Below are positions 1 to 64,000 of a DNA stretch of 64,000 nucleotides, one piece after another. The stretch covers positions 72,842 to 136,841 of the forward strand of contig JAIEMQ010000006.1 in the NCBI GenBank assembly GCA_019752015.1, given 5' to 3'. The stretch comes from Cyanobacteriota bacterium (GTDB lineage: Bacteria; Acidobacteriota; Vicinamibacteria; Vicinamibacterales; UBA2999). The position numbers and the translations under genes were made by a program. The notes beneath the pieces were generated by a model, which saw nothing but the letters and a program-made list of their open reading frames with translations, was not told where the DNA came from and did not search any database. Each line of letters begins with the position of its first letter. Within the stretch, counting starts at the first letter, position 1.

Positions 1-41
1 GCGGGGCTCCGTGTCTCCGTAACGCTCCGTGCCTCGAGAGT

Positions 42-1568
42 TTACCGCGAGCGTAAGGGGACAAACACCGTCGTTCCGCCCCGAGCGATCAACAGCACCG
101 CGGGCTTGCCGGCCGCGGCGGTGAGCGCATCGCGCACATCATCCGCCGAGTCCACCGACTTGCCGTTGACCTGCTGAATCACGTCGCCTTCCCGGAGGCC
201 GGCGGATGCCGCCGCGCCTGACGGGTCGACGCCGGTGATCACCACGCCCTTGGCGTTGCGATCGAGCTGCAGCTGGCGCGCGATTTCCGGCGTGATCGGT
301 TCGACCGTCAAGCCGTACTTCGACGAGCTTTCACCCTCGCGCTCGCCGCGCTCCTCGCGCGCACCCTTGGCGTCGTTCTCGGCAAGCGTCGCCTTGAACT
401 CGCTGGTCCTGCCGTCGCGCATCACGTTCAGCACGATCGTGGTGCCCGGTTTGGTCGCCGCGATCTCGTTGCGGAACGAGTTCGTATCAACGACCGCGCG
501 GCCCTGGTAGCTCAGGATCACGTCGCCGCGCTTGAGGCCGGCCTTGTCGGCCGCGCCACCCGGCGTCACGCCGCTCACCAGCGCGCCTTCAGCCTTCGCC
601 AACCCGAGGCCCGCGGCGAGGTCGTTGGTCACGCCCTGCACCGTGACACCGAGCAGTCCGCGGCGAACGCGGCCGTTCGACACCAGCTGATCCATCACGT
701 TCTTCGCCATGTTCGACGGCACGGCGAAGCCGATGCCGATGTTGCCGCCCGACGGCGAGAGAATCTGCGAGTTGATGCCGATCAGCGAGCCGGCGGTATT
801 GACGAGCGCGCCGCCGGAGTTGCCCGAGTTGATCGGCGCATCGGTCTGCAGGAAGTCTTCATAACTTCCGTCGCCAAGGCCGGTGGCGCGGCCCTTCGCG
901 CTGACGATACCCATCGTCACCGTCTGGCCGACGCCGAGCGGGTTGCCGACCGCGAGCACGACATCGCCGACGCGCATCATGTTGGAATCGCCGATCGGCA
1001 GGACCGGCAGGTTCTTCTCGTCGATCTTCACGACCGCGAGATCGCTGGCCGGGTCCGCGCCGATCAACCTGCCCTCGACGGTGCGGCGATCCGAGAGCTC
1101 AACGCTGATCTTCGTCGCGTTGTCGATGACGTGGTTGTTGGTCAGGATGTAGCCGTCATTGCTGACGATCACGCCCGACCCAAGACCGCGCTGCACCTGC
1201 GGCGGCATTTGCCGCCCGCCGCGGCCGCGCTGCCCGAACAGATCGCCGAACGGCGAGCCCTCGGGAAGTTCGAACGGCAACTGCGTCATCCGCGGGGTGG
1301 CCTTCGCCTCGACGCGAATGGTCACAACGGCTGGGGTCACTTTCGCCACGACATCGGCAAACCCACCATTGACTCGGAGGGGATCGGATGCGGGCGCGGT
1401 TGCAACAGGAGCTGGAACTGCGGCCTCGATGGCCTTCGGCGCGATCGGAGTGGCGCTCCACACGCCGGCCGACGCCAGGCCCAGGCCGAGAACCAAGGCT
1501 CCCGCCTTCGCGCGCGCGCTCAACGAGCTGCGGCGAGGCAGGCTCTGATTGTTTTCTGAACGAGACAT
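42..1568 (-). CDS. HtrA/Do-family periplasmic serine protease, two PDZ domains
   Basis: Trypsin-like protease of envelope protein quality control. After an N-terminal hydrophobic signal/anchor (about residues 20-40) comes the protease domain with a complete triad: His146 in LTNNHVID, Asp176 in DPASDLAVV and Ser251 in NSGNSGGAL. Two PDZ domains follow (about residues 300-390 and 420-505), each with a glycine-rich G-D-V-I carboxylate-binding loop. At 508 residues the length is usual for DegP/DegQ/MucD. The ATG at 1568 is chosen because GGAGGAG lies 8 nt upstream; the frame extends five codons further to an ATG at 1583. Transcription is away from the two-component pair upstream. Family assignment is firm; the exact paralogue (DegP, DegQ or MucD) is not decided. 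Confidence 0.95.
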   Translation of the reverse strand: MSRSENNQSLPRRSSLSARAKAGALVLGLGLASAGVWSATPIAPKAIEAAVPAPVATAPASDPLRVNGGFADVVAKVTPAVVTIRVEAKATPRMTQLPFELPEGSPFGDLFGQRGRGGRQMPPQVQRGLGSGVIVSNDGYILTNNHVIDNATKISVELSDRRTVEGRLIGADPASDLAVVKIDEKNLPVLPIGDSNMMRVGDVVLAVGNPLGVGQTVTMGIVSAKGRATGLGDGSYEDFLQTDAPINSGNSGGALVNTAGSLIGINSQILSPSGGNIGIGFAVPSNMAKNVMDQLVSNGRVRRGLLGVTVQGVTNDLAAGLGLAKAEGALVSGVTPGGAADKAGLKRGDVILSYQGRAVVDTNSFRNEIAATKPGTTIVLNVMRDGRTSEFKATLAENDAKGAREERGEREGESSSKYGLTVEPITPEIARQLQLDRNAKGVVITGVDPSGAAASAGLREGDVIQQVNGKSVDSADDVRDALTAAAGKPAVLLIARGGTTVFVPLRSR

Positions 1569-1650
1569 CACACGCTCCTCCATGTGTATTGAGACGTCGG
1601 AGGAACTTTCAGGAGCGTTACCGGAAGATTACATGCGTGAAAGGATCTGG

Positions 1651-1712
1651 GTGCCTAGGTGCCTGGGTGCCTGGGTGCCTGGGTGCCTGGGTGCCTAGGC
1701 CTAGGTGCCTGG
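1651..1712. repeat. 8-bp tandem array (GTGCCTGG unit)
   Basis: Seven copies of GTGCCTGG or GTGCCTAG, with one shortened GCCTAG between the last two. The array lies between the protease and the histidine kinase and runs into the last codons and stop codon of the kinase, so the array itself writes the kinase C-terminus. Runs of GGG at regular spacing on the plus strand give it G-quadruplex potential. Confidence 0.85.
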
Positions 1713-3086
1713 GAGCCGAATCTCGAAAATTGAGCCCTTTCCGGGCGTGCTCTTCACTGACACCGATCCGCCCTGCGCCTCGACGTAGGCACGGACGAGG
1801 CTCAATCCCAGTCCCAATCCCCTGGTCGCGCGGCTTTGATCGCCGCGGTAGAGGCGATCGAAAATGCGCGGAAGATCCTGCTCTGAGATTCCGGGGCCCG
1901 TGTCGGCGACGCGAATCACGACCATATTTTGATCCACCGCCGCTGACAGATCGACGCGGCCGCCGCGCGGCGAATATTTGATCGCGTTGTCGACGAGATT
2001 GGCGAGGGCCTGGCGCAGGCGATCGCGGTCGGCGGGCACGGTCAGATCCGCGGGGATGCCGGACTGCAGCATTACACCGGCGTCTTCGGCGGTGTCCTCA
2101 TAGAGATCGACGACTTCTTTCGCGAGCGCCGCCAGCGGCACCTCGGTCACGTTCAATTTCATCGTGCCGGTCTCGGCCTCCGAAATATCCATCAACGTCG
2201 TCAGCATCGAGAGCACGCGCTCGGATTCTTCGAGGCAATCGGACAACGCTTCGCGATGCCTGGCCGGGTCGTTGGTGGCGAGCGCCGATTCCGCGGTGAC
2301 GCGCAACCGCGTCATCGGCGTGCGCAGATCGTGCGCGACATGATCGAGCGCGTTCCTCATGCCGTGGATCAGCGTGGTGATCCGCGCGAGCATCGCGTTG
2401 AAGAGCGTGCTCAGCTCATCGACCGTATCTTCGGTCCCGTAGACCGGGACACGATCGTCCGTCTGACCGGTCTGCAGGATTCGTCCGACCGCGTCGCGCA
2501 GATCGCGCAGCGGCTTCAAGGTGGAGCGTGTCAGAAAAATGCCGCCCACCACGCCGATGACGAGCGCGAAGCCCGCGCCGAGCATCAGCACGCGACGGAA
2601 GTTCGACAGCAGCTGGTTGCGGGCCTCGGTGGTCTTGCCGACCTGGAGCGCGGCGCCGCCAAGGTCCATGGTCGCGACCTCGAGCACGGCGTTGCGATCG
2701 CGCGATTGCACCTGCGACCAGATCGCGTTCGGGCCGCCGGGCAGCTCGCTCAAGTCGAACGCGCCAAACGTTTCCGGTAACGAATACAGCAGCACGTCCT
2801 CGAACGGGCCGACCACGCGCACGAACAACGGCTCACGCGATCCGGATCGCTGCTCGATCTCGATCGCCCGGGCCAGCGCGGGCAGGCCGCCGGCCTGGTA
2901 CCTGGTCGCGTACTCGCGCAGCGTCGACTGGATGATGTCGTGATCGCGCCGCTCGAGCAGCGTGGCCAGCAGCCCGTAGGTCAGTCCGCCGATCACCAGG
3001 GTGCTCGCGAGGAACGTCCCGAGATACCACGCGGCGAGCCGCAGCCCGAGCGCCTGCGTGATTCGCTCAGCCCACTTTGAGGACAT
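1701..3086 (-). CDS. OmpR-partner sensor histidine kinase
   Basis: Membrane sensor kinase of 461 residues. A first transmembrane helix (about 15-40), a periplasmic sensor of about 130 residues and a second helix (about 165-190) are followed by HAMP, HisKA with the phospho-acceptor His in LDHVAHDLRTPMTRLR, and a HATPase_c domain with N (LVDNAIKYS), G1 (VADTGPGIS) and G2 (GLGLGLSLVRAY) boxes. Layout resembles heavy-metal or QseC-like kinases. The start overlaps the end of the response regulator gene by 20 nt, so the two are translationally coupled. Its last residues are encoded by the tandem array at 1651-1712, suggesting the C-terminus was recently rewritten. The signal sensed cannot be read from the sequence. 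Confidence 0.93.
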   Translation of the reverse strand: MSSKWAERITQALGLRLAAWYLGTFLASTLVIGGLTYGLLATLLERRDHDIIQSTLREYATRYQAGGLPALARAIEIEQRSGSREPLFVRVVGPFEDVLLYSLPETFGAFDLSELPGGPNAIWSQVQSRDRNAVLEVATMDLGGAALQVGKTTEARNQLLSNFRRVLMLGAGFALVIGVVGGIFLTRSTLKPLRDLRDAVGRILQTGQTDDRVPVYGTEDTVDELSTLFNAMLARITTLIHGMRNALDHVAHDLRTPMTRLRVTAESALATNDPARHREALSDCLEESERVLSMLTTLMDISEAETGTMKLNVTEVPLAALAKEVVDLYEDTAEDAGVMLQSGIPADLTVPADRDRLRQALANLVDNAIKYSPRGGRVDLSAAVDQNMVVIRVADTGPGISEQDLPRIFDRLYRGDQSRATRGLGLGLSLVRAYVEAQGGSVSVKSTPGKGSIFEIRLPGT

Positions 3087-3741
3087 AGCCGGCGCCGCGC
3101 ACGGTATGGATCAACCTGGTGTCGAAGCCCTCGTCGACCTTGTCGCGCAGCCGCGACACCAGCACGTCGACGACGTTGGTGCCGGGATCGAAGGAGTAGC
3201 CCCAGACGTGCGAGAGGATCATCGTCTTGGAGAGGACGCGGCCGGGATGGCGCATCAGGTATTCGAGCAGCGCGAACTCGCGCGGGCGCAGATCGAGCGG
3301 CCGCCCGCTTCGTTCAACGCGACGCGACAGCAGATCGAGTGTCAGATCTCCCACGGTCAGCCGCGTCGGCTCACTGGCGCCGCCGGAACGCCGCAGCAGC
3401 GCTTGCAGCCGCGCCAGCAACTCGGCGAATGCGAACGGCTTGGTGAGGTAATCGTCCCCGCCGGCCTGCAGCCCTTTGACGCGATCGTCAACGGTGTGCC
3501 GCGCGCTGAGGATCAACACCGGCATCTGGTTCTTTTTCGCGCGCAGCTGTTCGATGACCGACAGCCCGTCGAGCTCGGGCAGCATCACGTCCATCACCGC
3601 GGCGTCGTAGCCGCCGTCGACCGCGCGCCGCAGCGCATCCGGGCCGGTGGCCGCCACATCCACGGCGTAGCCGGCTTCGCGCAGTCCTTGCGAGACGAAC
3701 TCGGCGATCACCTGGTCGTCTTCGGCGACGAGAATCCGCAT
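3067..3741 (-). CDS. OmpR/PhoB-family response regulator
   Basis: 224 residues. The N-terminal receiver has acidic residues near the start (VAEDDQ), the phospho-acceptor Asp in AAVMDVMLPE and the conserved Lys in YLTKPFAF. The C-terminal winged-helix DNA-binding domain has the typical LRPREFALLEYLMRHPGRV and TVRGAGYVL motifs. It is the first gene of the pair with the sensor kinase, which begins inside its last codons. Targets are unknown; the adjacent HtrA protease gene is a reasonable candidate for envelope-stress control, but no operator was identified. Confidence 0.95.
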   Translation of the reverse strand: MRILVAEDDQVIAEFVSQGLREAGYAVDVAATGPDALRRAVDGGYDAAVMDVMLPELDGLSVIEQLRAKKNQMPVLILSARHTVDDRVKGLQAGGDDYLTKPFAFAELLARLQALLRRSGGASEPTRLTVGDLTLDLLSRRVERSGRPLDLRPREFALLEYLMRHPGRVLSKTMILSHVWGYSFDPGTNVVDVLVSRLRDKVDEGFDTRLIHTVRGAGYVLKVG

Positions 3742-3773
3742 TCAAGAAAGATATCGCAGGGCGCGGCCGACGG

Positions 3774-4646
3774 TCAGAAGCTCAGCTTGTGCGTCGAGAA
3801 GAAATCCTTCATCACTGCCGACAACGCCGTCGCGTCCCTGCGCGCGACCCAGGACAGCGAGCCGTCCTGGCTCACCGCGATATCGCGGTCGGTCTTGGCG
3901 ATCTTGAACATCTCGCCCTGCCAGCGGTCGAAGATGTAGTCGTCCACGACCGTGGCCTTGATGCGGCCGGCATTCACGGAGTCGAGCAGATCCTCGTCGG
4001 TCTTCGCCTTCTCGTCGAACAGGATGAAGGCCTGGCGGCGGCTGTTCTTCTCGAGCTGCTGGTTGAGACGGACCAGGCTCAAGTGGTGATCGCTGCCTTT
4101 GCGCACGTGAAAGACCCTGCCGCCGGCATCCTCGAGGCTGCGGAGCGGCTTGCCCGCGTCGGTGACCACCAGCTCGCGGATGTCGGTCCTGATGGGCGGC
4201 GCGAATGCAACCTGCTCGTCGCGCTCGAAGGTGAGCAGCACGTTCGCGGCGACATCGCCCTTGCCCGCCAGTAGTGACGGGATCAGCTGATCTTCGCGCG
4301 TCTCGATGAAGATCGGGACGATTTCCTTCTGCGCGTCCTCGCTGATTTTCCGCGCGAGGGCGACGCCGGCATCGACGGCGCGGCCGCGATGATTGCCGTC
4401 AACGGTCTGGAAATGCGCGCGGCTCGGCGCGACCAGGATGCGGAGATAACCGCGGCTCACGATCGCATCGAGATCGCCCTTCGCGGAGGGGTTGTTTCTC
4501 TCGCGCTTGTTGACGGGCTGATCGACGGCCGTGCCGATCTCGGTCAACGCCGGCCCGCGCGCGGCGGGTTTCGTGTCGGCGGGCCGCGACGATCCCGAAC
4601 ACGCGGCGGCCATCGTCAAAACGATGAACAGGCCCAGGATGCGCAT
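3774..4646 (-). CDS. Family-3 extracellular solute-binding lipoprotein
   Basis: 290-residue periplasmic binding protein. The start is placed at the ATG at 4646 because it gives a clean lipoprotein signal (MRILGLFIVLTMAAAC, lipobox AAAC); the open frame continues upstream but without signal-like sequence. The mature part has an amino-acid-type binding protein pattern, starting with GDLDAIVSRGYLRILVAPSR and continuing with a VDAGVALARKISEDA segment. No permease or ATPase gene is adjacent, so it may work as a stand-alone sensor subunit or with genes elsewhere. It lies just upstream of the OmpR-type regulator on the same strand, with 32 bases between. Confidence 0.8.
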   Translation of the reverse strand: MRILGLFIVLTMAAACSGSSRPADTKPAARGPALTEIGTAVDQPVNKRERNNPSAKGDLDAIVSRGYLRILVAPSRAHFQTVDGNHRGRAVDAGVALARKISEDAQKEIVPIFIETREDQLIPSLLAGKGDVAANVLLTFERDEQVAFAPPIRTDIRELVVTDAGKPLRSLEDAGGRVFHVRKGSDHHLSLVRLNQQLEKNSRRQAFILFDEKAKTDEDLLDSVNAGRIKATVVDDYIFDRWQGEMFKIAKTDRDIAVSQDGSLSWVARRDATALSAVMKDFFSTHKLSF

Positions 4647-4737
4647 TCCCCGCCATTGTCCCACGTTGCGCCAGGATGGCTGCGATGAACCGGCGTGAAT
4701 TTCCGGGCGCAATGGCGGCGGCGCCGGTGCTGACGCG

Positions 4738-4884
4738 AGGTATGCACGCAAAAAACATCGCCTCACGCACTTACGAATCGTCACGACGATTGCGCTCGAG
4801 ATGAACAACCTGAGCGGCAAGTGCGCGGACCTCAACGCGTTGTTCGTCGGCCTCGCGCGCGCGTCCGGCGTGCCGGCCCGCGGA
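4738..4884 (+). pseudogene. Relic of a transglutaminase-like protein
   Basis: One frame reads GKCADLNALFVGLARASG followed by VPARG, the signature around the catalytic Cys of transglutaminase-like peptidases (G-x-C-x-D-x-x-x-L-F-x-x-L-x-R-x-x-G-[IV]-P-A-R). Upstream residues in the same frame lack the expected domain, and downstream the frame runs into unrelated sequence just before the sigma factor gene. No His/Asp part of the triad is present. It is best read as a short gene fossil left by a deletion that brought the lipoprotein and sigma factor genes together. Confidence 0.55.
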
Positions 4885-4922
4885 AGTGTGGACAGACGGT
4901 TTATGATGGTGCGCAATTTACG

Positions 4923-5585
4923 ATGGCTTACGAGTCAGACCCCGCTGGTCTCGCGGCCTTGCTGCACGACTGCTTGTCAGCTCGTGCGACAGCGACGACC
5001 TGGGAATTGTTCGCCGAGCGCACCCACCGCCTGATCGCGCCGGCGGTCGTGCGAGGCCTGCGACAATTCGGTGCGGCGCCGGCCCGTGAGCTCGTCGACG
5101 ATCTGGTCCAGGACACATTCCTCAAGCTCTGCGAAAACAACCTCGCGGCGTTGCGCCGGTTTCGCGGCGAACGCCCGGAAGGGCTCATTGCGTATCTGAA
5201 GATCGTCGCCTGCAACGTCGCGCGCGATCATGCGCGCGCGTCGCTGGCGGGCAAGCGCGGCTCCGGACGGGTCGAGGCCGCGGCGGACGAGGTCATCGCG
5301 GCGGCGCTCGATCCGGCGACCGAGCGGGAAGCGGCGGACGCGCGCCTCCTGATCGAGGAGATCGATCGCCACCTGGCGGCGAACGAGGCGGCGGGAGGCG
5401 CGCGGGACCGGTCGATCTTCTGGCTGTACTACCGGCAGGGCCTGACGGCGCGGGCGATTGCCGGGATGCCCGCGATCGGGCTGTCGCAAAAGGGCGTGGA
5501 AAGCACCATCTACCGGCTGACGCGCGTCGTGCGCGAGATGCTGGCGTGGCGTGAAGGAGATCGGGTTGAGAACGCGTCTTCATAG
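4923..5585 (+). CDS. ECF-like RNA polymerase sigma factor
   Basis: 220 residues counted from the ATG at 4923. Region 2 is visible as RELVDDLVQDTFLKLCENN with a following LIAYLKIVACNVARDHAR; region 4 as IFWLYYRQGLTARAIA and GVESTIYRLTRVVREML. An upstream in-frame extension is possible, but it would run through the transglutaminase relic and has no sigma-like sequence. No convincing Shine-Dalgarno is seen. The gene ends 9 nt before the zinc-motif/TPR/CHAT protein, which carries an anti-sigma-type zinc motif, so the pair probably forms a sigma/regulator unit. Confidence 0.85.
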   Translation: MAYESDPAGLAALLHDCLSARATATTWELFAERTHRLIAPAVVRGLRQFGAAPARELVDDLVQDTFLKLCENNLAALRRFRGERPEGLIAYLKIVACNVARDHARASLAGKRGSGRVEAAADEVIAAALDPATEREAADARLLIEEIDRHLAANEAAGGARDRSIFWLYYRQGLTARAIAGMPAIGLSQKGVESTIYRLTRVVREMLAWREGDRVENASS

Positions 5586-5594
5586 GAGAGCGAT

Positions 5595-8500
5595 GTGGCA
5601 CACGGCGACTCCGATCTGACGCCGGACCCTGTGGACGCGCGGCTTCGCGCGGCCGCGGGATGCGCGGGCGGCGACGCCCGGCGGACACCGGACTGTCCCG
5701 GCGCTGCCGACATCGCGATGTTCGCGACGGGCGATGGTGAGGCGGCCGCGGCGTTCCTGTCGCACGCCGCGACGTGCGACTACTGCGGACCGCTGGTGGA
5801 CGCGGCTGTGAGCGGGATGACGGATCGAGACGACGATCGAGCGCTGCTGGAGACACTGCATACCGCCAGCCCCGAGTGGCGGAAGCAGATGTCGTTCCGG
5901 CTGGCCGCGGCGGGGAAGAAGGCGCCAGCGCATCGACGCTGGTTGCTGGCCGCAGCCGGACTGTCCGCGGCCGCGATCATCATCGTGGCAATTGGTCTGC
6001 GACCCGAATGGCTGATGCAGTGGCGCGGCAATGTGTCGAACACTCCGCGACTCGAGAAACTGGTCGCCGCGGTTGGCAACGAGCGAACCGTCGAGGCGCG
6101 CCTGAGCGGCGGGTTCGAGCACGGAATTCTCAGTTCTCCGGCGGCTCGAAGTGGCGATGTCGAAACGCGCAATCTCAGCCTCGTTGCGGCGGCCGGTGAA
6201 TTGCAGCGCGCCGCGCAATCGGATCCCGCCCCTGCCAACGTGCATGCGTGGGGAGTCGCGCAGTTGCTGTTGGGCCGCTTCGACGGAGCCGTGCTCGACC
6301 TCGAGGACGCCAGCGCCGCCGATCCCGGCAATCCTGCTCTTCTGGGTGATCTTGCTGCGGCGTATTTCGCCCGCTACCGCGCACTCGACCGCGCGGACGA
6401 TCTTCCGAGAGCACTCGACACGGCGAGCCGGGCGCGCGAAATTGATCCGAAGCGGCCCGAAGTCGCCTTCACCTACGCGCTCACACTCCAGGAGATGCGG
6501 CTTGTCGATCGTGCTGCCGACGCGTGGCGCGCATATCTCGAAATCGACGCGGTCTCAGGTTGGGCGGATGAGGCGAAACAGCGATTGGCGGAGCTGACCA
6601 AGCCGTCGGCGCGGTTGCGTTTTGACGAGCTGCGCGGCCGTCTATTAGCCGCCGTCGATCCAGGTGACGACATCCTGATCGCTCTCGTTGCGGAGTTTCC
6701 CGATGATCTGCCCGAGTTGGTGCTCAGCGACCTCGGTGGTCGGTGGGCCAACGCCGTCGACAGTGGCGTTCATGAGTCGGCGGCGGCGATGTGGGCTCGC
6801 GCGATTCGCCTGGCGCGCGCCTACTCGGAGCGGACGGGCGACGCGGCGCTGCTCCACGCATGCGAGCGCGCTCGCAACGAGCCGCAGGTTGTCGAAGGGC
6901 TCAAGGCGCTGACGCGTGGTGCGGCGAGTTTCCGTGACGATGACTTTTCGTTGTCGGAGCCGGCGTTGCGTGAAGCGCGCCGGCGGTTGGCGGACGGATT
7001 CCCCGCCCTGGCGGGCTGGGCCGCGCTTGGTCTTGGTCACGCGAGCTACCTGCGCGGATCGATGGCGGAGGCGCATGCGTTCCTCACTGAAGCGACGTCG
7101 CTGGCGCGGGGATCCGGACAACGCGTTCTAGAAGGCCGCGCCGCCCGACTGCAAGGTCTCGTGCATTTTTCGCAGGGCGAATGGATCGAGGCACGGGCGG
7201 CATATGAGCGGTCCATACGGATTTACGACCACTCGTCGAATGACCGGGGAGCGGCGCTGGTGCGCGCCAACCTGGCGGTGTTGCACCGCTTCCAGGGGGA
7301 TCGGCCAGCTGGTTGGCACGAACGCAATGTGAGCCTCATCGCGGCGCCGGCGCATAAGCCATACCGCTATCACGGGTTTCTGATGACCGCCGCCGTCAGC
7401 GCGTCACTCGACGGATTCGATCACGCCGCGCTGTTGTTTTTCGACGCGGCCCTCGCGAACGCCTCGCTGGGCCTCGCGCCCCAATATCGAACCGAAGTGC
7501 TGCTGCAGCGCGCCCGGATGTATGCGCGGCTCCGTAATGTCGAGGCCGCCGCCGCCGATATCTCCGGCGCCGAACAGGCGTGGGCGGCGATCACCGCGGC
7601 GTTGCCGCGGCAGCTGCTGCGATTGAGCATCGCCACCGCGAAGACGCAAGTCTGGTCGCAGCTGCGCCCGGCCGAGGCTGTGACCGCGGCGCTCGACGCT
7701 CTGGAACTGGCGCGGCAGCGCAACGACTCCCTGCGATCAGCGGAGATTCATCTTTACCTGGCGCGTGCCTATCAACAGTCGGGCGATCGCCAGGGCGCGA
7801 GCACCGCTCTCGAAGCCGGCATCATCGACTTCGAGCGCGCGCGCAGCCGCATGCCGGTCGATGATCCCGTGCGTCTTTCGGCGATCGAGCCGGTCTGGGA
7901 ATTGTTCGATGAATCGATCGCGCTCAATTACGACGCGGCATTGTACGACCGCGCCTTCACGGCGTTCGAGCGGAGTCGGGCGCGAACGTTGCTCGAGGCG
8001 ACACGACAGGAGGTTCGATCGATCGCGAACGTCCAGGCGGGCCTCGCGCCCTCATCGGCGCTGGTCCTTCTGCATCAGCGTCCGCGCGAATTGATCGTCT
8101 GGCTGATCACCAGGGACACGTCGTCGCCGACTCGCATCGATCAGACGCGCGAACAGGCTGAGCGACTGGTGATGCGGTGCCGGCGATCGCTTGGGCGCGC
8201 CGACGATGTTGAGGCATCTCGCGCGATCACCGAGGGCTGGCTGCTGCCGGCGCTCAATGCCAGCAAGAGCGGGACGCTGATCATCGTTCCCGATGCGCCG
8301 TATCGAGGATTGGCGTGGGCGGCGCTAAAGACCGCCGCCGGCGAGCCGATTATCAGCGAACGCGCGATCGTGATCGGGACGTCGGCGTCATCAGTGACCG
8401 CCGATGCGGCCGCGCTGCGGCCGCCCAACGCGGCGCTGATCGTGGCGGCGACGGAGCTCGCGGGGAAGCCGCCACTACCGGGTGCTCGCGCAGAAGGACT

Positions 8501-9014
8501 CGCCGTCGCGGGGTTGTACGGCAGTCGCGCCCTGACCGGCGATGAGGCCACGCCGGACGCGTTGCTGACACAGGCGTCACAGCAGGACGTGATTCACATC
8601 GCGGCGCACGCCGTCGAGAGTGCCACGTATCCGCTGCTGTCGCGGCTGTTACTGTCGCCCGGCCGCGGCGGCGACGGTGGTCTGAGCGCGGCGCAAATCG
8701 TCAGGGGGCCACGGCTCAAATCCGGGACCGTCGTCGTGCTGGCGGCGTGCGCATCGATCGGACAGCGCGGCCATCGCGGTGAGGGAACGATCGGCATCGC
8801 ATGGTCGTACTTGTGGCTCGGCGCGCGATCGGTGGTCGGGACGCTCTGGGAGATCGACGATCGTCAGGCCGCCGGATTGTTCGTCGATTTTCATCGCGAA
8901 TTGAAGGCCGGTGTCTCGCCTGCGGTGGCGTTGCAGCGCGCGCAGTTGAAGGCGCGTGGACGCGGCGTGCCGATCCAGGAATGGGCGGCGGTGCAGGTGA
9001 TCGGACGCACCTGA
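5595..9014 (+). CDS. Membrane protein: zinc anti-sigma motif, TPR array and CHAT protease domain
   Basis: 1139 residues from a GTG start preceded by AGGAGAG; an ATG two bases earlier gives only a few codons in another frame. The N-terminus has H57-x3-C61-x2-C64, the core of zinc-binding anti-sigma factors. One transmembrane helix (about 115-135) is followed by a long alanine-rich alpha-helical region of tetratricopeptide type (about 170-800). The C-terminus is a CHAT (caspase-like) domain with predicted catalytic His1005 in HIAAHA and Cys1052 in VLAACASIG, ending in the typical GARSVVGTLWEIDD segment. With the ZAS motif in the cytoplasm, TPRs and protease would be periplasmic. Sigma factors beside CHAT/TPR proteins are common in Acidobacteriota and Planctomycetota; the zinc motif on the same chain suggests direct control of the upstream sigma factor. 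Confidence 0.85.
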   Translation: MAHGDSDLTPDPVDARLRAAAGCAGGDARRTPDCPGAADIAMFATGDGEAAAAFLSHAATCDYCGPLVDAAVSGMTDRDDDRALLETLHTASPEWRKQMSFRLAAAGKKAPAHRRWLLAAAGLSAAAIIIVAIGLRPEWLMQWRGNVSNTPRLEKLVAAVGNERTVEARLSGGFEHGILSSPAARSGDVETRNLSLVAAAGELQRAAQSDPAPANVHAWGVAQLLLGRFDGAVLDLEDASAADPGNPALLGDLAAAYFARYRALDRADDLPRALDTASRAREIDPKRPEVAFTYALTLQEMRLVDRAADAWRAYLEIDAVSGWADEAKQRLAELTKPSARLRFDELRGRLLAAVDPGDDILIALVAEFPDDLPELVLSDLGGRWANAVDSGVHESAAAMWARAIRLARAYSERTGDAALLHACERARNEPQVVEGLKALTRGAASFRDDDFSLSEPALREARRRLADGFPALAGWAALGLGHASYLRGSMAEAHAFLTEATSLARGSGQRVLEGRAARLQGLVHFSQGEWIEARAAYERSIRIYDHSSNDRGAALVRANLAVLHRFQGDRPAGWHERNVSLIAAPAHKPYRYHGFLMTAAVSASLDGFDHAALLFFDAALANASLGLAPQYRTEVLLQRARMYARLRNVEAAAADISGAEQAWAAITAALPRQLLRLSIATAKTQVWSQLRPAEAVTAALDALELARQRNDSLRSAEIHLYLARAYQQSGDRQGASTALEAGIIDFERARSRMPVDDPVRLSAIEPVWELFDESIALNYDAALYDRAFTAFERSRARTLLEATRQEVRSIANVQAGLAPSSALVLLHQRPRELIVWLITRDTSSPTRIDQTREQAERLVMRCRRSLGRADDVEASRAITEGWLLPALNASKSGTLIIVPDAPYRGLAWAALKTAAGEPIISERAIVIGTSASSVTADAAALRPPNAALIVAATELAGKPPLPGARAEGLAVAGLYGSRALTGDEATPDALLTQASQQDVIHIAAHAVESATYPLLSRLLLSPGRGGDGGLSAAQIVRGPRLKSGTVVVLAACASIGQRGHRGEGTIGIAWSYLWLGARSVVGTLWEIDDRQAAGLFVDFHRELKAGVSPAVALQRAQLKARGRGVPIQEWAAVQVIGRT

Positions 9015-9030
9015 AGTCCTTGGAGGAATC

Positions 9031-9996
9031 ATGGACCGACGTCATTTCATCCGTTTCGTCTCAGCCGCGATCGGCGCCGCGTCGATCGCGCGGCCCAGGG
9101 GCGTCACCGCTCAAGCCGGCAATCCAAAGGTGTACTTCTTTGGAATGTTCCTGATCGACAACATCGGCGCGCCCACCATTCGCGTGCCTCAACTTGATGG
9201 CATGGAGCAGCACCGATCATTCATGGCGGCGTCGGACGCCACCATCAGTGCCCTGGGCGGCACGGTCATCACGCTGAATCAACAGAATGGACTGCAGCTG
9301 ATCCACCGCGACTTCACGCTGGCGCGATTCCCGAAAGCGATGCCGTTGCAGCAGGGGCTCTCGCTCTCAGGTGGAGCCGGCCCAGTGCTGGTTCAACAAA
9401 CGCTGCTCGATCGGTTGCCGAGCCTTTCGGTGCTGAGCGCGCGAGCCGGCGGCGGGCAGCGGACCGTCGCCATGCCGCCGGGTTCCCTTGACATCGCCCT
9501 GAGCAATGGCCAGCTACGACTGCCTCAGACACCGAGCCGATCTGCCGGCGCGGACCCCGCGGTGTCGTGGCAGATCGCGGTCAACGGCGTCAACGCCGGC
9601 AGCCCAATGCCGCTGACCGATCTGTGCGTCTTCGAGTCGGCCGGGCCGGCGCTGACGGTCACGATCGGCGGCAAGAACGCGACACTGAACGCCAGCGAGG
9701 ACATCTGGATCTTCAACATCCCCCTCGTGAAGGGCGTCGACAAGACGCCAAAGGAAATCGAGCACATTGCCGAGTGGGCGCTGCTGCTCAATCCGCCGCT
9801 GGCGGCCGGCACACTGAAGGCGACGACAACTTTTCCACTGGTGCTTGTAAACAGTGGTGCTCCGTTCAATCATCCGAACCTGTCGTTACCGGGAGTGCGC
9901 GCGCGCGCGCTGGCGTATTTCGCCAAGATGAACCCGACGGTGTCCAGTGCCGGCATCCCGCCGGATTCCGACCTCTGCATGCAGTTCCGGTCATAG
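9031..9996 (+). CDS. Tat-exported protein of unknown function
   Basis: 321 residues starting 16 nt after the CHAT gene, with TTGGAGGA just upstream of the ATG. The N-terminus MDRRHFIRFVSAAIGAASIA has the twin-arginine pattern, so the folded protein is probably exported. The remainder has no domain I recognise. Its position as third gene of the sigma/CHAT unit makes it a candidate periplasmic substrate or partner of the CHAT protease; this is inference from location only. Confidence 0.75.
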   Translation: MDRRHFIRFVSAAIGAASIARPRGVTAQAGNPKVYFFGMFLIDNIGAPTIRVPQLDGMEQHRSFMAASDATISALGGTVITLNQQNGLQLIHRDFTLARFPKAMPLQQGLSLSGGAGPVLVQQTLLDRLPSLSVLSARAGGGQRTVAMPPGSLDIALSNGQLRLPQTPSRSAGADPAVSWQIAVNGVNAGSPMPLTDLCVFESAGPALTVTIGGKNATLNASEDIWIFNIPLVKGVDKTPKEIEHIAEWALLLNPPLAAGTLKATTTFPLVLVNSGAPFNHPNLSLPGVRARALAYFAKMNPTVSSAGIPPDSDLCMQFRS

Positions 9997-10001
9997 CTGA
10001 T

Positions 10002-10062
10002 AAAGGAAATCACCCGCCGACCGCGTCTTCCTGGCTGACGGCTGATCCACGGGGATCAGCCG
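10002..10062 (+). promoter_or_regulatory. Candidate structured leader element, copy 1
   Basis: Begins AAAGGAAATCAC, continues with GCGTCTTCCTGGCTGACGG and closes with a perfect 10-bp hairpin (CGGCTGATCC 10039-10048, loop ACGG, GGATCAGCCG 10053-10062). The outer AGGAA and TTCCT can also pair. A near-identical copy at 10708-10770 precedes the next gene, with a compensatory base-pair change in the hairpin. A second hairpin (GGCGTCAC 10073-10080 / GTGACGCC 10090-10097) lies just before the ribosome binding site. It does not match a riboswitch class I can name. Confidence 0.6.
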
Positions 10063-10112
10063 TTCGCTAACCGGCGTCACCTGCCGTTCGTGACGCCCAA
10101 AGGGAGAGTGGT

Positions 10113-10617
10113 ATGAAGCCGCACACTGTGATCCGGATCCTGTTCTGCAGCATGTCTCTCGCCGTCGCCGCGTGTGGCGGTTCGAGCAGCAACGCGTCGC
10201 CGACTTCGCCGACACCAAACGACATCGACGCCGGCTCCGTCACCGGCGCTTAACATTGCCGGCACCTGGACCGGCACGCTCACGATACCCGAGCGATCGA
10301 TTCCGGTGCGGTCGTGGACCGTGAGTCAGAACGGTGCCAGCGTGTCAGGTCCGATGGTGCTTAACGTGGGCACCGGCAACACGCAGACGACGCTGACCGG
10401 TACCCTCTCAGGTGCGCAACTGACGTCGGTCACCTTCAACGTGCCGTTCCAGGAAGGGTTCCCACAGGGATGCTCGTTCTCGGGGACTGGCACGCTGCCG
10501 GCTTCCGCCTCGTCGATTTCGGGCGCGCTGGCGATGACCTTTCCAGCCGCGTGCGTCGGACCCGAAAGGATCAGCAGTTCCGCAACCGCAACCTGGACGC
10601 TCTCACTTACGAAGTAG
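10113..10617 (+). pseudogene. Secreted lipoprotein gene split by a +1 frameshift
   Basis: The ATG at 10113 (AGGGAGAG upstream) opens a lipoprotein signal ending LAVAACGGSSS, but this frame stops at 10253 after 45 codons. The next frame carries the rest of a plausible secreted protein (LNIAGTWTGTL to the stop at 10617; two Cys, beta-rich). Removing one A from the AAA in CCAAACGAC near 10200 joins them as a natural Ser/Thr/Pro linker (SPTSPTPTTSTPAPSPALN). It is therefore either a recently broken gene or a homopolymer base-calling error. Function unknown; probably a surface lipoprotein. Confidence 0.75.
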
Positions 10618-10636
10618 ATCCTCCCATCCTTCAAAC

Positions 10637-10669
10637 GGCCGCTGATCCCGTCGAGACGGGGCAGCGGCC
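10637..10669 (+). terminator. Strong hairpin downstream of the lipoprotein gene
   Basis: GGCCGCTG (10637-10644) pairs with CAGCGGCC (10662-10669) around an inner CCCGTC/GACGGG stem. A short T-containing stretch (TTGTCATTT) follows, consistent with an intrinsic terminator that also isolates the next leader element. Confidence 0.7.
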
Positions 10670-10707
10670 ATTGTCATTTCCGCGCAGGCACGCCGGCGAC
10701 GCTCACA

Positions 10708-10770
10708 AAAGGAAATCACACCCGCTCAGCGTCTTCCTGGCTGACGGCCGATCCAACCCCGGATCGGCTG
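10708..10770 (+). promoter_or_regulatory. Candidate structured leader element, copy 2
   Basis: Repeats copy 1: AAAGGAAATCAC, then GCGTCTTCCTGGCTGACGG, then a hairpin (GCCGATCC 10747-10754, loop AACCCC, GGATCGGC 10761-10768; two further pairs extend the stem). Relative to copy 1 the T-A pair in the stem is C-G, a compensatory change, while loop bases differ. It ends a few bases before the AGGAGG ribosome site of the 10786 gene. Confidence 0.6.
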
Positions 10771-10785
10771 CAGCCAGGAGGATCT

Positions 10786-12167
<1,382 letters not shown>

Positions 12168-12171
<4 letters not shown>

Positions 12172-14525
12172 TCGTCCTCTCCTGGTTCCTGCGGGCGGCG
12201 ATGCTGTTGGCGCCGCTCGCGGGATCACCGTTGACCGTGACAGGCACAGTGATCGATCCGCAACGTCTGCCGATTGCGGATGCGCGCATCGTCATCACTT
12301 GCGCGCCCGCCGATCCGCAGCACGGCATCACCGATCACGACGGACGATTCGAGTTGTCGATCGCGACATCGGGGCCATGCCTGATCGACGTTGCCGCAGA
12401 TGGCTTCAGCGCCGCGCACCTTGCCCCGCCCTCGCTGCCGGCGCCGCTCATCATCCAACTCGAGATCGCTGCGCACATCGAAGCGGTGACCGTCGCTGCG
12501 AAACCGGCGCGGCCGCGACGCAGTCTCTTCGCCGTCTCGCTCGACGCCGACAGTATTGCTGCCGTTGCCGGCTCCACATCCGGCCTGATCAGGCATGCGT
12601 CGGGACTGGCCGGTGCCGCCGGACGGCCACTCATCGTCTACGTCGACGGACTGCCGGCGTCGACGCTGCCGCCGATTGCCAATGTCGAGCACATCTCGGT
12701 CGATGCCGGCCGGTTCTCCGCCGAGTACGCCGATGCCGGCGCCGCAACAGTGCGCATTTTCACCAGGACGCCGGGCCGCGGCTTCCGGGTGCGGTCGAAT
12801 TCCGATCTGCTGGGTCTTGGCGGCCGGCAGGTGCTGGCCGATGGCGCGCGGACGAAGTCCACGCAGCGTGACGTAACGCTCACCGGGGGCGTTCCGAAGC
12901 TGGCGGCCGGCTTCGATGCCACAGTTCGGTACACCTCGTCGTCCGCGCCGGTTGAGTTCGTGTCGCCGGAGGCGGACGAGGTGACGGCGGACACGTCATC
13001 CCTGACGGCCGGCCTGACCTTTCATGTTGCGCTGCCGCATCGCACGCGCGCCGCGGTGTCGTACCGCGACGCACAGGATCGTCAATCGAACCTGGGCGCG
13101 GGCGGGTTGACCACGGCGTCGGCCGCCTACGCCGCGCGAACCAACTCCGGCGAGTGGCGCGCCACTGTGCTGAAAGCCGCCGGCCTTGTCAGCTATGAGG
13201 GCGGCGCAACCGCGCTGATGACGCGTATCGATACGAAAGCAAACAGCGACGCCGCCGGTATCACGATCGGCGGCGGTCTGACGACCGGTGGCGCACCGGT
13301 AACAACCAGCGCGACGCGTTCGCTGCGGTGGAGCACTCGTCACGCGTTCCGTTTCGACCTCCGCCGATCGATCGACGCCGGCGTGGCCGCGAGCGGCCGC
13401 TCCGAGCGGTGGAGTCAGATGCCGAATCGTTACGGCTGGTGGCAGTTTGATAGCATCGAGACCTATCGCGCCGCACTCGAGGGCGAGGCGGCCGGCACCC
13501 GGTTCATCGCAGCCTCGGACACCACCGGGTCGTACTCGTCGATCACCGTCGCGCCGTATCTGCAGGCGACGCTGTTCCAGACCGCACATTCGGAATGGAC
13601 CGCTGGTCTGCGTGCCGACTACCAATCGGGCCTGGGGGTCGCCTGGTTGCCTCGTGTCGCCGTGGCGATCGATCGCGGCGGGACACTATGGACGGTTGGT
13701 GCCGGATTGTTCGCGGGATCGCAGGCGGAGCAGGTACGCAGCGCCCTGTCGACCCGGACGGCCGTCGTGACACAGGCGGGCGACACATCGCCGCTGACGG
13801 CGCGCGTGTCGCCGGCCTTTTCGCGGCCGCGTACTCTGATGACCGCGGCAAGGGCCGAACGCCAGTTCGGCGCTGCTGCCGCGTTGGTTGAGTACAGCTT
13901 GACGCGCGATCGCCGCCTCCCCGGTTCGACGCGAACGATTGCCGATCATCGCTGGGTCGACATCGTCGAATCGAATCGTGCCGCGACGACGCATCGCCTG
14001 TCGGTCCAGGTGCAGGGCCGTTGGCGCCGGCAGTTCTTTTCCGCCCAGTACGAGAGGATTCGCGCGTTCGACGACCACGACGGACCGTTTTCGTTTCCAG
14101 AGGAGCCCGGCAACTTGCGCGCCGAATGGGCACCGGCTGCCGGAGTGTCGCCGCATAACGTCACGCTGATGGCAACGCTGGCATTGCCGGGAGCGGTTTC
14201 AATCGCGATGACGGACACGTGGCGAGGTCCCGCGCCGTTCAACATCACGACCGGTCTCGATCGTCTGGGAAACGGGCTGATGAATGATCGCGGCGGCAGG
14301 CCGCGCAACGCTGGCCGTGACCAGGGCTATCACACGCTCGGAGCCTATGGATCGCGGTCGTTCAAGGTGTGGAAGCTGCGGCCGCGGCTCGGCGTCCAGG
14401 CCGAAAACCTGTTGAACGTCCGGAACGTGCTCAGCGTCGGCCGCGTCGTTGGCGCCCCCGGTTTCGGCCAGCCGCTCGCGATGGGCGCCGGCCGATCGGT
14501 GCGGGTGTTCGCCAGCTGGTTTTGA
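12168..14525 (+). CDS. TonB-dependent-receptor-like outer membrane protein with CarboxypepD_reg N-terminus
   Basis: 785 residues from a GTG that overlaps the previous stop (GTGA), so the genes are coupled. A signal peptide is followed by a carboxypeptidase-regulatory-like beta-sandwich (about 22-105: VTGTVIDPQRLPIADARIVI, then DHDGRFEL). A short degenerate plug-like region (VYVDGLPASTLPP, then FSAEYADAGAATVRI) and a long beta-barrel of alternating strands follow, ending in aromatic FASWF, as expected for barrel insertion. This matches the Oar-like receptor family of Acidobacteriota and Myxococcota, but the chain is shorter than usual and the plug is reduced. The transported substrate is unknown. 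Confidence 0.75.
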
Positions 14526-14554
14526 GCGTTGGCCGAAGGGCGATACCTTGGCGC

Positions 14555-15436
14555 ATGGCCATGGAGCTTCAAGGGCGTCGACGCGATCGGATCGCCCGCG
14601 CTCTAATCGCGCTGCTGCTGATCCCGGCGGCCGCGGAGGCGCAAGCGGACCCCGGCGTGAGCGCGGCTTACGAGTTTGCCTACGACGGCTTTCACTACTT
14701 CTTCGAGAACCCGTCGACATTCGACACGCCCGATCTCGTGCCGCACAACTTCAAGCAGACGTACTGGGCCGGCAATCACTGGCTCTCCGTGATCGTGCGC
14801 TACCGGGTCGGCGGATTGGCGACCGAAACTTCGTTGGCGATGACGCCGTCCGTTGAAACGCGCGGCGATGATGTCGACACGTTTTTCCTGGCGAGCGGCG
14901 ACGTGGCGACGTCCGGAACCAGCGGGCGCGTCGACATGCGATCGTTCCGCATTCGTCATGATGTGACCCTGGGCACTGTTCGCGGCGTCACGTGGCATAC
15001 GGGATACCAGTTCCGCCGCGATCGCCAGGAATTTCATGCGCGGCAGATCAAGACGGTGACGCATTCGCGGCCGTCGTCGAGCGAGTCGTTTCCGATCGAC
15101 GGCGCCGAGACGACCATCTCGAACGTCCACGACGCGTGGATCGGCGTGAGCCGCGAGTGGCGACGAGACACGGGCTGGCGAATCCGCGCGCGTGTCGATG
15201 CCGCGCCGCTGACGGGCGCGCGATTGACGACCATCCTGCCGTTCAAGTATCCGGGCAGGGAGATCGTGTTTGCGGCGCCGGTGCTGACGATCAATCCGTC
15301 GGTCAGGATGGGGCGCGAAGGGCGATGGCCGATCGCGCTGGCGGTGTCAGCGACGCGAACGTTCTCCTACAGTTCAGCGCGCCGCTTCCATCATCGGGTG
15401 GTCAGCGCGTCGATCACGGTCGGCCGTTCGCGCTGA
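14555..15436 (+). CDS. Predicted outer-membrane beta-barrel protein
   Basis: About 293 residues. The start is placed at the ATG at 14555 (another in-frame ATG at 14561) because it gives a signal peptide (IARALIALLLIPAAAEAQA). The mature part consists of alternating hydrophobic/polar strands rich in Tyr, Phe, Arg and Thr with no transmembrane helices, like small outer-membrane barrels. Its 3' end overlaps the converging ligase gene by 23 bp. No named family recognised; it may act with the receptor-like protein just upstream. Confidence 0.65.
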   Translation: MAMELQGRRRDRIARALIALLLIPAAAEAQADPGVSAAYEFAYDGFHYFFENPSTFDTPDLVPHNFKQTYWAGNHWLSVIVRYRVGGLATETSLAMTPSVETRGDDVDTFFLASGDVATSGTSGRVDMRSFRIRHDVTLGTVRGVTWHTGYQFRRDRQEFHARQIKTVTHSRPSSSESFPIDGAETTISNVHDAWIGVSREWRRDTGWRIRARVDAAPLTGARLTTILPFKYPGREIVFAAPVLTINPSVRMGREGRWPIALAVSATRTFSYSSARRFHHRVVSASITVGRSR

Positions 15437-16727
15437 CGCCGGCTTCGAACAGGCCGCGCAGCAGGCCGGCGGCGACCCACACAAAACGGAAATTCATGAT
15501 GTCGGCGTTGATGCTGGCGACAACCAGTCCGGCCAGTCCGGCCATTGCCGCATAGCCGAGCGCCGGCTCCACGCTGCCGCGCACGACATCACGCGCCATT
15601 GATCCCCAGGCAAACCAGAGCAGCACGAGCGTGATGCCGCCGATGAGGCCGCACTCGGCGAGCCGTCCGAGCAGCGTCGAATGCGGATCGATCTCGCGAT
15701 ACGTGCCCGTCAGCACGCCCTTGGCGTACGCCAGCCTCGTCTCCACGTGAAACTGATCGAGGCCGACTCCGGCGATCGGATGCCCGGCGATGGCGTGGAG
15801 CGCGACCGCCTTGATCCGCGCGTAGCTCATCACGTTGTACGTGATCGCCGCTCCGCCGATCTGTGCTCGCCCCTGATCGACCGCGTATTGATATGGCGTG
15901 GCGTCTTCGAAGGTGGCATCGCCGTAAGTGATCGAGGTAATCGAAATCGTCGCGGCGAAGTTGAAAGCGACGATCAGCGCGAGCACTGCGGCGACGGCGA
16001 GGCGCCGCACGCGCGGCCACGATGCGAGTGAGGCCCACGACGTGATCAAGACGGCGACACCGAGGCCTGCCAGCACATGGCTGACGGTGAAGAGTGCGGC
16101 GATCAGCATGACGATCGACGCAACGCAGAACGCCCGCCCGCGCTCACGACAGAAGGTGATCGCAAACGGCAGCGCCGCCGTCAGCACGCACGCAAACATC
16201 GCGGGTGTTGCCGTCAGCGCCCGAAGCCGCAGCGTGCTGCCGATGTACGGCAGCTGCATGGTTTCGCCGATCAGCGGCACGCGCGCGCCGGTGATCATCT
16301 GAATTCCCAGCACCGCCAGGCCAAGAACCGACAGCGTGCCGGCGCCAACCACCAGACCGCGCGCCGTGGTTCGCGCGAAGCCGCGGCGAGCCGCGATCGC
16401 GAACACCGCGTAGATCGCGACGAGATAGAGCTCTCGACCGAGCTCCAGGATGCTTTGGTAGCGATCGAGTGAATTGAAAACGGATGGGACCGCACCGAGC
16501 AGATAGCCGGCGACCGCCAGATCCACCCATCGCCACGTCCACTTGGCGCCCGGCAGCACCACAATCCCGACCGCGAGCGGGATGAAGACGAGATCGGCGA
16601 GCCGCGCGTGGTACGGCAGCTCGGGCCAGTTGATCCCAATCACACCGAGGAACGACAGCAGGAGCGCTTCAGCAATCTTGCGGGGCATCTGGCTTCGCAA
16701 GAATACGCGGACACCGTCTGGTGTCAT
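15414..16727 (-). CDS. O-antigen ligase/polymerase-like membrane protein (Wzy_C family)
   Basis: 437 residues with about 10-12 hydrophobic helices. A large loop before the last helices carries the motif region HPIAGVGLDQFHVE and DPHSTLLGRLAECGLIGG, typical of the Wzy_C domain of O-antigen ligases and related glycan polymerases (H-N-x-x-L-x-x-L-x-E-x-G pattern). These enzymes act at the periplasmic face, joining an undecaprenyl-linked glycan to a lipid A core or protein. No glycosyltransferase cluster is adjacent, so the acceptor is open. The 3' end overlaps the outer-membrane protein gene on the other strand. Confidence 0.8.
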   Translation of the reverse strand: MTPDGVRVFLRSQMPRKIAEALLLSFLGVIGINWPELPYHARLADLVFIPLAVGIVVLPGAKWTWRWVDLAVAGYLLGAVPSVFNSLDRYQSILELGRELYLVAIYAVFAIAARRGFARTTARGLVVGAGTLSVLGLAVLGIQMITGARVPLIGETMQLPYIGSTLRLRALTATPAMFACVLTAALPFAITFCRERGRAFCVASIVMLIAALFTVSHVLAGLGVAVLITSWASLASWPRVRRLAVAAVLALIVAFNFAATISITSITYGDATFEDATPYQYAVDQGRAQIGGAAITYNVMSYARIKAVALHAIAGHPIAGVGLDQFHVETRLAYAKGVLTGTYREIDPHSTLLGRLAECGLIGGITLVLLWFAWGSMARDVVRGSVEPALGYAAMAGLAGLVVASINADIMNFRFVWVAAGLLRGLFEAGVSANGRP

Positions 16728-16739
16728 GGTGTCGACGCG

Positions 16740-17171
16740 TCAGGCGCCGCACATCACTTTGCGCGGGCTCCACTTGCCACGGAAGGATCCGGCGAGCCGA
16801 CGGCCGCCGGCCGCGACGAAATCAAACGAACCGCTGATGTCATCGGCGGCGCCGCGGCGTGGAAAGCTCACCGTTCCCGTGACGCTCGGATCAGCCGTGC
16901 CGTCGTACTCGACCGCGCCGGTCGTTCCTTCGCGGTCAGGAAAGCGATACGCGGCATCGTGTCTCGTATTCGGATCGTGCCAGATTGCGATCCGCAACCA
17001 GGGGTGCTCCGGGTCGACCTTGCTCGATCCTGGACGGCCGATCGCGATCGTGAACGCTGCGCCGTCCCACGGGGCGCAATCGGCCCACGCCACCGCCGGC
17101 GCGGGCCTCGGCTCCTGCGCGGCCATCGCGGAGGCGGTGACAAGACAGCCGGCAACAGCGCCCCATCGCAT
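16740..17171 (-). CDS. Small exported protein of unknown function
   Basis: About 143 residues when started at the ATG at 17171, which places a signal peptide (MRWGAVAGCLVTASAMA) at the N-terminus; upstream in-frame sequence looks unlike protein. Two Cys (WADCAPWDG and the C-terminal VMCGA) could form a disulfide. The mature domain resembles beta-sheet lipocalin-like proteins in composition (GSFDFVAAGGRRLAGSFRGKW), but I cannot name the family. It lies 12 bases upstream of the ligase-like gene, probably in the same transcript. Confidence 0.6.
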   Translation of the reverse strand: MRWGAVAGCLVTASAMAAQEPRPAPAVAWADCAPWDGAAFTIAIGRPGSSKVDPEHPWLRIAIWHDPNTRHDAAYRFPDREGTTGAVEYDGTADPSVTGTVSFPRRGAADDISGSFDFVAAGGRRLAGSFRGKWSPRKVMCGA

Positions 17172-17286
17172 TGCTTTGATCACGCGCAGGAGCGTAACAC
17201 GCCCGTGCGAAGGTCTGGTGTAAGCCACGTGTTTCGAAGCGCTTAAGGGTCTGCCGGCGACCGTGGTATAGTTGGAAGTTCCGAAC

Positions 17287-17652
17287 ATGCTCTACTACCT
17301 GATTGTGACTTTATATGTGCTTGTTTGCGGGCTGCTGATCATCACGATTCTGCTGCAGCAGGGCAAGGGCGGAGACATTGCAAACGCGTTTGGCGGCGGC
17401 AGCAGCCAGGCGGTGTTCGGCGCGCGGTCGGGCGCGACGCTGTTGACGCGCGCGACGTCGGTGCTCGCGGCGCTGTTCGTGATTGGCGCGCTCGCGCTCG
17501 TGGCGATCGGCACGCGCGGACCGGGTTCAGTCGTTGGTGGCATTGAAGGTCCGGCGCCCGCTCCGGCTCCACCGGTGGTGCCGACGCCGGCGAATGGCTC
17601 GGCGGCTCCCGCGGCTCCGGCCACACCGCCATCGGGAAACAAAACCCCGTAG
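17287..17652 (+). CDS. secG: Sec translocase subunit SecG
   Basis: 121 residues with two transmembrane helices (about 3-22 and 55-75) around the conserved cytoplasmic loop containing LLQQGKGGDIANAFGGGSSQ and VFGARSGATLLTRAT. These are hallmarks of SecG, the accessory subunit of SecYEG. The tail is a Pro/Ala-rich linker common in high-GC species. The ATG at 17287 is preferred over a TTG five codons upstream, as it begins directly with the first helix. A weak promoter-like TATAGT lies at 17267-17272. The gene is followed by tRNA-Leu, a widespread arrangement. Confidence 0.95.
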   Translation: MLYYLIVTLYVLVCGLLIITILLQQGKGGDIANAFGGGSSQAVFGARSGATLLTRATSVLAALFVIGALALVAIGTRGPGSVVGGIEGPAPAPAPPVVPTPANGSAAPAAPATPPSGNKTP

Positions 17653-17686
17653 ATCTCGGATTTCGGATCTCTGATCTCGGATTTAG
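17652..17686. repeat. 7-bp tandem array between secG and tRNA-Leu
   Basis: Five heptamers in register: GATCTCG, GATTTCG, GATCTCT, GATCTCG, GATTTAG. It starts within the secG stop codon and fills the secG-tRNA spacer. Same architecture (7-bp period, four or five units) as the arrays in pgk, lpxK and at gmhB, but with a different word. Confidence 0.8.
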
Positions 17687-17693
17687 CAGCCAC

Positions 17694-17780
17694 GCGGAAG
17701 TGGCGGAATTGGCAGACGCACCAGCTTGAGGGGCTGGCGGTAGCAATACCGTGGAGGTTCGAGTCCTCTCTTCCGCACCA
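17694..17780 (+). tRNA. tRNA-Leu (anticodon GAG)
   Basis: Acceptor stem GCGGAAG pairs with CTTCCGC, followed by discriminator A and an encoded CCA. The anticodon arm CCAGC-TTGAGGG-GCTGG gives anticodon GAG. A long variable arm (GGTAGCAATACC) marks a class II tRNA, and the T loop is TTCGAGT. From 17722 to its end the gene is identical to the partial copy at 41852-41910, so its 3' portion was probably supplied by the integrated element. A partial copy with a different variable arm lies at 43985-44043. Confidence 0.97.
17722..17780 (+). repeat. Attachment-site copy 1 inside tRNA-Leu
   Basis: The 59 bp from the anticodon stem to CCA are identical to 41852-41910 and the same length as the diverged copy at 43985-44043. 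Direct repeats of a tRNA 3' end flanking an integrase-bearing segment mark the ends of an integrative element. Confidence 0.93.
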
Positions 17781-17790
17781 CCTTTAAGTC

Positions 17791-19101
17791 TTAGGAAACC
17801 AAAGACTTGCCTGGCAGGGACGGCGCTTCGGCGCCGTCTGTGTTTGGCGTGTTCTCCTCACCCTCTTTGCAAGAATTTGCAAGACTCTCCGACTGCGCTT
17901 TTGCCCGCGCCTCTTCGACCCGCAACAGCGCAAGGCGAAGCCGTCGGCTTGTTGTGTTGAGGTAGCGAGTCGTCGTGCTGAGGTTCCGATGTCCGAGGAA
18001 CTTCGACACGTCGGTCGTGAGCACGCCTGCCTCCTCGAAGCGGGACGCCGCCTCGTGACGCAAGTCGCGAAGCTGGAACCCCTGAAGGCCTGCGGCATCA
18101 CGCGCGTTCTCCCAAGCCGTCCGTATTGACGTGGCCCGCCTACCGAGCCGGTCGCCGAACACGTACGCGTCGGGTGGGAACGGCTTCCCGGCAGGATCGA
18201 TGCGTCGCATCTCCAGGATGGCCAGCAGCCGGCTGGAGATCGGCAACCGTCGAGCTCGGCGCGTCTTGGTCTTCTCGGCTCGAATCGTCAGCTCGCGCGT
18301 CTCCAAGTCTACGTCCTGCCACTGGAGTGACAGAATCTCTCCCGGCCTGCAGCACGTCTCGAGCATCGCCGTGAGCACGCCGCGGAGGTGAGGCGACGCC
18401 GCCTCGAAGAGTTTGCGTTCTGCCTCTTCGGACGTGAGCCGTTCCTCGCGCGGTGATTCAGGATCGAGACGAATCACGCTCTCGCCGCCGATCTTGAAGG
18501 GTGTAGCGGTGAGCAGCCTTTCGCGGATGCCCCACGCAAACATCTTCCGAAGTAGCTTGAGATCGTGGTTGATCGTAACCGCCGAGCGCTTCTGCTCGCG
18601 CCGGTGATGACGATACGCCTCGATGTCGCCGGTTGTGATGTCGGCAACCGGCTTCTCGCCAAACGTCATCGGCGGCTCCGTTCCCGGAAGAACGAACGCG
18701 CGAATCATTTTGAGTCGAGAGTCGTTGTCGCGCGGCCGAACAAGCTGGTACCCGCGTCGCGCACGCCATTCCTCAGCGAAGTCCCGGAACGTCATGGGTG
18801 CTTGTTGCTGTGGCTTCGGCTGACGAACTGGTTCCGTGGTCTCGTGGAACTCGCCCGCGCGGATCGCAGTGCGCAGGCGTTCCGCCTCGACCTCGGCCTC
18901 GCTCTTCGTCAGCTTCCTGCCCACGTGGCGCTCCAGTGAGAAGCGATGGTGCTGCCCATTCCACTGGAAACTGAAATGCCACGGATGTGGACACTTCGCC
19001 CACCTGTTGCGGCCGCAGCGACAGACCTTGCGCAGTCCCTCGTTGCGTCCGATGTCGACTTCGCGCCCATCGCCAAGCCGACGTCTGCCTCGTGTGTGCA
19101 T
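17791..19101 (-). CDS. Tyrosine recombinase (island integrase)
   Basis: 436 residues. The start is set at the ATG at 19101, preceded by AAAGGAGG; a GTG at 19116 is less likely. The N-terminus has a small zinc-ribbon-like Cys cluster (CRCGRNRWAKCPHPW), then a SAM-like core-binding domain (about 100-195). The catalytic domain shows Arg in CCRPGEILSLQW, the beta-hairpin Lys in AEKTKTRRARRLP, HxxR in LRDLRHEAASR, His in LGHRN and the nucleophile Tyr in TTRYLN. It is oriented toward and adjacent to the tRNA-Leu it presumably uses. One arm-like repeat (17866-17883) lies inside its 3' end. Confidence 0.95.
   Translation of the reverse strand: MHTRGRRRLGDGREVDIGRNEGLRKVCRCGRNRWAKCPHPWHFSFQWNGQHHRFSLERHVGRKLTKSEAEVEAERLRTAIRAGEFHETTEPVRQPKPQQQAPMTFRDFAEEWRARRGYQLVRPRDNDSRLKMIRAFVLPGTEPPMTFGEKPVADITTGDIEAYRHHRREQKRSAVTINHDLKLLRKMFAWGIRERLLTATPFKIGGESVIRLDPESPREERLTSEEAERKLFEAASPHLRGVLTAMLETCCRPGEILSLQWQDVDLETRELTIRAEKTKTRRARRLPISSRLLAILEMRRIDPAGKPFPPDAYVFGDRLGRRATSIRTAWENARDAAGLQGFQLRDLRHEAASRFEEAGVLTTDVSKFLGHRNLSTTTRYLNTTSRRLRLALLRVEEARAKAQSESLANSCKEGEENTPNTDGAEAPSLPGKSLVS
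17866..17883. promoter_or_regulatory. Candidate integrase arm-type site, left end of large element
   Basis: TTTGCAAGAATTTGCAAG: two TTTGCAAG 8-mers separated by AA, 86 bp inside the left end. The identical 18-mer recurs at 41733-41750 and 43866-43883, with a two-mismatch version at 42108-42125, always close to a tRNA 3' copy. Confidence 0.7.
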
Positions 19102-19123
19102 ACGTCCTCCTTTCACGTCGAAT

Positions 19124-19366
19124 CTACATCACCTTCGGTGCCCGTTGCTTCTGTTCCATCCACGCGTCAACCCATTCGCGTGTCGTGCGGATGTCGCCCC
19201 GTTCATTGAGACGTACGGCTTTGAGCTTGCCGGAACGTACAGCCTTGTAAATCTCCTTCGGTCCGGCGCCGATGTACGCCGCTGCACGTCGCGCCGACCA
19301 CCAGCGGGACTCGGTCACGTGCGTCTCGGTTGCGGTTGAATCAGGCGTTCGCGCGATCGGCTCCAT
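19124..19366 (-). CDS. Excisionase-like helix-turn-helix protein
   Basis: 80 residues; GAGGAGG just before the ATG. The motif SARRAAAYIGAGPKEIYKAV, then GKLKAVRLNERGDIRTTREWV, is the short winged HTH of excisionase/MerR-like DNA-binding proteins that recognise element ends and help the integrase excise. It lies 22 nt upstream of the integrase on the same strand, and its start overlaps the end of the second excisionase-like gene by 26 nt, so the three form one transcript. Confidence 0.82.
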   Translation of the reverse strand: MEPIARTPDSTATETHVTESRWWSARRAAAYIGAGPKEIYKAVRSGKLKAVRLNERGDIRTTREWVDAWMEQKQRAPKVM

Positions 19367-19580
19367 GATCCGAACCTCCTCGCGCGTTCTCGCGCGCTAC
19401 GATCGCTTCTCGCGCGTGCCGTTCCAGCCACGCGTCAATCCATTCGGGTTTCAGACGGATTGATCGGCGGCCACTGATGCGTGCATGCCGCACCTCGCGC
19501 CGCTCGCACGCGGTGTAGATCGTGTCGCGGCTGACGCCCGCGTACTCGGCGCCCTCGCTCACCGTGAACCAGGTCTTCAT
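19341..19580 (-). CDS. Second excisionase-like helix-turn-helix protein
   Basis: 79 residues from the ATG at 19580, with GGGAGGG about 7 nt upstream. MKTWFTVSEGAEYAGVSRDT with ISGRRSIRLKPEWIDAWLERH is again the excisionase-type winged HTH. The same frame stays open much further upstream, but that part is low-complexity Arg/Pro/Ala sequence with no ribosome site. The two paralogues differ in sequence and may act on different ends or one may be a transcriptional repressor. Confidence 0.8.
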   Translation of the reverse strand: MKTWFTVSEGAEYAGVSRDTIYTACERREVRHARISGRRSIRLKPEWIDAWLERHAREAIVARENARGGSDHGADRANA

Positions 19581-20125
19581 ACGGCCCTCCCGCACAGGTC
19601 CGCGCGCTCGCGGACCACGAATCAGAGTGTGATGGGATTGACACGCCCGAGCGCGCCGGCGATGTCGGCGGCGCGCTGTCTGACCAGTGGGCGCGGATGT
19701 TGACATGCTGCCAACATCAAGGCCGCGTGGACGATGTGATGCACGCGGTGCGGGCGACGATCCCAGCGATCGCTGCTGCCCACCCGTCAGCGTGAGGACG
19801 ACCTCGAGACTTCGTCGCAGTCGTCGACCGCCGCCACCGGCCGTCGCTTGTTTTGAGAACGAGCGATGCTGAGAGCCGATGTTCTGTTTGGAAGCCGGAC
19901 GTCCGAGAACCGTGCGATGTCGGACGGTAATCATCGGACGGAACTTCCGGTGCGCCCGATCGAAGGTGATGTTGCGTTCGACCGCTGCGCGCTCCGCAGG
20001 CGATGTGGCAGGCGGAGGAGGTGTCGCATGGACACCGGCGAGATAGTCGCAGCCTACGCCCGACGGAACCTCGTTGTCAAAGTCAGCCGTTGATCCAGCC
20101 GAGCATTGAATGACGGCCATCACGT

Positions 20126-20485
20126 AAGTGCCGAGACCGGCACTGCGCGCAGCCGCCGTCAACGCCCGACGTCCGGGCACGCGCGCGACACGCACAGGCG
20201 GAGCGGCGTTGACGGCGGCGAGCACAGTGCCATACTGGAAGCGTGATGGCCGGCGACGCGATCCACGGACCACGTTCGCGCCGGATCGCCGATCAGATCT
20301 CGGTCCAGATCCCGGTCATGATCGCGTGCGGATCCGCGCACACACCGGCGGCGCATCCGACCGACAACAACAAGCCGTACTCGCGCACTTGTCACGCAGC
20401 ACGCCATGATGTGAACGACCCGCCATGACGAGCCCTGGGGCCACCCTCGGCTCGTCCGACCGGGGTCGCTCACATCATGGCGTGC
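20126..20485. other. Noncoding region with three nested inverted repeats
   Basis: The 1.1 kb between 19581 and 20706 shows no convincing gene. It holds three hairpins: AGTGCCG/CGGCACT (about 20127-20144), a perfect 15-bp inverted repeat (GCCGCCGTCAACGCC 20152-20166 with 20205-20219), and an 87-nt long hairpin (20399-20485) whose outer arms begin GCACGCCATGATGTGA and pair with one mismatch, enclosing an inner GACGAGCC/GGCTCGTC stem. Location between the integration genes and DNA-processing genes suggests a transfer or replication origin, or a strong transcription barrier. Confidence 0.55.
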
Positions 20486-20706
20486 TGTTCCATTCCCACG
20501 CCAACGGCTTCGGCGGGCGGCACAGAGCGCCGCCCGCTGGCGTCTGCGCGCGTCGATAAACGATTGGGCGCGCTACGAGTTGTCACAACAGGAAGCTCCG
20601 CACGACGGATTGTCTTCTCCTGCTCGCGATTCGGCTATCGCACGTATGGATGAGGACAACCTGCGAGCACTGTAGGTTGTCTACCGTGAGAAGCTGTTTT
20701 CAGTAC

Positions 20707-21738
20707 TTACGCGACGCCGATCAGCGGTGTGAGCTGCAGGTACTGATGCGGGATCTGCACGAAGCGGATCTGGCCGCGCCGCAGCCGAAACTTCTCCAGC
20801 AGGTAGTCGCTCTGGAAACTCCACAGCGCTGACGTGCCGCCCTGTTCCCAGACCCGTTCGAGCGCACGGAAGCGTGCGGATCCGAACTTCCGGGAGGCCG
20901 TGGCGAGGTTCAGACGGCAGTAGGGATCCGGCTCGGTGGTCTGGCCACGGCGGGTGCGGCAGAACCAATCGAACTCTTCGATGTCCGCGGGTGCCAACCG
21001 CTTGATGTAGGTGTCGCGGATCGCGAATCGATGGAGGGCCACGGAGTTCCAGAATCGCCTGGGCACGAGGATGCGGATGGTCCATTCGTCGGTCATTCGG
21101 AGCAGCTCCGCATGCCGCACGAGGAACGCACGGAAGTCGGATGGGACTCGGTGAGTCACCAGGTAAAGGAAGATATGGCGCCCGTCGCGATGGGCCACGC
21201 CGATCGGGAGTTTGTCCGGGAAGTAGCGAATCGTCTTCTCCTGGCCCGACCCGAATTTGAGCTGCGGGTAGAACAGCCGGCAATCGTCCTCGAAGGCGTC
21301 GTCGAAGTAGGCCACCTTGTCCCGCTCAGTCCCGAGCCACGAGTGGCTGCGATCCCCCAACACCGCATCCAGCAGCATGAGGCGCTCGACAAACCGTCCC
21401 GTCGAGGCCGGGCGGCGATGACGGTTGTTGGCCTCGCCGATGGCCTCGTAGATCGGCTTGTAGTGGACGTGGAAGAGCCGACCCCGGTGCAACTTTCCCG
21501 GCATGATCGCGGTCGCGTACCGCCGTTCGACAAGCTTCGCGAGGAAGTCCTTCGTCCGCTGACCGTGCGTGACGCCCGTGCACGCACAGTACTGCCGTTC
21601 GATGAAGACGCCCGAGAACAGAAGGACGTGCAGGAGGAAGCGGGCCTGCGACTCGGAGAATCCGAAGTCCATCACCGCCTTCACGCGTTCCGAACGGATG
21701 CTGTCGCGCAGGTGGTTTTGCCTCCACAGCTTCATCAT
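20707..21738 (-). CDS. Island protein with N-terminal winged-helix-like domain, function unknown
   Basis: 343 residues. The N-terminal ~100 residues look like a winged helix (FSESQARFLLHVLLFSGVFI, then TKDFLAKLVERRYATAIM). The rest is a mixed alpha/beta domain with conserved-looking charged patches (FRAFLVRHAELLRMTDEWTI). Its start overlaps the stop of the upstream gene (ATGA), so the two are cotranslated. Such paired genes of unknown function occur on integrative elements next to DNA-processing functions; I cannot name the family. A role in element maintenance or transfer is inferred from position only. Confidence 0.6.
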   Translation of the reverse strand: MMKLWRQNHLRDSIRSERVKAVMDFGFSESQARFLLHVLLFSGVFIERQYCACTGVTHGQRTKDFLAKLVERRYATAIMPGKLHRGRLFHVHYKPIYEAIGEANNRHRRPASTGRFVERLMLLDAVLGDRSHSWLGTERDKVAYFDDAFEDDCRLFYPQLKFGSGQEKTIRYFPDKLPIGVAHRDGRHIFLYLVTHRVPSDFRAFLVRHAELLRMTDEWTIRILVPRRFWNSVALHRFAIRDTYIKRLAPADIEEFDWFCRTRRGQTTEPDPYCRLNLATASRKFGSARFRALERVWEQGGTSALWSFQSDYLLEKFRLRRGQIRFVQIPHQYLQLTPLIGVA

Positions 21739-22697
21739 AGGAAGTCCTCCGCCACGCGGGGATCGAACGGCGCGCCGCTACCACCACCGCCACCCCGCCC
21801 ACTGCCACCGAAGTAGCACGTAAATCCAGCCTGGGTTTTCGTCGCGGCGTAGGCCCCGCGGTAGTGCTCGCTCATGACTTCCACATCCTCGTGACGGTCC
21901 TGGCCGTCACGCTCGTACTCGATGCGGAAGTCTGGAAACCGGACATGGTCGTCGATGCACGGGAGATCATGGTCACGCGCCCATGCCTCGATCTCCCGCG
22001 GGTCACGATCCGGCCGCCCGTCGCTGGCGGGATTACCCTTGTTGTGTTCTTGGAGCCACTCTTGGTACTCACGCCTGAGATCGACTTCCAGCACCACACG
22101 CTCGATCTCGGCGCCTTGGTCACGTAACCGTTCCTCGACGGCGAGGTAAGCCTCGAACAGCGCCGAGTCATGCTGGAGCTCGCGCGGGTGGCTGACGCCA
22201 GCGTGGAACTCCTGCTGTTGGTCGCCCCGATCGCGCTCGCGGCGGTTGGCTTGGAGCAGGTCCCTGCCGTCCGCGGTGAGGACGGCAGCGCGCTCGTCTT
22301 CGTTGATGGCCACGAATCGGATCAGACCCTCGTCCCGAAGGTGTTGCAACGAGTCGTCATGCGGGTTCGCATCCCGATCGTGGACGGCTTCGAGGTCTCG
22401 CTCGGCGACCACTCGAAACGCGCCGATGGTCGCCAAGGTGAGGCTGTCCTCGCGGTTCAGCTCGTAGAGGTGTTCGCGGTCGTCTTGCACCAGTTCGCGC
22501 TCGACGCCGCGCGGCAGCTCCAGGCCTTCGAGGAACGGATCGCGCGGGTCATGGTTCCTCGACTCGCGGTCACGCTCAACGTCCCGATCGCGGCCGTCTG
22601 GGTCTTGCGGATCCTCGAGCCAGCGCCGCTCGTAGATATCGAGGCTGTCGTGGTCGCGTGGGTCAGCGGAATCGCGCGGATCGAAATCGCCTGGCAT
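21735..22697 (-). CDS. Replication-relaxation-like protein (winged helix plus nuclease-like domain)
   Basis: 320 residues when started at the ATG at 22697 (TTTGAGG upstream). The N-terminal 80 residues are an unusually Asp/Arg-rich repetitive segment (DPRDSADPRDHDS). A winged helix follows (LTLATIGAFRVVAERDLEAV, then LQHLRDEGLIRFVAI), then a coiled segment and a C-terminal domain with VVLEVDLRREYQEWL, FPDFRIEYERDGQ and HEDVEVMSEHYRGAY. The last fits the nuclease-like half of replication-relaxation (MobC-type) proteins (D-x-x-x and E-x-D strands). It would bind element DNA. A Gly-rich stretch sits near the C-terminus. Confidence 0.6.
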   Translation of the reverse strand: MPGDFDPRDSADPRDHDSLDIYERRWLEDPQDPDGRDRDVERDRESRNHDPRDPFLEGLELPRGVERELVQDDREHLYELNREDSLTLATIGAFRVVAERDLEAVHDRDANPHDDSLQHLRDEGLIRFVAINEDERAAVLTADGRDLLQANRRERDRGDQQQEFHAGVSHPRELQHDSALFEAYLAVEERLRDQGAEIERVVLEVDLRREYQEWLQEHNKGNPASDGRPDRDPREIEAWARDHDLPCIDDHVRFPDFRIEYERDGQDRHEDVEVMSEHYRGAYAATKTQAGFTCYFGGSGRGGGGGSGAPFDPRVAEDFL

Positions 22698-22911
22698 CGG
22701 TATCACCTCAAACGGCGTCAAATCGCACAAGCCGGAAGAGCCGACGAACCGATTATGCGAAGCGAGAACGGTTCCAGCGATTCCCATTCGGGTTGAGAGG
22801 GAGTGCTACGGACTGAGAGGGGTCTTGTGGTCTATTGCTCAGGCATCGAAGCGACGCCCAGATCGTTTGGCGTGACCTTGTCCTTTAGTCGACGACCGGA
22901 AGGTGCCGATC

Positions 22912-23107
22912 ATGGATTTTAAGACCTTCATTGCCGAAACGACTTAGTCGGTGGTCAAGGGCGTGGTGGAAGCCCTGAATCGCGTCGGCGATACTGGCGC
23001 CCATCTGAATGCCGGTGGCTTGATGCGTACAACATCGAACATTGGCAAGAACTCCCTTTCCACATCGGTCTGCGGACTTCCGAAAGTCTGCGAAACGACG
23101 AGATAGT
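22912..23107 (+). pseudogene. Short decayed gene fragment with in-frame stop
   Basis: From ATG 22912 the frame reads MDFKTFIAET, then a TAG stop, then SVVKGVVEALNRVGDTGAHL and NAGGLMRTTSNIGKNSL, before ending at TAG 23107. The reading resembles the N-terminus of a family of small bacterial proteins of unknown function that start with a helix around an internal V-x-G-V motif. With the stop and the missing remainder it looks like a relic. Nothing else was seen in 22800-23470. Confidence 0.4.
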
Positions 23108-23479
23108 TCGAAGCTCAGTACACGTTTGATTGTCGCAGCAAGCCGCGATAGTCTGCTCGCGGGAAAGCATCGCAAGAGTTTTCGCGCGGCGCCTGTCAGA
23201 TCTTTGCGCGCGACAACTGTCGAATTTACTCCCGCCGATAAGACAATTTCAGAGACAGTACCTCGACTGCGCGGCGAACCGTTGCGGGATCAGATTTGGC
23301 CTTCTTGGAAGAGCGATCGGGCGGCCCAACGATTGGCGCGCGAGCCGCAACTCACGATCGTTCAGGCCGGGCATTCAGACAAAACACGAAGACGAGGAGC
23401 GCAAACGAGGTCAACTGAGTGCGCCTACACTACATGACCCATGCTACTCAGGTTAAATGTACTCACAGGAGAAACTCAC

Positions 23480-23602
23480 ATGCGACCATTGACGTACGAA
23501 GCACCGGAAATCCTCGAGATCGCAGACGCGAATACGTTGACGCGCGGAAACATGGACGGCGACACATTCGACAGTTGTGACTGCGCCCGCTGGAAGGAAT
23601 AG
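23480..23602 (+). CDS. Candidate lasso-peptide precursor A1 (on the opposite strand)
   Basis: 40 residues with CAGGAGAAA upstream of the ATG. The leader MRPLTYEAPEILEIADANTL carries the Y-x-x-P motif recognised by lasso B1 proteins and ends in Thr at position -2. The predicted core GNMDGDTFDSCDCARWKE begins with Gly1 and has Asp9 as possible macrolactam partner, then C11-D-C13. It shares Y-E-x-P, Thr -2, Asp9, C-[DE]-C-[AT]-[KR]-x-K-E with precursors at 26800 and 27035, but lies on the other strand over 3 kb away. Export and activity are unknown. Confidence 0.75.
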   Translation: MRPLTYEAPEILEIADANTLTRGNMDGDTFDSCDCARWKE

Positions 23603-23616
23603 CGCGTCAGTGGGTA

Positions 23617-23654
23617 GTGGCCCGCCCCGACGGACTCGGCCGGGGCGGGGCCAC
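23617..23654 (+). terminator. Hairpin after precursor A1
   Basis: GTGGCCCGCCCCG pairs with CGGGGCGGGGCCAC (one bulged base), 14 nt after the A1 stop. No T-run follows, but the stem is very stable and separates A1 from the converging methyltransferase gene. Confidence 0.6.
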
Positions 23655-23662
23655 CTTCGAAC

Positions 23663-24247
23663 TCAACGGACAGCTTTTCGAAAGAGCACGGCAAACAAGT
23701 CTGATCGCCCCTGCCAGCGCGGGTCGACCTGTAGTCGTTCGAATCCGGCGTCCTTCATTTCAAGAGTGAGCTGCTCGACGGGCGGCCGGAAGTCGATGAT
23801 CAGTACGAGCCCTCCGGGCTTCATCGACCGGAACAGGCTGTCGCGCATCCGGCTCGGATCGTCAAACGCATGATAGACGAGCCGCAGGAGCAGCGCGTCG
23901 CAACATTCCGCCGGCAAGCCCATGTCACTCTCGGAGCCGAGCACCGTCGTAACATTGTCGAGACCGCGCGCGCGCGCGCCGGCCCGAATGCCCTCGACGT
24001 TGCGGGGCCTTACTTCAGTAGCAAAGACGCGGCCTTTCGACCCGACTCGGGCCGCCAACCGCCAGGTCCATGAGCCGTCACCCGCACCGACGTCGGCTAC
24101 GACGGTACGCTCTGACACTTCTAGCAGTTCAGCGATCCGCATGGATTCGGTTTCCGCGCTCTGCGGAGAGTCCTGACCGACACCGGCGGCGTGAGTCGCA
24201 CACACGCCCAGTAAGAGGAGGATCGGGACGGAGTATCGGCTCATCAT
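23663..24247 (-). CDS. Exported class I SAM-dependent methyltransferase-like protein
   Basis: 194 residues. The fold is recognisable: motif I VVADVGAGDGSWTWRL, motif II-like RVFATEVRPRNVEGI, motif IV-like CCDALLLRLVYHAFDD and post-motif MKPGGLVLIIDFRPP. Unexpectedly, the N-terminus has an export signal (MSRYSVPILLLLGVCATHAA), yet S-adenosylmethionine is cytoplasmic. Related proteins with signal peptides do exist in Acidobacteriota and similar phyla, and their substrate is unknown. It is the last gene of the minus-strand series following lasso set 1, so a tailoring role (for example methylation of the peptide) is possible but unsupported. Confidence 0.75.
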   Translation of the reverse strand: MMSRYSVPILLLLGVCATHAAGVGQDSPQSAETESMRIAELLEVSERTVVADVGAGDGSWTWRLAARVGSKGRVFATEVRPRNVEGIRAGARARGLDNVTTVLGSESDMGLPAECCDALLLRLVYHAFDDPSRMRDSLFRSMKPGGLVLIIDFRPPVEQLTLEMKDAGFERLQVDPRWQGRSDLFAVLFRKAVR

Positions 24248-24294
24248 TGATCGTGTTCCGAGGCGACCCGGCCACGCGGCCGGTCAACCGCCAG

Positions 24295-25374
24295 CTATCG
24301 AATGACTGTCACAATCCGATTGTCGATGAGACGCTCGAGCAACGCATCGTCCACCTCAACGCCATCCACCTGCTTCATCGTCTCTCGGAGATCGGCGACC
24401 GGCTGGCCGGAGCAGTGCCGAAGACCATGGAACACTCGCGCATCCAGGCGCTGGTGATCGTACGGTGAATAAGTCTGCAGGAAGACCTCACTGCTTGATC
24501 GGCGGAGTACCATGACTGGCGCAGGAATGACTCGATCGACAACCCGAGTCTTGAGGTTGGCCTGAAAGGCCTTTTGAGCGGTGCTGACCAGAATCTCTAA
24601 CTCCACACCGCCCAGCCGCAGTACGTCCTGCCATGAGAGGCTGCGAGCCTTCGCGAAACAGCCGACGTAAAAATCAGCCCTCCGGTGATTCCACTTGCCC
24701 CACATGTGAGCTGGTGCCTTTGCAATCACTGCCCATCCGTTGCTCGCGTCACGACCTCGTTCGATGGATGACCGGGGCTTGATGCGGGCGACAGACACCG
24801 GAATGCCCATTTCAACAGCGGACCAGAGCGCTACCGCACCCTCGACCGATTTCAGGAGCCGTTTCATCGCCTGCCAGAACTCCATTCCGGTGGCGCCGCG
24901 ACGATACTTGCAATGATACGTCGCGCAGACGGCATTGCGATGTCGCCAGATCGAACACTGTCCACCGGTCGCCTTGTCGAAGTACGGGCAAAGCATTTTC
25001 TCTTCGACGCCGAATCCCGTGGCGCGCAGACTGGTGTACAAGGCTTGATGCGACTGCGACACACCCAGTCCGTTGGGAACCGCCATGACTTCACTTAACA
25101 TCGCCGTCAACCGCTCACGACCCTCTCTGGCCCCGTCGGACATGTCGCTGAGGGCGGAGCCCACAAGATAGTTCGGCAAGACGGGCCAGTAGGTACAGCA
25201 TTTCGTTACGGGCGAGAAGGCTTTCTCTGCCATGGGGTTCGAGGTGCACATGGCGCACGAATGACAGGTCGCACTCGTCTCTTTCGGAATCTCGCTGTCG
25301 AATAACTCGTTCAGCCAATCGTTGTGTATTCCTGCGAACGCCGTGATTCCCGTGGAACGATCCTTGTGAGCCAT
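24295..25374 (-). CDS. Cys-rich protein of unknown function in lasso set 1
   Basis: 359 residues with 11 Cys, most in clusters: CHSCAMC, KCCTYWP, LCPYF, QCSIWRHRNAVCATYHCKY. The spacing is that of a metal or Fe-S site rather than disulfides, and no signal peptide is seen, so it is probably cytoplasmic. Similar Cys-patterned proteins of unknown function occur in Acidobacteriota and Myxococcota. It lies 40 bp downstream of the exported protein gene and in the same direction as the precursors, which themselves have a C-x-C motif. Possible roles are redox tailoring or metal handling. No catalytic assignment can be made. Confidence 0.65.
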   Translation of the reverse strand: MAHKDRSTGITAFAGIHNDWLNELFDSEIPKETSATCHSCAMCTSNPMAEKAFSPVTKCCTYWPVLPNYLVGSALSDMSDGAREGRERLTAMLSEVMAVPNGLGVSQSHQALYTSLRATGFGVEEKMLCPYFDKATGGQCSIWRHRNAVCATYHCKYRRGATGMEFWQAMKRLLKSVEGAVALWSAVEMGIPVSVARIKPRSSIERGRDASNGWAVIAKAPAHMWGKWNHRRADFYVGCFAKARSLSWQDVLRLGGVELEILVSTAQKAFQANLKTRVVDRVIPAPVMVLRRSSSEVFLQTYSPYDHQRLDARVFHGLRHCSGQPVADLRETMKQVDGVEVDDALLERLIDNRIVTVIR

Positions 25375-25414
25375 TGGATTGGTGCCTTATCGGTTTGTGG
25401 GTGAGGTCCGCAGT

Positions 25415-26260
25415 TCATCTCACACGTTGCTTGGGACAATTCGCGACTCTCGGTAGTTCGACTGGAAACACTGCGAACGCGACGATCGCTACGGCTGTCC
25501 GGGATAGCCCGCCAAGCGGGCTGGCAAGGAGACGCAATTTTCCGCAGTCCGGCAGCTGAGAGAGCCGGCGCTGCGGTTCCGTGCCGTCTACAAACAACAC
25601 CTCGACGTCACCGAGAAGTGATTCATCGACGCTGGTGTACGCGGTCGCGCGCACGGTGCTGGTGCGCAACGTCGCATCACGAGCAGGTCCAAACTCGATG
25701 ACGATGTTCAGGAACTCATGCGGCCATGCGGGTGGCTTCGGCACCGACGAGTTGACCAGGCGATTCCGATGGAATTGGTCTGCGGTATCCGTTTCCAACA
25801 GTCCGAGGATCGGGCGAAATGATCGCCGAAGATCGTGGTCACCAACTTCGACTACAGGATTGAGTGCGATGCAGCCCTGGTCCACTGAATAACGGCTCCG
25901 CCGCTCCTCTGACAGCTGACAGCCCAGGCGGCGCACGCCGGCAATCCTCACCGACGACTTCTGATCCCTCGATCGGTGCAGCGCTGCGATGGTATCGTGT
26001 TCTGCACCGGCGTTGACCATCGTGCCAGCGACGATCGTTCCTGAATCGATCGCTCGTGCGAGGAACGACAGGCCGCTGCCGACGCTCGCTCGCGCAGGGT
26101 GGGCATCGACCTCCAGAACTTGGATCTCGACCGCCACCCATGATGAGGACGGAAGAAACGCATCAGGTTTCTGGCGTGCCTGTACGCGGCCTCCTGTGAT
26201 GCACGCCGCCGCGATTGCGATGACGCCGCACCAGCGATGGAACGCAACCCTAGTCGACAT
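25415..26260 (-). CDS. Exported protein of unknown function
   Basis: 281 residues from the ATG at 26260, with CGAGGTGAGT upstream; the frame extends further but through the antisense of the neighbouring gene's frame. A signal peptide is present (FHRWCGVIAIAAACITG). The mature protein is beta-rich with four Cys and a short hydrophobic stretch near the C-terminus (AVAIVAFAVFPVEL), possibly a membrane anchor. It starts 2 nt after the PCYCGC-like gene, so the two are cotranslated. No family recognised. Confidence 0.6.
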   Translation of the reverse strand: MSTRVAFHRWCGVIAIAAACITGGRVQARQKPDAFLPSSSWVAVEIQVLEVDAHPARASVGSGLSFLARAIDSGTIVAGTMVNAGAEHDTIAALHRSRDQKSSVRIAGVRRLGCQLSEERRSRYSVDQGCIALNPVVEVGDHDLRRSFRPILGLLETDTADQFHRNRLVNSSVPKPPAWPHEFLNIVIEFGPARDATLRTSTVRATAYTSVDESLLGDVEVLFVDGTEPQRRLSQLPDCGKLRLLASPLGGLSRTAVAIVAFAVFPVELPRVANCPKQRVR

Positions 26261-26262
26261 AC

Positions 26263-26727
26263 TCACCTCACCTCGGGCTCGGGGTGCGGAGTGTTCGTCC
26301 GGTACTTCGCCCCTGCCGCATAGGTGGCTTCGATCCGCCTGCGGATCTCGGCGGTCGCCACGCCGGACTCGAACAGTTGCTTCGCATCGCGAGCGACGGC
26401 GACGCAATACTGGCACTCGGCAGCATGCGGGTTCCACACCACTGGGGCGCCGGAGTCGGACGTGATGAAGCAATCCAGGTTCGAACGATGACCTAGTCGC
26501 GATCCGCAGGAACAAAAGCAAGGCATCTGGCGGATTGTCTCCGGATGCCTGGCGGCGAACTCATAGAGCGGCGCCATCACCGCTTCTGAGTAGATCGCGT
26601 CTGGGGTGCGCGGTATCGCCGGCAATTGCTGGGTAACGTCGCGATGGCCCGCCGAAGAACGGCCTGCCACAGCAACTACAGCTGTCGTCGTAACCCACGC
26701 GAAAAGCACTATGGCCACCCTCATCAC
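26263..26727 (-). CDS. PCYCGC-motif exported protein
   Basis: 154 residues with a signal peptide (MRVAIVLFAWVTTTAVVAVA) but no lipobox Cys. The domain shows PCFCSCGSRLGHRSNLDCF followed by WNPHAAECQYC, which corresponds to the PCYCGC family: a Cys-rich, probably metal-binding module usually carried by exported proteins. It follows the two C-x-C precursor genes in the same direction and is coupled to the next exported protein gene. Because the peptides and this protein both carry closely spaced Cys, a shared metal-related function is worth testing. Confidence 0.8.
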   Translation of the reverse strand: MMRVAIVLFAWVTTTAVVAVAGRSSAGHRDVTQQLPAIPRTPDAIYSEAVMAPLYEFAARHPETIRQMPCFCSCGSRLGHRSNLDCFITSDSGAPVVWNPHAAECQYCVAVARDAKQLFESGVATAEIRRRIEATYAAGAKYRTNTPHPEPEVR

Positions 26728-26759
26728 TGCGCACCTCCAGTTTCCGACTGCGAAAGTAC

Positions 26760-26787
26760 GGGTGGGTCGGGCAAGCCCGTCCCACCC
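26760..26787. terminator. Inverted repeat downstream of precursor A2
   Basis: GGGTGGG (26760-26766) pairs with CCCACCC (26781-26787) around a CGGGC-AAG-CCCG core. It begins 12 nt beyond the stop of precursor A2 on the minus strand, placed to stop or stabilise the precursor transcript before the PCYCGC gene. Confidence 0.55.
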
Positions 26788-26799
26788 CCGATGGCTAAC

Positions 26800-26916
26800 C
26801 TACTCTTCCTTCCACTTCGTGCACTCGCAGCCGTCCTCAACTGACAGGTTCGTCCAGCCGAGCGTGAGGCTCATCGAGCTGCCGACTTCGATCATCTCCG
26901 GTGTTTCGTACGTCAT
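26800..26916 (-). CDS. Candidate lasso-peptide precursor A2
   Basis: 38 residues. Leader MTYETPEMIEVGSSMSLTL holds the Y-x-x-P and I-x-x-G leader features and Thr at -2. Predicted core GWTNLSVEDGCECTKWKEE begins with Gly1; Glu8 or Asp9 could close the ring, and C11-E-C13 follows. It is a tandem duplicate of A3 (unit length 235 bp, upstream flanks also alike: both have GCTCCA...CTTCACAAA...GACGCTG before the start). Lies downstream of cyclase 1 and A3. The C-terminal Lys/Glu-rich tail is conserved among the three C-x-C precursors. Confidence 0.85.
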   Translation of the reverse strand: MTYETPEMIEVGSSMSLTLGWTNLSVEDGCECTKWKEE

Positions 26917-27034
26917 GTTTCCTGCTCCACCTTCACAAAGACGCTGCCGGCACCATGCCGTCAGGTCCACATCTCGTTCGCTCGAAAACTGCGGCGGGTC
27001 GCGCGGTCGCCGTCCCACCCAAGGAGCGACCGAC

Positions 27035-27151
27035 CTAGTCCTCCTTGTTCTTCGTGCACTCGCAAGCATCCTCAACCCAGAGCTCCGTAAAGCCCTGCGT
27101 GAGACTCATTGAACTGCCGATCTCGAGCATCTCCGGGGTTTCGTACGTCAT
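27035..27151 (-). CDS. Candidate lasso-peptide precursor A3
   Basis: 38 residues. Leader MTYETPEMLEIGSSMSLTQ is nearly identical to A2; core GFTELWVEDACECTKNKED starts with Gly1, with Glu8/Asp9 for macrolactam closure and C11-E-C13. It lies 71 nt after cyclase 1, so the gene order is B1-B2-C-A3-A2, with precursors at the 3' end of the operon. Leader residues are almost invariant between A2 and A3 while core positions 2-6 differ, the pattern expected for duplicated RiPP precursors with diversified products. Confidence 0.87.
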   Translation of the reverse strand: MTYETPEMLEIGSSMSLTQGFTELWVEDACECTKNKED

Positions 27152-27222
27152 GTTTCTGCTCCAGCTTCACAAAAGACGCTGGCGGCACCATGCCGCCATG
27201 TCTGCAACTCGGTCCTTGCGCG

Positions 27223-29094
27223 CTACGCTGCGTGGCTCGACGCCGGCTTCGCGGAGCACTCGAGCGATCGCAACCACACTTCGAGGGCCATGATTCGCCC
27301 CAGCTGACTGCTGTTGGGAATCACACCGTGCCGGGCGCGAGCGAGCGATTGTTGAAAGGCGTCCGCTTTGACGTAGCCGTATGCGGCTACCCGGGAGTCA
27401 GCAAGCCACAACGCCCACCGAGACCACTCAGCGACGAACGCCCGGTTCACGGCCTCGGTCGGGCCGGCCTTGGAGCGCCGCTGTCTGATCAGCTCAGGCA
27501 ACCGTCCCGCGAAGGCACGCCGCACAATCGAGCGCGTTTCTCCGGGGCGGGCCTTCTGGTCGAGAGGCAGAGACAATGCGAACTCGACCAGTCGTCTGTC
27601 GAAGTACGGATAACGCACGTCAGCACAGCCGACACTGAGGCATCGATTGAGCGCGAACGGCCTCATACTGAACCGGAGCGCCCAATACTGCAGCTGACGT
27701 GAAGGCAGCCCCTTGACTCTCTCATCGCCCGCGGTGATAAAGCGACGACTCAGGTTGGTACGCTTGGAGAACTCCGGGTCTATGAAGTCAGACAATCGAC
27801 CAGCCGGCATGAACATCCCACGTGCCTGCCGCGGGGCGAGCGGCTGCAGCCCGCCAAGCCATAGGGTCTTGAACAGCGGCCAATGTAACGTGCGCGACCA
27901 CAAATAGGTGTCTCGCAGGAGGGGTTTCAGCGCCAGCCGGACGATATGATCGGCCAACGGCAAAACGCTCGGCACGTTCTCACTCAAGAACATCTGATCG
28001 CCGCCGATGCCGCTAAGAATGACCCTGGCGTTCGCTGCGGACATCACCTTCGCCAGGTGATCCTGCCGACGCAGGTAAAGGAGTTGTGCAGTTGGCTCTT
28101 CCGGTTCAATCGCCGTCGGATCAGGAATCGTGAAAATGGGATGCTCAGTCTCGGACAGATGCAGGCCGGGCCGGCCGATGTAGTCTTCGACCACGTTGAT
28201 GAATTGGCGCTCATCGGAGGTAGTCGCGCTATCGAACACATACGACACCGTCCTGAGATCCACTTGATCGGATTCATCAGCCAATCGTTTCGCCGTGCAG
28301 ACGATTGACGACGAGTCCACTCCGCCGCTGAGTTCGCAGAAGATCGGTCCTTCCGAATCAAGACGATCCGAGACTGCTCTGTCGAACAATTCGAGAAAAT
28401 GAGCTTCGTAGTCGACGTCAGCGGTGTAGCGAAGTTCTTTGGTCGTGTCGAGTGACCAGTAGCGATGCACACTGCAGCGGTCGCCAGTGACGCGAAGGTA
28501 GTGACCGCCAGGGAGGTAATTGACACCGGTGTACGGCGACGATCCGGAAATTCGATTGACCAGATAGTCGGCAACGTAGTCGGGATCGGGCGCGAGCGAG
28601 CCCATCGTTGCCGCCGCGAGAGACCGGCCGCTCGTCGACCAGACGCACTCGGCGTCCGTGACGCGATAGTAGAGCGGTGTCCGTCCCAAGCCGTCGGTAC
28701 AGAGCAGCAACGCTCTGGATGGGGCATCCCACAACGCAAACGAAAAGTCTCCGACCAGTTTCGCGAACGCGGCTACGCCCCACTCTTGATAGGCGGCGGT
28801 GATGACCTCGACGGCCCCTGCTCCGGTCACGCCGAGCGCCCTGCCCAGCTCGCGTGCGTTGTCCAGACGCCCGTCGCAAGCCACCACGATCCCCTCAGGA
28901 TCGGAACGAAGGCCCGCCTGCAGCCGCGACGTCCTCGTCGTATGAAATGGCCGATGCAGCATCGCGACGCAATCGTTCCGAAACCGCACCTCGCCGTCGG
29001 GACCAATCCGCCGTAGCCCGGTGGACAGAGCATCGAGCAGCCGTTCGTCTGGTCGCTGTCCCCGTCGAGGGAAGATGCCGCCAATGGCGCTCAC
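27223..29094 (-). CDS. Lasso cyclase 1 (asparagine-synthetase-like, protein C)
   Basis: 623 residues starting at a GTG (29094) that overlaps the stop of B2. The N-terminal glutaminase-like domain has Ser-Ala-Ile rather than Cys at the nucleophile position (start V-S-A-I-G-G-I-F), so it cannot hydrolyse glutamine, as known for lasso cyclases. The synthetase domain has the ATP PP-loop LSGGVDSSS and a downstream SGIGGDQMF segment. These enzymes adenylate the Asp/Glu side chain of the core and join it to the Gly1 amine after B2 removes the leader. Together with B1/B2 it forms a complete set; A2 and A3 follow directly. Confidence 0.92.
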   Translation of the reverse strand: MSAIGGIFPRRGQRPDERLLDALSTGLRRIGPDGEVRFRNDCVAMLHRPFHTTRTSRLQAGLRSDPEGIVVACDGRLDNARELGRALGVTGAGAVEVITAAYQEWGVAAFAKLVGDFSFALWDAPSRALLLCTDGLGRTPLYYRVTDAECVWSTSGRSLAAATMGSLAPDPDYVADYLVNRISGSSPYTGVNYLPGGHYLRVTGDRCSVHRYWSLDTTKELRYTADVDYEAHFLELFDRAVSDRLDSEGPIFCELSGGVDSSSIVCTAKRLADESDQVDLRTVSYVFDSATTSDERQFINVVEDYIGRPGLHLSETEHPIFTIPDPTAIEPEEPTAQLLYLRRQDHLAKVMSAANARVILSGIGGDQMFLSENVPSVLPLADHIVRLALKPLLRDTYLWSRTLHWPLFKTLWLGGLQPLAPRQARGMFMPAGRLSDFIDPEFSKRTNLSRRFITAGDERVKGLPSRQLQYWALRFSMRPFALNRCLSVGCADVRYPYFDRRLVEFALSLPLDQKARPGETRSIVRRAFAGRLPELIRQRRSKAGPTEAVNRAFVAEWSRWALWLADSRVAAYGYVKADAFQQSLARARHGVIPNSSQLGRIMALEVWLRSLECSAKPASSHAA

Positions 29095-29561
29095 GACGTA
29101 TGCGCCTCCGGCGCAATCGCTTCGATAACGCAATAGTCCTTGCGCAGATCCGCACGGTCGTTGACGATGACGCCGTCGAGCTCGACCCACGCATGCGCCG
29201 CGAACGGAACCTTCTGGACTCCGATCACAAGACTGGCGCCATAGCCGCGCCGGCGCAGCATCAGGACCACGGCCGCTGAGCGATGCAGGCAGCGAACGTG
29301 CTTGGGATAGTAGGTGCACGCGCGCTCGACGGCCACCGTGACGTCCTTGACGTCACGCGGCAACGAATGCGACGAGGCGTCCGCACTGACGGGCCACACA
29401 CGAAGAAACCTGACGAAGCGTCGGAATCCAAGGCACAGCGCGCAATGAATCAGCAGCAACACGCACCAGGCGATGCGTGCGTCACGCCGCGCCTCGCTCG
29501 TGGCCGCCGTGGTGGTGTCAACCGGCGTCCAGGGACTGAACCTGGAATCAACGGTCGACAT
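29091..29561 (-). CDS. Lasso leader peptidase 1 (transglutaminase-like, B2)
   Basis: 156 residues. The C-terminal half is the lasso B2 transglutaminase-like domain: Cys in HVRCLHRSAAVVLMLRRRG, His in AAHAWVELDG and Asp in VIVNDRAD form the predicted Cys-His-Asp triad. A hydrophobic helix near residues 30-48 may dock it to the membrane. It overlaps B1 by 14 nt and the cyclase start by 4 nt, so all three are translationally coupled. Role: cleaves the leader after Thr(-2)-X(-1) when B1 presents it. Confidence 0.92.
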   Translation of the reverse strand: MSTVDSRFSPWTPVDTTTAATSEARRDARIAWCVLLLIHCALCLGFRRFVRFLRVWPVSADASSHSLPRDVKDVTVAVERACTYYPKHVRCLHRSAAVVLMLRRRGYGASLVIGVQKVPFAAHAWVELDGVIVNDRADLRKDYCVIEAIAPEAHTS

Positions 29562-29844
29562 AGATCATTCCCTTGTCGTGAAGTTGCGCGAGGAATCGGC
29601 TGACGTCGGCCTCGATCCCGTTCTCGGGCACGGAGCACGACGCCGCGACGAAATGGGTGATCTGGCTGAACGATGCGCCTTCCTGGATCTGTTGCCAAAT
29701 CAGAGAGCCGACTCCGTTGAGGCTGAAGTAAGTACCCTGATTCAGATCGAGGAGGACTGCTCCTGCCGGATCGATGATCGACTTGACGTGATCGTGAGCG
29801 CGAAGGCTGTTAGTTCGTTGCGTAAGTTCGATGGGTGATGCCAT
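29548..29844 (-). CDS. PqqD-like leader recognition protein 1 (lasso B1)
   Basis: 98 residues with the PqqD/RRE fold signature: DPAGAVLLDLNQGTYFSLN, then GSLIWQQIQEG and a C-terminal VSRFLAQLHDKGMIYV helix. RRE proteins bind the Y-x-x-P region of lasso leaders and deliver it to B2. First gene of the set; no Shine-Dalgarno is visible before the ATG and the likely -10 box ends six bases before it, so the messenger may be leaderless or nearly so. Confidence 0.92.
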   Translation of the reverse strand: MASPIELTQRTNSLRAHDHVKSIIDPAGAVLLDLNQGTYFSLNGVGSLIWQQIQEGASFSQITHFVAASCSVPENGIEADVSRFLAQLHDKGMIYVDR

Positions 29845-29850
29845 GTGCTG

Positions 29851-29879
29851 AATCTAGGTGCTGGCCACATGGCAGTAAA
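29851..29879 (-). promoter_or_regulatory. Predicted promoter of lasso set 1
   Basis: On the minus strand TTTACT (29874-29879), 17-nt spacer, TAGATT (29851-29856). Each hexamer matches four of six consensus positions. It lies between the permease gene and B1 and would start transcription at or next to the B1 start codon. Confidence 0.45.
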
Positions 29880-29914
29880 GCGCGTCTCGCCTTCACACTC
29901 TGTCTGAATGCCGC

Positions 29915-32377
29915 TCAGTCCGCTCCCTGTCGGAGCAGCGACGCCGGATCGATTCCCGACGCCCGCAACGCCGGAGCCAGAGTCGCGGTTGCCGTGGTGG
30001 CGCCGATCGTTGCCAGGACCGGCACAACGATTTCCGCAGAGAGCGGCGCCGCTCCGTATACCAGAGACGCGAGCGATTGCGCCACGACGACCGAGCCTGC
30101 CGCGCCGGCCACGAGGCCGCTGAGGATGATCAACGCTCCCTCGCGAGCGACCAACGCCACGATGGCCATGCGCGTCGAGCCGAGAGCGAGCCGCACACTA
30201 AATTCGCCCGCGCGAATCGAAACCGCGTAGGCCAGGATGCCGTACAAACCCACGCCCGCCAGCAAGACGGTGGTCGCCGCAAAGCCGAGCAGCATCAGCA
30301 TCGTGAAACGCTCCCGGGCGATTGCATCGTCAAAGTAGTCGGTTAGCCGATGCATTGGCGACAGCGGTCGCCCCGTTCCCGCACGCATGACGATCGCCCG
30401 CACCAACCCGTCGAGGTCCGATGAGTCCCGGCTAGTGCGGATCAGCACGGACATTTCCCTCGGATGAAGGTGATAAGGAAGAAACACGTGAGCCATCCCG
30501 TCGTCGCGGACGTCGGTGCTGCGAATCGCATTGGTGACGCCGATGATCTCGAGCGGCGGCAAACCGTGTTCGCCGTGAATCGCCAACTGCTGACCGATTG
30601 CGCCGTTCGGCCACAAGCGATCAGCGAGGCGACGATCCACAAGCGCCACACGGCGGCCGTTGACGAGGTCGTCGTGGCTGAAGTCTCGGCCCTCGAGCAG
30701 CTTGGTGTTAAACGTGCCGAGCGCACCTGGGAACATCACATGATGCGCCGCCTCGATTCTGCCGCTGCCGTCGTCGTCGGCGCGTCCGACCGGCCGCAGG
30801 TCCTGACCCGGCGCGAGCGGTAGCGGCGCGGCCGCGGCGGCGGAGACGACGCCTGGCAGTTGCCTGACCTGAGTCAGCAGATCGCTATGAAACGCGATCC
30901 GGCGCTCGACTTCCGGCATGGCGCGCAGACTGACGGGTACCCGCGTCGCCATGAGGCCTGCGGGCTCGAATCCGAGCGGTGTGTGTGTCAGGTTCCAGAA
31001 CGTGACCGACATCAACGCACTCCCCACGACTGCCGCAACCGCGGTCGCAACCTGGATGGTTACCAATCCGTAACGGACGATTCGCCAGCGTGGAGCTGCG
31101 CAGTGGTAGCGTGTTGACGTCAGTGCGCGAAGCTCGACGTCATCGCGACGGTTGATGGCCGGAAGGATTGCAAAAGCGGCGAGGATCAAAAGACACAGCG
31201 CCGCTCCAAACGCGAAGCCTGTTGGGTCGAGGACGATAAGCGACAATTTGGGCAGGCCGACCGGATTCAGCCATGCGAGAGACGCGATCGTCGCGTGGGC
31301 GACCAGCAAGCCGGCGACGCCGCCGGCGGCGACCAACAGTGCGCTTTCACCGGTATGTCGGGCCCAGAGTCTTGCGGCGCTCGCGCCCAAGGTCGATCGG
31401 ACCGCGGCGTCGCGCTGTCGCTGCATCAGGCGCACGAGCATCAGATTGATCACGTTGACGGATCCGACGAGCAGCATCAAGAGGGTTGCCCCGCCGAAGG
31501 CCAGCAGTCCGGGCTCGGCTTCGGCAGTGAGTTGCTGATGCAGCGCGTCTGCACGCAGTTGCGGCGCGCCGTCGGTGTAGTCGGACGGGGGGTACGCGGC
31601 TGGCTCAGTCATCGCAAATCTGGCCGCGAGGACGGCCAGTTCGGCTCGCGCATCGGTCAACGTCGTGCCATACCGCAACCGCGCCAGAGTCACCGGCGAG
31701 CGATTGCGCCAATCGGGCGTGTTGGAGAGGAACAACCACACGTCGATCATTTCCGGGACGCCGATCCGGTCCGGCAGGAACACCCGCACGTCCGGTGCAA
31801 GCACGGCGATCACCTCGACTTCGAGATTGTTGATGCGAATCCGGCGGCCGAGCACGGACGGATCGCTTTGGAAGCGGCTTCGCCACAGCTGATCGCTGAT
31901 GATCGCCGTGCGAATGACGGGGCCGTCGTCAAGGGCGGGGTCAAACCCGCGTCCCATCGCAGGAGGAACTGCACCCAGCAGCGGGAGGACGCCAGCGTCG
32001 ACCATCGCCGCCCGGACCAGATCCAGCTCGCCGTCCTTGTTCAGCGTGACCTCAACTGACGATATCGACGCGACGTGTTCGAGGGTTCGGCTGGCGTCGT
32101 TCAACGCGGCCACCTCGCCGGGACGCAAGCCCGTCGTACTAGCCTTCACTAAATTCGATGTCAACAGGACCAGGCGATCCGCGCGCGGATATGGAAGCGG
32201 CGCCCAGAGCACGGTATGCACGACGACAAAACCGGCGACGGCAATTCCCACGGTGAGGGCGAGCGTGGCGATGACGGCCGCCGAGAAGCCGCGCGATCGA
32301 ATCAAACCGCGCCCGCCATCGGCCAACGCCCACCACACCATTTCGGACCGCGACTGCTTCGGAAGATGATTGGCCAT
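29915..32377 (-). CDS. Orphan MacB-like/ADOP permease
   Basis: 820 residues. First transmembrane helix at about 30-55, a large periplasmic MacB-type domain (about 60-270), helices near 285-430, a second helix/periplasmic/helix unit, and an FtsX-like C-terminus (FTMLMLLGFAATTVLLAGVG, then YGILAYAVSIRAGEFSVRLALG). This is the duplicated-permease layout abundant in Acidobacteriota (ADOP), lacking the usual N-terminal extension. No ABC ATPase gene is adjacent. It follows the GMC oxidoreductase by 4 nt and ends 70 bp before lasso set 1. No dedicated lasso ABC exporter exists in the island, so it is a candidate for peptide release or self-protection. Confidence 0.85.
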   Translation of the reverse strand: MANHLPKQSRSEMVWWALADGGRGLIRSRGFSAAVIATLALTVGIAVAGFVVVHTVLWAPLPYPRADRLVLLTSNLVKASTTGLRPGEVAALNDASRTLEHVASISSVEVTLNKDGELDLVRAAMVDAGVLPLLGAVPPAMGRGFDPALDDGPVIRTAIISDQLWRSRFQSDPSVLGRRIRINNLEVEVIAVLAPDVRVFLPDRIGVPEMIDVWLFLSNTPDWRNRSPVTLARLRYGTTLTDARAELAVLAARFAMTEPAAYPPSDYTDGAPQLRADALHQQLTAEAEPGLLAFGGATLLMLLVGSVNVINLMLVRLMQRQRDAAVRSTLGASAARLWARHTGESALLVAAGGVAGLLVAHATIASLAWLNPVGLPKLSLIVLDPTGFAFGAALCLLILAAFAILPAINRRDDVELRALTSTRYHCAAPRWRIVRYGLVTIQVATAVAAVVGSALMSVTFWNLTHTPLGFEPAGLMATRVPVSLRAMPEVERRIAFHSDLLTQVRQLPGVVSAAAAAPLPLAPGQDLRPVGRADDDGSGRIEAAHHVMFPGALGTFNTKLLEGRDFSHDDLVNGRRVALVDRRLADRLWPNGAIGQQLAIHGEHGLPPLEIIGVTNAIRSTDVRDDGMAHVFLPYHLHPREMSVLIRTSRDSSDLDGLVRAIVMRAGTGRPLSPMHRLTDYFDDAIARERFTMLMLLGFAATTVLLAGVGLYGILAYAVSIRAGEFSVRLALGSTRMAIVALVAREGALIILSGLVAGAAGSVVVAQSLASLVYGAAPLSAEIVVPVLATIGATTATATLAPALRASGIDPASLLRQGAD

Positions 32378-32381
32378 CAGG

Positions 32382-34025
32382 CTACTCCGTCAGCGATGCC
32401 GGGCTGCTGATCATGTGGTCTGCAACCCGGAGAGCGTTGGCAATAATCGTCAGTGTCGAGGGGGCACCGCCGGAAGTCGGCATGAAGCCCCCGTCGACCA
32501 CCAGCAGATTGGGAACATCGTGCGTCTGGCAGAACTGGTTCAGGACGCTGGTTCTGCGATCGTGGCCCGCGCGGCATGTCCCGTGGACCATGACGCTGCT
32601 GACGGCGCCGAGGCGTGTCACGCGAGCGTCGTCGGCTCCCGCGGCGATGAGCATCTCGAGCCCGCGATCGACGACGTATTGTCCCGCGGCGCGGTGATGG
32701 GGCGACTCCTCGAGATGGATGTGCGCCGCGGGTAGTCCCCAGCGATCCGTCACCGCCGCATCGAGTTCCACGCGGGTCGACTCCGTTGGAATGAAGTCCT
32801 GGAACACTTCGAATTCCGCTTCGCGCGTTTCGAAGAGGTGTTCGACCAGCCGTTTCTTCAACGCGCTGCCCCAGAGGGTTCCGCCCGTCCGCCGCCGACT
32901 GAGGTTGCGGCCGACCGCGACGGGTTGCTTCGGAACGAGGTCGAAACGGAGAATGCCGCCCTTCGGCAACGGCGCCTCTCCCGACGACAGCAAGTAGTAA
33001 TCGCTGACTGAGATGCCGAGCAATGAAAGGGAGGCGTCGAGGTTCGACGCCTCGAACTGATCCGCCTTGAACCTCGCCTTGCCGTTCGACACGCCATGAA
33101 ACTGTAAGTATCGGCCGACCAACCCATTGCGATTGGCGAGACCATCCGGAAACTGCGGCGACCGCGACATCAGTAGCAGCCGCGCGGACTCGACCGCCGA
33201 ACAGCACACGCACACGATGTCGGCCGTCGCATGGTGCGCGCGGCCGTGGGAGTCGATCCAGACACAGCCGGTGGCCCGTCCGCGCGCATCGGTCGTGACC
33301 TCGGCGACCATGGCCTCCGATTGGATGCGGCAGCGACCGGTTTCGCGCGCGCGCCTGAGAAACGTCTCGGACGCGCTGCCGCGCGCACCGATCTGGCAGC
33401 CGAAGCCGGCGCAGAGGTGGCAGTACGCGCAAGGCGGGCGTCGATCGAATGGAACGGAGTTCATCGCCCGAGGTGTCGGGAACGGTGTCACACCTCCGCG
33501 GCGGCAGGCGTTCTCAAGTCGACTGGCAAGCGGATGGCGCCGCAGCGGCGGCATCGGCAGGGGCCGCGATCGAAAGGCCTCGTGTATGCTGCCAGTGGGG
33601 GCGCCCGCAATGCCGACCATGTGCTCGGCTTGGCAATAGTACGGTTCGAGGTCAGCGTAGGTATAGGGCCAGTCCGCGACCGCCTCGAATTGACCGAATC
33701 GGCTGCGCAGCTCGAAGTCGGCCTCGTGGAATCGATAGAGACATCCACCCATGTGCGCAGTGCCTCCACCAACGCAGGACGCGGTCCATCCCAGGGTGGT
33801 TCGGACGGGCACTGACTCAGTGCCAGTGGTAAGCACGTGGGGGTCGTCGGCAATAGACGGTACGAACATGTCGCGCAGTCCCATCAGGATTTCGTCATGG
33901 TGAAAGTCGGCGCGCTGAAGATCGAGCCCTTTCTCGAGGACAAGGACGTTCAGGCCGGCCTGGCTGAGCGCCCACGCGAGGGTACCTCCTCCCGCGCCAC
34001 TGCCGATGATGAGGACGTCGGTCAT
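32382..34025 (-). CDS. GMC-family oxidoreductase with Cys cluster (gluconate/glucose dehydrogenase type)
   Basis: 547 residues from an ATG overlapping the upstream stop (ATGA). FAD-binding Rossmann motif IIGSGAGGGTLAWALSQAG at the N-terminus; GMC signature CVGGGTAHMGG; C-terminal VMVHGTCRAGHD with VVDGGFMPTSGGAPSTLTI. A CAYCHLCAGFGC cluster matches the Fe-S binding loop of FAD-dependent gluconate/glucose dehydrogenases. The Asn usual in the final N-P-T-x-T-I motif is replaced (GGAPSTLTI), so catalysis may be altered. Coupled to its small subunit gene; lies in the operon-like series after precursor A4. It may oxidise a lasso peptide or be an unrelated passenger. Confidence 0.88.
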   Translation of the reverse strand: MTDVLIIGSGAGGGTLAWALSQAGLNVLVLEKGLDLQRADFHHDEILMGLRDMFVPSIADDPHVLTTGTESVPVRTTLGWTASCVGGGTAHMGGCLYRFHEADFELRSRFGQFEAVADWPYTYADLEPYYCQAEHMVGIAGAPTGSIHEAFRSRPLPMPPLRRHPLASRLENACRRGGVTPFPTPRAMNSVPFDRRPPCAYCHLCAGFGCQIGARGSASETFLRRARETGRCRIQSEAMVAEVTTDARGRATGCVWIDSHGRAHHATADIVCVCCSAVESARLLLMSRSPQFPDGLANRNGLVGRYLQFHGVSNGKARFKADQFEASNLDASLSLLGISVSDYYLLSSGEAPLPKGGILRFDLVPKQPVAVGRNLSRRRTGGTLWGSALKKRLVEHLFETREAEFEVFQDFIPTESTRVELDAAVTDRWGLPAAHIHLEESPHHRAAGQYVVDRGLEMLIAAGADDARVTRLGAVSSVMVHGTCRAGHDRRTSVLNQFCQTHDVPNLLVVDGGFMPTSGGAPSTLTIIANALRVADHMISSPASLTE

Positions 34026-34465
34026 GTTGCCTTCGGGCCAGGCGGTTCGGGATCCGGCGTGAAGCCGATCCATTTCCACGCCACTTCCTGGCGGTTGCCA
34101 CCGTACTTCGGATGTCCAAAAAACCCCGCCATCGTCAACCTGACGATCAGCCGCAAGTAGCGCTGCGCGGTCGGGTGAGGCACCAGTTCCAGCCGTGAGA
34201 GAACCTCGTCTTGTTCCGTCTCATTGCAGTCGGCGAACCTGTGGCTCGTAAGCGCGCTGGCAATGTTGTCGAGCAGAGCCGTGCCGGTACAGAGACATTC
34301 CCAATCGGCCGTGAACGAGGGCTGCGCAATGATCCAGTCGACGTAGCCCACTACATTGGCGTCGCGCGCTCCTGGACCCAGCGGATCGCTCGGCAGGATG
34401 CGGCTCGTGACGCATTCGATCGTCCGGCGTTCCGCAGCAGACAATACGCCAGGGCTATTGGTCAT
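34022..34465 (-). CDS. Gluconate 2-dehydrogenase subunit 3 family protein
   Basis: 147 residues matching the small gamma-type subunit: LSAAERRTIECVTSRILPSD, a central helical part, and GFFGHPKYGGNRQEVAWKWI with the conserved H-P-x-Y-G-G-N motif. No Tat signal is visible, unlike many family members. These subunits pair with the GMC flavoprotein, whose gene overlaps its stop. The start lies inside the end of the AraC-type gene, with GAGGGAG upstream. Without a signal peptide or a cytochrome gene nearby, this dehydrogenase pair is probably cytoplasmic. Confidence 0.87.
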   Translation of the reverse strand: MTNSPGVLSAAERRTIECVTSRILPSDPLGPGARDANVVGYVDWIIAQPSFTADWECLCTGTALLDNIASALTSHRFADCNETEQDEVLSRLELVPHPTAQRYLRLIVRLTMAGFFGHPKYGGNRQEVAWKWIGFTPDPEPPGPKAT

Positions 34466-34889
34466 GCGGCTCCCTCACGTCGCCCGGCCGACACTTGAAC
34501 CAGCGGTGGAACGCCCGATAAAACGTTTGCGGGTGATAGTAGCCAACCGCGAGTGAGACCTCGAATATGCTGAAGTTGGTCTCCTGCAACAGCCGTCTCG
34601 CGGTGTCGAGGCGCAACCCGTCGATATAGTCCTTGATTGACTGCCCGACTTCGCTCCGAAATCTACTGGAGATGTTGTTGTCCTGCACGCGGCAACGCGC
34701 TCTGAGCGATTGCACGTTCAGCTGCGGATCAAACACGTCGTCGTGAATCGCCGCCAGCAACTGCTGGACGCTACGCGACGGAACCGGCGGGACATGGCTG
34801 TCGCATCGCAGACGCCCGCATTCGAGCGTCGCTTCGAATGCCGCCCTGAGCGTCACCGGTTCCAGGATTTCTCGAGAAGCTCCGTACAT
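34455..34889 (-). CDS. AraC-type transcriptional regulator, short
   Basis: 144 residues if started at the ATG at 34889, which has GGAG 9 nt upstream; an in-frame ATG at 34922 adds 11 residues. The C-terminal 100 residues are the AraC double helix-turn-helix (VQSLRARCRVQDNNISSRFR, then IFEVSLAVGYYHPQTFYRAF). The N-terminal ~45 residues are too short for the usual effector domain. Located between precursor A4 and the dehydrogenase genes and coupled to the latter, it probably regulates this part of the island. Confidence 0.85.
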   Translation of the reverse strand: MYGASREILEPVTLRAAFEATLECGRLRCDSHVPPVPSRSVQQLLAAIHDDVFDPQLNVQSLRARCRVQDNNISSRFRSEVGQSIKDYIDGLRLDTARRLLQETNFSIFEVSLAVGYYHPQTFYRAFHRWFKCRPGDVREPHDQ

Positions 34890-34933
34890 ATGCTGCTCCG
34901 CTAAACAGGAGGTCTCCGGCAATGTGGCGCGTC

Positions 34934-35116
34934 TTACGGCTCCGAGTGCAGCTCGTCGCCAGCGACCGGGTCCTCTGCAAACTCAAACTCGGGGACGCTG
35001 TAGCCGAGATAATCTTCGCCTCCCCCAGCGACACCCAGGATCACCTCCGTCGCGTTGCCGATCAGCAGCACATTTGGGGTCTCGTAGATGGCCTTCGTAG
35101 GCGTGCGGTCTGACAT
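34934..35116 (-). CDS. Candidate lasso-peptide precursor A4 (long tail)
   Basis: 60 residues, AAAGGAGC upstream. It contains KAIYETPNVLLIG, matching the Y-x-x-P-x-L-x-x-x-G leader pattern, then NATEVIL and a putative core starting GVAGGGEDYLGYSVPEFEF. Gly1 with Glu7 or Asp8 could form a 7-8 residue ring, leaving an unusually long acidic tail with no Cys. Thr at -2 is missing (I-L-G), so the cleavage site is uncertain. It sits 39 bp after cyclase 2 and clearly belongs to set 2 by position. It is divergent from A1-A3, so the two sets probably make different peptide types. Confidence 0.7.
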   Translation of the reverse strand: MSDRTPTKAIYETPNVLLIGNATEVILGVAGGGEDYLGYSVPEFEFAEDPVAGDELHSEP

Positions 35117-35155
35117 GTCTGCTCCTTTTGCAACGACGTGGTTGATGTGACGTGA

Positions 35156-36865
35156 CTATGCAGCACTGCTGGCGGGCGCCTGCTGTTGCAGCCAGCATTC
35201 CATGACCAGAATCTGTCTCAACTGCGACGAGTTGCACGGCAGTCCGCGCGACAGAAGTTCGAGGCGGGACCGCAGGTGCAGCCGGTCGACCCAGCCTCGC
35301 TCGACGACCTGCCAGGTCTCCGACCTTAGGAGCTCGGCGGCGATCGGAGCAAAGGTGTCGATCAGCGGACGGCCGAAGAGGCTCTTCGATCTGCGGCTTC
35401 TGACACCAGCCGGTAGGAAACCGCCGAGCGCCCGCCGCATCAATCGCCGCGGTTGACCTGGCCGGCACAACACCTCAGCCGGCACCGTCATCAGGAACTC
35501 CACCAGCGGCCTGTGAAAAAAGGGATGCGTGTAGCCTAGATGACGCAGCGGTTCGGGCGCCTGCAGCACGCGCAATTCACGAGCCGTCGTGAGCTCGCGA
35601 AGACGAAGCCGCTGCTCCACAGGGGCCGCCTGCCACTCGCGTGACAACACCCCGGGGTCGTCGGCAACGCCAGTGTGAGCCAGAAAATCCTTACGCAGCG
35701 ATGTCTGCGCCGATGTCGCCGCCACCGACCTGGCCGAGAGCAGATGCGCGATTCGGCGCACGGGCGCCGGTAACATTTCAACGATCGCCCTCGAGAGAAT
35801 CTGAGTGAGAGGAGTGCCGCTGGCTCTACTCCAGTCGAGCGCTTCCCCGATCGCTGCGGCGGCTTGGCCGCGACCGATCAGCCGAACTACCTGCAGGCTA
35901 TCGTCGAGCCAGTTGGCGGACATGAGGTCGCCGCCCTGCCCGGTCAGGAACGTCGTCGCACCGCATTGCGCAGCTATCGCCGCGGCGGCGTACTGGAGCG
36001 GCGACGCGCCGCCTGGGAGTTCGCTGCCGCAAGCGGCCGAGAAGAGTGGCGTCACGCGCGTGGACAGATGCGTGCCGCTGCGTCGGCGCGCCTGCTCGAC
36101 CTCGGCGATGTAACGTGCATCGAGCGAGTCGTCATAGACATAACTCACGGTGTCGAGCGTTTTCGGTTCGAGGCCGTCGCGAATCAGCTCGTCGGCCACG
36201 CGGACGACGGCCGAGGAGTCCAGGCCGCCACTGAGCTCCGCCACCACCGGGCCAGGAGTCCTCAACCGGACAGCCACCGCTTCTCGGAACAACATGCGGA
36301 ACCGCTCGTCGTAGCAGCGCTCGTCGCGTTTCCTGTCGTGCCCGGCGATTGGCAGCGACCAGATTGACTGGATCGCGACAGTGGCGTCGGCAACGACGAC
36401 GGCGTGACCCGATGGCACGGCGAGCACTCCCTCATACGGAGTGCGTCGCGGACATCCGCCATGAATCATGAACGCTGCAGCGTAGTGTTCATCGAGACGG
36501 CCCGCGCCGGTGGCTAATCGCAGCGCGCTCGCGGACCAGTGCACGCTTCGCTCAGACACTCGGTAGTAGAGCGGGCGCACGCCACTGAAGTCACTGGCCA
36601 GCACGATCGCGCCGAGCCGCGCGTCGTGAAGAACCAGACTCCAGTCGCCGATTAGTCTCTCGAGCCCCTTAAGCCCCTTAAGCCCTTCGTGCTGATATGC
36701 AGCCGTGGCGAGAGTGCTTGCGTCACTGGCGGCGTGCAATCCCGCATATCGCCTCCGAAGATCGTCGAGGTTGTCGATGCGGCCGTCAAACAATAGTGAT
36801 CGGCACCGACCGCTCTGATCCCGGTGCAGCGAGGCGCGATGATAGTGACCGGCCATTGAGTGCAT
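35156..36865 (-). CDS. Lasso cyclase 2 (asparagine-synthetase-like, protein C), N-terminally short
   Basis: 569 residues. Aligns with cyclase 1 from FDGRIDNLDDLRRRY onward and has the PP-loop AELSGGLDSSAVV and LTGQGGDLMSANW, so the synthetase domain looks intact. About 45 residues of the N-terminal glutaminase-like domain present in cyclase 1 are missing: the chain begins at MHSMAGHYHRASLHRDQ. A perfect 9-bp tandem repeat (36664-36681) writes a G-L-K-G-L-K segment. It lies 5 nt after B2-2. It may be functional, since the glutaminase half is not needed for chemistry, or partly decayed. Confidence 0.88.
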   Translation of the reverse strand: MHSMAGHYHRASLHRDQSGRCRSLLFDGRIDNLDDLRRRYAGLHAASDASTLATAAYQHEGLKGLKGLERLIGDWSLVLHDARLGAIVLASDFSGVRPLYYRVSERSVHWSASALRLATGAGRLDEHYAAAFMIHGGCPRRTPYEGVLAVPSGHAVVVADATVAIQSIWSLPIAGHDRKRDERCYDERFRMLFREAVAVRLRTPGPVVAELSGGLDSSAVVRVADELIRDGLEPKTLDTVSYVYDDSLDARYIAEVEQARRRSGTHLSTRVTPLFSAACGSELPGGASPLQYAAAAIAAQCGATTFLTGQGGDLMSANWLDDSLQVVRLIGRGQAAAAIGEALDWSRASGTPLTQILSRAIVEMLPAPVRRIAHLLSARSVAATSAQTSLRKDFLAHTGVADDPGVLSREWQAAPVEQRLRLRELTTARELRVLQAPEPLRHLGYTHPFFHRPLVEFLMTVPAEVLCRPGQPRRLMRRALGGFLPAGVRSRRSKSLFGRPLIDTFAPIAAELLRSETWQVVERGWVDRLHLRSRLELLSRGLPCNSSQLRQILVMECWLQQQAPASSAA

Positions 36866-36870
36866 AAGCT

Positions 36871-37257
36871 CTACGCAACAAGAAGGGTCCGAAGGCGGCG
36901 CGCGTACGCCGGCGAGTCATTGACCACGCGATTGTCAACCGTTACCCACGCGTGCGACACAAACGGTCGAGTGCGATACCCGATCACCAGGTCTGCGCGA
37001 ATACCGAGCGAGCGCATCAAGGCGACCGTGCACACCGATCGCTGAAGGCAAAGTACTGGCTTCCAGTAGAGGGCGGTGGCGATGGCCACCGCTTCAACGA
37101 CATGCAGCGGCGTCACGCGGATGTGGGCCAGCAACACGCTCACGTCGACGGTCGCGACTTGCAATGGACGGCCACCTGAGAGACGTCGCCGGACATCGAA
37201 GATCAGCAGCAAACACCAAGTCACGGCGACTAGTGCGGCGCGGCTTCGCTTATCCAT
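36871..37257 (-). CDS. Lasso leader peptidase 2 (transglutaminase-like, B2)
   Basis: 128 residues from the ATG at 37257, overlapping the end of B1-2. A hydrophobic N-terminal helix (AALVAVTWCLLLIF) and the B2 domain are present: Cys in VLCLQRSVCTVALMRSLG, His in FVSHAWVTVDN and Asp in RVVNDSP form the triad. Shorter than B2-1 at the N-terminus but with a complete catalytic domain. Gene order B1-B2-C matches set 1. Confidence 0.9.
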   Translation of the reverse strand: MDKRSRAALVAVTWCLLLIFDVRRRLSGGRPLQVATVDVSVLLAHIRVTPLHVVEAVAIATALYWKPVLCLQRSVCTVALMRSLGIRADLVIGYRTRPFVSHAWVTVDNRVVNDSPAYARRLRTLLVA

Positions 37258-37525
37258 GGACGACTCGTCCGGCCAACAGACGGTATTGCTCCAGTTGCGC
37301 GCCAAACCGCCGAACATCCCGCAACGCCCTGTCGTAGCTCACGTGATGCGACCGCGAAACCTCTTGAGCGATCGCCTCCGGCGTGCGCCGTTCGCTCATG
37401 CGTTCCCAGATGAGGGTTCCAAGACGGTTGAGATCGAATAGCCGGCCATACTCAAGATCGAGGAGAACCGACCCGTCCTCATGACTCGAACTGACGATCG
37501 TCGGAGTGCTTCGCTGTTGAGACAT
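37250..37525 (-). CDS. PqqD-like leader recognition protein 2 (lasso B1)
   Basis: 91 residues from the ATG at 37525 (a longer start at 37576 is possible). RRE/PqqD pattern: EDGSVLLDLEYGRLFDLNRL, GTLIWERMSE and a helical C-terminus. It would bind the A4 leader (Y-E-T-P), which resembles those of A2/A3, so cross-talk between sets is possible. Overlaps B2-2 by 8 nt. The ~100-bp upstream gap (37577-37683) must hold the promoter of set 2, but I see no convincing hexamers. Confidence 0.88.
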   Translation of the reverse strand: MSQQRSTPTIVSSSHEDGSVLLDLEYGRLFDLNRLGTLIWERMSERRTPEAIAQEVSRSHHVSYDRALRDVRRFGAQLEQYRLLAGRVVHG

Positions 37526-37683
37526 CGACAAGGCCCACCTCTCGGACTGCGCGGTCACCACCGCCGCACGTCGCAACCTTATTTGGTGTTCCCTCGCCGG
37601 CCCTCATCCCTTTGGAGAACCGTTGGATAACTCATACGCACAGTCGCGGCCTACGTCTTCTGGTCATCGCAGGCGCCAGCTCA

Positions 37684-38106
37684 CTATCGGCTCGAAGACT
37701 TAGGACGGATGGTGATCGAGCGGCGACCGAAGAAACGCGCATCGACCGAATACGCGCCTGGCCCAAGCATCGCGAGGCCGATGGCTGTGACCAGTGTGGC
37801 TCCCGGCAGCCACCCTGCGCCGTGCATGGCCGACATCACGACGACGGGGCTGTCCCCGAGGCGAACGATCTCTGCAAGGGCGGCCAGGGATTGCCCGATC
37901 GGAGTAAGCACGCCCAGCAGACTGGACACGCCTGCGAGCAGTTGGGTGGAGGCGACCGCCGTCGTCTCCATCACCGAACGCGACGACGTGGCCGAGGTGG
38001 CGGCGTCTACCGCAGATGCGATGAGGTGCAGCCCCAAGCCGACGCGGAGTATCAGCAAGCCGTACCCCGCACGCCCCGAGGGGAATCCGCAATAGAAGCG
38101 TCGCAC
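37684..38106 (-). CDS. DoxX-like small membrane protein
   Basis: 140 residues from a GTG at 38106, with about four hydrophobic segments (LLILRVGLGLHLIAS, LLAGVSSLLGVLTPIG, VVVMSAMHGAGWL, ATLVTAIGLAMLGPGAYSVDA). The ending with G-P-G-A-Y-S-V-D-A is typical of DoxX/quinol-oxidase-subunit-like proteins from Acidobacteriota. Function unknown; these proteins are often linked to redox stress at the membrane. Same direction as lasso set 2 and just upstream of it. Confidence 0.7.
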   Translation of the reverse strand: MRRFYCGFPSGRAGYGLLILRVGLGLHLIASAVDAATSATSSRSVMETTAVASTQLLAGVSSLLGVLTPIGQSLAALAEIVRLGDSPVVVMSAMHGAGWLPGATLVTAIGLAMLGPGAYSVDARFFGRRSITIRPKSSSR

Positions 38107-38188
38107 GCGGCGATGATACGCGGTAGCCTCTTGTCGGGCGTCAACCGTTCGGTCGATGGCGAGGTACTACTTTAGGGTGATGAAGGCG

Positions 38189-38818
38189 CTACAGGCTGAT
38201 GATGCCGCGTCGGAGGGCGATCACGACGGCTTCCGTCCGGTCGTGGGCGCCGAGCTTCTCCATGACATGCCGGACGTGCACCTTGACAGTCGACTCGCTG
38301 ATCGCCAGCATGTCGGCCACGTCACGATTGCTGTGACCGCCTCCCAGCAGTCTCACGATTTCGATCTCACGAGTGGTCAGCGCGTCTTCGCTGATGTAGT
38401 CGGCCAATTGCATGGCGACTTCCGGCGGAAGGCAACGTTTGCCGGCGTGCACCTGACGAAGGCTCGACACGATCTCTTCCGGCGGCATCGTCTTCAACAG
38501 GAAGCCGCGAGCGCCGGCGGCCATCGCGCGCTGGGCCTCGACATCACCCTGGAACGTCGACAGCATCACGACCCGGGCGTTGACGAATTCGGACCGCAGC
38601 GCGATGAGTGCGTCGATACCAGTCATGTCAGGGAGGCGGACATCCATTAGAGTAATATCGGGCTTCAACGCGCGGAACTGCGAGATTCCTTCTTGCCCGG
38701 TGGCGGCTTGTCCGACCAGTGTCATGTCAGGTTGGAGTGCAATCATCGTGGCGATACCCTCCCGCAGGAGCGGATGGTCGTCAATGCCGAGAATGCGAAT
38801 GTGGGTGCTGGTCGCCAT
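38189..38818 (-). CDS. NarL/FixJ-family response regulator
   Basis: About 209 residues from the ATG at 38818 (in-frame ATGs at 38827 and 38860 also possible). Receiver with acidic pair in GIDDHPLLREG, phospho-acceptor Asp in ITLMDVRLPDM and Lys in GFLLKTMPPEE. LuxR-type HTH with LTTREIEIVRLLGGGHSNRD and ISESTVKVHVRHVMEKL. It is divergent from and overlaps the 5' end of the sensor kinase gene, an obvious partner. No Shine-Dalgarno is evident before either ATG. Confidence 0.92.
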   Translation of the reverse strand: MATSTHIRILGIDDHPLLREGIATMIALQPDMTLVGQAATGQEGISQFRALKPDITLMDVRLPDMTGIDALIALRSEFVNARVVMLSTFQGDVEAQRAMAAGARGFLLKTMPPEEIVSSLRQVHAGKRCLPPEVAMQLADYISEDALTTREIEIVRLLGGGHSNRDVADMLAISESTVKVHVRHVMEKLGAHDRTEAVVIALRRGIISL

Positions 38819-41729
38819 CGTGCTCATTCTAATGGCGGAGACGACGGGCCTTGCACTCAACCGTTCGCATCGAATCGATCAATACGGCCACACGTCGTGG
38901 AACTTGCGGGATGGCTTGCTGCGCGGGTATCCGCGCGCGCTTGCGCAAACCCCGCAGGGGCATCTGTGGGTTGCTACCGAATTCGGACTGGTCAAGTTCG
39001 ACGGCTTTCAGTTCACTGACTTTCGACCGCCAGAAGGTGCGAGCTTGCCAAGCCAGTTGGTATCGTCGCTCGCCGTGTCACGCGACGGCGCGCTCTGGAT
39101 TGGGACCACCGAAGGATTGGCCCGATGGCACGACGGGCGCCTGAAGGTGTACGCGGAGCTCTCAGGCCGCTACGTTGGCGCAATCGCGCCGACACGCGAC
39201 GGCGCAGTGTGGATCGGTACGAAGGCGGTGACCGGATCCGCTCTGCTTTGCGCCATTCGTGACGACGACGTCACGTGTGATGGCAGCGACGGCCGGCTCG
39301 GACGCTATATTCTTGCGCTGGCCGAGGACACCGGTGGAAACCTTTGGGTCGGAACGGCCAACGAACTCTGGCTGTGGCGCGGCGCTGACGGCCCATTGCG
39401 TTTTCCGGTTGCCGATCCGCCGCAGGAAGTCCACGCGATTGCGCACGGTACGGGCGCCGATCTACTAGTCTCGCTCAATCGTACCGTTCGTCGTTTCGCC
39501 AACAGTGCCTACCGCCCCTTCGATGTTGTGGGCATGCCTCAAGCGAAGCCCACGGTGCTTCTTACCGATCGGGACGGCGTCCTGTGGATTGGGACGCAGG
39601 ACAAAGGAATCCTTCGGGTGCGCGATGGCCGCGCGGAGGCCTTCGGCCGGAGCGAGGGTCTGTCAGGCGACTTTGTCGTGAGCCTGTTCGAAGACCGCGA
39701 AGGAAACATCTGGGTGGGTACGTTGAACGGGTTGGACCGTTTTCGCGAGGTGACCGCTGCGCGCTTCACAACCAAGCACGGGCTGTCGAGCGACACAATT
39801 CTCTCCGTCCATGCGGGCGGCTCCCGGGTATGGCTGAACACCGTTGGTGGCCTGAATCTCCTCGAGAACGACGACGTCCGACGGGTGTCCGAACGGCCGA
39901 CAGCCGAGGGCTTCAGTTCGGTCTATCAGGATCGCAGCGGCAGGGTCTGGGTCGGCTCGGGCCGGGTGTTGTCATACCTGGCGCCGCCCTATCATCGTCC
40001 GCAACAGATTGCTGGCGTACAACTGAGCCAGGCGCACGCCATCACCGAGGATAGCGGAGGTACGGTGTGGGTGAGCGACCAGCGCAACGGGCTGGTGCGG
40101 ATTCACCCCGACGGCTCGGTGCAGCGTATTCCGCTTTCTACGCTCGGTGGTCGTGACATCCGGGTCCTGTCGCCGGCGGGCAAGGCTGGAGGTATCTGGT
40201 TAGGATTCAGCGACGGCGGCATCGCGCTGCTTTCGGCAACCATCGAGCGGGTCGTCGGCGGCGGCGATGGACTTGCCCCCGGCCGTGTAAATGCGCTGCA
40301 CATGACCGGCGAAGGCGTGCTGTGGGTCGGCACCGAAGGCGGCCTCTCACGCATTGAGCAAGGCCTCGTGCGGACCGTACGTAGTTTTAACGGTCTGTCG
40401 TGCACCGCCGTGCAATGGGTGATCACCGATGACGGCGGGAATTTGTGGCTGCACACTGCGTGCGGCTTGATTAGAGTCGCCGTCGCGGATCTTGACCGCC
40501 TTTACGACGCCAGCGCTGCGACCTTCAGGGTCTTTGACAACGCCGATGGCGTGCTGCGGTATTCCGATCTTGGCGGCTTTGGCCCCAAGGTCACGATCAC
40601 CGACGATGGGCGATTGTGGTTTGCGACTTATGACGGTCTCGGCGTGGTCGATCCGAAACGCATCATCACCAACCCGGTGCCGCCGTCGGTGCAGGTAGAA
40701 AGCGTCACTGTAGGTCGCGCCACATTTGAGGCAACCTCGGGGCGCCGCCTGCAACCGCTCAGTCGCGATCTCCGGATTGATTACACCGCAGTGAGTCTGG
40801 TGGCGCCCGAGAAAGTGCGATTCCGTTATCGACTCGACGGACGCGATTCAGAGTGGAGTGAACCGACGGATCGCCGGCAAGCGTTCTATACGGATCTGCC
40901 GCCGGGCAACTATCGATTCCGGGTCATCGCGGCGAACAATCACGGCGTCTGGAACGAGCAAGGCGCGGTTTGGGACTTCAGCGTCGCTCCAACCTTTTAT
41001 CAAACCCCTGCGTTCCGGATCATCACTGTTGCGAGCGTGCTGCTGACCCTGTACCTGCTCTATCGTCTCCGGATGCGCCACCTCGCGACGGTGTTGAACG
41101 TACGGTTCGAGGAACGGTTAGCCGAGCGCACCCGCATTGCGCAGGACCTTCACGACACGTTGTTGCAGGGGTTTATTAGCAGCTCGATGCACACGCGTCT
41201 GCTCGCGTCCCAGATCGGCGACCCGGCCTTGCGTGAGAAGTTAGAGACGCTGGCGCAACGAATCGGCGCTGTCATCGAAGAGGGCCGCCGGACGGTGAGT
41301 GGCTTGCGCTCGACGTCAACGGATTTTCTCGAGGAGGCCCTCACTCGCGAGGCCGAGCAGTTTCGCGGTACTCGGGAGGTCGAGATACGGGTGATCGTCG
41401 ACGGAGACCGCCGAATTCTGCCAATTGAGGTTCGTGATCCCGCTTATCAAATCGGCCGCGAGGCGCTGGCGAACGCCTTTCGCCACGCGAATCCGAAGGG
41501 AATAGAAATCCATCTCAGTTACCAGCCGCGAGGATTGACGCTGTCGGTTCGCGATGACGGCTGCGGGATCGACCCTGGGATTGCGCTGACCGGAGTTCCG
41601 GACCATTGGGGGCTGCCGGGCATGCGCGATCGCGCCGAACAAATGAATGGAACTCTGACCGTGCGCAGTAACCGCGGACTTGGGACCGAAGTTTCTCTTT
41701 GGTTGCCGCATCCACCCGCGCGTCAGTAG
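38793..41729 (+). CDS. Large sensor kinase: two-component-propeller sensor, Y_Y_Y and HisKA_3
   Basis: 978 residues from the ATG at 38793, which adds a signal/anchor (MRMWVLVAIVLILMAETTGL); an ATG at 38832 lacks it. About 14 propeller-type repeats (patterns such as DGALWIGTTEGLARW, DRDGVLWIGTQDKGI, REGNIWVGTLNGLDRF) form a periplasmic double propeller. The Y_Y_Y domain follows (FRYRLDGRDSEWSE), then a transmembrane helix (ITVASVLLTLYLLYRL), HisKA_3 with His787 in RIAQDLHDTLLQGF, and HATPase_c (GREALANAFRHA, VRDDGCGIDP). It is the last gene before the island's right end and pairs with the divergent NarL-type regulator. Family members often sense extracellular polymers or peptides. Confidence 0.93.
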   Translation: MRMWVLVAIVLILMAETTGLALNRSHRIDQYGHTSWNLRDGLLRGYPRALAQTPQGHLWVATEFGLVKFDGFQFTDFRPPEGASLPSQLVSSLAVSRDGALWIGTTEGLARWHDGRLKVYAELSGRYVGAIAPTRDGAVWIGTKAVTGSALLCAIRDDDVTCDGSDGRLGRYILALAEDTGGNLWVGTANELWLWRGADGPLRFPVADPPQEVHAIAHGTGADLLVSLNRTVRRFANSAYRPFDVVGMPQAKPTVLLTDRDGVLWIGTQDKGILRVRDGRAEAFGRSEGLSGDFVVSLFEDREGNIWVGTLNGLDRFREVTAARFTTKHGLSSDTILSVHAGGSRVWLNTVGGLNLLENDDVRRVSERPTAEGFSSVYQDRSGRVWVGSGRVLSYLAPPYHRPQQIAGVQLSQAHAITEDSGGTVWVSDQRNGLVRIHPDGSVQRIPLSTLGGRDIRVLSPAGKAGGIWLGFSDGGIALLSATIERVVGGGDGLAPGRVNALHMTGEGVLWVGTEGGLSRIEQGLVRTVRSFNGLSCTAVQWVITDDGGNLWLHTACGLIRVAVADLDRLYDASAATFRVFDNADGVLRYSDLGGFGPKVTITDDGRLWFATYDGLGVVDPKRIITNPVPPSVQVESVTVGRATFEATSGRRLQPLSRDLRIDYTAVSLVAPEKVRFRYRLDGRDSEWSEPTDRRQAFYTDLPPGNYRFRVIAANNHGVWNEQGAVWDFSVAPTFYQTPAFRIITVASVLLTLYLLYRLRMRHLATVLNVRFEERLAERTRIAQDLHDTLLQGFISSSMHTRLLASQIGDPALREKLETLAQRIGAVIEEGRRTVSGLRSTSTDFLEEALTREAEQFRGTREVEIRVIVDGDRRILPIEVRDPAYQIGREALANAFRHANPKGIEIHLSYQPRGLTLSVRDDGCGIDPGIALTGVPDHWGLPGMRDRAEQMNGTLTVRSNRGLGTEVSLWLPHPPARQ

Positions 41730-41732
41730 CGC

Positions 41733-41750
41733 TTTGCAAGAATTTGCAAG
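41733..41750. promoter_or_regulatory. Candidate integrase arm-type site, right end of large element
   Basis: TTTGCAAGAATTTGCAAG, identical to the left-end site at 17866-17883, 101 bp before the tRNA 3' copy at 41852. It starts the ~120-bp right-end block that is repeated at 43866-43984. Confidence 0.7.
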
Positions 41751-41801
41751 CCAAACGGCTGCATGAGGCCTCAATCCGCTTCAATCGAATACGACGACAG
41801 A

Positions 41802-41831
41802 CAGCCGACCCCGATTTTCCGGGGTCGGCTG
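41802..41831. terminator. Perfect 12-bp hairpin in right-end block
   Basis: CAGCCGACCCCG (41802-41813), loop ATTTTC, CGGGGTCGGCTG (41820-41831). The equivalent hairpin in the second block (about 43938-43962) keeps stem and loop with small changes. It may be a terminator for the sensor kinase gene or part of the recombination site. Confidence 0.7.
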
Positions 41832-41851
41832 TGATCGGCCTTCTCTGATTT

Positions 41852-41910
41852 CAGCTTGAGGGGCTGGCGGTAGCAATACCGTGGAGGTTCGAGTCCTCTC
41901 TTCCGCACCA
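41852..41910 (+). repeat. Attachment-site copy 2 (tRNA-Leu 3' part)
   Basis: Identical over 59 bp to 17722-17780, ending in CCA. The 5' half of the tRNA (acceptor 5' strand, D arm) is absent, so this is not a functional tRNA gene. It marks the junction between the 24-kb element and the 2.1-kb unit. Confidence 0.95.
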
Positions 41911-42107
41911 TAATTCGTTTCAAGCCAATCGGTTGCATGGCTCAGTCCGTTCCGGTCTGAGCCTGCAGACTCGCCAGCCGCGAGGATGTACGCGTGCGCT
42001 TTGCGCGTGTTTGACGCCAACCGACGCCACTCAACGCTGAACGATTGCGGACAGTTGCCGATGATGCCATGACCGCTTCGAGCTGAAGCGTCAACGTTCC
42101 TGGCCTG

Positions 42108-42125
42108 ATTGCAAGAATCTGCAAG
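42108..42125. promoter_or_regulatory. Variant arm-type site, left end of satellite
   Basis: ATTGCAAGAATCTGCAAG differs from the 18-bp arm repeat at two positions and lies 198 bp after attachment copy 2, mirroring the left-end site of the large element. Confidence 0.55.
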
Positions 42126-42183
42126 ATCGGCGCGGCGTGTCGTTGAGGTGTATCCTCGGCGTCGGCACACGCAAACAAACCTC

Positions 42184-42582
42184 ATGGAGAACGCGCCGAA
42201 GCGACTTAGGCGACTGATTCGCGAGTGGGCCGGCATCGCGCACGACCGCGCGTTATCGCAGGCCCTCGTGGAGCTCCACGCACAATTCGATCGGTGGAGG
42301 CGCGGAGAGATTACCGCATGGGACCTGAATGATCGCATTCACCGATTTCATGATGGCGCGTCCCGTGAAATCTGGAAAACCTACGCGACGAACCGGCTGG
42401 AGCCAGCCGTTGCGTTCGCCGTCGCGACGGGTATCCTTCGGCGGGAGGAAGTACCGCCGGAACTGATGCAACACCTCGCAGGACTGATCGAGTTCCACGA
42501 AGCGGACCGATCAGCGTCGTCGCACGAACCGCCGCCGACGCGTTCAATTCCGTCTAGCCGACGCGCGACGACGATGGGCTAG
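42184..42582 (+). CDS. Small soluble protein of unknown function
   Basis: 132 residues, mostly alpha-helical and charged. MENAPKRLRRLIREWAGIAH begins the chain and IWKTYATNRLEPAVAFAVAT is its most distinctive segment. A degraded copy of its C-terminal half is found at 50168-50340. It starts the satellite's gene series. Small helical proteins with this pattern are frequent beside toxin-antitoxin loci, but I cannot assign a function. Confidence 0.7.
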   Translation: MENAPKRLRRLIREWAGIAHDRALSQALVELHAQFDRWRRGEITAWDLNDRIHRFHDGASREIWKTYATNRLEPAVAFAVATGILRREEVPPELMQHLAGLIEFHEADRSASSHEPPPTRSIPSSRRATTMG

Positions 42583-42602
42583 AATGGGGCTGGAGACTGG
42601 CG

Positions 42603-42833
42603 ATGGCTGGCAATTTCGACCGCATCACGCAGACACCGGAAATCTTGGCCGGCCGGGCCACTGTGCGCGGTCTTCGGATTTCGGTCGCCCATGTCGTCAA
42701 CCTCGTGGCCAACGGTATGACTCCGGCGCAGATCGTGGTGGAACTCCCCGACCTCCAAGAAGAGGACGTCCGCCAAGCCCTCTGGTATGCCGCCGCCCTG
42801 GCCCAAGACGAACTGCACACCCTCCGAGCCTGA
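42603..42833 (+). CDS. DUF433 antitoxin
   Basis: 76 residues with the DUF433 pattern: ITQTPEILAGRATVRGLRIS, then GMTPAQIVVELPDLQEEDVR and QALWYAAA. DUF433 proteins are small winged-helix antitoxins that repress their own operon. The stop is 3 nt before the DUF5615 start, the standard order antitoxin-toxin. Confidence 0.92.
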   Translation: MAGNFDRITQTPEILAGRATVRGLRISVAHVVNLVANGMTPAQIVVELPDLQEEDVRQALWYAAALAQDELHTLRA

Positions 42834-42836
42834 CGC

Positions 42837-43208
42837 ATGCGGTTTCTGGCGGATGCTGGAATCTCGCCAGAGACCGTCGAGTTACTGACGCAACTTGGTC
42901 ACGAAGCGACTCACGTCAGGACTTTGGGACTCCAACGAGCTCCAGACGTTGTCCTTGTCGACCGGGCGCGCGCCGATGGCAGCGTTGTCATCACGTTCGA
43001 TCTCGACTTTGGCGACATTCTCGCGCTGGGCGTCCTCAACAAGCCGAGCGTGATCATCTTTCGACTGAGTGACGAACGGGCAGATGCCGTGAACCAGCGC
43101 CTCACTGTTGTCCTCGAGGAACGACTTACCGAACTGCAGTTGGGTGCGCTGATTCTTGTCGAGGACGCGCGGTATCGTGTCAGGAAGCTTCCGATCGGGC
43201 GCTCATGA
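42837..43208 (+). CDS. DUF5615 PIN-like toxin
   Basis: 123 residues of the PIN-like/Mut7-C family. MRFLADAGISPETVELL contains the first acidic residue; DVVLVDRARADGSVVITFDLDF supplies two further acidic positions of the predicted metal-binding nuclease site. Partner of the DUF433 antitoxin immediately upstream; probably an RNase toxin that stabilises the satellite. Confidence 0.9.
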   Translation: MRFLADAGISPETVELLTQLGHEATHVRTLGLQRAPDVVLVDRARADGSVVITFDLDFGDILALGVLNKPSVIIFRLSDERADAVNQRLTVVLEERLTELQLGALILVEDARYRVRKLPIGRS

Positions 43209-43248
43209 GCGTCGCGGTAGAGTCCGATTATGAGCACGACGGGACTGC

Positions 43249-43590
43249 ATGCCCATTCCTGAACTCGAATTGGCACGGGTCAAGCGAGCGCTGGATCAGT
43301 TCTGCGACCGCATCCCACTTCACGTACGTCCGGAGCTGACAAACCTCTATCGCTTCAAAGGCAATGCCGTCGTCCTCATCGAACGCCGACCATGTTTCCG
43401 CGACCCAACGCGTCATACCGAGCATGAATTCGCCAAATTTGTGTACAACCAGCGAGTTGGTCGCTGGTCCTTGCGCTGGCGCGATCGGAATGCGCGCTGG
43501 CACGCTTACGATGGCTTCCAGAACGTGCCCCATTTTCGCGACGTCTTGGCCGAGGTCGCGTCGGATCCGACGGGGATCTTCCTCGGATAG
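43249..43590 (+). CDS. DUF3024 family protein
   Basis: 113 residues. NAVVLIERRPCFRDPTRHTE, then AKFVYNQRVGRWSLRWRDRN and WHAYDG match DUF3024, a small family of unknown function with conserved E-R-R-P and W-x-L-x-W-x-D-x-N-x-x-W-x-x-Y motifs, often near toxin-antitoxin or mobile genes. Confidence 0.85.
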   Translation: MPIPELELARVKRALDQFCDRIPLHVRPELTNLYRFKGNAVVLIERRPCFRDPTRHTEHEFAKFVYNQRVGRWSLRWRDRNARWHAYDGFQNVPHFRDVLAEVASDPTGIFLG

Positions 43591-43634
43591 AGCCTGCGCG
43601 TTTGACGGGCTGTTTCGTCAAGTAGAGAGTGCAC

Positions 43635-43853
43635 ATGGCCACCACGACACCTCAGCTTCTTGACGTTGTCGCGCTCTTGTCGGATGTGCCGCCGTACGGA
43701 CTGGTTCGCGGCCAGGTCGGGACCATCGTCGAGATCTTGCACGGCGCCTTCGACGTCGAATTCTCCGACGACGAGGGGAAGGCATACGCCGAATTGGCGC
43801 TCGAACCAGACCAGCTCCTGGTCCTTCACCATCGGCCGCAACGAGCGGCCTGA
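43635..43853 (+). CDS. DUF4926 family protein
   Basis: 72 residues. LLDVVALLSDVPPYGLVRGQ, then VGTIVEIL and VEFSDDEGKAYAELAL match DUF4926, a short SH3-like beta protein usually found in two-gene units with DUF6883-type partners. A paralogue lies at 49181-49450. The partner family is not present here, so it may be an orphan antitoxin. Confidence 0.88.
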   Translation: MATTTPQLLDVVALLSDVPPYGLVRGQVGTIVEILHGAFDVEFSDDEGKAYAELALEPDQLLVLHHRPQRAA

Positions 43854-43865
43854 CCTTCTTAAGGC

Positions 43866-43984
43866 TTTGCAAGAATTTGCAAGCCAAACGGTCGCAGACA
43901 GCCTCAGAGGACTTCGATCGAGTTTGATAAGGGACAACCGACCCCGATTTACCGGGGTCGGCTGCGATCAGCGTTCTCTGGTTT
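43866..43984. repeat. Right-end block of the satellite, homologous to 41733-41851
   Basis: Begins with TTTGCAAGAATTTGCAAG and continues with CCAAACGG, a hairpin (CCGACCCCG / CGGGGTCGG) and TTCTCTGGTTTCAGC. The corresponding block of the large element has the same order and similar length, with substitutions in between. Confidence 0.8.
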
Positions 43985-44043
43985 CAGCTTGAGGGGCTGG
44001 CGCCCGCAAGGGCGTGAAGGTTCGAGTCCTTTCTTCCGCACCA
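43985..44043 (+). repeat. Attachment-site copy 3 (tRNA-Leu 3' part, diverged variable arm)
   Basis: Same length as copies 1 and 2. The variable arm is GCCCGCAAGGGC instead of GGTAGCAATACC and the T stem has a paired change, all preserving base pairing. The CACCTTTA following CCA matches the sequence after the intact tRNA. It is probably the original chromosomal 3' end displaced by two insertions. Confidence 0.9.
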
Positions 44044-44065
44044 CCTTTAGATTCAACAATTTAGA

Positions 44066-44103
44066 GACAACAAAGGCCACCAGAAACGGTGGCCTTTGTT
44101 GTC
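44066..44103. terminator. 16-bp perfect hairpin after attachment copy 3
   Basis: GACAACAAAGGCCACC (44066-44081), loop AGAAAC, GGTGGCCTTTGTTGTC (44088-44103). With A- and T-rich arms on both sides it can terminate in either direction. Likely the former secG/tRNA-Leu terminator, now 26 kb away from the tRNA. Confidence 0.8.
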
Positions 44104-44372
44104 ATGTTGTCAAGCGTGTTGTCAAATCTCGCTTGTCTAGTGTCTAGTGCGCTTCGCGGAGAAATCCTGCCGCAGCCAGAATCGAATACGCTGCGGCCAG
44201 GAAGTGCGAGGCTCGTCGGCTGGGCGATGGATGAGAATCGCTTATTTGCTTTGATAATAAAGCGTTAGCATTAAAAGCTTGAAGTTATACAACATTATTC
44301 GCTTGTTGTTACACGGCATGATAGGCTTGTTTCAGCACGACACCAAATGCTTGTAAACAATCAGGAACTCCG

Positions 44373-45917
44373 ATGCCAGCACCGCACGAAAAACTCGCTG
44401 AATCTCTCACCGCGCTCCAAGCACTGCAGAAAAGCGGTCGGCGTGTGATCCAGTCGAACGAGTTGAGCCGGGTTGATCGGGAACGCCTCCTTGAAAACGG
44501 CTTCCTGCAAGAGGTCATGAAAGGTTGGCTGATTTCCTCAAGTCCAGGCGCGCGCGATGGCGACAGCACCCCTTGGTACGCATCGTTCTGGGAATTCTGC
44601 GCGCGCTACTGCCACCAGCGCTTCGGCGATGCGTGGCACCTTTCGCCAGAACAGTCGCTGCTGCTTCTTGCGGAGAATACGGTCATTCCGAAACAGGTTG
44701 TGGTCTACAGCCCGAAGGGCACAAATCACAACATTGACCTGCTCGTCGGGACATCCCTCTACGACCTGAAGGCTGATCTGCCCGATGCAACTGCGCTCAC
44801 GGAAAGAGACGGTCTGCGGCTGTTTTCACAGCCGGCAACGCTCGTGCGGATGCCGGAGTCGTTCTTCGGTCGCCAGCCCATCGAAACCCAGGTCGTCCTC
44901 GCAGGCTTGCGTGACGCGTCGGACCTGTTGCGTTTTCTTCTGGCCGGTGGCAACTCGGCCAAGGCGGGCGTGCTGGCCGGAGCGCTGCGCCGGATTGGCC
45001 GGCCCGAGTTTGCCGACGAGATTGTGAAGGTGATGAGCGCGGCAGGGTATGACGTGCGTGAGAAGGATCCGTTTGAAGTCGCGCAAACGTTCAGCGCCGT
45101 TCTGCCGGCGACGACGCCCATCGTGGGCCGCATGCGGACGATGTGGAAATCCATGCGCAACGCGGTCGTGGAGAATTTTCCGGATGCGCCGGGGCTTCCG
45201 CAGGACAGGAGGGCGTATCTCGGATTCGTCGACGACATCTACACGAGCGACGCGTATCACTCGCTGTCGATCGAGGGCTACAGCGTGACGCCGGAACTGA
45301 TTGCAAGGGTGCAGCAGGGCAACTGGAACCCCGAACATCATCATGATGATCGGAGGAGCCGGGATGCGCTGGCGGCGCGAGGCTACTGGCAGGCATTCCA
45401 GCAAGTGAAGGAAACGGTCTCCGAGATCATCTCGGGCACGAACCCCGGCGCGCGCGCGTGTGCGACACACATGGATTGGTATCGCGAACTGTTCCAGCCT
45501 TGCGTGGCCGCGGGCATCATTCCGGCCGCCGCGCTCGCGGGTTATCGAAACGACACGGTCTATCTGCGGACGTCGCGCTACGTACCGCCACGGTGGGAAG
45601 CCGTCCGGGACGCCATGCCGGAGCTATTTGATCTACTCGAAAATGAAACGCACTCCGGGGTCCGCGCCGTGCTCGGGCACTGGCTGTTCGGCTATATCCA
45701 TCCCTACCCCGACGGGAACGGACGCATGGCGCGCTTCCTGATGAACGCGATGCTGGCGTCCGGCGGCTATCCCTGGACGGTCATCCGCGTCGAGGATCGG
45801 AACGCGTACTTGTCAGCCCTGGATCGGGCAAGCATCGACATGGACATCGCGCCGTTCACGGCGTTTGTCGCCGATCGCGTGCGATGGTCCCTCGAACATT
45901 CGCGTTCGAAGGTCTGA
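44373..45917 (+). CDS. Fic-domain protein with N-terminal AbiEi-like region
   Basis: 514 residues. The Fic motif GYIHPYPDGNGRMARFLMNA (H-P-x-x-x-G-N-G-R) is complete, with the preceding flap region at TSDAYHSLSIEGYSVTPELI; the S-I-E-G stretch resembles the inhibitory-helix S/T-x-x-x-E-G motif. The N-terminal ~200 residues look like a winged-helix/AbiEi-type module (HLSPEQSLLLLAENTVIPKQ). Fic enzymes transfer AMP or other nucleotides to target proteins. Upstream 44230-44370 is far more AT-rich than its surroundings, suggesting recent acquisition and a strong promoter. Confidence 0.9.
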   Translation: MPAPHEKLAESLTALQALQKSGRRVIQSNELSRVDRERLLENGFLQEVMKGWLISSSPGARDGDSTPWYASFWEFCARYCHQRFGDAWHLSPEQSLLLLAENTVIPKQVVVYSPKGTNHNIDLLVGTSLYDLKADLPDATALTERDGLRLFSQPATLVRMPESFFGRQPIETQVVLAGLRDASDLLRFLLAGGNSAKAGVLAGALRRIGRPEFADEIVKVMSAAGYDVREKDPFEVAQTFSAVLPATTPIVGRMRTMWKSMRNAVVENFPDAPGLPQDRRAYLGFVDDIYTSDAYHSLSIEGYSVTPELIARVQQGNWNPEHHHDDRRSRDALAARGYWQAFQQVKETVSEIISGTNPGARACATHMDWYRELFQPCVAAGIIPAAALAGYRNDTVYLRTSRYVPPRWEAVRDAMPELFDLLENETHSGVRAVLGHWLFGYIHPYPDGNGRMARFLMNAMLASGGYPWTVIRVEDRNAYLSALDRASIDMDIAPFTAFVADRVRWSLEHSRSKV

Positions 45918-46090
45918 GCGGCGCTCCGGTTGCAGATTCTGCGCGCGACTTGTGGCCCTGCGGCGGCGCACAAGCGCAGGCGCTGACATTTGCGCAAGGT
46001 GGCCCGCGCGCGCTGAGACGAGCGTCGCTGAATTGAGCTGCGGGCGGCCCCTCGGAGTGGAGCGTGGAACAGGTTCTCATCACGCCTCCC

Positions 46091-46340
46091 TCACGCGCTA
46101 ATCCGGCCGCCACGCCTCGCCTCTTCGGCATAGACGCTTATGAGTCGCGTCGCGGTGAAGTCCAGGTCGCGTTCGACCGGAAGTTTCAGCGCACCCCGCA
46201 CGCTCGCCAGCTCCGAGAGGCTGACGTTGCCCAGTTCCGGTTACCCCATGCCGAGGTCGCAGAGGCCGAAGGCGATGTCGGTGTCGTCCGGATCGATCTC
46301 GGTCAAGAGCCAGGTGCATCCGTGCCGGGCAGTACATTCT
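46091..46340 (-). pseudogene. Decayed DUF2958 gene
   Basis: The minus strand reads TWLLTEIDPDDTDIAFGLCD with LGMG, then a TAA, then in the same frame PELGNVSLSELASVRGALKL and VYAEEARRGGRIS to a TGA at 46091. This is DUF2958 except that the codon between G-M-G and P-E-L-G is now a stop, and the N-terminus is cut off near 46340 by the promoter of the next gene. The family is typical of mobile elements. Confidence 0.8.
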
Positions 46341-46341
46341 G

Positions 46342-46369
46342 TTGACAGAATATCTATAAAACCTATACT
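46342..46369 (+). promoter_or_regulatory. Near-consensus sigma-70 promoter of the HigBA-like unit
   Basis: TTGACA (46342-46347), 16-nt spacer, TATACT (46364-46369). Six and five of six consensus matches. Transcription would begin about 46376, exactly at the GTG of the toxin gene. Confidence 0.75.
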
Positions 46370-46375
46370 TTCTCT

Positions 46376-46751
46376 GTGGCGTGGGAGGTTTGAGTTCACC
46401 GACGAGTTCGAGGGGTGGTGGAACAACCTGACGGAGGACGAACAGGAGCCGGTGGATTTTGGTGTGCGCTTGCTCGAGGAGCGCGGCGTCAGCCTTGACC
46501 ATCCGTACAGCTCAAGGGTCGAACAATCGCGGCACGGCCGGATGCGCGAGTTGCGCGTTCAGCATCAAGGACGACCCTACCGCGTGCTCTACGCGTTCGA
46601 TCCTCGACGAACGGTGATCCTCCTCATCGGGGGCGACAAGACTGGTAACGATCGATGGTACGAGGAGCAGGTGCCGAGAGCCGACGATCTGTATGACCAG
46701 CACGTCGCGGCGCTGAGAGCGGAACGACTGCTGCCGCACGACAAGAGCTGA
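46376..46751 (+). pseudogene. HigB/RelE-type toxin gene with a frameshift in codon 5-6
   Basis: The body reads FEFTDEFEGWWNNLTEDEQE, LLEERGVSLDHPYSS, MRELRVQHQGRPYRVLYAFD and ILLIGGDKTGNDRWYEEQVP, a complete HigB-like RNase fold of about 120 residues. Homologues begin M-x-W-E-V-x-F-T-D-E-F; here GTG-GCG-TGG-GAG-GTT supplies that start but a single extra T then gives a TGA. The main frame itself has no usable ATG/GTG near 46380. It is either a disarmed toxin, a base error in the TTT run, or a gene needing slippage or a CTG start at 46374. Confidence 0.75.
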
Positions 46752-46781
46752 CGGCCACTGCGACGGAAGGAGAACCACATC

Positions 46782-47105
46782 GTGGCGAAAAAATTTTCAG
46801 AACTGCGCAGCAAGATGTCACCGGAACGGCGTGCTCGGGTCGAAGCACGTGTTGAAGCTGCTCTAAAGGAGATGCCGCTCCACGAGCTGCGGCGTGCACG
46901 GGACTTGACCCAAACGACACTCGCCAAGGCGATGGGCACGACGCAGGGCGAGGTGTCGAAGATCGAGCAGCGCACCGACGTCTATCTGAGTACGTTGCGA
47001 AGCTACATTGAAGCGATCGGAGGAGAACTCGAAATTGTCGCCCGGTTTCCGGATGGCGCCGTGAGAATCTCGCGGTTCGAAGAGGTGGGCGACGTCACCG
47101 ATTGA
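46782..47105 (+). CDS. XRE-family antitoxin (HigA-like)
   Basis: 107 residues from a GTG preceded by GAAGGAGA. HTH: RRARDLTQTTLAKAMGTTQG with EVSKIEQRTDVYLSTLRSYI, followed by a C-terminal EAIGGELEIVARFPDGAV strand region typical of HigA partners. It starts 31 nt after the toxin gene and presumably binds the promoter at 46342-46369. Confidence 0.92.
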   Translation: MAKKFSELRSKMSPERRARVEARVEAALKEMPLHELRRARDLTQTTLAKAMGTTQGEVSKIEQRTDVYLSTLRSYIEAIGGELEIVARFPDGAVRISRFEEVGDVTD

Positions 47106-47148
47106 GCACGTCTGGTTTTGTCGAGCTGTTTTTCGTGAAGTAGAGAGC

Positions 47149-48585
47149 TCAAGTGGGCTTCGTGAGACCGAGTTCGCTCCGAACGAAGTCGACGTCAGCT
47201 GACGCGGACCGTTGACTGCCCTCGGCATCGCGCTCGAATTGCGCGAGCAGCGCCTCCAACCGTTCGCGCCCTCCCGCTGTCCGCATCGCCTGACGTGGCG
47301 TCTTGTTGCCAAGCGCGGGCACTCGGGTGTCGAGCCACTTTTTCCAGTGGCGGCGAGCGAGGTCCTTCTCAATCGCCCGGAGCTCCGGCGGTGTCTCCTC
47401 TGGCTCATGGTCGCGCGTCCCGGATGCGCGTTGGTGTTGTCGCTTGCCGAGAGCCTCGGAGGGATCGATCACGTTGCTGTCAATCAGGACCGCAGCGCCA
47501 GCAAGGCGCTTCGCGATCTCGCGTTTCGCCCGTTCGGCGCGCCGCGCAGAATTGACGTCCACGACCAGGCGCCCGACCTCGAGCCGGAGCGTGCCGAGGA
47601 TCGTGTGGTCCCAATCTTTGTGCTGGCGATTGCCTGCCTTCACCCATGACAAAACGGCGGAGGTGATGGCGCCCGACTCGTCATGTGTGATTTCGTCGAC
47701 GTGATCGTCGCCGCGCACCCTCGCTAGGCGCGCCAGCCTCCTGAATGCGTCGTCTGCCGTCGTCTTCAGTTGATACGTGAGCGTCGTCAGGGCCAGCGGC
47801 TCGCCGTCGGTGTTGGCCAATCGCGGTGGCGTCGGATTGAGCAGCTCCGCCGCGATCTGGAAATACAGCTCACGAATCTCGATATCGAAGTCCTCGAGAT
47901 CCTGCCGACTCATGAGCCGCCTGCGAAACAGGCGTTCGCGCCAGTCGATGATGTGTGTATGCCACCGAGGCGGTACGATGAACGGAGAAGCACCGAACAT
48001 GATGCCCGCGTTGTCGAGCGTGACCACGCGCGTGAAGAGCAGATCAGCCGGCCGGAGCTTCTGAGACGCGCCTTGCTCCAGCACATGAAATCGCTTGCCG
48101 GTGAACACGTCTTTGAGATCGAGACTGCGCTGCGCCGTCACATGCTCGACCACCAACGCACTGATCGGGCTCCTGCACGCCGTTTCGATGAACGCGCGAT
48201 CGAGATCTGAAACAGCGCCTTGCGTCGCAAGCCATTCCAGGCCGATCGGCTGCGTCGGCCAGTCATCGCGCGCCTCGTCGGCCTCCGGATCCGGAACGAA
48301 TCCGAGCACGAGCCAAAGCATGAACATCGAGTCGAACTCCGGCGTCGACGGCAGGTCTTCGGGCACGTCGTGGTAAACCCAAAAGTCTTCCCACGCGTGC
48401 GTGATCAGCGGTTTGCCCCACGTCTCGAGCGCGAATTTCATCAGCGTGTCAACAACGCGGCCTTCGGCGCCGCGCAGTCGCAAGCGGACGGAATCCTCTT
48501 CGGTCTGGCGAACGAGACAGCAGTGCTTGAACTTTCGGCCACTGCCGCATGGACACGGGTCGTTGCGCCCGGGGTGTGTAGACAT
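47149..48585 (-). CDS. SEC-C zinc-motif protein of unknown function
   Basis: 478 residues from the ATG at 48585, which puts the SEC-C motif at the N-terminus (GRNDPCPCGSGRKFKHCC). The remainder is a large, mostly helical soluble domain of unknown function with basic/acidic C-terminal segments. The SEC-C zinc finger, first seen in SecA, serves as a binding module in many unrelated proteins. It is transcribed away from the next small gene pair. Confidence 0.8.
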   Translation of the reverse strand: MSTHPGRNDPCPCGSGRKFKHCCLVRQTEEDSVRLRLRGAEGRVVDTLMKFALETWGKPLITHAWEDFWVYHDVPEDLPSTPEFDSMFMLWLVLGFVPDPEADEARDDWPTQPIGLEWLATQGAVSDLDRAFIETACRSPISALVVEHVTAQRSLDLKDVFTGKRFHVLEQGASQKLRPADLLFTRVVTLDNAGIMFGASPFIVPPRWHTHIIDWRERLFRRRLMSRQDLEDFDIEIRELYFQIAAELLNPTPPRLANTDGEPLALTTLTYQLKTTADDAFRRLARLARVRGDDHVDEITHDESGAITSAVLSWVKAGNRQHKDWDHTILGTLRLEVGRLVVDVNSARRAERAKREIAKRLAGAAVLIDSNVIDPSEALGKRQHQRASGTRDHEPEETPPELRAIEKDLARRHWKKWLDTRVPALGNKTPRQAMRTAGGRERLEALLAQFERDAEGSQRSASADVDFVRSELGLTKPT

Positions 48586-48684
48586 CAAGGCGATTTTACG
48601 ATCCGTTGCGACGCTCGCAAGCGACACAGGCTTCAGGCGTTCGCAGCAGACCTAACGAGGCGCCACACGCTAGAATCTGGGCGC

Positions 48685-48918
48685 GTGGACTTTGAGCTTG
48701 TCGGCGACCTCACCGACATCGAAACGATCGCGGCGGGTCGCGGAATCCGCGATCTCGCGCGACTTCGCCGCTTGTATGGCAAGGGGTATTGGAGGAAGAT
48801 GAAAGGCAGCACTCGGATCCGCCTTCGGAACGGCCGCATTCGATTCGCTGAAGTTCACTGGTATGAAGCGCACGGCATCGGCAAAAAGGAATTCAAGCGC
48901 AAGCGGTACCTCGACTAG
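48685..48918 (+). CDS. Small conserved protein of unknown function
   Basis: 77 residues from a GTG at 48685. LVGDLTDIETIAAGRGIRDL, then LRRLYGKGYWRKMKG and VHWYEAHGIGKKEFKRKRYL match a widespread short family of unknown function. The C-terminal Y-E-A-x-G-I-G-[KR]-K-E-F-K-x-K-R-Y-L motif is distinctive. It is followed, overlapping, by another small conserved gene. Confidence 0.8.
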   Translation: MDFELVGDLTDIETIAAGRGIRDLARLRRLYGKGYWRKMKGSTRIRLRNGRIRFAEVHWYEAHGIGKKEFKRKRYLD

Positions 48919-49150
48919 CCGGAAGGCGGCAAAGAGACGCACATTCGCGGTCTGCGTCCGGAACGAGGGCTACGAGGCATCGCTCGAGCGCAACAAGATC
49001 TACGCCGTGGTCGCGGACGATGATGCACGGCGCGACGGTGATCTTCGTGTCATAGACGAGAGCGGCGAAGACTACCTGTTCTCCGCCGATCGATTCGTGG
49101 CCATCGAAGTTCCCGCGGCGGTCAAGAACTCGCTGCTCAAGAGGGCCTGA
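48863..49150 (+). CDS. Small conserved beta-rich protein, function unknown
   Basis: 95 residues as given, starting at the only in-frame ATG, which overlaps the previous gene by 56 bp. The family-like part begins only at RTFAVCVRNEGYEASLERNK and continues with IYAVVADDDARRDGDLRVID, ESGEDYLFSADRFVAIEVP. It resembles short conserved proteins of about 70 residues in many phyla; the first 25 residues may therefore not be translated and an unusual start codon is possible. Confidence 0.7.
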   Translation: MKRTASAKRNSSASGTSTSRKAAKRRTFAVCVRNEGYEASLERNKIYAVVADDDARRDGDLRVIDESGEDYLFSADRFVAIEVPAAVKNSLLKRA

Positions 49151-49180
49151 CCCGAACGAGCACGAGCCGAGGGCAATCGC

Positions 49181-49450
49181 GTGCACGCCTCCCCGCGCCT
49201 GCTCGAGGTCGTGGCGCTGCTCTCAGCCGTGCCGGCACACGGCCTTCTGCGCGGCCAGGTCGGCACCATCGTGGAGCTGCTGGACGGCGCCTGCGAAGTC
49301 GAGTTTTCAGACAACGAGGGCCGAACGTACGCGGAACTGGCGTTTCCGCCGCACCAGCTTCTGGTCCTCCACCATCGACCGCAGCAACCGTATCGGCGCG
49401 CGTGCCCTCTTGGATCACCCGCGCCTGAGCGTGACGCCGACGGCCGTTAG
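49181..49450 (+). CDS. DUF4926 family protein, second copy
   Basis: 89 residues from a GTG. LLEVVALLSAVPAHGLLRGQ and VGTIVELLDGACEVEFSDNE closely match the copy at 43635-43853; a 17-residue tail follows the shared part. Its last codons overlap the end of the HNH gene on the opposite strand. Confidence 0.85.
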   Translation: MHASPRLLEVVALLSAVPAHGLLRGQVGTIVELLDGACEVEFSDNEGRTYAELAFPPHQLLVLHHRPQQPYRRACPLGSPAPERDADGR

Positions 49451-49866
49451 ACGTGAGCGGGCGGGGGATGGCGACCGCGCAGTGACTCCTCTTCGCGAAT
49501 CGAGAGGATCAGGGAACGGTTCAACGCGAGTGCCGCGATCGTGGCACGTCCAACTGAGGTGATTCCGGCGATCCGCACGCCGTCCCATCGAAAATGGTCG
49601 CGCCAGGTATCATGGCGCGGATCGAAGAGCCGATCGTCTCGACCGGTCTCCGGATCTCGTGCCCTCTGGCGCGCCCCTTTGCGCAGGGAGCATGAGACGC
49701 ACGCAAACGCGAGGTTTCGTTCATCGGTCGACCCACCAGCGGCAAGTGGCCTGACGTGGTCGACGTGAAACACGGCTTCCTGTCCGGCTTGCGCTAATCC
49801 GCAATATTCGCACCGGTGTTGTGCCCGCTCGGCGACGAGGCGCCGTAGCGCGCCAGGAATCGGCAT
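49447..49866 (-). CDS. HNH endonuclease
   Basis: 139 residues. Zinc-binding CEYC and CVSC pairs bracket the beta-beta-alpha metal motif FHVDHVRPLAAGGSTDERNL, with ACVSCSLRKG after it. The N-terminal part (LRRLVAERAQHRCEYCGLAQ) is typical of small stand-alone HNH proteins encoded behind a short partner gene, which is present 3 nt upstream. Probably an accessory nuclease of a two-gene unit of unknown purpose. Confidence 0.92.
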   Translation of the reverse strand: MPIPGALRRLVAERAQHRCEYCGLAQAGQEAVFHVDHVRPLAAGGSTDERNLAFACVSCSLRKGARQRARDPETGRDDRLFDPRHDTWRDHFRWDGVRIAGITSVGRATIAALALNRSLILSIREEESLRGRHPPPAHV

Positions 49867-49869
49867 CCG

Positions 49870-50097
49870 TCAGCCGGCGTGCGACGATCCGCCAAGCCGT
49901 TCGGCGCGCAGCCGGAGTAGAGTCAGGAATTCCGAGAGATTGACCAGGCCTTCCGCCTCTTCCCGCTCGTCGTTGCTCAGCGGGGAACCCTGGTCCTGTT
50001 TGTCGAGCAGGGTCTGGAGACGCTGCTGCACTCCAGGTGGTAATCGAAAACGCGCCAAATCGTCTGGCACGTCGATCTCTACATGAATGGCGGACAT
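49870..50097 (-). CDS. Small partner protein of the HNH nuclease
   Basis: 75 residues from the ATG at 50097. FRLPPGVQQRLQTLLDKQDQ and EREEAEGLVNLSEFLTLLRL match a short helical family repeatedly found directly upstream of HNH genes. Order and spacing suggest an antitoxin or regulator. No biochemical role known to me. Confidence 0.82.
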   Translation of the reverse strand: MSAIHVEIDVPDDLARFRLPPGVQQRLQTLLDKQDQGSPLSNDEREEAEGLVNLSEFLTLLRLRAERLGGSSHAG

Positions 50098-50167
50098 CCA
50101 CAGCCTCCACCTGGCAATGTACACCTAAAGGCGTCCGAGCGACGAACAGCGCTTGCGTGCTCCCAGT

Positions 50168-50340
50168 GTCGCAGGAGACTCTGGTGAAATCTGGAAAACA
50201 TATGCGACCAATCGGCTGGAGCCTGCAGTCGCCTTCGCCGTCGCGTCGCGTATTCTTCGGCGAGAGGAATTACCGCCGGAACTCGTGCACACCTTGCAGG
50301 CTTGATCGAGTTCTACGAGACAGAGCGATCGGCGTCGTGA
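50168..50340 (+). pseudogene. Decayed partial copy of the 42184-42582 gene
   Basis: One frame reads EIWKTYATNRLEPAVAFAVA with SRILRREELPPEL, matching residues in the second half of the 42184 protein; a one-base shift then moves LAGLIEFYETERSAS into the next frame. No start or N-terminal half is present. It marks the right part of the accessory region as derived from related elements. Confidence 0.8.
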
Positions 50341-50342
50341 GG

Positions 50343-50926
50343 TTACATCGTGACGTTCCAGTTGACCCCGGCGGCGCCGATGGTGTTGTTGCCGCGAGCG
50401 CCGATCGTTCCGGAGACGTGCGTTCCGTGACTATCCGTATCGTTATCCCCGGCGCGCCGTCGTCAATCGAATTGTCGTTGCCGACAAAATCCCAGCCGTG
50501 CAGATCGTCGACGTATCCGTTGAAATCGTTGTCCAGCCCGTCGGGCAAATCGTACGGGTTGTTCCAGATGTTGTCAGCCAAATCAGGATGATTGAGGCGA
50601 TGCCTTCGTCGATCACGCCGACATACACGGTTGGACTGCCGGTGTGGCCGGCCGCCCACGCTTCGCCGTGCGAGCGGGCAAGGCGGCGAGCTCGAGCTCA
50701 CCCGAACCGTTCGCCCGCAAGGCTCCCGCCGCGCGGCGCCAATCAGCGCGCGCGCCGCAGCCTTGGCGTCCTCGCCGGCATCGGGGTGGAACTTGGACAG
50801 CAACTACCCAGCCACGAAGCGAGTGTCGGGAACAGCGCCCTGAGACTGCACCCGGCGCTCGAACGAGCCGGCCATCGTCACGCTCACCGCAAGTACAGTG
50901 AGACCGACGCGGAACTTTGCTGACAT
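50343..50926 (-). pseudogene. Decayed subtilisin-like (S8) protease gene
   Basis: An ATG at 50926 with AAGGGGG upstream opens a signal peptide (MSAKFRVGLTVLAVSVTMAG). Scattered over all three frames follow VYVGVIDEGI, NHPDLADNIWNNPYDLPDG, FNGYVDDLHGWDFVGNDNS and DSHGTHVSGTIGARGNN with VNWNVTM. These are successive S8 motifs including the catalytic His region. Several frameshifts and truncation before the Ser block make it nonfunctional. Confidence 0.85.
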
Positions 50927-51024
50927 GGATGCCCCCTTGACGAGTGTTGGAGCGGCGGCATTGTATCAGGGAAGGGCCGGGCCTCTTTCCTGAGAACACC
51001 GACCAAGGCAGCTAGAGGTAAGAA

Positions 51025-51792
51025 CTACTTCGCCGCGGCGCCCGTAATGATGGCGAAGAACGACTTCGGATCGAGGCTCGCGCCGCCGACCAGCGCGCCG
51101 TCCACATCAGGCTCGGCGATCAGCTTCGCGATGTTGTCAGGCTTGACGCTGCCGCCGTACAACACGCGGCATTTCTCGGACGCATCGAGTCCAAACCACT
51201 GCTTCAATCGCTGGCGGATGTGGAAGTGCGCTTCGCCGGCCTGCGCCGGCGTGGCGTTGCGGCCGGTGCCGATCGCCCAGACCGGCTCGTAGGCGATCAC
51301 GATTCGGGACAGCTGCTCGCCCGTGACGCGATCGAGGCTTTCCTTGATCTGCTTGTCGAGCACCGCCATCGTCTCGTTGCGATCGCGCTGATCGAGCGTC
51401 TCGCCGACGCAGACGATCGGCACAAGTCCGCCGGTGATCGCGGCGTGCGTCTTCTTGTTGACGGTCTCGTTGGTGTCGCCGAACAGCGTGCGGCGTTCGG
51501 AGTGCCCGATGATCACCAGTCGCGCGCCGGTGGCATGAACCATTGCCGCGCTGACCTCACCGGTGAATGCGCCTTCACGCTCCCAATGCAGGTTCTGCGC
51601 GGCGACGCCGATGACGCTGCCTGCCGCGGCGTCGACCGCCGCGGAAAGCGACGTGAACGGCGGAGCGATCACGACGTCGACTCCGAACACCTTGGAAGCG
51701 GTGATCAACCCGCGCAAATCCTTGACGTACGTGACGGTCTCGGCGGCCGTCTTGAACATCTTGAAGTTGCCGGCGATCAGAGGTGTGCGCAC
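51025..51792 (-). CDS. tpiA: Triosephosphate isomerase
   Basis: 255 residues. Substrate Asn/Lys in [10 protein letters not shown], catalytic His in [17 protein letters not shown], catalytic Glu in [14 protein letters not shown], and phosphate-binding YGGSVKPDN. Interconverts dihydroxyacetone phosphate and glyceraldehyde 3-phosphate. It follows pgk by one base; the glycolytic trio gap-pgk-tpiA is one transcript reading toward the accessory region. Confidence 0.98.
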
Positions 51793-51793
51793 G

Positions 51794-53044
51794 TTATTTG
51801 TCCGGTAAGGCGGCGACTCCGGGAAGCTCCGCGCCGCCGAGGAATTCCAGCGAGGCGCCGCCGCCGGTCGAGATGTGCGTCATCTTATCCGCAACACCGG
51901 CCGCGTTGATCGCGGCGACCGAATCGCCGCCGCCGATGATCGTCGTGCCTTGTATTGCGGCAACGGCGTTGGCCACGGCCAGCGTGCCCTTCGCAAACGG
52001 CGCGACTTCGAAGACGCCCATCGGGCCGTTCCACACCACGGTTTTGGCGTCGGCGAGCAGCGCGGCATAGAGCCGCGCGCTTTCGGGGCCGATGTCGAGG
52101 CCCATCCGATCGCCAATCGCGGCATCGCCGACCTTCAATACTTCGGTCTTCGCGGCCGCATCGATCTCGTCGGCAACCACGTGATCGACCGGCAGCTGCA
52201 GCACCACGCCGCGGGCCTTGGCGTGATCGATGATCGATCGCGCCGCATCCTGCTTGTCTTCTTCCACGAGCGATTTGCCGACCGGCATGCCGAGCGCCTT
52301 GAAAAACGTGTAGGCCATTGCGCCGCCGATCAACAGGCGATCGACCCGGCCGAGCATGCTCTCGATCACTTCGATCTTGTCGGAGACCTTGGCGCCGCCG
52401 ATCACCGCGACGAAGGGGCGATCGGGTTGGCCAAGGGCCATGCCGAGGTAGCGCAGTTCTTTTTCCATCAGGAAGCCGGCGCCGGCTCTGGGGCTTGGGG
52501 CTTGGGGCTTGGGGCTTGAAAAATGCTCGACTATGCCGGCAACCGAGGCGTGCGCGCGATGGGCGGCGCCGAACGCATCGTCAACGTAAACGTCGGCGAG
52601 CTCGGCCAGCGACTTCGCGAATGCCGGATCGTTCTTTTCCTCCCCTGAGTGAAAGCGCAGGTTTTCGAGGAGGACGATCTGCGATCCACCTTCGCGCTCC
52701 GCGCTACGGTGGACAGGTCCGTGCTGTGCCGCCAGCACCGCGTTCTTCGCCGGCGCGCCGATGCAGTCCGGCGCGAACTCGATCTTGCGCTTCAGCAGCT
52801 CGCTCAAGCGATCCGCAACCGGCTTCAGGCTGAAATCGGGAGTCGGCTTGCCCTTCGGGCGTCCGAGGTGCGAGGCCAGGATCACCGTCGCGCCCTGATT
52901 CAGCGCGTAGGTGATGGTGGGCAGCGACGACATGATGCGGGTGTCGTCGGTGATCGCGCCGTTTTTGATCGGCACGTTGAAGTCGACGCGGATGAAGACT
53001 CGCTTGCCGTGAAGCTCGAGATCCTTGATGGAATATTTGTTCAT
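51794..53044 (-). CDS. pgk: Phosphoglycerate kinase
   Basis: 416 residues from the ATG at 53044 (a GTG precedes it). Signature [16 protein letters not shown], substrate loop [10 protein letters not shown], hinge-adjacent [16 protein letters not shown] and ATP-site [10 protein letters not shown]. Two family-atypical insertions are seen: [16 protein letters not shown], written by a 7-bp tandem array at 52490-52517, and the [20 protein letters not shown] segment. Both lie at surface loops, so activity is probably kept. Confidence 0.97.
52490..52517. repeat. 7-bp tandem array inside pgk
   Basis: Four perfect GGGGCTT units. Read on the minus strand they encode Ser-Pro-Lys-Pro-Gln-Ala-Pro-type residues absent from ordinary PGK. 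Four runs of four G separated by CTT fit an intramolecular G-quadruplex on the non-template strand. Confidence 0.9.
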
Positions 53045-53051
53045 CACGGTC

Positions 53052-53073
53052 AGGCGGGACTAAAGTCCCGCCT
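53052..53073. terminator. Perfect palindrome between gap and pgk
   Basis: AGGCGGGACT (53052-53061), AA, AGTCCCGCCT (53064-53073). It occupies most of the 37-bp gap-pgk spacer. I recall similar palindromes as dispersed repeats in acidobacterial genomes. It could attenuate pgk relative to gap or stabilise the gap messenger. Confidence 0.6.
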
Positions 53074-53081
53074 CTACGGCA

Positions 53082-54074
<993 letters not shown>

Positions 54075-54109
54075 TTAGCTGCGTTCCTCCGCGATCAAAT
54101 AAACGTCAA

Positions 54110-54161
54110 ATTGTACATTCACGCGCAGGCATCGACAAAGCGAAAGGTTTGCCGATACAAT
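54110..54161. promoter_or_regulatory. Divergent promoters of gap and waaA with overlapping -35 boxes
   Basis: Plus strand: TCGACA (54132-54137), 18 nt, TACAAT (54156-54161), reading into waaA. Minus strand: TTGTCG (54133-54138), 17 nt, TACAAT (54110-54115), reading into gap. The two -35 elements occupy the same bases, so polymerase can use only one direction at a time. Confidence 0.55.
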
Positions 54162-54175
54162 CGGTAAGTCCTTGA

Positions 54176-55504
54176 ATGTATAGCCTTTACAGCGTTCTGG
54201 TGCTGATCGTGGCGGTGGTTGCCTCGCCGTGGTTCATCTACCAGGCGCTCCGCCACAAGAAGTACGTCGGCAGCGTCGGCCAGCGCATGGGCTACCTGCC
54301 CGTGTCGTTCAACATGGACGGCGACGAATCGATCTGGGTGCACGCCGTCTCGGTCGGCGAAGTGCTGACAGCGCGGCCGTTGATCAGCGAGCTCAAACGC
54401 CGCTACCCGAACCTTCGCATGTTCCTGTCGACGACGACGATGGCGGGGCAGCAGCTGGCGCGGCGCAGCGTCCAGGACCTGGACGCGGTGTTCTATTTCC
54501 CGTTTGATTTCGGTTTCGTGGTCCGTCGCACGCTCGACCTCGTCCGTCCGAAGCTCTTCATCATGATGGAGACGGAGATCTGGCCGAACCTGCTGCGCGA
54601 ATGCCGGGTCCGCGGCGTCAAGACCGCCGTCGTCAACGGCCGGCTCTCGGCGCGATCGTTTCCGCGCTACAAGATGATTCGCCCGATGATGCGGCGCGTG
54701 CTCGACGACATCGACAAGTTCCTGGTGCAAAGCGAGGAGTCGGCGCGGCGCTTCATCGATCTCGGCGCCGATCCAGCGCGTGTTGTAGTCACCGGCAGCC
54801 TGAAATTCGATTCGCTCGAGGTGTCGCCGGCGCGCGCGCGCGATCGCGTGCTGCGCTATTTCCGCATGCCGGCGTCGCGGCCGGTGATCGTCTCCGGCAG
54901 CACGATGAAGGGCGAGGAGGTTGCGGTGCTGCGCGCATTCCGCCGCGTGCGGACCGCGTCGCCGAACACGCTGCTCGTGCTGGCACCGCGCAATCCGGAG
55001 CGCTTCGGAGAAGCGGAGCAGCTGGCGCGGCAGGAAGGCTGGAAGGTCGCGAAGCGATCCGATCTCGCCGTCGATGCGGAACCGCGCGTCGACGTGGTGA
55101 TCCTCGACACGATCGGCGAGCTGGCGACGATCTATCAGATCGCGACCGTAGTGTTTGTTGGCGGCAGCCTGGTTGCGACCGGCGGCCACAATGTGCTCGA
55201 GCCGGCGGTGTTCGGCAAGCCGATCGTGTTCGGACCGCACATGGAGAACTTCCTCGAGATCGCGGACGCGTTCGTCAGCAACGACGCCGGCGTGCAGCTT
55301 GCCGGCGAAGCGGAGCTCGACGAAGCGTTCGTGTCGCTGATGAGCGATCCGGTCCGCCGCGCGCGCCTCGGCGCCGCGGCCCGCGCGCTGGTCGAGGCCA
55401 ATCGCGGCGCCAACGAAAAGAGCGTCACGGTGCTGTCGACGCTGCTGCCGCAGGAGCCGCGCGCGTATCCCGCCAACGTGAGGCCGTTCAGACCCCTTGC
55501 TTGA
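54176..55504 (+). CDS. waaA: 3-deoxy-D-manno-octulosonic acid (Kdo) transferase
   Basis: 442 residues. N-terminal membrane anchor (LYSVLVLIVAVVASPWFIYQ), WVHAVSVGEVLTARPLI with the conserved Glu, FIMMETEIWPNLLREC, VSGSTMKGEEVAVL and FVGGSLVATGGHNVLEPAVF, all typical of WaaA/KdtA (GT30). It adds Kdo to lipid IVA at the inner membrane. First gene of the lipid A/heptose operon; it overlaps lpxK by 8 nt. Confidence 0.97.
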   Translation: MYSLYSVLVLIVAVVASPWFIYQALRHKKYVGSVGQRMGYLPVSFNMDGDESIWVHAVSVGEVLTARPLISELKRRYPNLRMFLSTTTMAGQQLARRSVQDLDAVFYFPFDFGFVVRRTLDLVRPKLFIMMETEIWPNLLRECRVRGVKTAVVNGRLSARSFPRYKMIRPMMRRVLDDIDKFLVQSEESARRFIDLGADPARVVVTGSLKFDSLEVSPARARDRVLRYFRMPASRPVIVSGSTMKGEEVAVLRAFRRVRTASPNTLLVLAPRNPERFGEAEQLARQEGWKVAKRSDLAVDAEPRVDVVILDTIGELATIYQIATVVFVGGSLVATGGHNVLEPAVFGKPIVFGPHMENFLEIADAFVSNDAGVQLAGEAELDEAFVSLMSDPVRRARLGAAARALVEANRGANEKSVTVLSTLLPQEPRAYPANVRPFRPLA

Positions 55505-56462
55505 TTCCCTGTACGGGCAGGTGATGCGCGTGCGGCGCCGGCGCATGGAGCGCCGGCCGCACCGCCGGCGGCATCTTTCGAAACCCGTGATCAGCATCGG
55601 CAATTTATCGATGGGCGGTACCGGGAAAACGCCGGTGGTCGCGGCAATCGCGCAGTGGCTCGTCGATCAGGGGCAGCGCCCGGCGATCCTGAGCCGCGGT
55701 TACGCGCGAGAGGATGCCGTCGATGGCGTCGTTGTCGTCGATCAGTCGACGCCAGTCAGTCGTGCAGGCGACGAGCCGCTGATGCTGGCGCGGCAAGTGC
55801 GCGGCGCAACGGTCTGCGTATCTCCCGATCGGTATCTCGGCGGCGTGCTCGCGGAGAAACTCGGCTGCACCGTTCACATCCTCGACGATGGGTTTCAGCA
55901 CATCGAGCTGGCGCGCGATCTGGATATTCTCGTGACGACGATCGGAGAGATTCCGAAGGGCCGGGTGATTCCAATGGGGCGGCTGCGAGAGCCGAAGGAT
56001 GCCGCGGCCCGCGCGCATTTTCTCGTCGCGACCGACGCGACGGCCGGTGCGGCAAGTGCCGAAGCGTGGGAGTTGGGAATCTCACAGGCGTGTGGAGTAC
56101 GCCGCACACCTGGTGAGCCTGTCGGGATCCGGGAGCCGGGAGCCGGGAACCGGCCCAACAAAATTGTGGCGGTTGCCGGCATTGCGAATCCGGACCGCTT
56201 CATCACCTCCTTGCGCGAGGCCGGATACAACGTCGTCGACTCGATCACTTTTCCCGATCATCATCGCTACACCGCGAAAGATCTCGCCGCGATCGAATCG
56301 AAGATGAAAGGATCCGGCGCCGAGGCGGTGTTGACGACCGACAAGGACGGCGTCCGCTTTGAATCCCTTTCGCCCTCGTTCCCGCTCTATCGCGTGCCGC
56401 TGATCGTTGAATTCGATTCGCCGGATGCGTTGTTTGCATCGGTGAAGGCGGTGCTGGGGTGA
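55497..56462 (+). CDS. lpxK: Tetraacyldisaccharide 4'-kinase
   Basis: 321 residues from a TTG at 55497 inside the waaA end; MLDSLYGQVMRVRRRR is the usual LpxK opening. P-loop ISIGNLSMGGTGKTPV, then LSRGYAR and DDGFQHIELARDLDILV. It phosphorylates the lipid A precursor at the 4' position. An extra segment GIREPGAGNRP is encoded by four 7-bp repeats (56125-56152), just before the VAVAGIANP motif. The stop overlaps the next start (GTGA). Confidence 0.95.
   Translation: MLDSLYGQVMRVRRRRMERRPHRRRHLSKPVISIGNLSMGGTGKTPVVAAIAQWLVDQGQRPAILSRGYAREDAVDGVVVVDQSTPVSRAGDEPLMLARQVRGATVCVSPDRYLGGVLAEKLGCTVHILDDGFQHIELARDLDILVTTIGEIPKGRVIPMGRLREPKDAAARAHFLVATDATAGAASAEAWELGISQACGVRRTPGEPVGIREPGAGNRPNKIVAVAGIANPDRFITSLREAGYNVVDSITFPDHHRYTAKDLAAIESKMKGSGAEAVLTTDKDGVRFESLSPSFPLYRVPLIVEFDSPDALFASVKAVLG
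56125..56152. repeat. 7-bp tandem array inside lpxK
   Basis: GGGATCC, GGGAGCC, GGGAGCC, GGGAACC in perfect register. It adds codons absent from ordinary LpxK and provides regularly spaced GGG runs. Confidence 0.85.
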
Positions 56463-57388
56463 GGGATGCGATCGAGTACTGGTCGGTGGTCACCGTTCGC
56501 GCGATCGCGACCCGGTTGCCCGACGCGGTGGTCCGCGCGTGGGGCTCGGCGCTTGGGCTGATGTTTTACGCCGTCGACTGGCGGCATCGGCGAGTCGCCC
56601 TGGCGAATCTCGAACAGTGCTTTCCGAACAAGACCGTCGGCGAACGGCGCACGATCGCCCGCGCGACGTTCAAGCATTTCGGGCAGGTGCTGCTGAAGCT
56701 CCTGACCTTCAGCGCGCTGACGCCGGAGGAGATGCTCGAACGCGCCGAGTATGAAGGCGACGAGCGCGTGCGCCTGGCCTACGCCAAGGGCAAAGGTGTG
56801 TTGTTCTTCACCGGCCACTTCGGCTTCTGGGAATGCCAGGCGGTCGCTCACGCAGTGAAGCTGCGACCGATCGGCGTGCTGGCGCGAACGCTCGACAATC
56901 GCCGGTTGAACGATCTCCTCGAGCGCATGCGCACCACGACCGGCAATCACGTGATCTACCGCCAGGGCGCGGTGCGGCGCGTGTTGAAGACGCTCGCCGC
57001 CGGCGAAGGCGTCGCGCTGATGATCGATCAGCACATGCACAGCCCCGACGCGATCTGGGTGAACTTTTTCCGGCGCCCGGCGGCGACCACGTCAACGCTG
57101 GCGGCACTGGCGATTCGCACCGGCGCGGCGGTGATCCCGGTGTTCGCGCATCCGCTGCCGGATGGCCGCTATCGATTCGTTTACGAATCGCCGGTGCAGC
57201 TGCCCGACGGCGACGGCCCGGACGCGATTCGCGAGTTCACGCAGCGCTGCACCGACGTCCTCGAGATGCACGTGCGCACCAGGCCGCACCTGTGGCTGTG
57301 GATGCACCGCCGCTGGCGCGACGCGCCGGCGCCGGACACACCGGGCATGTTCCCACAGGCGAGGAACGAAGAAGACGCTGATGAGTGA
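56459..57388 (+). CDS. Lipid A late acyltransferase (LpxL/HtrB family)
   Basis: 309 residues from a GTG overlapping the lpxK stop. The catalytic H-x4-[DE] motif is FTGHFGFWECQAV; further family motifs are NLEQCFPNKT, VYR-like VIYRQGAVRRVLK and MIDQHMHSPDAIWVNFFRRP. Transfers a secondary acyl chain to Kdo-lipid A. Which position is acylated cannot be told. Confidence 0.93.
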   Translation: MRDAIEYWSVVTVRAIATRLPDAVVRAWGSALGLMFYAVDWRHRRVALANLEQCFPNKTVGERRTIARATFKHFGQVLLKLLTFSALTPEEMLERAEYEGDERVRLAYAKGKGVLFFTGHFGFWECQAVAHAVKLRPIGVLARTLDNRRLNDLLERMRTTTGNHVIYRQGAVRRVLKTLAAGEGVALMIDQHMHSPDAIWVNFFRRPAATTSTLAALAIRTGAAVIPVFAHPLPDGRYRFVYESPVQLPDGDGPDAIREFTQRCTDVLEMHVRTRPHLWLWMHRRWRDAPAPDTPGMFPQARNEEDADE

Positions 57389-58403
57389 GCGCATCGTCGT
57401 GATCGCGCCGAATTGGCTTGGCGACGCCGTGATGGCGCTGCCGGCGTTCGCCGATTTGCGCCGGCACTTTTCATCCGCTCACATCGCCGTGGCCGCGCGG
57501 CCGCCGGTGGCGCCGATGTACGCAATGGTGAGCGGCGTCGACCAGGTGATCACGCTGCCCGGCGGTGGAGGATGGCGCGCGTGGACCGGATGGCGGGAGG
57601 ACGTGCGCGCGCTCGAGGCTGGATCGTTTGAGACGGCGATCCTGCTTCCGAATTCGTACGGTGCCGCGCGCAACGCGTCGAAAGCCGGCATTCGCGAGCG
57701 ATGGGGATACGCCACCGATGGACGCGGCCGGCTGTTGACGCGCGCGATCGATCCTCCACACGGCGATCTGCACCAGCGCGCCTACTACCAGGCGTTGACG
57801 AAAGCGCTCGGCATCCAGGAAGGACCGCCGTTCGCATCGGTGCGTCCCGACCGTGCAAAGGCGCGGGACGTTCTTCGGGAAATCGGCCTCGACATCGATG
57901 AGCCATTCGTCGTGTTCGCGCCCGGAGCCGCGTACGGGCGCGCCAAGCAATGGCTGCCGGAGCGCTATGCGGAACTGGCGGACCTGATCATCAACGAGCG
58001 CGGGTGGAGCGTGATGATGGTCGGCGCCGGCGTCGATCGATCGACGTGCGACGACATTGCGCGGCGGCTGCCGAAGGGAGGGACGCGCATCAACCGGCTG
58101 ATCGATTTCAGCGGCAAGAGCGATCTGCCGACGCTGGCCGGCATTCTCGGCGAAGCGCGCGCCGTGGTCTCGAATGATTCGGGGGCGATGCACCTGGCCG
58201 GAGCCGTCGGCACGAAGGTGATTGCCGTATTCGGGCCGACGCGCGAGCGCCAGACGTCGCCGCTGCCGTCGGGACCCGACGCCCCGGCACCGGTCGTGAT
58301 TACCCACGACGTGTTCTGCCGGCCCTGTATGCTTCGGGAGTGCCCGATCGATCATCGCTGCATGCGCCGCATCAGCGCTCGCCAGGTCTTCGACGCGATA
58401 TGA
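57381..58403 (+). CDS. waaF: LPS heptosyltransferase II
   Basis: 340 residues from the ATG at 57381, overlapping the acyltransferase end by 8 nt. GT9 family: IVVIAPNWLGDAVMALPAF, LLPNSYGAARNASKAGIRER, FAPGAAYGRAKQWLPERYAE and SNDSGAMHLAGAVGTKVIAV. Asn-Ser after WLGD/ILLPNS and FCRPCMLRECPIDHRCM tail fit WaaF better than WaaC. Adds the second heptose to the inner core. Confidence 0.94.
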   Translation: MSERIVVIAPNWLGDAVMALPAFADLRRHFSSAHIAVAARPPVAPMYAMVSGVDQVITLPGGGGWRAWTGWREDVRALEAGSFETAILLPNSYGAARNASKAGIRERWGYATDGRGRLLTRAIDPPHGDLHQRAYYQALTKALGIQEGPPFASVRPDRAKARDVLREIGLDIDEPFVVFAPGAAYGRAKQWLPERYAELADLIINERGWSVMMVGAGVDRSTCDDIARRLPKGGTRINRLIDFSGKSDLPTLAGILGEARAVVSNDSGAMHLAGAVGTKVIAVFGPTRERQTSPLPSGPDAPAPVVITHDVFCRPCMLRECPIDHRCMRRISARQVFDAI

Positions 58404-58430
58404 GGGCTTGGGACCTGGGGCCTGGGGCTT
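58403..58430. repeat. 7-bp tandem array at the gmhB start
   Basis: AGGGCTT, GGGACCT, GGGGCCT, GGGGCTT, from the waaF stop to the likely TTG start of gmhB. It replaces any normal ribosome binding site and even supplies the start codon; the words are close to the pgk array. Confidence 0.85.
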
Positions 58431-59004
58431 GAAAAAAGCAGTCTTTCTCGATCGGGACGGGACGCTCAACGTCGACGTCGGCTATCTGCATCGGCTCGAG
58501 GATCTCGAGCTGTTCCCGTGGACGACCGATGCGCTGCGGCTGCTGAAGCGCGCCGGCTACACGCTGATCGTCGTCACCAACCAATCGGGCATCGCGCACG
58601 GATTGATCGATCCGGGCTTCGTGCAGATCTGCCACGATGAAATGCGCCGGCGGTTGCAGTCGGGAGGCGCCGATCTCGACGCGCTGTATTACTGCAACCA
58701 TCATCCGCGCGGATCGGTGAAGGAACTGAGCGTCGATTGCCGATGCCGCAAGCCGCTGCCCGGCATGGTCGAGGATGCGGCGCGCGATCTCGGTGTCGAT
58801 CCGACGCAGTCGTGGGTCGTCGGCGACAAGTGGCTCGATGTCGATCTCGGCCACGCCGTCGGCGCGAAGTCGATCCTGGTTCGCACCGGCTGGGGCGAGG
58901 AGCAGGAGCAGCGGCGGCCGCCGAATCAAAGAGTCAACGCCGTCTGCGACAACCTGATTCATGCGGTGTCGGTAATCCTTCATAATGGGCCACTGATCGG
59001 ATGA
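58429..59004 (+). CDS. gmhB: D-glycero-beta-D-manno-heptose-1,7-bisphosphate 7-phosphatase
   Basis: 191 residues from a TTG at 58429 (an upstream TTG at 58408 is inside the tandem array). HAD-family motifs: nucleophile FLDRDGTLN, motif II VVTNQSG, zinc-loop CNHHPRG...CRCRKPLPGM and motif IV VVGDKWLDVDLGHA. Removes the 7-phosphate in ADP-heptose synthesis. Its stop overlaps the hldE-type kinase start (ATGA). Confidence 0.95.
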   Translation: MKKAVFLDRDGTLNVDVGYLHRLEDLELFPWTTDALRLLKRAGYTLIVVTNQSGIAHGLIDPGFVQICHDEMRRRLQSGGADLDALYYCNHHPRGSVKELSVDCRCRKPLPGMVEDAARDLGVDPTQSWVVGDKWLDVDLGHAVGAKSILVRTGWGEEQEQRRPPNQRVNAVCDNLIHAVSVILHNGPLIG

Positions 59005-60032
59005 GTCCCAGGGCCACAGAAAGCACAGAAAGCTCAGAATCTCTTCTCGCGTTGATTGCGGCATTGCGCCGCAAGCGCGTTGTCGTCTTCGGTGATTTGA
59101 TCGCCGACGAATTCGTCTATGGGCGCATTGCTCGCGTCTCGCGCGAGGCGCCGGTCCTGATCCTCGAATACGACGCCACTGAGATCGTTCCCGGCGGCGC
59201 GGGCAATGCCGCCAATAACGTCGCGAGCCTGGGCGGCATGGTCACACTCGTGTCGCTCGTCGGCCGGGATGAGCCCGGCGATCGGCTGTTCAAGGTCCTG
59301 CCGAAGAGCGTTGACCGCGCCGGTCTGACGCGGCCGCGCGCGTATCGCACGCCGGTAAAAACGCGCATTCTCGCCGGCGGCATCCACTCGGCGAAGCAGC
59401 AGGTGGTGCGCATCGATCGCCACACCGCGGAGCCGGTGGTCGACGCGCATCGCAAGGCTGCGGAACGAGCGGCGAAGCGCGCGATCAAGACCGCCGATGC
59501 CGTGTTGATCTCCGATTACGGATCGGGCCTCGTGCAGCCGCGCTTCGTCGCGGAGCTGGCCGCCGCGGTCAACGGCCGCGTCCCGATCCTGATCGACTCG
59601 CGCTATGCGCTGACGCGTTATCGCGGCCTTACCGCCTGCACGCCGAACGAATCAGAGGTCGAGCAGGTGCTCGGCGTGAAGATCGACGACAACCGTCGCG
59701 TGCTCGAGCGCGCCGGCCGCAAACTGCTCGAGCAGACCGGAATGGCCGCGGTGTTGATCACGCGCGGCAGCCGCGGCATGGCGCTGTTCGAGCCGGACAA
59801 GCCGACTGTCCACATCCCGATCTTCGGCTCCGATCAGATCGCCGACGTCACCGGCGCCGGCGACACGGTGATGGCGACGATGACGCTGGCGCTGGCGGCG
59901 GGAGGATCGTTCGAACAAGCCGCGCGCCTCGCCAACTATGCCGGCGGCATTGTCGTGATGAAGAGAGGCACCGCCACCGTCTCTGCCGCCGAGCTCCGCC
60001 GCGCCCTCCTTCGCCAAGGCTTCGGAGGGTAA
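59001..60032 (+). CDS. D-glycero-beta-D-manno-heptose-7-phosphate kinase (RfaE domain 1)
   Basis: 343 residues, PfkB/ribokinase fold: VVVFGDLIADEFVYG, GGAGNAANNVASLGG, CTPNESEVEQVLG and the catalytic VTGAGDTVMATMTLA. Equivalent to the kinase half of HldE; the adenylyltransferase half is a separate gene 10 nt downstream. Makes heptose 1,7-bisphosphate. Confidence 0.95.
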   Translation: MSPRATESTESSESLLALIAALRRKRVVVFGDLIADEFVYGRIARVSREAPVLILEYDATEIVPGGAGNAANNVASLGGMVTLVSLVGRDEPGDRLFKVLPKSVDRAGLTRPRAYRTPVKTRILAGGIHSAKQQVVRIDRHTAEPVVDAHRKAAERAAKRAIKTADAVLISDYGSGLVQPRFVAELAAAVNGRVPILIDSRYALTRYRGLTACTPNESEVEQVLGVKIDDNRRVLERAGRKLLEQTGMAAVLITRGSRGMALFEPDKPTVHIPIFGSDQIADVTGAGDTVMATMTLALAAGGSFEQAARLANYAGGIVVMKRGTATVSAAELRRALLRQGFGG

Positions 60033-60042
60033 ACCACCGCCA

Positions 60043-60543
60043 ATGGGTGAGATTCTCGATCGAGCCGCGCTGGCCGAACGTGTCCGGCAGGATCGCGCGC
60101 GCGGATTGAAGATTGCCTTCGCGAACGGCGCCTTCGATCTCCTGCACGTCGGCCACATCCGCTATCTCGAAGGCGCGAAGCGGGAAGCTGACCGGCTCGT
60201 GGTCGCGATCAACAACGATCAATCCGTTCGCGGCCTGAAGGGGCCGAACCGGCCGATCCTCGCTGAGAACGATCGTGCGGAGCTCGTTGCCGCACTGCGA
60301 GCGGTTGATTATGTCGTGGTGTTTGACGAGCCGACCGTCGCCGCGCTGATCGAGCTGCTGAAGCCCGATGTGCACTGCAAAGGCACCGACTACACCGTCG
60401 ACACCGTCCCCGAGCGAGACACCGTTCGCGCCTACGGCGGCCGCATCGCGATCGTCGGCGATCCGAAGGATCATTCGACGACGGATTTGCTGTCACGACT
60501 CAAACCGCAGGCCCTGAGCGAGCGGAAGCGAGTCGAAGGGTGA
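60043..60543 (+). CDS. D-glycero-beta-D-manno-heptose 1-phosphate adenylyltransferase (RfaE domain 2)
   Basis: 166 residues of the nucleotidyltransferase family: FANGAFDLLHVGHIRYL (H-x-G-H), GLKGPNRPILAENDRAELVA and KGTDYTVDTVPE. Produces ADP-heptose for the heptosyltransferases encoded on both sides. Overlaps waaC by 4 nt (GTGA). Confidence 0.95.
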   Translation: MGEILDRAALAERVRQDRARGLKIAFANGAFDLLHVGHIRYLEGAKREADRLVVAINNDQSVRGLKGPNRPILAENDRAELVAALRAVDYVVVFDEPTVAALIELLKPDVHCKGTDYTVDTVPERDTVRAYGGRIAIVGDPKDHSTTDLLSRLKPQALSERKRVEG

Positions 60544-61568
60544 GGATCCTGATCGTTCGCCTGAGCGCGCTCGGCGACATTGTCCACGCGCTGCCGGTGC
60601 TGCCGGCGATCAAGCACGCGATGCCCGGCGCGCAGGTCGACTGGCTGGTCGAAGAGAACTACGCCTCGATCCTGTCGATGGCCGCCGGCCTTCGCAAGCG
60701 CGTGATCGTGCGCGCCACGCGCACGTTCGAAACCGCCGACACAATCTCATTCGGCGGCCTGCTCGGCTTCCACGCAGCGGCGAAATATCTCTGGAACCAG
60801 GACTACGATTTCGCGCTCGACCTGCAGGGCCTGATCAAGTCGGCGATCTGGGCGCGTCTTTCCTTTGCCGATCGTGTTGTGGGCTTCGATCCGCCGAACC
60901 TTCGTGAACCACAGGCAGCGTTTCTGTACTCCCAGACTGTTACGCCAGTCGATGCGACGCATGTCATCAGGAAAAATCTGTCGATCCTCTCGGCGCTGCA
61001 GATAAAGCCGGGCGGGCTCGAAATGCCGCTGACGCCGCAGGCATCGGCAGACACCACCGCGGCGATCGAAACCGCCGGCGGGTCGCTTGGCTACATCGTG
61101 TTGAATCCCGGAGCGGCGTGGCCGAACAAGCGGTGGCCGCCGGAACGGTTTGGCGCGCTCGCCGCATCGCTGCAGGATCGCACCGGCTTGCGATCGCTGG
61201 TGACATGGGGGCCGGCCGAGCGCGATCTCGCCAATGCCGTCGTCAACGCATCGGATGGATCAGCAGGGCTTGCGCCGGCGACGTCGGTGTCCGATCTCGC
61301 GGTGCTGATGCGCGAAGCGGCGCTCGTGGTCTCTGGCGACACCGGGCCGCTCCACATTGCCGCGGCGATGGGGACGCCGCTCGTCGGCTTATATGGGCCG
61401 ACCTGGCCGGAACGCAACGGGCCATGGGACCCGGAAGACGTCGTGATCTCGCGGGCGAACGTGTGCGTGTGCCATCACAAGCGGCACTGCCTGCGCGGCG
61501 CGCCGTGCATCGAAACGATCACGCTCGATGAAGTCGTGTCGGCGAGTGCGAAGCGGCTGGTCAAGTGA
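60540..61568 (+). CDS. waaC: LPS heptosyltransferase I
   Basis: 342 residues from a GTG. GT9 motifs: ILIVRLSALGDIVHALPVL, DFALDLQGLIKSAI, VLNPGAAWPNKRWPPERFGA and SGDTGPLHIAAAMGTPLVGL. The LSALGD start and DLQGLIKS are WaaC-like. Adds the first heptose to Kdo. Ends in a GTGA overlap with the next gene. Confidence 0.94.
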   Translation: MRILIVRLSALGDIVHALPVLPAIKHAMPGAQVDWLVEENYASILSMAAGLRKRVIVRATRTFETADTISFGGLLGFHAAAKYLWNQDYDFALDLQGLIKSAIWARLSFADRVVGFDPPNLREPQAAFLYSQTVTPVDATHVIRKNLSILSALQIKPGGLEMPLTPQASADTTAAIETAGGSLGYIVLNPGAAWPNKRWPPERFGALAASLQDRTGLRSLVTWGPAERDLANAVVNASDGSAGLAPATSVSDLAVLMREAALVVSGDTGPLHIAAAMGTPLVGLYGPTWPERNGPWDPEDVVISRANVCVCHHKRHCLRGAPCIETITLDEVVSASAKRLVK

Positions 61569-62071
61569 TCACGTTACTCGCACGCTTTCGCGTCTTTCTC
61601 GGATTCGTTTTCGCGGCGATCGTGTTGTGGCTCGCCACGCCGACGCCGCGATCGCTGATGATCGGCGCGGCCATTGCGATCGCCGGCGAGTCGATCAGGA
61701 TCTGGGCCGCCGGACACCTCGAGAAGAGCAAGGAAGTGACGCAGTCGGGGCCGTATCGCTACACGCGTCATCCGCTGTACCTCGGCTCATCGCTGATCGG
61801 CATCGGCATGGCGGCTGCCGCGAACAACTGGATCGTCGGCGCGATCGTGACCATGTATCTCGTGCTGACGCTGACGGCGGCGATGCGCAGCGAAGAAGCG
61901 CACCTGCGCGAGAAGTTCGGCGATGCGTACGATGCGTATGCGGAGAGGCGCGCGCCGAAAGTCGAGCGATCCTTCAGCTGGCCGCGCGCGATCCATAACC
62001 GCGAACACCACACCATCGCCGGGCTCGTGGCCGGACTCCTCATGCTCGCCGCAAGAGCCTATTTCGCGTAA
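61565..62071 (+). CDS. Isoprenylcysteine carboxyl methyltransferase (ICMT)-family membrane protein
   Basis: 168 residues with four to five hydrophobic helices and the family hallmark GPYRYTRHPLYLGSSLIGIG plus a C-terminal R-x-E-E-A-x-L-x-x-x-F-G-x-x-Y-x-x-Y pattern (RSEEAHLREKFGDAYDAYAE). Bacterial members methylate small or lipid substrates; the target is unknown. Last gene of the LPS operon by overlap with waaC. Confidence 0.88.
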   Translation: MITLLARFRVFLGFVFAAIVLWLATPTPRSLMIGAAIAIAGESIRIWAAGHLEKSKEVTQSGPYRYTRHPLYLGSSLIGIGMAAAANNWIVGAIVTMYLVLTLTAAMRSEEAHLREKFGDAYDAYAERRAPKVERSFSWPRAIHNREHHTIAGLVAGLLMLAARAYFA

Positions 62072-62097
62072 ACGTTCCCCTCAAGAATTGATGGGAG

Positions 62098-62149
62098 TTG
62101 ACCGCACCTACCCTGGATCGATATAGTCCCATCAGTTACTGATGGGACT
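62098..62149 (+). promoter_or_regulatory. Promoter with palindromic operator of the PadR gene
   Basis: TTGACC (62098-62103), 18 nt, TATAGT (62122-62127). A perfect inverted repeat AGTCCCATCAG (62125-62135) TTA CTGATGGGACT (62139-62149) overlaps the -10 box, the likely start site and the ATG at 62142. A further TGATGGGA half-site lies at 62090-62097. Fits PadR autorepression. Confidence 0.75.
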
Positions 62150-62480
62150 CACCAACACGCCCTCCGACCTTCTCCCCGGCACGCTCGAGCTCCTGATCCT
62201 GAAGGCGCTCGTGCGCGGCTCGAAACATGGTTACGGCATCGTCGAGCACTTGCGCCTCGCCTCTGATGACGTGCTGACGGTCGGGGAGAGCGCGCTGTAT
62301 CCGGCGCTCCAGCGGCTGCTGCAAAACGACTGCGTCAAGGCGGAATGGGGAACGTCGGAAAACAACCGGCGCGCCCGCTACTACACGCTCACCGCCGCCG
62401 GCCGCCGGCAGCTTGCCGCCGAACAAACCGAGTTCGATCGAATGGTCGGGGCGATCCAGCGGGTATTGAAGACGTCATGA
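62142..62480 (+). CDS. PadR-family transcriptional regulator
   Basis: 112 residues. PadR winged helix: LLPGTLELLILKALVRGSKH, GYGIVEHLRLASDDVLTVGE, SALYPALQRLLQNDCVKAEW and ARYYTLTAAGRRQL. Its stop overlaps the start of the permease gene (ATGA). PadR genes coupled to these large permeases are a common acidobacterial arrangement; the regulator presumably controls both. Confidence 0.95.
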   Translation: MGLTNTPSDLLPGTLELLILKALVRGSKHGYGIVEHLRLASDDVLTVGESALYPALQRLLQNDCVKAEWGTSENNRRARYYTLTAAGRRQLAAEQTEFDRMVGAIQRVLKTS

Positions 62481-64000
62481 AAACGTTCCTTCGGGGTTTG
62501 CTGCACCTCCTGCGCCGTTCGCGGCACGACGCCGATCTGCGCGAGGAGATCGAGACGCATCGCGCGCTCCGGCAGGCCGCGCTGGAACAGGACGGCCTCG
62601 ATCCGTTTTCAGCGGAGTGGGCCAGCCGCCGTGCAATGGGGAACGTCACGCTCGCCGTCGAGGACGCGCGCGAGGTGTGGATTTGGCGCGCCCTCGATCA
62701 GCTCTGGCAGGACATCCGCATCGCGATTCGCGGCTTGCGTAAGAACCCGGTCTTCACCTTCGTCACGATCGCGACGCTGGCGCTCGGCATCGGCGCCAAC
62801 ACCGCGCTGTTCTCGATCTTCAACGGATTGATTCTGCGCCCGCTGCCCGTGCGCGAGCCGGCACGATTGGCGCTGTTGCTCGACGGATCGTGGTCGTACC
62901 TGGTCTGGTCGGAAATCAAAGCCCGCGACAAGGATCTATTCGACGGCGCGTTCGCCTGGGCCAATGAAACCTTCGATCTGTCTCGCGGAGGACAAAGCGA
63001 CTTCGTCGAAGCCGCGCATGTCAGCGGACGTTACTTCGAACTGCTGGGCGTGTCCGCCGTGCGCGGCCGCGTGTTGAATGAAGCGGACGACACTGCCGCG
63101 ATGCCGGACGGCCCCGTCGCCGTGATCAGCCATCGATTCTGGCGCTCGCACTTCGCCGGCGCCGAAGACGTGATCGGCCGCCAGATCACGCTGCAGCGCA
63201 AATCGTTCACCATCGTCGGCGTGCTGCCGCCTGGATTCTTTGGCGTCGACGTCGGCCGCATGACCGACGTGATGCTCACGTTTGCCGCCGAGCCGTTGAT
63301 GCGCGGCGAGGAAAGCATCCTGCCGGCGGCGGGCGCGTCGTGGCTGAACATCGTGGCGAGGCGGAAGCCGGGACAAACGCTCGAACAAGCGAACGCCGCA
63401 TTGCGCGGGGTGCAGCCGCAGATCCGCGCCGCGACCATGGGCGGCATCAGCCCGGCGAGAGTGGAACGTTATCTCACTCGCCCGTTGACGCTCGTCGACG
63501 CCGCGACCGGCCGATCGCCGCTGCGATCGCGCTTCGAAAAACCGTTGATCGCAATGGTCGCCGCCGTCGCGTTGCTGCTCCTGGTCGCGTGCACGAATAT
63601 CGCGAGCTTGCTGATGGCGCGGGTCCTGGCCCGGCATCGCGAGCTCAGCGTGCGCATGGCGCTCGGTGGATCACGTGGACGGCTGGCGCGATTGCTCTTC
63701 ACCGAGAGCCTGATTGTGGCAATTGCCGGCGCGGCGCTCGGGCTGCTGTTCGCTCAATGGAGCGGCGCGCTGCTCGTCAGCCAATTGAGCACGTGGGAAG
63801 GCGACGTCTCGCTGCCGCTCGCCATCGACTGGCGCGTGCTGGGATTCAGTGTGGCGCTGGCGTGCGCGTCGGCCATCGTCGCGGGCGTCGCGCCCGCGCT
63901 CGGGCTGCGCAGCGTCGCGGCCGGCGAAGCGCTCAAGGATGCAGGCCGCGGACTCACGGGCGATCGCCGTTTCGCGGTCCGCGGCACGCTGGTCGCCGCG
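62477..64000 (+). CDS. ADOP-type orphan permease (cut by window end)
   Basis: 508 codons visible and still open at the edge. The N-terminal cytoplasmic extension with the ADOP pattern (LREEIETHRALRQAALEQDG, RRAMGNVTLAVEDAREVW) precedes a first helix (VFTFVTIATLALGIGANTAL), a MacB-like periplasmic domain and an FtsX-like segment (VAAVALLLLVACTNIASLLM). The start overlaps the PadR stop. Partner ATPase not seen. Confidence 0.93.
   Translation, partial: MKTFLRGLLHLLRRSRHDADLREEIETHRALRQAALEQDGLDPFSAEWASRRAMGNVTLAVEDAREVWIWRALDQLWQDIRIAIRGLRKNPVFTFVTIATLALGIGANTALFSIFNGLILRPLPVREPARLALLLDGSWSYLVWSEIKARDKDLFDGAFAWANETFDLSRGGQSDFVEAAHVSGRYFELLGVSAVRGRVLNEADDTAAMPDGPVAVISHRFWRSHFAGAEDVIGRQITLQRKSFTIVGVLPPGFFGVDVGRMTDVMLTFAAEPLMRGEESILPAAGASWLNIVARRKPGQTLEQANAALRGVQPQIRAATMGGISPARVERYLTRPLTLVDAATGRSPLRSRFEKPLIAMVAAVALLLLVACTNIASLLMARVLARHRELSVRMALGGSRGRLARLLFTESLIVAIAGAALGLLFAQWSGALLVSQLSTWEGDVSLPLAIDWRVLGFSVALACASAIVAGVAPALGLRSVAAGEALKDAGRGLTGDRRFAVRGTLVAA

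Follow-up and report, generated by a model that had tools for sequence, protein, structure and literature searches.

A rare lasso precursor family with a C-[DE]-C motif behind the ring and a GMC flavoprotein module at both of its known loci

Lasso genes and precursors at the locus

The window (the whole 64,000-nucleotide stretch that was analysed) holds a lasso gene cluster with three precursor genes, an AraC / Gluconate_2-dh3 / GMC module and a second, separate lasso cluster (Table 1). Based on Pfam and NCBIfam models, genes for an asparagine-synthetase-like cyclase (C), a transglutaminase-like leader peptidase (B2) and a PqqD-like protein (B1) lie next to one another, as is characteristic of lasso clusters, with the C gene starting at GTG and overlapping B2. 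Judged by these genes the locus is almost certainly a lasso cluster, and its threaded product is predicted. No classical lasso D transporter was seen in this cluster. The second lasso cluster is a neighbour without C-x-C and lies outside the C-x-C system.

Table 1 Features of the C-x-C lasso locus and its surroundings (positions within the window)
Feature	Position	Strand	Details
Lasso precursor A1	23480..23602	+	Leader MRPLTYEAPEILEIADANTLTR / core GNMDGDTFDSCDCARWKE; NF033521 above cut-off
Lasso precursor A2	26800..26916	-	Leader MTYETPEMIEVGSSMSLTL / core GWTNLSVEDGCECTKWKEE; NF033521 just below cut-off
Lasso precursor A3	27035..27151	-	Leader MTYETPEMLEIGSSMSLTQ / core GFTELWVEDACECTKNKED; NF033521 just below cut-off
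Lasso cyclase C (asparagine-synthetase family)	27223..29094	-	PF00733 5e-42; NF033535 5e-83, below its cut-off
Lasso leader peptidase B2	29091..29561	-	NF033537 4e-26, above cut-off; PF13471
Lasso B1 (PqqD-like leader-binding protein)	29548..29844	-	PF05402 2e-17; NF033530 below cut-off
MacB/FtsX-type permease, possible exporter	29915..32377	-	PF12704, PF02687
GMC-family flavoprotein, RiPP-associated subfamily	32382..34025	-	PF05199/PF00732; residues numbered from upstream start 34079
Gluconate_2-dh3 subunit without Tat signal	34022..34465	-	PF13618 8e-19
AraC-type regulator	34455..34889	-	PF12833 5e-18
Second, separate lasso cluster	34934..37603	-	
Precursor of second cluster	34934-35116	-	Ile(-2)
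C2 of second cluster	35156-36865	-	
B2' of second cluster	about 36874-37338	-	
B1' of second cluster	about 37253-37603	-	

The three precursors, A1, A2 and A3, are intact small ORFs, each with a Shine-Dalgarno-like sequence. A2 and A3 lie head to tail directly downstream of the B1, B2 and C genes, and A1 is an orphan copy on the opposite strand, 3.2 kb from A2/A3. Their leaders contain Tyr-Glu-x-Pro, with the Tyr exactly 17 residues ahead of Gly1, and all three have Thr(-2), Gly1, Asp9, Cys11 and Cys13 in common; a YxxP leader, Thr(-2), Gly1 and Asp or Glu at positions 7-9 together mark them as lasso precursors. Because residue 8 is Glu in the A2 and A3 cores, an 8-residue ring is formally possible for these two; Asp9 is the residue common to all. 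Both cysteines sit behind the ring and no ring cysteine is present, so that the ring-tail Cys pairing of class I and III lassos is missing.

A Cys-rich protein (24295-25374) was considered as a part of the system and set aside: it had no Pfam match, occurred in 2 of 74 genomes and was absent from the only other C-x-C locus found, in a genome designated G368. Neither a methyltransferase (23663-24247) nor a PCYCGC protein (26263-26727) had a counterpart at that locus. The PCYCGC-family protein is encoded beside A2.

Conservation of the motif and of a neighbouring module

We searched for the precursor family both as protein and as DNA. When 396 genomes of the phylum were searched with a profile built from the three precursors, one other genome, G368, proved to have relatives. 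A search of 84,980 species with a 36-bit DNA pattern (Y-x-x-P ... T-x-G ... D-x-C-[DE]-C) returned one other true locus, again G368, a Thermoanaerobaculia metagenome-assembled genome (MAG) from another class of the same phylum; two further matches, in a Chloroflexi genome and an archaeon, were chance reading frames. This pattern superseded an initial scan across genomes by the aligned precursors, which gave no confirmed relative. Weak precursor matches in three other genomes (G386, G397 and G581) were not C-x-C precursors, plasmids gave no precursor match and the 193 genomes of the window's own class held no further C-x-C precursor.

At the G368 locus, two precursors with cores GRPNLPCDDACDCTKSGGGSDEIAL and GRPNLDADDACDCTKSCGCDEIAL lie beside lasso genes, and both keep D9-A-C11-D-C13-T-K, from which we conclude that C-[DE]-C is conserved. 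One of them carries two C-x-C pairs (CDCTKSCGC) and the other has Cys7 as well. Across the five precursors from two classes, D9-x-C11-[DE]-C13-[TA]-[KR] is kept, whereas residues 2-8 of the ring and the distal part of the tail differ. The cyclase tells the same relationship: among some 60 lasso loci, the window C is closest to the G368 C (42% identity, 507 bits), with the next lasso C at 273 bits. With the same script, C-x-C was found at the same place in 0 of ~20 other candidate precursors at related lasso loci. A genome of the same genus as G368 (G334) encodes a related cyclase and a precursor without C-x-C, AFVGGTIADNDCVYRDGWA.

The sequence-only reading had proposed a lasso precursor family with Asp9 and a C-[DE]-C tail and had named conservation of C-x-C in homologues beforehand as one of the points on which the claim depended. 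Its suggested search near lasso C genes yielded one further locus that keeps Asp9 and C-x-C, and the family is borne out by its machinery, its leader and this distant homologous locus. Among the positions that it listed as shared, Gly1, Asp9 and C11-x-C13 hold and the basic residue 15 is K or R, but K17-E18 does not recur in the outside homologues. Given the G368 locus with its C match, and nothing more in the 193 same-class genomes, the C-[DE]-C lasso precursor family is real and rare. A literature search turned up no lasso peptide in which a C-x-C is fixed behind the ring. The cluster resembles split B1/B2 lasso clusters (A-B1-B2-C) in its Y-x-x-P leader, Thr(-2), Gly1, Asp9 and adjacent B1, B2 and C, and differs from them in the C-[DE]-C behind the ring, in the GMC/Gluconate_2-dh3/AraC module and in that no classical D was seen.

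When the entire window was set against a 79-kb stretch surrounding the G368 locus, the two proved to share, besides lasso genes, AraC, Gluconate_2-dh3 and GMC genes in the same order, with identities of 51% over 105 aa (AraC), 32% (Gluconate_2-dh3) and 52% over 540 residues (GMC). The best GMC among 98 relatives of the window was about 40% identical. In the window, the three module genes overlap in an operon-like manner and sit between the C-x-C cluster and the Ile(-2)-type lasso cluster; because the module also borders this second cluster, it could serve it instead. The 19 kb of the G368 locus, however, contain the module although just one lasso cluster was recognised in them, and of the lasso loci fetched, only this one and the window have a related GMC. 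As a negative control, the G334 genome has no GMC of the RiPP-associated subfamily described below. The co-inheritance rests on two genomes and one negative because just two C-x-C lasso loci are known. In our judgement the AraC / Gluconate_2-dh3 / GMC module very probably belongs to the C-x-C lasso pathway.

A GMC subfamily beside RiPP clusters

Using three aligned GMCs, we searched both classes for further members of this subfamily. Six members scored 577-1084 bits, all other GMCs at most 423, and the six were monophyletic with support of 100/100. At five of the six loci the neighbours were RiPP clusters, of three classes and all with cysteine precursors: two C-x-C lasso loci, two LanM lanthipeptide loci and one YcaO azole locus. 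The two class II lanthipeptide loci encode LanM and LanA, with cores CSYGTFCPTSAICSPCPPKHCY and CCYPGNNTVTLCTGICSPCPPVHCY, and neither Gluconate_2-dh3 nor AraC was recognised there. The azole locus encodes YcaO, a ThiF-like protein, a nitroreductase, an M16 peptidase and a precursor ending AVCPCGFCMCACVICIIPNDDQ. Within 20 kb of the sixth member (G517 C342) we recognised only a permease and two M16 peptidases, and no RiPP enzyme. The survey covers these six loci, on MAG contigs all from one phylum. On plasmids the best GMC was 34% identical, and the one inspected had no RiPP neighbours; viral contigs held distant GMCs only.

As a control, we looked for lasso C/B2, LanM or YcaO within the fetched stretch around other GMC genes and found them at 0 of 24 loci, compared to 5 of 6 for the subfamily (Fisher p=4e-5; p=0.001 when each genome contributes a single locus), a figure to be read as a guide, given the small number of loci and the origin of the query proteins in the subfamily loci themselves. 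The lasso, lanthipeptide and azole precursors space their cysteines differently, which leaves a shared cysteine substrate as something that we infer.

The window protein contains GMC_oxred_N and GMC_oxred_C above the gathering score, placing it in the GMC superfamily. By sequence alignment only, the catalytic His (H-x-x-G-T) / Asn (N-P-T) pair is kept in none of the six members, the window GMC having M and A/P at the canonical places, and R-M-G is replaced by R-A-G in all six. Several cysteines set the subfamily apart: Cys192, Cys272 and Cys290 occur in 6/6 members compared to 0/16 outgroup rows, and Cys102 and Cys517, also in 6/6, occur in few other GMCs. A CxxCxxCx4C motif is likewise present in 6/6 and is mostly common to ordinary relatives; part of it aligns with glucose dehydrogenase cysteines, which bind an Fe-S cluster. 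A structure prediction for the GMC from an alignment of four sequences had a pLDDT of 41, too low for use.

Compared with FAD glucose/fructose dehydrogenases (PDB 6a2u, 7w2j), the window GMC is alike in sequence (E about 1e-42 to 1e-40), in having a small-subunit partner and in several aligned cysteines, and differs in the loss of the catalytic pair, a partner without a Tat signal and its RiPP neighbourhood. The twin-arginine signal was absent from the Gluconate_2-dh3 partner in all four subfamily members that have one but present on 11/11 outgroup partners checked, and for this reason the pair is probably cytoplasmic, where the precursors are, rather than a periplasmic sugar dehydrogenase. 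A known GMC flavoenzyme with a genetic link to a RiPP system is MftG of the mycofactocin cluster, which oxidises the RiPP cofactor and keeps the active-site His (PMC11778925). The window GMC does not classify as an MftG: it scores 60 bits against the MftG model (TIGR03970; cut-off 387) and the catalytic His is not conserved, and its subfamily goes with three other RiPP classes and carries extra cysteines. No paper on a GMC oxidoreductase together with a lasso peptide surfaced in a literature search of incomplete coverage.

Possible roles of the GMC module

Some GMC oxidases act on thiols. The enzymes are mostly known for alcohols, which counts against a role in cysteine oxidation. The pathway that we tentatively put forward, with the Fe-S cofactor, substrate, reaction, product and biological role that we infer for the GMC, would run as follows. 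By analogy with the lasso family, B1 and B2 would remove the leader ahead of Gly1 and C would close the Gly1-Asp9 macrolactam around the tail. The GMC would be an FAD enzyme of the cytoplasm, probably with an Fe-S cluster, in which the alcohol-oxidising His/Asn have been lost and cysteines gained, and together with its Gluconate_2-dh3 partner it would oxidise the precursor cysteine thiols, before or after lasso closure. The most likely product would be a Cys11-Cys13 disulfide, as the simplest outcome, or another oxidised cysteine link, and related GMCs would act in a comparable way on the precursors of lanthipeptide and azole RiPPs.

That a precursor cysteine is the substrate of the GMC pair is quite possible, and we hold the account as a whole, a D9-x-C11-[DE]-C13 lasso cluster with a GMC module oxidising precursor cysteines, with the same reserve. 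More speculatively, the six proteins might represent an undescribed GMC subfamily that is a general cysteine-oxidising tailoring enzyme for lasso, class II lanthipeptide and azole RiPPs, with the C-[DE]-C lasso as a substrate bearing a new sulfur modification. The idea in the sequence-only reading that C-x-C is a modification site gains circumstantial support from the conserved module and from the GMC relatives at cysteine-rich RiPP clusters, and the chemistry is predicted. If the GMC does act on C-x-C lassos, three RiPP classes would share a tailoring enzyme of this kind, and GMC chemistry would reach beyond alcohols. How lasso disulfides form is an open question (PMC9266682, PMC13352647), and the C-x-C cluster allows a direct test of it, with a co-inherited candidate enzyme.

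Alternatively, the C-x-C of a secreted lasso may serve in metal binding, as the sequence-only reading also suggested, or in redox buffering, with the peptide acting as a metallophore or metal-sequestering peptide and the GMC module being regulatory or metabolic and leaving the peptide untouched. A C-x-C flanked by acidic residues often serves as a soft-metal ligand, and both the extra cysteines at G368 (CDCTKSCGC in one precursor, Cys7 in the other) and the PCYCGC-family protein encoded beside A2 fit such a role. We nonetheless consider it unlikely: the cluster genes examined included no recognisable metal transporter or metalloregulator, the literature search turned up no metal-binding lasso, and the GMC module accompanies C-x-C at both loci and has relatives at RiPP clusters. 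The peptide could also be a redox partner of the GMC, a cofactor or electron carrier that the enzyme uses or regenerates rather than builds, as mycofactocin is for MftG, a RiPP-tied GMC that oxidises a RiPP cofactor (PMC11778925). The dehydrogenase-type subunit and the cluster-type cysteine motif of the window GMC are in keeping with this, but the low score against the MftG model (60 bits, cut-off 387) and the missing MftG His are not, and three unrelated RiPP classes fit a tailoring enzyme better than a single cofactor pair, making this option quite improbable.

Two further explanations would leave the GMC without a part in making the peptide. C-x-C disulfides are strained, which weighs against a Cys11-Cys13 bond that forms spontaneously in an unusually tight tail-tail lasso with the GMC as a mere neighbour; such a scenario, which we regard as rather unlikely, would also leave unexplained why the module is conserved and why members of the GMC subfamily lie next to RiPP clusters. 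Its precedent is class IV (felipeptin, LP2006, pandonodin), which likewise has two cysteines behind the ring and differs from the family described here, where the spacing is a single residue and is conserved across distant genomes. Class IV clusters share no common disulfide enzyme and their disulfides may form non-enzymatically, and for felipeptin a flavin oxidoreductase was proposed, unproven, to make the disulfide (PMC9266682). By description, the flavoenzyme here is set apart from FilE of class IV as a GMC with its own subunit. Finally, the module might serve the second lasso cluster or another function, its presence at both C-x-C clusters being coincidence or co-transfer. This would agree with its position between two lasso clusters in the window and with the one GMC subfamily member that has no clear RiPP gene, but is very improbable in view of the G368 locus, which still has the module with one recognised lasso cluster in 19 kb, the restriction of related GMCs to G368 and the window among the fetched lasso loci, and the RiPP neighbours at 5/6 subfamily loci compared to 0/24 other GMC loci.

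Other lasso genes and cysteine-containing precursors

A second lasso set, with position −2 of its precursor (MSDRTPTKAIYETPNVLLIGNATEVILGVAGGGEDYLGYSVPEFEFAEDPVAGDELHSEP) occupied by Ile, directly adjoins the C-x-C lasso cluster (Thr at −2) in the window, and its leader resembles those in PMC10368454. The genome carries five lasso B2 genes, three of them outside the window. Precursors at three further loci represent another lasso-like type, whose ring region contains cysteines (for example, GCMGMCVDGESGGMTWVVP).

Coordinates of features (window positions unless a contig, C, or locus, L, is named)
Feature	Position	Strand	Remark
Second lasso set: precursor, C2, B2', B1'	34934-37603	-	complete set
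Extra lasso B2 gene, window's genome	C30:12199-12552		
Extra lasso B2 gene, same genome	C75:130-495		
Extra lasso B2 gene, same genome	C75:1781-2116		
Lasso-like precursor	L042 7937-8086		
Lasso-like precursor	L046 5510-5665		
Lasso-like precursor	L053 1671-1829		
Cysteine-rich protein, 359 residues	24295-25374	-	Pfam: no match
PCYCGC-family protein	26263-26727	-	scores under the cut-off of the CYCXC family model
Selenocysteine machinery: SelB-like and SelA genes	L148 2025-5845		
Azole RiPP cluster	L147 6347-17072		
Integrase-like and excisionase-like ORFs	17791-20273	-	putative, assigned by reading the sequence

Neighbors of the C-x-C precursors

The cysteine-rich protein is present in only two of 74 genomes; the PCYCGC-family gene adjoins precursor A2. 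Integrase-like and excisionase-like ORFs lie 3 kb from the orphan precursor, and the C-x-C lasso cluster may border an integrated element.

GMC subfamily loci outside the window

The AraC, Gluconate_2-dh3 and GMC genes that accompany the C-x-C lasso clusters also occur in the azole cluster, whose precursor contains CPC, CMC and CAC motifs. At L148, another GMC subfamily locus, we found two M16 peptidases and no recognized RiPP enzyme; this locus may hide an unrecognized RiPP class. The SelB-like and SelA genes lie near its GMC subfamily member.
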